Shown: piece after piece, positions 1-25,000 of the stretch
Layout: each line of letters starts with the position of its first letter
Position numbering within the stretch: the stretch's first letter is position 1
Origin: a virus
Strand: one strand, 5' to 3'
DNA: 25,000 nt
Virus record (IMG/VR): IMGVR_UViG_3300023215_001264
Location: 1 to 25,000 of that record
Notes under the pieces: model-generated
Told to the model about the DNA's origin: nothing
Database searches by the model: none
What the model saw: only the letters and a program-made list of their open reading frames with translations
Translations under genes and position numbers: made by a program

Positions 1-2
1 AA

Positions 3-560
3 GTAGTAGGATATTCATTGATTGCGGTTATAAGAGGAAAGCTTATGTATGGAATGCTTATTCTGACAAGGGCTTTAATGGCTTCATCTCTCGGGAAAGG
101 CTTATCTAGTATGATGCCGTGGCTCATAGGAGGGAAAGGTAAAGGGGCGGGAATGCTTGGTCGTGCATTAGCCACTCCTCTAGGAGCAATTGTCGCAGCA
201 ACAGCTATAGTAGCTATTGGAATGCCCATGTTAGTTGAAGGAATTACAGGAATGAAGAAAACAAGTGCTGCACAGCTAGCTACCATGAAAAAATCATTCG
301 AAAGGGAAAGTAATAACTTTAGACTTAACGAGCTAGGGAAATCTAGATTTGAAGAAGTATCTAAAATGCTTATTAATGAGAGTTTAGCTGCGGCAGGGTC
401 GGGAAGATTAGCTGTGGCCGAAATGCAACAACAAGGTTTCGTCTCTTTAGCCGAAAAGAACGATGAGATAGTAGAACAATTGCGACTCCGCAGAGGCGAG
501 GCTAAAACGAGTGACGTTAACCCACGCAGAGCGCACCAAAATCCAGGAACAGTAAGTTAG
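3..560 (+). CDS. Probable tail tape-measure protein, C-terminal part (5' end probably outside the window)
   Basis: The frame is open from the left edge (first full codon at 3) to TAG at 558-560. The product is helical and rich in Ala, Gly and Met. It has two hydrophobic stretches, one near the start and one around LGAIVAATAIVAIGMPML, then a charged helical region with Arg/Glu/Lys and a polar tail. I recognise no catalytic motif. Tape-measure proteins are long and helical with hydrophobic segments, and they lie just before the tube-cap, hub and spike genes, as here. The assignment therefore rests on position plus composition. An alternative is a complete small protein starting at ATG 45, which has a good SD (AGAGG, 33-37) 7 bases upstream. 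Only about 14 codons of open frame precede that ATG, so the sequence does not decide between the two. Confidence 0.5.
   Translation, partial: VVGYSLIAVIRGKLMYGMLILTRALMASSLGKGLSSMMPWLIGGKGKGAGMLGRALATPLGAIVAATAIVAIGMPMLVEGITGMKKTSAAQLATMKKSFERESNNFRLNELGKSRFEEVSKMLINESLAAAGSGRLAVAEMQQQGFVSLAEKNDEIVEQLRLRRGEAKTSDVNPRRAHQNPGTVS
33..40 (+). promoter_or_regulatory. Possible ribosome binding site for an alternative start at 45
   Basis: AGAGGAAA lies a few bases upstream of ATG 45, in frame with the first gene. Most starts in this window have no such signal. It could mark a true start of a short gene, an internal start inside a tape-measure gene, or chance in purine-rich DNA. Confidence 0.3.
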
Positions 561-563
561 GAG
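559..563 (+). promoter_or_regulatory. Shine-Dalgarno site for the gene at 572
   Basis: AGGAG overlaps the stop codon of the preceding gene and sits 8 bases before ATG 572. It is one of the few textbook SD sites in the window and supports that start. Confidence 0.65.
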
Positions 564-571
564 ATTAAATT

Positions 572-1576
572 ATGGCAGCAGGCGTATTTGCAGGAACGGC
601 AACTAAAGTAAACACCCACCCCGAAGTGGAGAACAGACTTATCTTTGAATTTCCTTCGGAGACTGGTAAATCTCCTATTTCACGGATATGTCCCTTTTTT
701 GAAAACCCTAAGATTACCGAAAGCCAAGCAGCTAATTTAGTAAAGTATGATGTTCTTGGTCGAGGAGGTCAGTTCTTCGGATATACTGGGGCCAAGTCTA
801 GAATGTATAATCTAGAGTTTTACTTGTCGTTGCCGCATATTGTTAATACTGCTACTGTGGATATGATGGCAGGATCTACTGCACCCCTTTCTAAGATGGA
901 TATGCGGCAAGCTTTTTTTGATAAAAAGAGAGGGGAGCTTCAAATAAAAGCTAAAACTAACGTATATGAAGCAGAGAAACAAAAATTACTAGAAGAAATT
1001 AATGATGGCCCCTTTACCCCAGATTTTGTTAAGAGTTTGCCTGATAGTGCATTCCAAGGAGGTGATATCTCCCGAGCGTCGCTTCTTAGTTCTGAGTATG
1101 ATCTAGCTGCTGACTTAGGGGGTTATGAGCGTAATTTTGTTTATACACAGGCTATTCAAATGCTTTTATTTTGGATAGATTTAATTCGAGTTAGCGTTTT
1201 AAATAATTCTCAACAACCCACCTTAGGCCCTCCTGTTATTAGGGTTAAATTTGGAAAATTATATGATTATATTTCTTGTTTGGCTACCAAATACTCTCTT
1301 TCGTGGGATGAAAGAGCAGGGTATGATGTTGTAACACTTATTCCCAACAGAATTAAGGTTAATTTATCATTAGTTCAGATTCAACGCAACCAAGGAACCA
1401 GTTGGTCGATTAGAAGCGGCAGTACTCTTGACCCAGAAGAGTCACAGGCTCTTAAAAATAGACATAATGAAGTTTTGCGGGGTTGGGAGGGTTTTGAAGG
1501 GGCTCAAACCTGGGAGAAATATCTTCAAGCAACGACTCCCGTGTTCTCTAAGGTAAATGCAGGGAGCTTTAATTAA
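572..1576 (+). CDS. Probable baseplate tail-tube cap/initiator protein (gp48/gp54 or XkdP position)
   Basis: This 334-aa protein lies between the tape-measure-like gene and a gp53-type gene, where contractile phages encode the protein linking tail tube to baseplate. The N-terminal third has an all-beta look, with a GYTGAKSRMYNLEFYLSLPH segment (about residues 71-90). A helical middle follows, with a possible coiled stretch around EAEKQKLLEEI. The C-terminal part contains RVKFGKLYDYISC, a tyrosine-rich stretch and then PNRIKVNLSLVQIQ (about residues 225-270). From general knowledge, that beta pattern (a short 'force/displacement' strand, then an 'R-I-K-V-x-L-x-L' strand) is common in tube-initiator and LysM-linked tail proteins. 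No enzyme motif is seen. The AGGAG site fixes the start. Family membership is inferred from pattern and gene order, so the exact T4 equivalent is uncertain. Confidence 0.5.
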   Translation: MAAGVFAGTATKVNTHPEVENRLIFEFPSETGKSPISRICPFFENPKITESQAANLVKYDVLGRGGQFFGYTGAKSRMYNLEFYLSLPHIVNTATVDMMAGSTAPLSKMDMRQAFFDKKRGELQIKAKTNVYEAEKQKLLEEINDGPFTPDFVKSLPDSAFQGGDISRASLLSSEYDLAADLGGYERNFVYTQAIQMLLFWIDLIRVSVLNNSQQPTLGPPVIRVKFGKLYDYISCLATKYSLSWDERAGYDVVTLIPNRIKVNLSLVQIQRNQGTSWSIRSGSTLDPEESQALKNRHNEVLRGWEGFEGAQTWEKYLQATTPVFSKVNAGSFN

Positions 1577-1582
1577 TAAGGT

Positions 1583-1891
1583 ATGGCACATATAGAAAAT
1601 AATAGTCCTAGTTATTCTCGTTATAGTTATGGATATATAAATTTAAAACACAAGGGGGTGATCACTACCACTTCTGTCGGTTCCGAGTATGATGATTTCT
1701 TATTAAGTATGAATTTAATTACTGGTCAGCCAGGAGTGGTGCCCCCGTTCTGTAGTAATCGCCCAGATCTAATTGCTGATATTTTTTATGATAGTCCTGG
1801 ATATTGGTGGTATCTTATGCAGTATAATAATATAACAGACCCCTTTGAATCTCTTAATAGAGGCGATGATATTTTTATCCCCCCACTTTAA
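1583..1891 (+). CDS. Baseplate wedge protein, gp53-like with LysM-like C-terminus
   Basis: This small 102-aa protein has a C-terminal half that follows the gp53/LysM pattern of myovirus baseplates: 'RPDLIADIFYDSPGYWWYLM', then 'YNNITDPFESLNRGD' and a final 'IFIPPL' (about residues 60-102). In that family the paired tryptophans, the N-x-I-x-D-P-F turn and the G-D-x-I-x-I-P ending are typical. In T4, gp53 joins neighbouring wedges around the hub. The N-terminal 50 residues are tyrosine- and serine-rich and beta-like. The gene ends in TAA directly abutting the next ATG, so the two are probably translationally coupled. The call is fairly sure at the level of fold and role, less so for a one-to-one match with T4 gp53. 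Confidence 0.72.
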   Translation: MAHIENNSPSYSRYSYGYINLKHKGVITTTSVGSEYDDFLLSMNLITGQPGVVPPFCSNRPDLIADIFYDSPGYWWYLMQYNNITDPFESLNRGDDIFIPPL

Positions 1892-4800
1892 ATGGCAAAT
1901 CCTAACCTAACAGCAGTACCTTTTCAAAACGTTACTAACTTAACGGCCACTTATAATATTTTTATAACCACGAATAAGGGGATTGCTAATCTTTTTTCAG
2001 CATATCAAGTTAAGAGAGGAACTACCTTTTCTGAGTTTTATAAGCATCCTTTATTGCAAGGGGGCGTGGGAAAAAACACAGGACGAGAATACGAAGGACG
2101 GTTAGGAGTATTTATGTCTACGACTGATCTGAATATCTTAGAGTTTTCTCATTCTTATAATTTTGGACAGGGTAAAACAGTTGAGAACATGATTAAGCTT
2201 AAGACTTTTGAGCCTGGAATGGAAATATTAAAGAAGTTTTTCTTTATGTTTATGCAGGAGCAAATGAGTGGTATTAAGATCAGAAAGAGTTTTATATCTA
2301 CGCAGTCTAATTTGATTAAGAGATTGTCGAAGTATAAAGAGAACCAGCTTGCTGAAGAAAATCCGCGCGAATATGGGTATACTATGCGTGAAAATGAGTT
2401 AGACGAGGCTCTCCAAATAGAAGGAAAAGAAAAAGATCTTCTAGCTTACATGGAAAAAAATAGCATAGGCCAGCAAGTTTATATTGCTTATGGGGTAGGG
2501 CAGGATTTAAAAGATTGGGCTGGACCCTTCCAAGCTACTTTAGGAAAAATTGTATATGATAATAATGGGATGGAAGAAACTCTTACCTATGAAATGTTTA
2601 CTGATCATATAGCTAGGCAGTTTGAGGACTCTACTCTTTTAGAAATGGATAAAGGTTTTAAGCCTGTTGATTTTATTAGGCCCACTATTCCTGTTGTAGG
2701 GTTTGATTATACATCAAACAGGTCTGCAACCAATTTTGATGTAGGGCGAACTATTTTGCCTGATAGTTTTACCCCTTCTATTCATGATACAATTGTAAAA
2801 TTAATTTCGTATTATTTGTATAGTTTGGGGATAAAGAATCATTTAATTGTTCTTCCAAATTTAGATCTACTTTTAGCGAAGCAAGTTGCGGAAGCGGTTT
2901 CTCTTGAGGATTGGCACAAACTTTTTGATCAAGAGGAAGATTTTTCGCTTCTTAATGATACTGTAATGACAGAATATTATTCTAAGGGGTTTGATTCTTT
3001 TGGCACTTTTACAAATGCTTTATCTGAAGATTATTTTGCCAAGTATAGTTTAAAGGTGGCTAAGGATTTAAGTAAAAAAATAAAATCTTTGTATATAGAG
3101 CTTTTTTCTTTTGGAACTATTGCTGATAGTAGAACGTGGATTTGGGAGCGTTTTAAAGGCCTTACTTTACAGAAAAGGATTAATTTACTGCTTACTGTTT
3201 TTACCCGTATAGGAATGAAAGTAAATAAGTCTGAAATGGTAAGTAGTGATAATGCTGATTCTGCTTTAGTTAATTTCATAGATCCTTCGGGAGCCCCAGC
3301 GCGGACCCCTGTAAATTGGGCTCTTTATCAGGGAGCAGGCTTGACAGGGCATCCACAAAATATTGTAACCGCTACTGATCCTTTTTCTCCTGACTCCTCT
3401 CCATTGAGAGCCGATGCTATCTTTAACTTAGAATTACCTCTTGAACATCTTCCTTCGGGAAAAATAGCAAACCAAGACGGATCTTATTATATGGCTCCTA
3501 TTATGGATATAGTTAACTCCATCCTTCAATCTGGAGGAAATGCTGCTTACTCTCCTACTTATTTTTGGGAAAATGATGTTAAGATAGTTAATAAGCTAAA
3601 AGAAAAATTTGGTAGCGGAACATTTGAAGGGTATGTACAACAATTTGCAGAAAACAAAAAAGCAGTAGGGGGTCAAACGGACATTGGAACCAAGGGGATA
3701 GGAACTACGCTGCCTGCTAACGCTCTCACCAACGCCTTCATCCCCCCGCCGCCCCCTGCTTATGAAGATAATTACTTTATTTTTGGAGACGCTGATTTAA
3801 TTAAGTTATTTGTGTACGGAGAGTACTCCCATGTTGCTGTGAATAATAAAGTTTCTCGTTTAGAGTCTACTCGCATATGGGAGGGAATTCCCTTTGAGTT
3901 TAATACTTATCTAGGAAAAGGCCGATACTTTTTTATGGATCCCTTTTGGAATCGACTGAAAGATGATTTACAGTTATGTACTCAAGACGATACGGAGTTC
4001 AATTGGGGAGTGGAGGTAATACCAGCAGAATTAGAGGGCACCAATGAACAAAAGTATATGTCTAATTTATATAAGTCTTATTTTTATGAGATGAGATCAT
4101 TACTTAAAGGAAAGTATGCAGTTATGGGGCATTTCAATGAATATGATCTAAACCCTGAAGAGAGGAGGTTTGAGTTTGCTACCAAGTTACCAGATGAGTT
4201 TAAACTTCTGACGCAAACTGCGGACCCTAAAATGAAAGATGCAATTAGTGATTTATTTGATTTAGGTCCTATTATCTTTGTTGCTAATGATAAGAATGCA
4301 AATGTTTTATCGTACAATTTTGATAATGATCAATTCATATTCTCTCAGTTTTTTGGCACTCTTAAAGAAATATATTATAATACACATTTAAGATATAGTA
4401 ATACTTTAGCTTACCCCCTCAAAGGAGAGCCCTCCACGGATATTACACGGTCTGCACTTTATTCTATGTTAGAAAACTTAGGGAATAGAAGTGGGAGACA
4501 TGGGCAATTATTTAAAAAAGTTTTTCCTGATTTAGACCTAGGCGTAGATATTGGGAGATTGGCTGCCGATATGGCGGATATAATGATACTGGAGAGTACA
4601 GGCTCTACACGCTATAGTCCCGTAGGACGCAAATCAGCCACACTATCAGTACTTCAATTGTTTTTAAGTTTATTTAAGCACCAATACAGAGGAATTATTA
4701 CTACGCTACCTATGTTTTCCGTAGCGAACATGGGGGTATTAACTCGTCCTGGTTTAGTTCTCTTTAGAAGCACAGGTAGAGTAAATACTTATTCAGAGAG

Positions 4801-4927
4801 CCCAATAACTACTATGGACTTTTTCACAGGGCTCTACAAAATATTAGGATTTAAACACTCTATTACTAATACGGATGCTAAATCTGAGTTTATTGTTTAC
4901 AAAGATATTGAAGGAATGTTAGGATAA
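1892..4927 (+). CDS. Very large probable baseplate hub protein (gp27/XkdQ position)
   Basis: This 1011-aa protein starts immediately after the gp53-type gene (TAA then ATG, no spacer, no SD). Two stretches look like tail-hub folds: an early part with 'VENMIKLKTFEPGMEILKKF' (about 90-115), and 'AYGVGQDLKDWAGPF' followed by a beta hairpin with 'EETLTYEMFTDH' (about 200-240). The glycine/tryptophan 'GxGxDLxDWxGPF' pattern is what I associate with hub proteins that encircle the spike. The spike gene lies two genes downstream, as expected for a hub. The remaining roughly 700 residues are not recognised. They include a proline-rich loop (IPPPPPAY, about 615-622) and aromatic-rich C-terminal segments. 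T4 gp27 is near 390 aa, so this protein is 2.5 times larger. It could instead be another large baseplate protein. No catalytic motif is visible. Confidence 0.5.
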   Translation: MANPNLTAVPFQNVTNLTATYNIFITTNKGIANLFSAYQVKRGTTFSEFYKHPLLQGGVGKNTGREYEGRLGVFMSTTDLNILEFSHSYNFGQGKTVENMIKLKTFEPGMEILKKFFFMFMQEQMSGIKIRKSFISTQSNLIKRLSKYKENQLAEENPREYGYTMRENELDEALQIEGKEKDLLAYMEKNSIGQQVYIAYGVGQDLKDWAGPFQATLGKIVYDNNGMEETLTYEMFTDHIARQFEDSTLLEMDKGFKPVDFIRPTIPVVGFDYTSNRSATNFDVGRTILPDSFTPSIHDTIVKLISYYLYSLGIKNHLIVLPNLDLLLAKQVAEAVSLEDWHKLFDQEEDFSLLNDTVMTEYYSKGFDSFGTFTNALSEDYFAKYSLKVAKDLSKKIKSLYIELFSFGTIADSRTWIWERFKGLTLQKRINLLLTVFTRIGMKVNKSEMVSSDNADSALVNFIDPSGAPARTPVNWALYQGAGLTGHPQNIVTATDPFSPDSSPLRADAIFNLELPLEHLPSGKIANQDGSYYMAPIMDIVNSILQSGGNAAYSPTYFWENDVKIVNKLKEKFGSGTFEGYVQQFAENKKAVGGQTDIGTKGIGTTLPANALTNAFIPPPPPAYEDNYFIFGDADLIKLFVYGEYSHVAVNNKVSRLESTRIWEGIPFEFNTYLGKGRYFFMDPFWNRLKDDLQLCTQDDTEFNWGVEVIPAELEGTNEQKYMSNLYKSYFYEMRSLLKGKYAVMGHFNEYDLNPEERRFEFATKLPDEFKLLTQTADPKMKDAISDLFDLGPIIFVANDKNANVLSYNFDNDQFIFSQFFGTLKEIYYNTHLRYSNTLAYPLKGEPSTDITRSALYSMLENLGNRSGRHGQLFKKVFPDLDLGVDIGRLAADMADIMILESTGSTRYSPVGRKSATLSVLQLFLSLFKHQYRGIITTLPMFSVANMGVLTRPGLVLFRSTGRVNTYSESPITTMDFFTGLYKILGFKHSITNTDAKSEFIVYKDIEGMLG

Positions 4928-5130
4928 TGGTTTTCAAAAAGCCTGATAGTAATGAATTTGATTTGCAGCATAGTAAGAGGGGGAGAGCCCTAGTGCCTTA
5001 TCTTATTTTAACGAATAAAAAAGCAAAGGGGTATCTTAATCCTTTACAAGTGGCTCAAATTACAGAAAAGCAAAGAGTAAAATTAAAGGATTCTTTACGA
5101 TACGCAAAAGGACGGAAAGAAGATGTATAA
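4927..5130 (+). CDS. Small basic protein of unknown function between hub and spike genes
   Basis: This 67-aa protein is rich in Lys and Arg and has no membrane segment or signal peptide. Its ATG shares one base with the upstream TAA (TAATG). Its end overlaps the next gene by 8 bases, so it is tightly coupled to both neighbours. The middle, LVPYLILTNKKAKGYLNP, is beta-like, and the C-terminal half looks helical and charged (TEKQRVKLKDSLRY). I do not recognise a family. Its location suggests a small baseplate component or assembly factor, which is inference. The tight overlaps on both sides make it likely to be a real gene. Confidence 0.6.
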   Translation: MVFKKPDSNEFDLQHSKRGRALVPYLILTNKKAKGYLNPLQVAQITEKQRVKLKDSLRYAKGRKEDV

Positions 5131-6328
5131 AGGAACCATTATATCAAAGAGAGATGTACTAGGAAAAGGGCTTTTAACCGTGTGTCCTACAGGATCGAAT
5201 TGTGAGGATGCAACAAGTTTAATTTCTGTAAAGTATCAAACCTTTTATCTGGGGGGTAATTATGCTGGTGCGGTGTTTGTTCCTGAGGCGGGTACAGAAA
5301 TTACTTACGATAAATGTGTGAATGATCCTGACGCTGAGTGGTACTTTCTGGGGTGTGTTTTGAATCCCACACAAGACCAAATACAAACAAGGAATCCGGC
5401 CCCTTCTGATAAAAACCCTGATTTAGGTGCCCCCCTTACTTACCCCCACGATGAGGAGGATGGAAAGTATAATTTCCAAAGTATGACCTATGGAATTTCT
5501 ACTCCTTTAGGACATAAATTCTTAATGTGTGAAGGTAGAAAGGAAGATAGTGATAACAAAGCTATTCGTTTAGAAAGTTCCGAGGGACGGGGCTTAATTT
5601 TAAGTGATTCTTCTGAATCTCGTAGGGTTAATTTGCATAGTACAGGTGACGTATCTCAATTAGTTTTAACTGATACTAAAGCATGCGCTTCTGATCTTGA
5701 AACAATAGGTCCAGAGGGGGCTTTATTACGAGGCGTAGGAAATATTAGCGTTCAGTCTAGTGAGGGGAGTCTGAAATTAGGGATTCAAGACGGGCTTAAT
5801 ATAGTAATATCTAATTCTTCTACTCAATCACACGCCACTCCTGTATTTCCTCCTATAATCATTCCTGGAGCGGCCATTATACCTAGTCCAGTTTTTAAGG
5901 GATCGGCAGGTAATATTATTATAGAAAGTGATAAGGGGGATATTTCTATTCGTAATCACGGTAATGGTATTTTTATTGATTGTCTTGGGGCGCAACAGTC
6001 AGACGGAAGTACCGGGGCTTCGTTCCAAGTTAGAAGTAATAATAAAATTCACCTATATGCACAGAATGGAATTGACATTAAGTCTACGGGAGACATAAAT
6101 ATGGTAGGGGCAAATGTAAACATTAAAGCTTTTGATTATGTTACAGGAGTTCCTGGTAAAATTAACCTTAATTCTGCTATTCAAGACCCTGATTTGGACA
6201 TTGGGATTAGAAAAACAACAGCCGAGATGGATAGTGAAATTACGGGGAGTGTACTCCGCTTTTTTGATTCTAATAATGGCTGGGATAGCAACTACGTTCC
6301 TGGAGACAACACTAGTTCTAAACTTTGA
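5123..6328 (+). CDS. Baseplate central spike, gp5/gpV/VgrG-like with C-terminal beta-helix
   Basis: This 401-aa protein begins with an OB-fold-like segment (about 1-85, 'GTIISKRDVLGKGLLTV' and 'GTEITYDKCVNDPDAEWYFLGCV'), the usual N-terminal module of phage spike proteins. After a linker it has repeated short beta units typical of a spike prism: 'AIRLESSEGRGLILSD', 'GNISVQSSEGSLKLG', 'GNIIIESDKGDISIRNHG', 'NKIHLYAQNGIDIKSTGDIN' and 'MVGANVNIKA' (about 145-340). These 'I-x-I-x-S-x-x-G-x-I-x-I' rungs form the membrane-piercing needle in gp5/VgrG-type proteins. No lysozyme domain is present, unlike T4 gp5. No metal-binding HxH tip motif is obvious; the tail after about 345 is polar and may be a separate tip or trimerisation part. 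The start overlaps the upstream gene by 8 bases, with a weak purine-rich run before it. Confidence 0.72.
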   Translation: MYKGTIISKRDVLGKGLLTVCPTGSNCEDATSLISVKYQTFYLGGNYAGAVFVPEAGTEITYDKCVNDPDAEWYFLGCVLNPTQDQIQTRNPAPSDKNPDLGAPLTYPHDEEDGKYNFQSMTYGISTPLGHKFLMCEGRKEDSDNKAIRLESSEGRGLILSDSSESRRVNLHSTGDVSQLVLTDTKACASDLETIGPEGALLRGVGNISVQSSEGSLKLGIQDGLNIVISNSSTQSHATPVFPPIIIPGAAIIPSPVFKGSAGNIIIESDKGDISIRNHGNGIFIDCLGAQQSDGSTGASFQVRSNNKIHLYAQNGIDIKSTGDINMVGANVNIKAFDYVTGVPGKINLNSAIQDPDLDIGIRKTTAEMDSEITGSVLRFFDSNNGWDSNYVPGDNTSSKL

Positions 6329-6337
6329 ATTTAATTT

Positions 6338-9094
6338 ATGGCAATCTTTAACCCACAATACTTTACGAACCCTGTTGCAAGCCTGAACACGGCTTTTGGT
6401 ATTCCCACTTGTATTCTTAGCTTTGGAGTAGAGGCTTTAAAGCTTATTAGTTCAGATGTGTTGGGGACCGTAGTAGACGCAGCCAATGATGGTAAGTTAG
6501 CCGCAAGGAAAGCTATTAGTAATGTTGTTAGTGATCTCTTCAACAACATGGGGATCATGCAATATGATGGGGGGTCGGGAAAATTGTCCCTCTTCTCAAG
6601 TTCTAGTAAGTTTGGACTAGATTTAGGCTTTCTTCAGAAGTTGGCTTACTACAATAGTTATCTCTCTGAAATTGAGTCTTTTGTTAATCAAGGAATTCAA
6701 ATTTATGAAGATATTGCTCAATGTATTCAGGATATGGAGAACTTCCTTAAAGCCACAGGCCCCCCTGAAATCACAGGAACAGGAGGAATTGGGGGAGGAT
6801 CCGAAGATCAGTATACTGAGAATTATCGCAACGCAGCTTTAGGAGTTGCTAGACAACAAGTAGAATCAGCCACAGTTTTTATAAACCAATGCGATGAATT
6901 AATTTTAAATATTGGCACAGTTTTTAGGGACCGACAACAAGCGAAGGAAGACGAAGAAGAAGTAGAGGAGCCAATTTTCCGCTTAGTTTATGGCCCCCCT
7001 GTTTCTAAACAAGGGATTTTCATCTTATCAGAAGACGGGCTTTACTATGACTCCCAGAAGCGTTTATATAACGGAAAGCACATTCCTGACGCTTCAGATA
7101 TTGGGGTTATACTAGATAGTGAGAAATGGAAACTTGATTATGCTTCTAACTTAGGTGGGCGTGGAGAGATTGTTTCTTTAGAGAGTTTAAATACGTATGT
7201 TGATACTATTTTTGATATCAATATTATTGATAACACTGCCACATTGAATACTTTTTACTCTGCTGATCACTTATTAAATGTTTTAGAGGGGCAGAAAGAT
7301 AAACTTATTTATGATTTATCTGCTCAGGTGGGGGAGTTAACATCCTCTGGGTATTCTTCTGATTCAGCGGTAGTGGTTAATTTAAAGAAGAGTCTAAATT
7401 CTACTATTAATGTTTTTAATATCAAGATTAATAAACGAAAAAAGCAAATTGAGGTAGCGGTAAAAGGTCCAAACCTGTTTGGGTCTGGGGAAGTATTCGC
7501 TCCTGGGACTATACCTGTTAATGATTTCTCTTACTTAAGTTCTATAAGTATAGATGTGGCGTTATCTCAACAGGAAGCTTTAACCTTTGGAGCAGGCGAG
7601 GTACAAGACGTAGTTCTTCCACTTCACCCAATATACGTAACATCTTATGGGAGAAGTTCCAACGTATTATTGCAGCCTATGATTGTTCCTCCTATGGGAA
7701 AAGGATCTATAATCTTTAATCATTCTGTTTCCAGCACAGAAGCTCCTGCTATATCTCTCACCGATGAAATTGAAACAGTTGGTTTATTCGGAGTTTACAA
7801 TTTCTTAAAACCTACAAGTGTAGCTCCTGATTCCCCGATATTTGATACATGGAACTGTGCTTCCTTGGGTGCTGAAGCCAACGCACAACTTATAGGAAAT
7901 ACCCCTAACCTCTTTGTTTCTGGCTTGGGTATTCCGTTGTTCGATGGACTAGCTAAGGTCAATGGTGCAGATTATAAATTAGCTCAAACTGCTGGGACGC
8001 TTAGGCTGCCCCCTACTCAAGATTTTCAGAATATGTTTTATAATAATAAGGGATGCAGTATAGAGTGCTGGGTTCATATTCCTGACTATGGAACAAGTGG
8101 GGATCATAAAGAAGTGTACGGATCAGGAACTCCTAATTTATATCCAAACAAAGGTGAGTGGGCTGATTACAATTATTATAAAATTATTTTGGCTAATGAA
8201 AATACAGGGGGGAACATTGAGGCCCCTAGTGTAAGTGCGTTGCATGACGCGAAGGGGAGTAACAGTACCAGAGGCCTTCTCATAGGCTTTACCCGGGATC
8301 CAGTTATTTACTCAGATACGTTAGTTATTCCAGGAACCAATATAGACCCAGCAATTAATATATACACAGATACATCTAATACGGTGGCCTCTAGTTGCTT
8401 CTTTGTTGCTCCTACTATGTCTATAAATGCAAACAGTGTGGAGTTTGTTCCTAGCGATAAGGATTGTGTTACTGACGGGTTTAGGAAAGTAGTAATCAAG
8501 GATGATGTTTCAGCAGCCGCTTATGATGACGGAATGGGATTAGAGACAAGTACTCCTAAATCTTTTATTGATGTTTCAGGGTCTTTCATGCATATTCATT
8601 TGTCCTTTGATGTAGCAAAGGATGCTTGTAAGATATATCTAGATGGAAATTTAATGGCTACTTCTTCTATGGCTCTATTATTTGGGGTAGAAGTAGGCCA
8701 TATGCCTTCTGTTCCTACCTTTATAACCCCAGAAAACTTCCCTAATCCCAGCTTCTTTTACTCCTCCGGTACGGTTAATCAAACCTATCCCTCTACCCTC
8801 TTTGATGCTGGCCCTAGAACTGATCAGTACTTCACTCCTTGGATAGTGGGAGGAGGATGGACTGACGGGTTCCCTATAACGGTTTCTTCAATTCTTGAGG
8901 GAGTTGGCAGTGAGACCCCAGGGGAGCAGTCACTCCCCATCGAAGGAGGGTTTATGGGAACTCGACACGGAGTTTCTAGTGGTCTTAACGGCCATGTAGG
9001 AAGTTTAAAGTTTTATTCAAGGCCCCTAACTATTAAGGAGGTTCGTAAAAATTACGAAGCACAAAAGGGGTTTTTCAAAAATATTAAATTATGA
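6338..9094 (+). CDS. Large baseplate/tail structural protein with C-terminal LamG-like lectin domain
   Basis: This 918-aa protein is modular. Residues 1 to about 205 are helical with a glycine-rich turn (TGTGGIGGGS near 145-155). An acidic linker (EDEEEVEEP) follows. The next roughly 200 residues mix beta and coiled helices, including 'KLIYDLSAQVGELTSSGYSS' and a very basic 'INKRKKQIEV'. From about 500 to the end it looks like a concanavalin/LamG jelly roll: 'CSIECWVHIPDY' (about 573-584), then 'HIHLSFDVAKDACKIYLDGN' (about 752-771), and 'NGHVGSLKFYSRPLTIKEVR' near 883-902. That last pattern (strand, 'Y-x-R-x-L-x-x-x-E-V') is the usual end of LamG-like domains that bind glycans. The gene sits between spike and gp25 genes, so the protein is probably part of the baseplate with an exposed binding domain. 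There is no SD. It ends with an ATGA overlap into the gp25 gene. Confidence 0.6.
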   Translation: MAIFNPQYFTNPVASLNTAFGIPTCILSFGVEALKLISSDVLGTVVDAANDGKLAARKAISNVVSDLFNNMGIMQYDGGSGKLSLFSSSSKFGLDLGFLQKLAYYNSYLSEIESFVNQGIQIYEDIAQCIQDMENFLKATGPPEITGTGGIGGGSEDQYTENYRNAALGVARQQVESATVFINQCDELILNIGTVFRDRQQAKEDEEEVEEPIFRLVYGPPVSKQGIFILSEDGLYYDSQKRLYNGKHIPDASDIGVILDSEKWKLDYASNLGGRGEIVSLESLNTYVDTIFDINIIDNTATLNTFYSADHLLNVLEGQKDKLIYDLSAQVGELTSSGYSSDSAVVVNLKKSLNSTINVFNIKINKRKKQIEVAVKGPNLFGSGEVFAPGTIPVNDFSYLSSISIDVALSQQEALTFGAGEVQDVVLPLHPIYVTSYGRSSNVLLQPMIVPPMGKGSIIFNHSVSSTEAPAISLTDEIETVGLFGVYNFLKPTSVAPDSPIFDTWNCASLGAEANAQLIGNTPNLFVSGLGIPLFDGLAKVNGADYKLAQTAGTLRLPPTQDFQNMFYNNKGCSIECWVHIPDYGTSGDHKEVYGSGTPNLYPNKGEWADYNYYKIILANENTGGNIEAPSVSALHDAKGSNSTRGLLIGFTRDPVIYSDTLVIPGTNIDPAINIYTDTSNTVASSCFFVAPTMSINANSVEFVPSDKDCVTDGFRKVVIKDDVSAAAYDDGMGLETSTPKSFIDVSGSFMHIHLSFDVAKDACKIYLDGNLMATSSMALLFGVEVGHMPSVPTFITPENFPNPSFFYSSGTVNQTYPSTLFDAGPRTDQYFTPWIVGGGWTDGFPITVSSILEGVGSETPGEQSLPIEGGFMGTRHGVSSGLNGHVGSLKFYSRPLTIKEVRKNYEAQKGFFKNIKL

Positions 9095-9558
9095 GCATCG
9101 AGTCCACCACAGTTTATGGAGTCCTTCCAGCTAGTACGACTAAATTAGACATTACTAGTGAAAGTAGTATATCACCCATTATAGGTGTTAGGTTTCCTCT
9201 TTCGGAGAAAGGGGATAGACTGCCTAATATTTTCTTAAAAGCTCAAGGAATGGGGTTGGTTAAAAGCATGGTCCGTCAGTTTATAAAAACAGAGCGTGGA
9301 GAGCGCGTAATGCTCCCTAACTTTGGACTATCTTTGAAGAGATTCCTTTTCGAGCCTATAACTCCTGACCTTATCTTAAATATAGAAAATGAAATTTATA
9401 CAGGGTTTGGGCAGTATCTTCCTAATATTCGTATTTTAAACTTACAGATCTTGAGTGGTGATAACATTCAAGGATTTGGCCTTCCAGGGATAAAGATAAC
9501 GATGGTTATTTCTCCTATAAATTCTAATGAGCAAGCTCAAATTTCAGTAAACCTATGA
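9091..9558 (+). CDS. Baseplate wedge protein, gp25-like (GPW/gp25 family)
   Basis: This 155-aa protein has the hallmark of the gp25 family: 'ERGERVMLPNFGLSLKRFLF' followed by E-P (about residues 68-89), preceded by 'MVRQFIKT' and followed by the helix 'LILNIENEIYTGFGQYLP' and a closing beta hairpin. gp25 is a small conserved core protein of every contractile tail wedge and helps nucleate sheath attachment. An N-terminal extension of about 50 residues before the domain is longer than in T4 gp25 (about 132 aa in total). The start overlaps the previous stop in an ATGA, as does the end with the next gene. No SD is visible, so translation is probably coupled. The assignment is firm. Confidence 0.9.
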   Translation: MSIESTTVYGVLPASTTKLDITSESSISPIIGVRFPLSEKGDRLPNIFLKAQGMGLVKSMVRQFIKTERGERVMLPNFGLSLKRFLFEPITPDLILNIENEIYTGFGQYLPNIRILNLQILSGDNIQGFGLPGIKITMVISPINSNEQAQISVNL

Positions 9559-11189
9559 CAACACAAGATTATAACTTACCTAAGGACATTCCGTTTATTT
9601 CTGCGAAATCGGATTTTCAGAAACTTTTGCCCTCTACTCTTAGCGATACACAGAAAAAAGCCTTAATTAATTATGCGTCTACCGACTTCGGTAGCTTGCG
9701 TGAGTCTTTGATCGCTTATATTAGAGCGGCGTACACGGATGATTATCAAAACATTGCTGAGTCTGATTTTGGGATGATGTTCACTGAGCTAGTAGCTTAT
9801 ATGGGATCGGTGCTTTCTTTTAAAGCCGATGCGTTAGCTAATGAAAACTTTTTACCTACTGCAAGAACGAGGAGGAATGTTAAAAAGTTATTAGAGCTTA
9901 TTGGTATTAGGATGAAGGGTCCTACTTCTGCGGGGGCAACTGCTCAACTCACTTTAACTATTCCTATAGTCCCGGAAGGAGATCCAGACGATGGCCCTTC
10001 GGAGATTGTTATCCCCGCACAGCAAAGAAGCTATGTAGTTACCTCTCCTTTAGATGGAGGAGCATTGACCTATACTCTGTACAAAGTACGGAGTGGTAAG
10101 ATAACCTCTCTTAATACAAATTCCACCGACATAGAGTTACTCCCTAGTGAAGTTTCTAATGATGCCAGTACTGTGTGGACTAACCTAGCCTTGTTAGAAG
10201 GTTCGTTAGTAGAGGAGAGTGGTACGTTTGATGATACGGAGATATTTAAAACAATTAACTTAACTCAAGGACCAGTCATTGAGAATAGCGTACAGGTTTT
10301 TGTTAACTCTATTGAGCCTTTATCAGGAACGTATTACCAAGTAGACAATATTTTTTCTGCTTCAGGGGCTAGTGATCAAATTTTTGAGGCCATATATGAT
10401 AATTCTTATAATGCTTTCCTAAGATTTGGAGATGGAAAAGTGGGAGCTTCCCCTCCTAACTCTTCAAGTTATAGAGTCCTATATCGTGTAGGTGGGGGAA
10501 GTAGAGGAAATTTATTAAGTACTACTATTACTTCTCCTATTGAAACGGTCTGGAGTCCCGGCGTTGTTCAAAGTACTAGTGTTGCTACTGGAGGGGTTGA
10601 TGCTGAAACTGTAGACCAAGCAAAGCTTTCGGGGCCATTAGTCTTTAAGCAACAAGATAGACTAGTCACGTTAGGAGATTATACATCATTCGTTGCTCGT
10701 TTTAGAAGCCCTACTGGCGGGAGTGCTATTGGAACAGCGTCTACGAGAAAAGCATTTTCTTCGGCAAATATAATTGATGTGTTTGTTCTTCAGAAAGCGA
10801 CCAATCTTCAATTACAAAAAGCTACTTTAGATTATAAGGCTCATCTATTGGAAGCTATGGAACAAAAGAAAATGCTTACGGATGAACTTGTTATAGTAGA
10901 TGGTCTTGTTAGAACTCTCGATATTTTAGTTACTGTGTATGTAGATCTTTCTTTAATTGATTACGAGGAAACTATTAAGGCCGAAGCCACACAAACTATT
11001 CAAGGATTTTTTGCTTATGATCGTTTAGGTTTTGGTAACTCTTTTATTCCTGAAGAGTTAAATAGAAATCTCTTTAATATTAATAAAGTACGTTACTCTA
11101 CTATTGATAATGTGAAAGACACTATCACCCCAGAATTCAATGAAGTAATTCAGTTAAATAACCTAACAATTAATGTAGCTTATATTTAA
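9555..11189 (+). CDS. Baseplate wedge protein, J/gp6-like
   Basis: This 544-aa protein follows gp25, as in P2, Mu, T4-like phages and contractile injection systems. The N-terminal region has the typical helical signature 'ESDFGMMFTELVAYMGSVLS' then 'NENFLPTARTRRNVKKLLEL' (about 68-114). The middle is a beta domain (about 125-330) containing 'FLRFGDGKVGASPP' and 'YRVGGGSRGN', the most conserved J-protein motif. The C-terminal part has 'VTLGDYTSFVARF' and later 'IDVFVLQ', with a final helix-strand region (about 370-544) like the gp6 dimerisation end. Baseplate J/gp6 subunits form the iris ring that triggers sheath contraction. The length fits between P2 gpJ (about 300 aa) and T4 gp6 (660 aa). 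The start overlaps the previous stop (ATGA) and there is no SD. Confidence 0.88.
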   Translation: MTTQDYNLPKDIPFISAKSDFQKLLPSTLSDTQKKALINYASTDFGSLRESLIAYIRAAYTDDYQNIAESDFGMMFTELVAYMGSVLSFKADALANENFLPTARTRRNVKKLLELIGIRMKGPTSAGATAQLTLTIPIVPEGDPDDGPSEIVIPAQQRSYVVTSPLDGGALTYTLYKVRSGKITSLNTNSTDIELLPSEVSNDASTVWTNLALLEGSLVEESGTFDDTEIFKTINLTQGPVIENSVQVFVNSIEPLSGTYYQVDNIFSASGASDQIFEAIYDNSYNAFLRFGDGKVGASPPNSSSYRVLYRVGGGSRGNLLSTTITSPIETVWSPGVVQSTSVATGGVDAETVDQAKLSGPLVFKQQDRLVTLGDYTSFVARFRSPTGGSAIGTASTRKAFSSANIIDVFVLQKATNLQLQKATLDYKAHLLEAMEQKKMLTDELVIVDGLVRTLDILVTVYVDLSLIDYEETIKAEATQTIQGFFAYDRLGFGNSFIPEELNRNLFNINKVRYSTIDNVKDTITPEFNEVIQLNNLTINVAYI

Positions 11190-14100
11190 ATGGCAAGAAA
11201 GTATTCAAAATCTAATTTCGTTGATGCAGTAAAGATTATTACTCCAGACATTTATCTTGAGGAAGATTTAGCAGTTGGTGGTCAGAAAATTAAATATACT
11301 GATCAAGTCATCAACAGCCATTTGGTGGGTATTAACTCCATTTCAACAGCAAATGATTCTCCCATTGGGGGACAGTCTCCCTTTTTGCATTTAAGTTCTA
11401 TCCCTAATAATGTATCTTATAGTTCTATTGATACTCCTGAAGGCTTTTCTAGATATTTTATCAAACAAAATAATTTAACTAATCTTAGCCCTCAGGATTT
11501 TGATAAAAGAATTTTAACGAAGTTAAATACTGCTCTTAAAAATTATGATTCGTCTAGTGATTTTGCAGCCTACGTAAGCTCTACTCTTTTACCTAAGTTT
11601 ACTTTAAACTCTTCTTCTTTATTGGCCGATAATTCAGGAGTATACGGAAGCACTCTTTCGGGAATTCATGATTATTTCATCACCAATTTAGGGTGGCTAT
11701 ATTTCTTAAATACTAGTGGCCCAATCTTTGACCCCTCTTCTTTAGTTTTAGACACATTGGTAAACACTATTTATGGAGGAACCAGTTATAGACTAAATGA
11801 TGCTATAAAAGATTATCAGACCTACGTATGGAAAAACTACTACGATTATACAGCTTCTGATCCTGCTTACCCAGATGATATAACCTATAACACAACTGCA
11901 GGATTCAATACCTTAAATGCTGGGCTTATTCCTGCTCCTTTTGCTTCTTCTACAGGAACTTTTACTAGTGGCACCCAAAATTTAGAAAAACTAAATACCT
12001 TTATTGATATTGTTTATTCTCCTCTTTATATTGATCGGGAAGATAACATCGTACAAAGAGCTATTGAGGAGTTTTTATCTGCTAATTCAAAGCTCTCTTC
12101 TATGGAATCGGCAGGACCTTTCTCTCGTTACCTTCAAGCAGTTTCTTATCTCCTTCGTGATCTGGATAACGAAGTAGAGTCCCTGGAAACTCTTTTATCT
12201 ATTCAAGATTGTCCTGTAGATTTTCTGCCGTACTTAGCAAGTCTTATCGGGTGGAATTTATATGGAGTAAATGAGGTTTCATGGAGAAATCAGTTATCTA
12301 ATGCGGTAAGGCTCTATAAAAAGAGAGGAACTAAAGCGGGGTTAGAAGAAGCTTTAGATACTATCATTGTTCAGAATCCACTTAATACTAGTGGTAGTAT
12401 AATTACTGAATTATATGAGTCTTATATTCCGAACCTCCTTTATTACCTTCTTTTAACAGATTCTCCATTATTTAACTTTGAATATTATACTCCTGAAGTA
12501 GCTCAAGCCTTAGGTGTAGACTCTTATGATTCTGCTAATATGGATGTTAATATTAGAGCAGCGGTAGATTCTATTATAAAAAGTGCTATAGAAGAATTTC
12601 CACACCTCTTTATTAATCGTAATGAGCCATTTAGAATAAACTTACTTGCAAATGGTCGGGGGTGGTTTGGGGATATTCTGAAGGATCCTCGCTTCGAAGA
12701 TCAATATATGAATCCCGAAGGGATTCCTGTTGCTATAAAAGCTGATCCTAATTTTGTATTTAATTATCGAACCCCCAACCATGTAACTCAAGTCCCCCCT
12801 TGGGAGGAAGAGAAGTTTTATAAAAATTGTGGAGTCACCTCTGATCTCCTTAACTTTTACGCTAATCGCTTAGGAGCTTTCTGTGTTAGTCTAAAATATA
12901 GGAACTCTTTTGTAGATTATGTAACAGAGTTTGTTTTGGATATTACCGATACCGACCTTTATCTTGGGAACTCTTATGTCTTTTTTACGTCCGCTCAAGA
13001 ATACTCCCCCAATCATGATCATATTCTTACTACTTACCAGACATCTTCCTATGATGCTTTAAGTTTGTGGAATGGAAAGTCCTCTACTTTTGACCTAACT
13101 ATTGGAGCAGGTTCTTTTTCTAGTACCTTTTTCCAAAATGTATCAGGGCAGTATACAGTCCAACAAATTGTTGACACCTTACGGATTGTAGATGATTTTA
13201 GTCCTGCTAAAGCCATCCCAAGAACACGCCTATACCTAACTCAAGAAGAGCATTTAAGTGGTATTGATTTTATGTGTCCTAGCATTCGTTGGGGAATAGC
13301 AGATGTCCCTCCTGTCTCAGGTCCTTGGTCGAATACCGAAATATCGGGGGTAAATGATAGGGGTACGGGATTCGCTTTAGGATATGATATACATCCAGGT
13401 TATGATGATAGTCGGAGTACCGTATCTCATGAATTTGCTCCCTGTTTTCATCGGAAGGGATCTGAATACTCTAATAATATTGTAAGATCTGTAGTAAATA
13501 CTTCATCAATTGTTCCCGAAAGTATTAGTAGGAATACAGTGCGGAGAAGAGATTTCTATAACACTTTAAATAAAAAAAGTTGGTATGATAGGACTGGTTG
13601 GAACATGCCTAGTTTCTACAATGCTGCAAGCTCTATTGTAGATTACTATCCTTTGGGTTTTATTCCATCGTCCTTTAGTTTTGCTGATGGAAGTCCCCAT
13701 AATTTATCGGGCGTTTATTCCAAGGACTGTAATACCAGTGGTTCAAACCGAACATATTTTGGGGTTCCTGTTAGCTCGGCTTTCTTAGTTAGAGGGAATA
13801 CTGGAATTACCTTCTCTTCTTGTGATTCTTATGTAAGAAGAAATATAACCCCTCCTGAGATTATACTATTTTTTAATTTAGAAGAGAAGAAGAAGAAGGC
13901 GTTAGCTAATGCTACTTATAAGTATAATGAATCCTTATTAACTACTTCGGCTGCATGGCTTAATTTTACTGATTCTTTAGCCAATCGAATGGACGATTTG
14001 AGTGAGAACAAATATCAAGGTCCTATTCTAGACAGGAGAAGAGCAAGTGTAGATTCGTCGGGAGGAGTGCAGTCCGTCTATAACGATTATAATAAGTTCT

Positions 14101-14891
14101 TTGGAACTTCTGTTTCCTTTAGCTCTCTCCCTGAGAATTTAGTACAAAAACATAAACATGGAGGTGCTAATATATTGTCTCATGTTTACGGGCCTATTTA
14201 TAGAAATGCTGATTTTTACTATGATGGAAGTGCGGTTTTAAATACAAGTTCCAATCTTGTTAATAGAACTTTCGCGGACCCCTTTGCATTAAATCTCGCT
14301 TTGAGTGGAGCTAATTACACCAGTATTGGTGTAGCCCCCTACTTTGCTTCCGCCATTCACAGCGAATCTCCTTATTTTGGATTTCCTGAGTATAGAACTC
14401 AGTTTGTTTTAAGTGGTGTAAACTTTATTGATAGTTCCTCTCTCTACGGCACTCCTGCTAATGAATTTTTAGTTTATAAGTTAGGAGATTTGGTTAAATC
14501 CACCGTGCCTAGCGATGATAATTATCTTATTAATAATAAGTGTTTGATGCTGAAGAAAAAATCTCATGGACTGCCTAGATTTTCTATTGATTTACGTGGA
14601 AGTGAGGATCTGAAGAATATTTTAATTCCTGAACATGATTTTGAGCTTTCAGTAGATTATCTTATAGGGAATCAAGAAGAGAGATCTTTTGGGGGTGGGG
14701 GGATTGGAGTTATTCTCCGAACAAAAGTAGAGCCCGTTAGAGGGGGAGGTTACGTGTTCTTTGTATGGACTCCACAACAAGAGTGGAAAATGGTTAATGT
14801 TAATGATGTAACTAACGGTTACACCAGTATTGATACTCTTATCAATAACTACACACATATATTTTCTGGGGGGGGATACTTCTACTGTTAG
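11190..14891 (+). CDS. Giant tail/baseplate protein with P2 gpI-like segment; N-terminal part of a frameshifted gene
   Basis: This 1233-aa reading frame starts directly after the gp6-like gene (TAA then ATG). Residues about 328-395 read like phage tail protein I of P2-type tails: 'CPVDFLPYLASLIGWNLYG', then 'WRNQLSNAVRLYKKRGTKAG' and 'LEEALDTI'. The protein following J in such phages links wedge to fibres, so this position fits. The rest is mostly unknown. It is aromatic- and asparagine-rich, with a lysine-rich helix (EEKKKKALANATYKYN, about 897-912). The last 90 residues look like the first half of a glycan-binding jelly roll (FELSVDYL, then GGGGIGVILRT, then YVFFVWTPQQEWKMV). That domain is cut short: after a run of eight G at 14868-14875 the frame adds only GYFYC and stops. 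The continuation is in the next frame over. The gpI call is moderately sure; the truncation is seen directly. Confidence 0.7.
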   Translation: MARKYSKSNFVDAVKIITPDIYLEEDLAVGGQKIKYTDQVINSHLVGINSISTANDSPIGGQSPFLHLSSIPNNVSYSSIDTPEGFSRYFIKQNNLTNLSPQDFDKRILTKLNTALKNYDSSSDFAAYVSSTLLPKFTLNSSSLLADNSGVYGSTLSGIHDYFITNLGWLYFLNTSGPIFDPSSLVLDTLVNTIYGGTSYRLNDAIKDYQTYVWKNYYDYTASDPAYPDDITYNTTAGFNTLNAGLIPAPFASSTGTFTSGTQNLEKLNTFIDIVYSPLYIDREDNIVQRAIEEFLSANSKLSSMESAGPFSRYLQAVSYLLRDLDNEVESLETLLSIQDCPVDFLPYLASLIGWNLYGVNEVSWRNQLSNAVRLYKKRGTKAGLEEALDTIIVQNPLNTSGSIITELYESYIPNLLYYLLLTDSPLFNFEYYTPEVAQALGVDSYDSANMDVNIRAAVDSIIKSAIEEFPHLFINRNEPFRINLLANGRGWFGDILKDPRFEDQYMNPEGIPVAIKADPNFVFNYRTPNHVTQVPPWEEEKFYKNCGVTSDLLNFYANRLGAFCVSLKYRNSFVDYVTEFVLDITDTDLYLGNSYVFFTSAQEYSPNHDHILTTYQTSSYDALSLWNGKSSTFDLTIGAGSFSSTFFQNVSGQYTVQQIVDTLRIVDDFSPAKAIPRTRLYLTQEEHLSGIDFMCPSIRWGIADVPPVSGPWSNTEISGVNDRGTGFALGYDIHPGYDDSRSTVSHEFAPCFHRKGSEYSNNIVRSVVNTSSIVPESISRNTVRRRDFYNTLNKKSWYDRTGWNMPSFYNAASSIVDYYPLGFIPSSFSFADGSPHNLSGVYSKDCNTSGSNRTYFGVPVSSAFLVRGNTGITFSSCDSYVRRNITPPEIILFFNLEEKKKKALANATYKYNESLLTTSAAWLNFTDSLANRMDDLSENKYQGPILDRRRASVDSSGGVQSVYNDYNKFFGTSVSFSSLPENLVQKHKHGGANILSHVYGPIYRNADFYYDGSAVLNTSSNLVNRTFADPFALNLALSGANYTSIGVAPYFASAIHSESPYFGFPEYRTQFVLSGVNFIDSSSLYGTPANEFLVYKLGDLVKSTVPSDDNYLINNKCLMLKKKSHGLPRFSIDLRGSEDLKNILIPEHDFELSVDYLIGNQEERSFGGGGIGVILRTKVEPVRGGGYVFFVWTPQQEWKMVNVNDVTNGYTSIDTLINNYTHIFSGGGYFYC

Positions 14892-17490
14892 TATTCCTAA
14901 TGATTGCCCCCAACTGTCCGTGGGTAACTTATTATCACGGGTAAATAAAAATACTTTCAAGCAAGGGAAATTTAGGTTCCATACGAGAAACATGATAACT
15001 AAACTTCCTATTGAATATGCTACTTATCGTCAAACAGGAGCCGCCGCAGAAGTTTATAATGGGCGGTCTGTTCAATTACATAGAGCATTCATTAGTCAGA
15101 GTGCGAAGACACAAAATTATTTTATAGAGGTTTTCCCTCTTCCTACTAACTCTGATAAACAGTTTGCATTATTCGATAAAATTAATGTAGTTGATACTAC
15201 TCTTAATGAGGCAGCGTGTATTCCTTATAGCGGAAATATAGTAAATCTTAATCGTAAATTAGATACGGTAGATAGGACCACTTTCTATACCTCTAAAGGA
15301 GATACATTAGATTTCCAACCTGTTATTGTTGGTTCGTGGAATGATGAGGCTACTGCGGATATATTTACCATTAATCCTCGCCTATGGCAAACAGGAAACA
15401 CTTCTGTATGGAATGACCTTCCTCAAGACGCTACGCTATTCCAACCCTGGGCAATTGCTAATTCTTCACAGCTTCTTAAAAAACAGTTTTTGCTTAATTA
15501 CCCTTTGGCTGGATCAACTAAGTCTTTATGGGGGACAGATGATGCTCCTTGGGGAAGAATACCTTTTACAGGATTAGTAAATGTTACATGGACAACTACT
15601 CCTACAGGATTTACTAATTCGGAGACTACCGCCGCCGTTGTTGGCGAGGATAATCTTACTTTTGCCGCTAAGACTGAAATACTTAAACGGTATTGGGATG
15701 ATCGAAAAGGGTTTTTGGCTGTTAATGATTGGAGCGAATATATTACTGTAGGGGAGAGGGTTATTGGCTTTGCTCCTAATGAGCTTGGGCCAGGAGTATA
15801 TGGTAGTGATGGGGGAGTTAGTTGGTGGCATCTTGGTGGCCCAATCGGTTCTACAATAGTCCCTATAAGACCTTTGTTGGGTGTAGCACGATCTGGTCAT
15901 TCTTATAGCGAACAAAATAAGGGAACTAAAGCTGTTGCTAACCCCTTTGGAAGAATTCCTAGTGAAGAATTTATTCCTAGTGAAATCTTGAACGGGGTTC
16001 CTGGGGTAGTTTCGGTAGGTGCGACTCAAGAAGTAGACTTTACTTCTAGACGGAGGGGGGATAGTGGTGTTTGGAGTGCGGTGGATCCTCTTCTTCCCAC
16101 AATCATAGACCCTTTAGGATATGTAACTTCATCTACAGCGTTTAAAAATTTAATTAATATTCCCTTGGATAAGGATCCAACGAGCGACCCCTTCGTTTGG
16201 GAAACGTCTAGTATTTGGGTTGATGAGGGTCATGCTATTACGTTCCCACCACTATCGGTTTATAGAGATATCAAAAGGGATAGATTAATTCATGGTAAAG
16301 AATATACCTTCGCTATGCATGTGGCTTCTCCTGGATCATATATCTCTAATTACGCAGATAGAATTGGATTCGCTACTTCTGCTATTTTGACAATTGCCCC
16401 TATAGGATCTGCTGAAAGTTATACTAGGCTTACCTTACGCCTTCCTAGAGATGGGACTACTACTGACCCCTTTGTGGCTAGTTCTATTCAAACTAACGGG
16501 CACACTTTAACAGGGGGCGCTGCTGCTCGTATAACGGTTAGTGCAGTTAATCCTTTAGGAGGATACCCTACTACTGGAGGTGATAATTTAATGTGGTATA
16601 GAATGGAAGTTACTATTCCTTATGACAGCCAGGAGTTAGATTCTACTGATAAAACTAATTTAGGGTTGCGATGTTCTCTACAGGCATATAATGATTATTG
16701 GGATGAGGCGTTTTCAACTGGACACCCGCCTGCCAACTTAAGCTATGAATACTACCCTTGTAGGCTATGGACTTGGGGGCCATCTTTTCATGCTGAAGCT
16801 AGTGGATTAAGTTTTACTCGATATCCTCAAGTGGTTTATGCCATTTCTAGAGTTAATGGGGGCCATTGGGGAGCGTGGCAAGATACGTATGCAACGGCTA
16901 ATACTATGGTTTATAATAGTATTAATAATATTTTGGAGGAGGAAACGTTATTTCCTAAAGAAGTATACAACAAAGATGATGAGCTTTATATGTATAACAA
17001 AGAAGCCTCAGGACTTTCAAAGTTAACTGTAGCCCAAGACGTTGCAAATAATACTCTTTTTGCATCTAAGCTTTTTAGTAAAGTTCAATTGTTTGATAGT
17101 AGCGGGAATTTATATAATGGGGATATTACTCTTAGCCCTGACCAGTATTTGATTAGGGAAAAATATGGAGATGAAGAATCTAGTGAGTTTGGTCGGAGGC
17201 TTACCGTGTCGGGAACACAAGAGGGTACGAATATTTTAAAATCAGTGGTGGGGAAGATTTTATTAGAACCTAGAGAACTTATACATCTTTTCCAGTACTT
17301 TAATAAGTTAGGAAAGCAGTGTGCTGGTCCTGCTCTAAACACTAGAGTTGGCAGTGATGCGGCTGCTATTCATGACTTGAGTGGAGGGAGCAGATTAACA
17401 TATAGAATTAATCCCGATAATCATTTAGTATCCTTGGACGGGACAAACGAAGACTTTGGAAATTATACAATACTGGATGTAAATAATTAA
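14830..17490 (+). CDS. C-terminal part of the giant tail protein, in shifted frame (glycan-binding-type tail protein)
   Basis: The frame is open from TTG at 14830, but its first residues are the shifted reading of the upstream gene and are probably not made. Sensible sequence begins after the G8 run, at 14875 (DTSTVSIPND). The first in-frame ATG is at 14992, without an SD. About 870 residues follow with no recognised enzyme motif. They are beta-rich, with many Gly, Thr, Ser and Trp. A jelly-roll-like module is likely around residues 470-670 ('GKEYTFAMHVASPGSYIS', 'YTRLTLRLPRDGTT', 'MWYRMEVTIPYDSQ', 'CRLWTWGPSFHAEASG'). This resembles the 'YTFSVYAK ... W-x-R ... WGxQ' carbohydrate-binding modules of phage tail proteins. 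The ending (SRLTYRINPDNHLVSLDG) is polar. It abuts the next gene (TAA then ATG). Together with the preceding frame it most likely encodes one fibre or baseplate-linked protein. Confidence 0.7.
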   Translation: MILLSITTHIYFLGGDTSTVSIPNDCPQLSVGNLLSRVNKNTFKQGKFRFHTRNMITKLPIEYATYRQTGAAAEVYNGRSVQLHRAFISQSAKTQNYFIEVFPLPTNSDKQFALFDKINVVDTTLNEAACIPYSGNIVNLNRKLDTVDRTTFYTSKGDTLDFQPVIVGSWNDEATADIFTINPRLWQTGNTSVWNDLPQDATLFQPWAIANSSQLLKKQFLLNYPLAGSTKSLWGTDDAPWGRIPFTGLVNVTWTTTPTGFTNSETTAAVVGEDNLTFAAKTEILKRYWDDRKGFLAVNDWSEYITVGERVIGFAPNELGPGVYGSDGGVSWWHLGGPIGSTIVPIRPLLGVARSGHSYSEQNKGTKAVANPFGRIPSEEFIPSEILNGVPGVVSVGATQEVDFTSRRRGDSGVWSAVDPLLPTIIDPLGYVTSSTAFKNLINIPLDKDPTSDPFVWETSSIWVDEGHAITFPPLSVYRDIKRDRLIHGKEYTFAMHVASPGSYISNYADRIGFATSAILTIAPIGSAESYTRLTLRLPRDGTTTDPFVASSIQTNGHTLTGGAAARITVSAVNPLGGYPTTGGDNLMWYRMEVTIPYDSQELDSTDKTNLGLRCSLQAYNDYWDEAFSTGHPPANLSYEYYPCRLWTWGPSFHAEASGLSFTRYPQVVYAISRVNGGHWGAWQDTYATANTMVYNSINNILEEETLFPKEVYNKDDELYMYNKEASGLSKLTVAQDVANNTLFASKLFSKVQLFDSSGNLYNGDITLSPDQYLIREKYGDEESSEFGRRLTVSGTQEGTNILKSVVGKILLEPRELIHLFQYFNKLGKQCAGPALNTRVGSDAAAIHDLSGGSRLTYRINPDNHLVSLDGTNEDFGNYTILDVNN
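14868..14875 (+). repeat. G8 homopolymer at a frame junction
   Basis: Eight G in a row, the longest such run I noticed here, lie exactly where the upstream frame loses its domain. Upstream codons read TCT GGG GGG GGA and reach a stop at 14889. The downstream gene needs GGG GGG GAT. Removing one G joins the two frames into an uninterrupted 2099-aa protein. The tract could be an assembly or sequencing error, a true indel, a phase-variable switch, or a site of transcriptional slippage or ribosomal +1 frameshifting. Confidence 0.85.
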
Positions 17491-19341
17491 ATGATTGGAA
17501 CAGTAGAAATTTATAGAGCTTTTGGTACTCCTCGACAAGAATTATTGTACGAGGAGAATAACCTTATTGTTAATGGAGGAGGCCAAGCTATATGCGATAT
17601 TTTAACTACTCCTTCAGGAGTCGCTTCAGCCCTCCCCTTCCAAGGATCTTCTCTCACTGATTCTTCAAACTTTACTGTTCAAGCTATTTCTTTTGGGAAA
17701 TCTTCAGAGGCGTATAGAAATAATACTCACTTCTATCCTTTTGATCTTTCCTCTTATGTTGGGGTGGGGGAGTACGAATCTTATATTAATCTTGTAAAAG
17801 CGGATAAAGTAATTAGAGCCGTATCTCTTATTGATGAAAACATAGATTCTACTCTACATTCTTATGATCCTAAGCGAGATCCTGGGGCCACTCCTAATGT
17901 TAACGACACTCAATTAGAACCTAACACTCGTTGCGGTATTGATTTGGTATCAGGACAGTACCATTCAATGGGGGATAAGTTAATGCAGGGACGGTCTCAT
18001 TCTGTCGGGCACAATTTGAATAGGGTTCAAAGTAATACTAATCCCAACTTATTATCTTACACAGAGAACCCCAACAGCGATCCCAACGCTGGTTCTGGGC
18101 CTGACATGGCGAACCAAACGGTGTGGACCTCTAGCACAGGGGTTGCAAAAATCACCCTTTTGGATGAAACTACAGGCCCCTTTTCAAATACCTCTGCGAT
18201 TTTGGTTAGTGGGACGGGAGTTGGGGTTGCTGTCCTTAGGCAAGAGAATCCCCTGCAAAAAACCTATTTTCATCCTAATCTAGATCATACTTTCAGTCTT
18301 TACGCTAAACTTCCTGATGTAAATCCTGCATCAAGTTTAACTCTTAATATTAGCGACAGAACAGCAAACACAGTAAGTCATTCAGTAACATATTCTTTTT
18401 CAGGAGTAGATACTAGCACTATATCAGACCCTGTGATAGTAAATACTCTCAACGGAGCCACAGGACATATCACCCCTAGCGCAGGTGTGGATGGTTCAGG
18501 AGGTTGGTATAGATTAGAGTGTCGCTTAGAAAATTTAGGCACGGTAAGCGTTAGTACTGTATTGGTAGATGATTTAAATGTGCGAGCTACGCTTGGGACT
18601 CATAAGTTGCTATCGGACGATCCAGCCGCTATTTATTTCTATGGGTGGCAGTTAGAGGAGAGTGCGGTTGCTACTGAATTTAATAAAGTTGAAGGGTTAA
18701 ATCCTACAGACGCAGAAGGGGGTTTAGGAGGAGACTTATTTTTGGGGTGTTGGCCTCCTACCAAACAAGCGGACTTTGCTATAGTTTCTAGTATTTCTAA
18801 CCTATTAACTCCACAAGATAATATCTATGTAAGTGGTAGTTACCCCACCAGCACTACAGGTCATTATTTTAACTCCTCTGGAATTAGATCTATGGATAGA
18901 AATGGATATGTAAAAGCATTATATGGATTACATGGAGATGCGTATACTAAAAATGATCCTGTCTCTGGTTTAGTGGTATCAGCATCCCATCTAGGAGACT
19001 TCTCTTCTACAGGAGAGGTTATGTACGTATGTACAATTTCATCAGGAGATTTAGGGTATGCTAATATGTACGGGGGACTATTTAAAGTGGGGCTATGGAC
19101 TATTGATTTAGCTGAAACTCTAAAAAGCGTAGACCCTGAGGGTAATCCCAAAGGGGTTCCTGGGTTCCCGTTAAGATTTACTGCAGGCTATAATAAATTA
19201 GTATATAAGTTATTCGCGGAGAAGAGCTTTACTAAAAATATAGCAGCCATTAAAGATGATGGGGCTAAGGATGGATGCACAGCGTATGACGATCTTACGC
19301 TTATCTGGAAAATAAAATTTACGGGGGGAGATTTACCATGA
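17491..19341 (+). CDS. Tail fibre/adhesin protein: anchor domain interrupted by a carbohydrate-binding-type module
   Basis: This is the first of three adjacent proteins with a common anchor-like domain (616 aa). The N-terminus (GTVEIYRAF, then 'EENNLIVNGGGQAI', about 3-34) matches the starts of the next two proteins. The C-terminus ('YGGLFKVGLW' and closing 'LTLIWKIKF', to about residue 610) corresponds to their anchor endings. Between these lies a module at about 185-400: 'NLLSYTEN', 'HTFSLYAKLPDV', 'GGWYRLECRLENL', 'IYFYGWQLEESAVATEF'. This is the familiar phage tail carbohydrate-binding pattern (N-L-L start, Y-x-x-S-x-Y-x-K core, final 'YGxQLExxxxATxF'). The protein therefore probably attaches to the baseplate and binds a surface glycan. 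No hydrolase motif is visible. It starts right at the previous TAA without an SD and ends in ATGA with the sulfatase gene. Confidence 0.65.
   Translation: MIGTVEIYRAFGTPRQELLYEENNLIVNGGGQAICDILTTPSGVASALPFQGSSLTDSSNFTVQAISFGKSSEAYRNNTHFYPFDLSSYVGVGEYESYINLVKADKVIRAVSLIDENIDSTLHSYDPKRDPGATPNVNDTQLEPNTRCGIDLVSGQYHSMGDKLMQGRSHSVGHNLNRVQSNTNPNLLSYTENPNSDPNAGSGPDMANQTVWTSSTGVAKITLLDETTGPFSNTSAILVSGTGVGVAVLRQENPLQKTYFHPNLDHTFSLYAKLPDVNPASSLTLNISDRTANTVSHSVTYSFSGVDTSTISDPVIVNTLNGATGHITPSAGVDGSGGWYRLECRLENLGTVSVSTVLVDDLNVRATLGTHKLLSDDPAAIYFYGWQLEESAVATEFNKVEGLNPTDAEGGLGGDLFLGCWPPTKQADFAIVSSISNLLTPQDNIYVSGSYPTSTTGHYFNSSGIRSMDRNGYVKALYGLHGDAYTKNDPVSGLVVSASHLGDFSSTGEVMYVCTISSGDLGYANMYGGLFKVGLWTIDLAETLKSVDPEGNPKGVPGFPLRFTAGYNKLVYKLFAEKSFTKNIAAIKDDGAKDGCTAYDDLTLIWKIKFTGGDLP
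19323..19330 (+). promoter_or_regulatory. Shine-Dalgarno site for the sulfatase tail gene
   Basis: GGGGGGAG lies 7 bases before ATG 19338, while most neighbouring genes lack an SD. It supports the chosen start and suggests independent, perhaps stronger, initiation for the sulfatase gene in addition to the ATGA coupling. Confidence 0.6.
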
Positions 19342-22300
19342 AGGGAAGTGTAACAGTTAATAAAGTTTTTTCTGATGGAACCAAAGAATTGGTTTGTCAT
19401 GACGATAATGTTTTAACTGATGGTATGGGGTATGGAATTATTAATATTTTTACCGACACTGGATCTAAAAACATTGCAGACCATTTGGTAGGATATTTTC
19501 AAGTGGGGATTGGTAGATTAAATCCTGATCTCCAGCCAGCAGATAAGAGAAAATATATAAGTACCTTAAAAACACCTCTGACAGAGGGAAGCTATGGTAA
19601 GAATCCTGAGGTTGAAATAAATTATCACCCTCTTAAAAAACTTCATAAAACAAACTTTAGTCCTTCTATTCATGAGGAAGTCGAGAACTCTAACTTTGTC
19701 ATTTTACCTGATGCGTATAGTACTCAGCTTATAGAGGGGGTAGTTCATTATCGACTTCATATTGGAGAAGAAATAGCTAATGGTTTAAATATTTCTGAGT
19801 TTGGGTTATTTCTTAGAAATCCCGATGGGGCTATTAATACAGAGAATTCTATATTAGTAGCTTATAAGAATTTTCCTGTTGACGAAACCATTACTAAAAA
19901 TAAGAATTTTTCTCTGGAAATTGATTGGCAAGTTAAGTTTATAGACGAAGTTAATACTGAGATTGAGCCTTTAAGCTCTACCGCTTTAAATGTAGTATTT
20001 ATCATGATTGATGACGTGGGGTTTGATTACCTAGGCCTGTATGATGATGTAAATCCTTATGATTTATCTTGTACAGGAGAGTTTACAGCCGATGGTCTCG
20101 TTAATCCAGATTGCAATCCTTATAGCCAGATAGATGACCCTGTAAATGGGAGTGGAATATACCCACATACCCCCTGTTTGAGTGCTTTAGCGGCTGCTGG
20201 AATCTTGTTTAAAAATGTAAGGGCTATGCCTACTTGTAGTCCAACTAGGTCTTCAGTTATTACAGGAAAGTATAACTTTAGTTGTAAAAACAGTAACCAA
20301 GGAGGTCCCCCTGGTCCCGCTATTTGGGGTCCTGGAATAGGATCCGTCCCTAGTCCTGTAGGTAGACGGGCGCGGGGTGGTCTAAAAGGATTAAACAGAT
20401 CTTATACTCTTTTACCTGCCTTTAATGCTACAGATCAAACACCTAGACCTTTTGAATATTTAGTTAGAGGAGGACAAGGAGAAGAAAGCGGGATCGCTAA
20501 CCAGAAAGTTTTTGCAGAGTATATGCGAGACAGAGGGTATAGCTCCTCCTTCTTTGGGAAATGGCATTTAGCTCATTGGGAAGAGAAGTTAGTTTATTGT
20601 GAGGATGGATCGGATCAAGTTTATGGAGAGGGCTGGAATAACATTGGAGAAGTAGGTAAGTGGGATCACTACGTTGCCACTTGGGCTAACTTAAGAAATG
20701 ACACCCCGATACCTGGAAAAGCATTTGATAGTGGCTGGGTTGCTTGGCAGGGCTCCCATCCCGACGATCCTCAAGAAGGGTGGCCTAATTTTGGAAACGT
20801 TCCAGCCGATCCGTTCTATTTGAAGGGGGATGAGATGGGGTATGTTAATTTCTTTGATGTTTCAGGAAATAATGATCCTGCTAATATTGATAGTTACATA
20901 GTAGAAACTGTTTCAGATACGGGGTATGTTCCTCCTATGTTGTCGGCTTCAGCGTCCCCAGTATCTTATGCTCAAGGATCTCCCACTAACTTTGCTACTA
21001 CGCATATTTTTGAAAAGGCTACACAACATTTTGGTTCTTCAGCTATAAACCCAGAGCCCTTCTTTCAGTATATCACTCCCAACCTACCACATGATCCTTG
21101 GACTTTCCCACCCGAAAAAGGGGTTTATAATCCCTACTATAAAGCTAATCATATTCAGATACTCCTGCAGGATGGTAATCCTATATTGTTTGGTGGCACG
21201 GAAGGGGCTACATCGGCTAGTTGGATGACAGTAAATTCTCAGCTTGAACACTTTGATTATACTTTAAGTGCGTTCATGGACTCTATAGATCAAGAGGTAA
21301 AAAAGAGAACCCTTTTTATTATTACTTCGGATAATGGTTCTGTACCTACTGATCTGAATAAACGAGCAAACTTTTGTGTTTCTACGGTAGGCTCGAATTA
21401 CTTAGGGACTACCTTTAGTAGCATGTTGAATTTAGAAGACCATTGTGCTGCACAGTTTGCTGCGGATCTAGTTGGATCTGAAGAGCCTGTTCGTAGAGGA
21501 GGGCAGAATAATTCTGCAAACCAGTTTAAAGGCTCTTTATATGAAACGGGAGTGAAGGTTCCAATGATTGCTTATGGACCCAAAGTAGGAGTTTTATCTG
21601 GCGTAACATCAAATGCGTTTATTGATCTTGTTGATATATTAGCAACTGTGGTAGATGGGGCTAGTACCCAGAAGTTACGAGGTCATGATATTCCTAGCGA
21701 CTCCATATCCTTTTTAGATATTCTTACTGGAGCTACTGATGCGTCAAGCCATCCCCGACAATTCTCTTATTCTGAAGACTTTTTTCCTATAGGATCTAGT
21801 TTTGGAAATCCAGAAGGAGCGGGGTCTAATACAAGTAAGGCCCTTCAATGTCTAGGGGGGAATAACATTGATATTGGGTTTGGAGATCCTGTTGTTCCCT
21901 CAAAACGTAGAAGTTGTATGTTGGTAAGACATGCTGCGTCAGAATATGCTGTACGACCCGCGCCCTTAATTGCTCAATTAGTATTTAATGAAATAGGTTT
22001 CACTGGATCCTATGCCGGGGACGGAAATAGTGATCCTGAGGGTATTCCTGATGCTAGTGGAGGAACATGGAAAATAATAAGGCCAGCAGGGGATACGGTT
22101 GATGAAGGTACAGATGATGAGAGATACCTAAAAGGATCTCTTTATGATGAGCTATATCAGATTCAAAAAGATGATTTTAGTAATGTGGATACTTTTGAAT
22201 TATATGATTATATTCCTGAGGAGTGGAAGGGGGAGCTTCCTGCAGGGCAGCCAGGAGAAGTTGGACCCTTTATTTTAAGTGGGCTCATAGCATCTGCAGT

Positions 22301-22478
22301 AAATGTCGTTGGCAGCACAGGGCACCTAGATAATACAGTACATTATTGGAACTTAGCTAGAATCTATGAAGTGCTTCGAACTGAGTTATCATATTTCTTA
22401 CAATACCGACGAGATCCCTCAACAAGTGTTTTAGGTATAGAAAATTCTACAGTTGATATAGAGTTAGATGGAACGTAA
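19338..22478 (+). CDS. Tail adhesin with N-terminal anchor domain and complete type I (formylglycine) sulfatase domain
   Basis: Residues 1-201 are the shared anchor domain, ending in WQVKF. A linker of about 15 residues leads into a full sulfatase of the alkaline phosphatase superfamily, from about residue 217 to near the end. Seen in order: metal-binding D225-D226 (VVFIMIDDVGF); the formylglycine motif C300-S-P-T-R304 (CSPTRSSVITGKY), cysteine-type; K408 and H410 (FGKWHL); H585 (LPHDPW); D665-N666 (ITSDNGS); K731 (FKGSLYETGVKVPM). A C-terminal subdomain includes 'TFELYDYIPEEW', like the usual 'ELYDL' ending. These match the residues of classic arylsulfatases. The reaction would be hydrolysis of sulfate esters, with a sulfated glycan as the likely target. 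There is no signal peptide, so it is probably carried on the virion. Cys300 must be oxidised to formylglycine by a host enzyme. At about 800 aa the sulfatase part is longer than usual, with a large insertion between H410 and H585. Related phosphonate or phosphodiester hydrolases share this fold, so the substrate is inferred. Confidence 0.88.
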   Translation: MKGSVTVNKVFSDGTKELVCHDDNVLTDGMGYGIINIFTDTGSKNIADHLVGYFQVGIGRLNPDLQPADKRKYISTLKTPLTEGSYGKNPEVEINYHPLKKLHKTNFSPSIHEEVENSNFVILPDAYSTQLIEGVVHYRLHIGEEIANGLNISEFGLFLRNPDGAINTENSILVAYKNFPVDETITKNKNFSLEIDWQVKFIDEVNTEIEPLSSTALNVVFIMIDDVGFDYLGLYDDVNPYDLSCTGEFTADGLVNPDCNPYSQIDDPVNGSGIYPHTPCLSALAAAGILFKNVRAMPTCSPTRSSVITGKYNFSCKNSNQGGPPGPAIWGPGIGSVPSPVGRRARGGLKGLNRSYTLLPAFNATDQTPRPFEYLVRGGQGEESGIANQKVFAEYMRDRGYSSSFFGKWHLAHWEEKLVYCEDGSDQVYGEGWNNIGEVGKWDHYVATWANLRNDTPIPGKAFDSGWVAWQGSHPDDPQEGWPNFGNVPADPFYLKGDEMGYVNFFDVSGNNDPANIDSYIVETVSDTGYVPPMLSASASPVSYAQGSPTNFATTHIFEKATQHFGSSAINPEPFFQYITPNLPHDPWTFPPEKGVYNPYYKANHIQILLQDGNPILFGGTEGATSASWMTVNSQLEHFDYTLSAFMDSIDQEVKKRTLFIITSDNGSVPTDLNKRANFCVSTVGSNYLGTTFSSMLNLEDHCAAQFAADLVGSEEPVRRGGQNNSANQFKGSLYETGVKVPMIAYGPKVGVLSGVTSNAFIDLVDILATVVDGASTQKLRGHDIPSDSISFLDILTGATDASSHPRQFSYSEDFFPIGSSFGNPEGAGSNTSKALQCLGGNNIDIGFGDPVVPSKRRSCMLVRHAASEYAVRPAPLIAQLVFNEIGFTGSYAGDGNSDPEGIPDASGGTWKIIRPAGDTVDEGTDDERYLKGSLYDELYQIQKDDFSNVDTFELYDYIPEEWKGELPAGQPGEVGPFILSGLIASAVNVVGSTGHLDNTVHYWNLARIYEVLRTELSYFLQYRRDPSTSVLGIENSTVDIELDGT

Positions 22479-22480
22479 TT

Positions 22481-23062
22481 ATGGAAAAATTTAAGCCCAC
22501 AGGACATTTACAAATAATAAAAATTTATGAGGATGGAGCCGAAGAGGTCCATTTTGATGAAAATAATATGATTGTATCGGGATTGGGGGTAGGTTTAGCA
22601 CATTTATATGCCGGGTCGGGAGCTTCTCAAATATCTGACTATCAAGTAATTAATTTTCAAGTAGGGGTAAGTGGCGATGAATTAGACTATGGAACCTCTA
22701 CGTTTAAGTTAGTATCTCCATGCACCGCTTCTCAGTATTTGTCTACTGGAAGTGAGAATTTTGTTGAAAACTTAAAACCCATTCAAAATGGGGTAGTAGT
22801 AACCGATACACAAACCTTTATTCGCTTTCCGTTTAATAACATTCAAAAAGTAGATAAAAATACAGTTCGCTTTAATTTATTCTTAGATAAATATACCCTA
22901 AACGGGTTAGGGAACCCCTTAGACGAGGTAGGGTTGTTTATGAGAAATCCTAGAGGAGTTATTCCACTCCCCAACCCTATTTTAATAGCGTACAGACCTT
23001 TTACTAGTTTAATAAAAACTAGCACTTTCTCCCTTTTATTCAGGTGGACACTTAATTTCTAA
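22481..23062 (+). CDS. Stand-alone anchor-domain tail protein (paralogue of the two upstream adhesins)
   Basis: This 193-aa protein consists only of the domain that opens the sulfatase protein. Shared landmarks, in order: 'GHLQIIKIYEDGAEEV', 'DENNMIVSGLGVGL', 'YQVINFQVGVSG', then 'DEVGLFMRNPRGVI', 'NPILIAYRPF' and closing 'FSLLFRWTLNF'. The sulfatase protein has 'SVTVNKVFSDGTKEL', 'DDNVLTDGMGYGI', 'VGYFQVGIG', 'SEFGLFLRNPDGAI', 'SILVAYKNF' and 'FSLEIDWQVKF' at matching places. The lengths agree closely (193 against 201), so the domain boundary is clear. Possible roles are a short fibre, a cap, or an adaptor competing for the same baseplate site; this is inference. The gene starts 2 bases after the upstream stop, without a strong SD. 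Confidence 0.68.
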   Translation: MEKFKPTGHLQIIKIYEDGAEEVHFDENNMIVSGLGVGLAHLYAGSGASQISDYQVINFQVGVSGDELDYGTSTFKLVSPCTASQYLSTGSENFVENLKPIQNGVVVTDTQTFIRFPFNNIQKVDKNTVRFNLFLDKYTLNGLGNPLDEVGLFMRNPRGVIPLPNPILIAYRPFTSLIKTSTFSLLFRWTLNF

Positions 23063-23064
23063 TT

Positions 23065-25000
23065 ATGGCATTTATTTCTAACGACCTTTATTCTTCCAGC
23101 GCAGGAACCGAGCTTTTTAATTATTGGAATCCTTTCGTTACCAAATTTGACAGCCAATCTTTTTATAATTTTGAGCAAGATAATCAACCTCTTTATGATT
23201 TAGAAGAGAGGACAATGCAACTTTGGGAAAAGTCTACAGGCTATGCTCCCTCCTCTTTAAATGGAATGCCTTTAGTTGTGTCAGGGGTATTAGATTCCGA
23301 TAATAGAAATGTTTTTCTTAATCTTCAAGAAGCTTTAGATGCTCTTCCTAATGTTATTAGGACTCCTACCCTTATTGAGGTGGCTCGATCAGGGTATTTG
23401 GGGGGCTTACATTTAAATAATATTAAGATAATTGAGGATGGAGTTTTGGAAATTGTTAACCGAGGTTTTGCTAAAGTTTATAGTGGAGCAGGAAACCCTG
23501 ATGCAATCATAGCAGGTGCTTGTAGTTCCATAGGAAAACAAACACTTAATAGCAATTTTAAAAACTCAGGATTAATTAATACCCTTTCTTCACTAGATTT
23601 GAGTTCTACTATTCATAATACTTCTGCTCTTTCTGTAAGATGTAATGTTTCTTCGTTGTTCTACCAGCCATTTAACAGAACCTTTGTACAAGTAATTAAC
23701 TTTGCTTCAAATAAGGAAAGAAATGGTAAGATTTCTGCTGGGTATATTGATGATCACTCAGGCAGAGCTATTGCTACTAACTTTCCGCAAGGAGGGACAA
23801 CAGAAGGGGCGGACACAGACACATTCTTATTACCTGTGTGGGAAGCTTCTGCCTACAATAGTACAACTTATAATATTGTGGACTTTACTTGTTCTACTAC
23901 TGATGTTTCAGCAGTTAGGGGAGACTGGAGACCCTTTGGGGGAAATTATGATAAAACAGCACAATATTTATGGAGGAACGGAACATTCGGATCAAAATAT
24001 TATAACAATAGTCCAAACCCCGATGGTGCAAGACAGCTTACAGGTATGTCTTATGCGAACTCGTTGTCCGCAATTGAAATTCAAAACTGTACAGGACCGC
24101 TTTACATTCGAGGGTTCTGTGTAGAAAGTGTAAGTGGTGCTGATTTACAAGCCCTAGCTTCTCCAGCTTATAAAGGAGATGTAGGGATTAAAGTTGTTAA
24201 TTCTAATGCAGTTATTGAGAACTGTACAGTTATAAGAGCCACTACTACAGGAGCCAAGTTTGTTAATTCAGATGTTGAACTTAAGCGAGGCTTCTTCGCG
24301 TACCGAAATTATGAACTTATTGCTCCTGGGTTTAGTAGAGGGCCAAACAAAACTGCTGGAATTCATGCTATAAACAGCACCGTTAATTTGGCAATTGATC
24401 CCGTGTACGCCTCTGGAGCCGACTACGCTTTTAATACTCAACATCATGATTACGGTATAATTTTAGAAAACAGCGTTCTTATTGGAGGACAAAGCCGACC
24501 CCTAACCTCTTTACAGGATACAGCATTAGCTTTCTCTTATAATGATGTTGGTATTAAGGCTGTCAATTCTACCATTGATGTTAGCGGCAATCTAGATGTG
24601 TACAATAATAATACGGGAATGCAGTTAATAAACTCGTATGTTTCTACAGACAGGCTCACGGTAGAAAATCATACCTTTGCTGGTATAGAGGCTGAAAACT
24701 CAGTGATTAAATATAATAACAGCCAAGTGAGGAGAATTTATGATAATGATGTTAGTGGTTATAGAATGACCCAAAGCCTTTTCCATAGAAATGGAACGCA
24801 TCTAAACCTAAAAAATAATAGTATCTTTACTTACTATATTGAGCCCTCTACAATCGACATCCCCCTTTACTATGGAGGACTACGCTTTTCAGACTCTCAT
24901 GGTACTGCAAACATTACGGCTGATATTACCGCTTCTGCTGCTCTTCCTGCTGTATTCTTAAACAATTCTCAAGCAGACTTATTACACTGTAGGCTTGTCT
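23065..25000 (+). CDS. Tail spike/fibre protein with right-handed beta-helix (3' end outside the window)
   Basis: Translating from ATG 23065, 2 bases after the previous stop, gives 645 codons with no stop to the right edge. The N-terminus contains 'FYNFEQDNQPLYDLEERTMQ' then LWEK (about 32-55). I associate this with virion attachment regions of tail proteins in large marine-type phages (memory-based, unverified). The middle (about 60-365) is beta-rich with aromatic and asparagine residues and two 'NCT'-type segments. From residue 374 a repeated heptapeptide G-[I/A/M]-x-x-x-N-S occurs at G374, G396, G432, G464, G496, G518 and G540. Spacings are 22, 36, 32, 32, 22 and 22 residues. That is the signature of a parallel beta-helix with an asparagine ladder, as in tailspike depolymerases and pectate-lyase-like adhesins. 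No catalytic residues can be assigned. The gene adjoins the anchor-domain family but does not share its N-terminus. Confidence 0.72.
   Translation, partial: MAFISNDLYSSSAGTELFNYWNPFVTKFDSQSFYNFEQDNQPLYDLEERTMQLWEKSTGYAPSSLNGMPLVVSGVLDSDNRNVFLNLQEALDALPNVIRTPTLIEVARSGYLGGLHLNNIKIIEDGVLEIVNRGFAKVYSGAGNPDAIIAGACSSIGKQTLNSNFKNSGLINTLSSLDLSSTIHNTSALSVRCNVSSLFYQPFNRTFVQVINFASNKERNGKISAGYIDDHSGRAIATNFPQGGTTEGADTDTFLLPVWEASAYNSTTYNIVDFTCSTTDVSAVRGDWRPFGGNYDKTAQYLWRNGTFGSKYYNNSPNPDGARQLTGMSYANSLSAIEIQNCTGPLYIRGFCVESVSGADLQALASPAYKGDVGIKVVNSNAVIENCTVIRATTTGAKFVNSDVELKRGFFAYRNYELIAPGFSRGPNKTAGIHAINSTVNLAIDPVYASGADYAFNTQHHDYGIILENSVLIGGQSRPLTSLQDTALAFSYNDVGIKAVNSTIDVSGNLDVYNNNTGMQLINSYVSTDRLTVENHTFAGIEAENSVIKYNNSQVRRIYDNDVSGYRMTQSLFHRNGTHLNLKNNSIFTYYIEPSTIDIPLYYGGLRFSDSHGTANITADITASAALPAVFLNNSQADLLHCRLV

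Follow-up and report, generated by a model that had tools for sequence, protein, structure and literature searches.

The glycan-active enzymes known from phage virions include tailspike lyases, glycosidases and deacetylases. The sea is rich in sulfated polysaccharides, whose sulfation is thought to protect them against degradation. Sulfatases of the S1 type require conversion of a cysteine or serine to formylglycine, which is carried out by FGE or anSME (PMC8484680; PMC6388578). Among tail proteins, gp105 of Listeria phage A511 forms the proximal tail fiber and attaches the receptor-binding proteins, and Gp119 of Bacillus phage Vp4 has the same fold as gp105 with carbohydrate-binding modules added (PMC11406892). 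Another virion protein, gp15 of Salmonella phage Arash, has been detected in purified virions by mass spectrometry with 76% coverage (PMC10585845). Formylglycine-generating enzymes in phages and prophages are mentioned in the literature; in the open-access literature that we searched, preprints excluded, we found no description of phage, viral or virion-borne sulfatases, and priority is uncertain. As far as that literature shows, the view taken in a preliminary description of the DNA studied here, that a sulfatase built into a tail protein is rare or undescribed, holds. In this study, we analyzed a 25,000-nucleotide stretch of a viral record (IMG/VR IMGVR_UViG_3300023215_001264), called the window below, that encodes a sulfatase domain fused to a putative tail anchor. 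We consider it probable, at roughly 0.7, that this protein is a desulfating enzyme attached to the baseplate or tail fibers and matured by the formylglycine machinery of the host; the host is unknown, and presence in the virion, maturation, activity, the glycan substrate and a role in entry or release are all inferred.

The fusion gene occupies 19338..22478 on the plus strand, where all features given here lie, and encodes 1046 amino acids from an ATG start. The reading frame is real, as the preliminary description had it, and so is the boundary that it placed near residue 201, since an HMM of the anchor covers residues 1-202 of the same protein in L170. The N-terminal tail-attachment (anchor) domain, which resembles phrog_5417, accordingly spans residues 1-202 (19338..19943). 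The formylglycine (S1-type) sulfatase domain takes up residues about 217-801 (19986..21740); its core, at about 217-800, is narrower than the residues 210-1046 for which the preliminary description had proposed a structure prediction. A C-terminal extension of unknown role (residues 802-1046; 21741..22475) is less conserved, with 28-39% identity to the orthologs, and its portion from about residue 830 to 1030 is found only in orthologs. An assembly chimera is very unlikely, because L003, a contig from another metagenome that is 99.97% identical to the window over 15.4 kb, carries the same fusion with a single residue changed, and because other relatives carry the fusion as well. A chance reading frame or a decaying gene is ruled out by the family score, the conserved active site and the purifying selection described below. 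An AlphaFold2 model of the full-length protein, built with a 12-sequence alignment, had a pLDDT of 36 and was unusable for judging the fold or the geometry of the active site.

The assignment of the enzyme domain rests on profile matches and on motifs. Sulfatase (PF00884) is the single Pfam family in the protein, matching in two stretches with an E value of 7.4e-24 and a score of 85 bits, the cut-off being 25. The matches listed in a phmmer search of the PDB were exclusively sulfatases, the best being the kappa-carrageenan S1_16 sulfatase 9fo1, which a profile of the fusion family matched at E 6.7e-23. In the profile alignment to 9fo1, ten catalytic residues fall on the motifs DD, C-x-P-x-R, GKWHL, (P/V)HTP, SDNG and K-x-x-L-Y. 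They are the metal ligands D225 and D226 (20010..20015); C300, the formylglycine precursor, and R304 in the maturation motif CSPTR (20235..20249); K408 and H410 in GKWHL (20559..20567); H585 in PHDP/PHTP (21090..21092); D665 and N666 in SDNG (21330..21335); and K731 (21528..21530). The preliminary description had named the same ten at the same positions, all of them correctly, and had allowed that their loss in close homologues would count against it. None has been lost: the ten residues and P302 are identical in 11 of 11 aligned copies that cover the domain. With 92 of 524 sulfatase columns invariant in that alignment, the chance that all 11 residues would be among them is about 3e-9 if invariant columns were randomly placed. 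We also found purifying selection on the sulfatase part in one pair of contigs, L065 and L066, whose dN/dS is 0.19 for the sulfatase, 0.10 for the anchor and 0.17 for the C terminus. This pair is the closest and the only measurable one, the next being saturated at synonymous sites in the anchor and the sulfatase. Collectively, profile and motif comparison confirm a predicted S1 (formylglycine) sulfatase with every catalytic residue needed for cutting sulfate off sugars, while enzyme activity itself is inferred.

Activity would further require maturation. We propose that C300 in CSPTR would be oxidized to formylglycine in the host cytoplasm by FGE or anSME while virions are being produced. No gene for FGE or anSME was found on the phage contigs searched, which are incomplete, and sulfatase activity would for that reason depend on the host; no gene tying the phage to a particular host was noticed. 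The same absence leaves room for a protein that is displayed on the virion and uses the sulfatase fold to hold a sulfated glycan with little or no turnover, because C300 stays unmatured or catalysis is too slow to be of consequence. Glycan binding is frequent among tail modules, and an unmatured cysteine is common where a suitable maturase is missing (PMC8484680). A pure binder, however, need not keep C-x-P-x-R, the metal ligands and the acid-base residues, all of which are invariant among copies down to 34-36% identity, and we regard this explanation as unlikely. It is also conceivable that the domain is a hydrolase of the alkaline phosphatase superfamily with another specificity, acting on phosphonate or phosphate monoesters such as phosphates of surface glycans. 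Members of that superfamily are promiscuous, and the known sulfatase that matches best is only distantly similar, so that the substrate cannot be read from the sequence. Against this stand the Pfam assignment, the PDB matches listed, all of which are sulfatases, and the presence of the GKWHL and SDNG motifs; we think such a specificity quite improbable.

The architecture is not confined to the window. The window's gp6 baseplate gene led to 31 related loci in IMG/VR, and 10 of 32 records, counting that of the window, have a sulfatase with a fused anchor; by their lengths, the other 22 contigs end before the site, so that every close-clade contig reaching it (10/10) has the fusion. A scan with the downstream paralog added the fusion of L213, and a profile scan added further contigs. 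In total, the combination of anchor and sulfatase, which the preliminary description had suggested looking for elsewhere, occurs in the same tail slot of 14 further viral contigs (15 counting the window), several of which end within the gene. Leaving aside the near-identical copy, orthologs share 34-52% identity with the window protein. From the IMG numbers of the contigs we presume that most derive from marine viral metagenomes and that the phage group is probably marine. Longer versions occur in L069 (5847-10373) and L213 (1414-5964), at 1509 and 1517 amino acids. In L069, about 480 extra residues lie between anchor and sulfatase and resemble, on visual inspection, an alpha/beta hydrolase (GNGFGS), for which we found no Pfam or PDB support. 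In L068 (7329-11393) and L070 (5754-9920), about 300 residues of unidentified nature are inserted downstream of the GKWHL motif.

Outside this group, relatives are distant. The whole fusion protein had no match at E 1e-3 by tblastn against 50,697 phage records, and the sulfatase part alone gave marginal matches only. A single-sequence search of bacterial genomes found no match; a profile search returned only distant sulfatases, many from Verrucomicrobia and Planctomycetes, whose identity was 22-33% in the longer alignments and reached 53% in short ones. Because these bacterial matches are only distant, neither the donor nor the substrate can be named. All anchored copies form one clade in the sulfatase tree, apart from the 44 bacterial sequences compared. 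Within that tree, the L067 copy, from a phage of the main clade, falls with those of a second phage lineage, which suggests that the sulfatase module may have been exchanged between lineages; the branches are long, and exchange is not proven. Standalone sulfatases are encoded on three unrelated, GC-rich (65-69%) viral contigs, L073 (7992-9635), L074 (7785-9152) and L075 (2424-3698). Of the relatives without an anchor, the L073 protein comes closest by HMM score, with 149.6 bits against at most 101 for bacterial sulfatases. All four of the phage sulfatases compared with PHROG families (those of the window and of L073, L074 and L075) match phrog_19870, which is labeled "unknown function" and, judged by these matches, is evidently a sulfatase family.

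For the N-terminal domain, several lines of comparison point to the tail. It matches phrog_5417, a family of unknown function, weakly (E 1e-3), and the downstream anchor-only paralog matches it better (E 3.5e-6). A model of the domain reached a pLDDT of 74 and a pTM of 0.75, and its top Foldseek matches in the PDB were A511 gp105 and the baseplate arm of phi812. These matches are modest (E 1.7e-3 to 9.5e-3, probability 0.72-0.97, TM about 0.3). Thirty BFVD models match the anchor at E <1e-3, including two annotated tail fibers and one baseplate protein. The anchor HMM also found Arash gp15 (E 1.2e-7), a remote homolog for which a single-sequence search gives only E 0.08, as well as hypothetical proteins of Vibrio phage GR11A (E 6e-7) and Pseudomonas phage Peetri (E 5e-3). 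Arash gp15 sits among structural genes, and the Peetri homolog lies between baseplate wedge and tail-fiber genes. The HMM comparison is moderate evidence that the anchor is remotely homologous to a proven virion protein, Arash gp15. Together, the modest fold match, the fold matches to viral tail fibers, the remote Arash homolog and the module-swapping slot described below support a role of the N-terminal domain in tail attachment.

The gene is also encoded among tail genes, in an order that is conserved, with gp25, gp6 and Tail_P2_I genes upstream of it in the window and in its relatives. A gp53-like baseplate wedge subunit (1583..1891; phrog_232, E 2e-6) is followed at a distance by the baseplate wedge protein gp25 (9091..9558; PF04965, E 4e-7; phrog_261), by a baseplate wedge protein of the T4 gp6/baseplate J type (9555..11189; phrog_219, E 4e-34, with phage matches), and by a giant tail protein with a Tail_P2_I domain (11190..17490; PF09684, E 8e-8). 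The giant gene is a single reading frame of 2099 amino acids in L003 and is split in the window into frames at 11190-14891 and 14830-17490 by one extra G, the window having eight at 14868-14875 where L003 has seven; the tract is either a sequencing slip or a variable homopolymer. A tail gene of 616 amino acids (17491..19341) directly precedes the fusion, and its counterpart does so in the contigs that reach it. In the relatives, this gene measures about 600-650 amino acids (392 in L069), and, wherever a contig shows both sides, it is followed by the fusion and then by an anchor-only paralog of about 190 amino acids; this comparison does not extend to the gene preceding the L213 fusion. Past the paralog, the window ends within a reading frame (23065..24999) whose product is complete in L003 at 1232 amino acids. 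This protein has no Pfam match and is probably a beta-helical tail protein, as inferred from its repeat pattern. A 75-kb relative, G010, carries a T4-type terminase, portal, major head protein and tail sheath. The preliminary description had placed the gene in an adhesin cluster, and the wedge and Tail_P2_I genes upstream bear out such a tail setting.

The anchor-only paralog (193 amino acids; 22481..23062) lies directly downstream of the fusion, is 29% identical to its anchor, and is the conserved partner of the slot. Relatives of the paralog adjoin the slot at 59 viral loci. Sorted by the gene that precedes the paralog, 10 of these have the sulfatase, 38 have a module from one of three unrelated families (3, 14 and 21 loci), 6 have only the anchor and 4 have no clear anchor; the remaining locus is cut. 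Module type follows lineage on the paralog tree, with 6 changes where the least possible is 5, and the sulfatase appears in two separate lineages. These distributions meet the expectation for a module-swapping slot, as for receptor or depolymerase genes. An enzyme slot is not proven, because the other modules have no recognizable enzyme family: their representatives had no Pfam or PHROG match beyond that of the anchor, and the three tested had no PDB match. The three unidentified families precede the paralog in L173-L205, L209 and L220-L223, measure roughly 350-1000 amino acids and share the same anchor. These modules are candidates for new receptor-binding or coat-active proteins, and about 40 neighbors with unidentified modules on one anchor form a ready set for finding coat-active proteins.

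The slot also bears on whether the sulfatase could be metabolic cargo, working within the infected cell or secreted from it to supply sulfur or carbon, with the tail-like fusion an accident. Standalone sulfatases do occur on the unrelated contigs L073-L075, and sulfatases are listed among viral auxiliary genes (PMC10029852). Cargo would not, however, be expected to have a tail anchor in every family copy and a fixed place in the tail module, nor to share that anchor with other modules in other phages of the group. Sulfated polymers are moreover extracellular, and a hydropathy scan found neither strong hydrophobicity nor a secretion-signal-like start at the N terminus of the fusion protein. The preliminary description had noted the missing signal peptide and argued against a metabolic gene acting in the cell, and both points are supported; we consider cargo very unlikely.

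Our results are most consistent with a model in which a T4-related phage with a contractile tail carries the fusion as a tail protein of its virion. Attachment to the baseplate arm or the proximal tail fiber would be the task of the ~200 N-terminal residues, and the ~830 C-terminal residues would display the S1-type sulfatase at the tail tip. Translated without a secretion-signal-like N terminus and matured by the producing host, the protein would be assembled into the tail through its anchor. The tail could then hydrolyze sulfate esters, either on the next host, whose capsule, exopolysaccharide or surface glycan would be sulfated, or on debris bearing such esters, and desulfation may expose or release a receptor-bearing surface. 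What the sequences demonstrate is the fusion, the conservation of its catalytic set, its place among tail genes and the modular slot; the anchor role is supported by fold or remote homology. That the enzyme serves release more than entry, desulfating decoy glycans on debris or vesicles like a receptor-destroying enzyme so that progeny are not trapped, fits all sequence data, and enzymes mounted on tails can act both early and late in the infection cycle, yet nothing in the data separates the two roles and we give this emphasis hardly any weight.

If the tail-mounted desulfating enzyme is real, it represents new chemistry for phages crossing host coats, suggests that sulfated cell coats are a barrier to phages and ties virion activity to the formylglycine-generating enzyme of the host. 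Our findings suggest that this phage group strips sulfate from the coat of its host, with activity and substrate inferred. We see the chances as evenly balanced that the fusions are the first described class of virion-borne sulfatases, active only if the producing cell made formylglycine, such that the previous host licenses the opening of the next host's sulfated coat. The family also offers sulfatases that would be mounted on a fixed scaffold and active extracellularly.

With its presence in the virion inferred, the fusion would be a virion-borne glycan-modifying enzyme whose chemistry we have not found described in that role. The nearest solved structures are the S1 sulfatases 9fo1 (kappa-carrageenan, S1_16) and 7an1 (an arylsulfatase). 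The phage protein shares with 9fo1 the C-x-P-x-R, DD, GKWHL, H, SDNG and K catalytic set in the same order; unlike both enzymes, it is fused to a tail domain, lacks a secretion-signal-like N terminus and has a long C-terminal extension. The sulfatase-type proteins of L073-L075 and phrog_19870 are likewise encoded on phage contigs, but they are standalone proteins without an anchor, belong to other phages (GC 65-69%) and in two cases have secretion-signal-like starts. On the anchor side, there is a modest likeness to the fold of A511 gp105 and the phi812 arm as detected by Foldseek, gp105 being a baseplate protein (baseplate wedge 3) that attaches receptor-binding proteins; we know of no enzyme domain in gp105. 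Arash gp15 and the hypothetical proteins of Peetri and GR11A consist of the anchor only, without the fused module of the window protein. For extra modules on the gp105 fold, the nearest precedent is Gp119 of Bacillus phage Vp4. Like the tailspike glycan enzymes, the fusion combines a conserved attachment domain with a swappable glycan-active module; in contrast to them, it would remove sulfate esters instead of cutting a backbone or removing acetyl groups, and it would need formylglycine maturation to do so.
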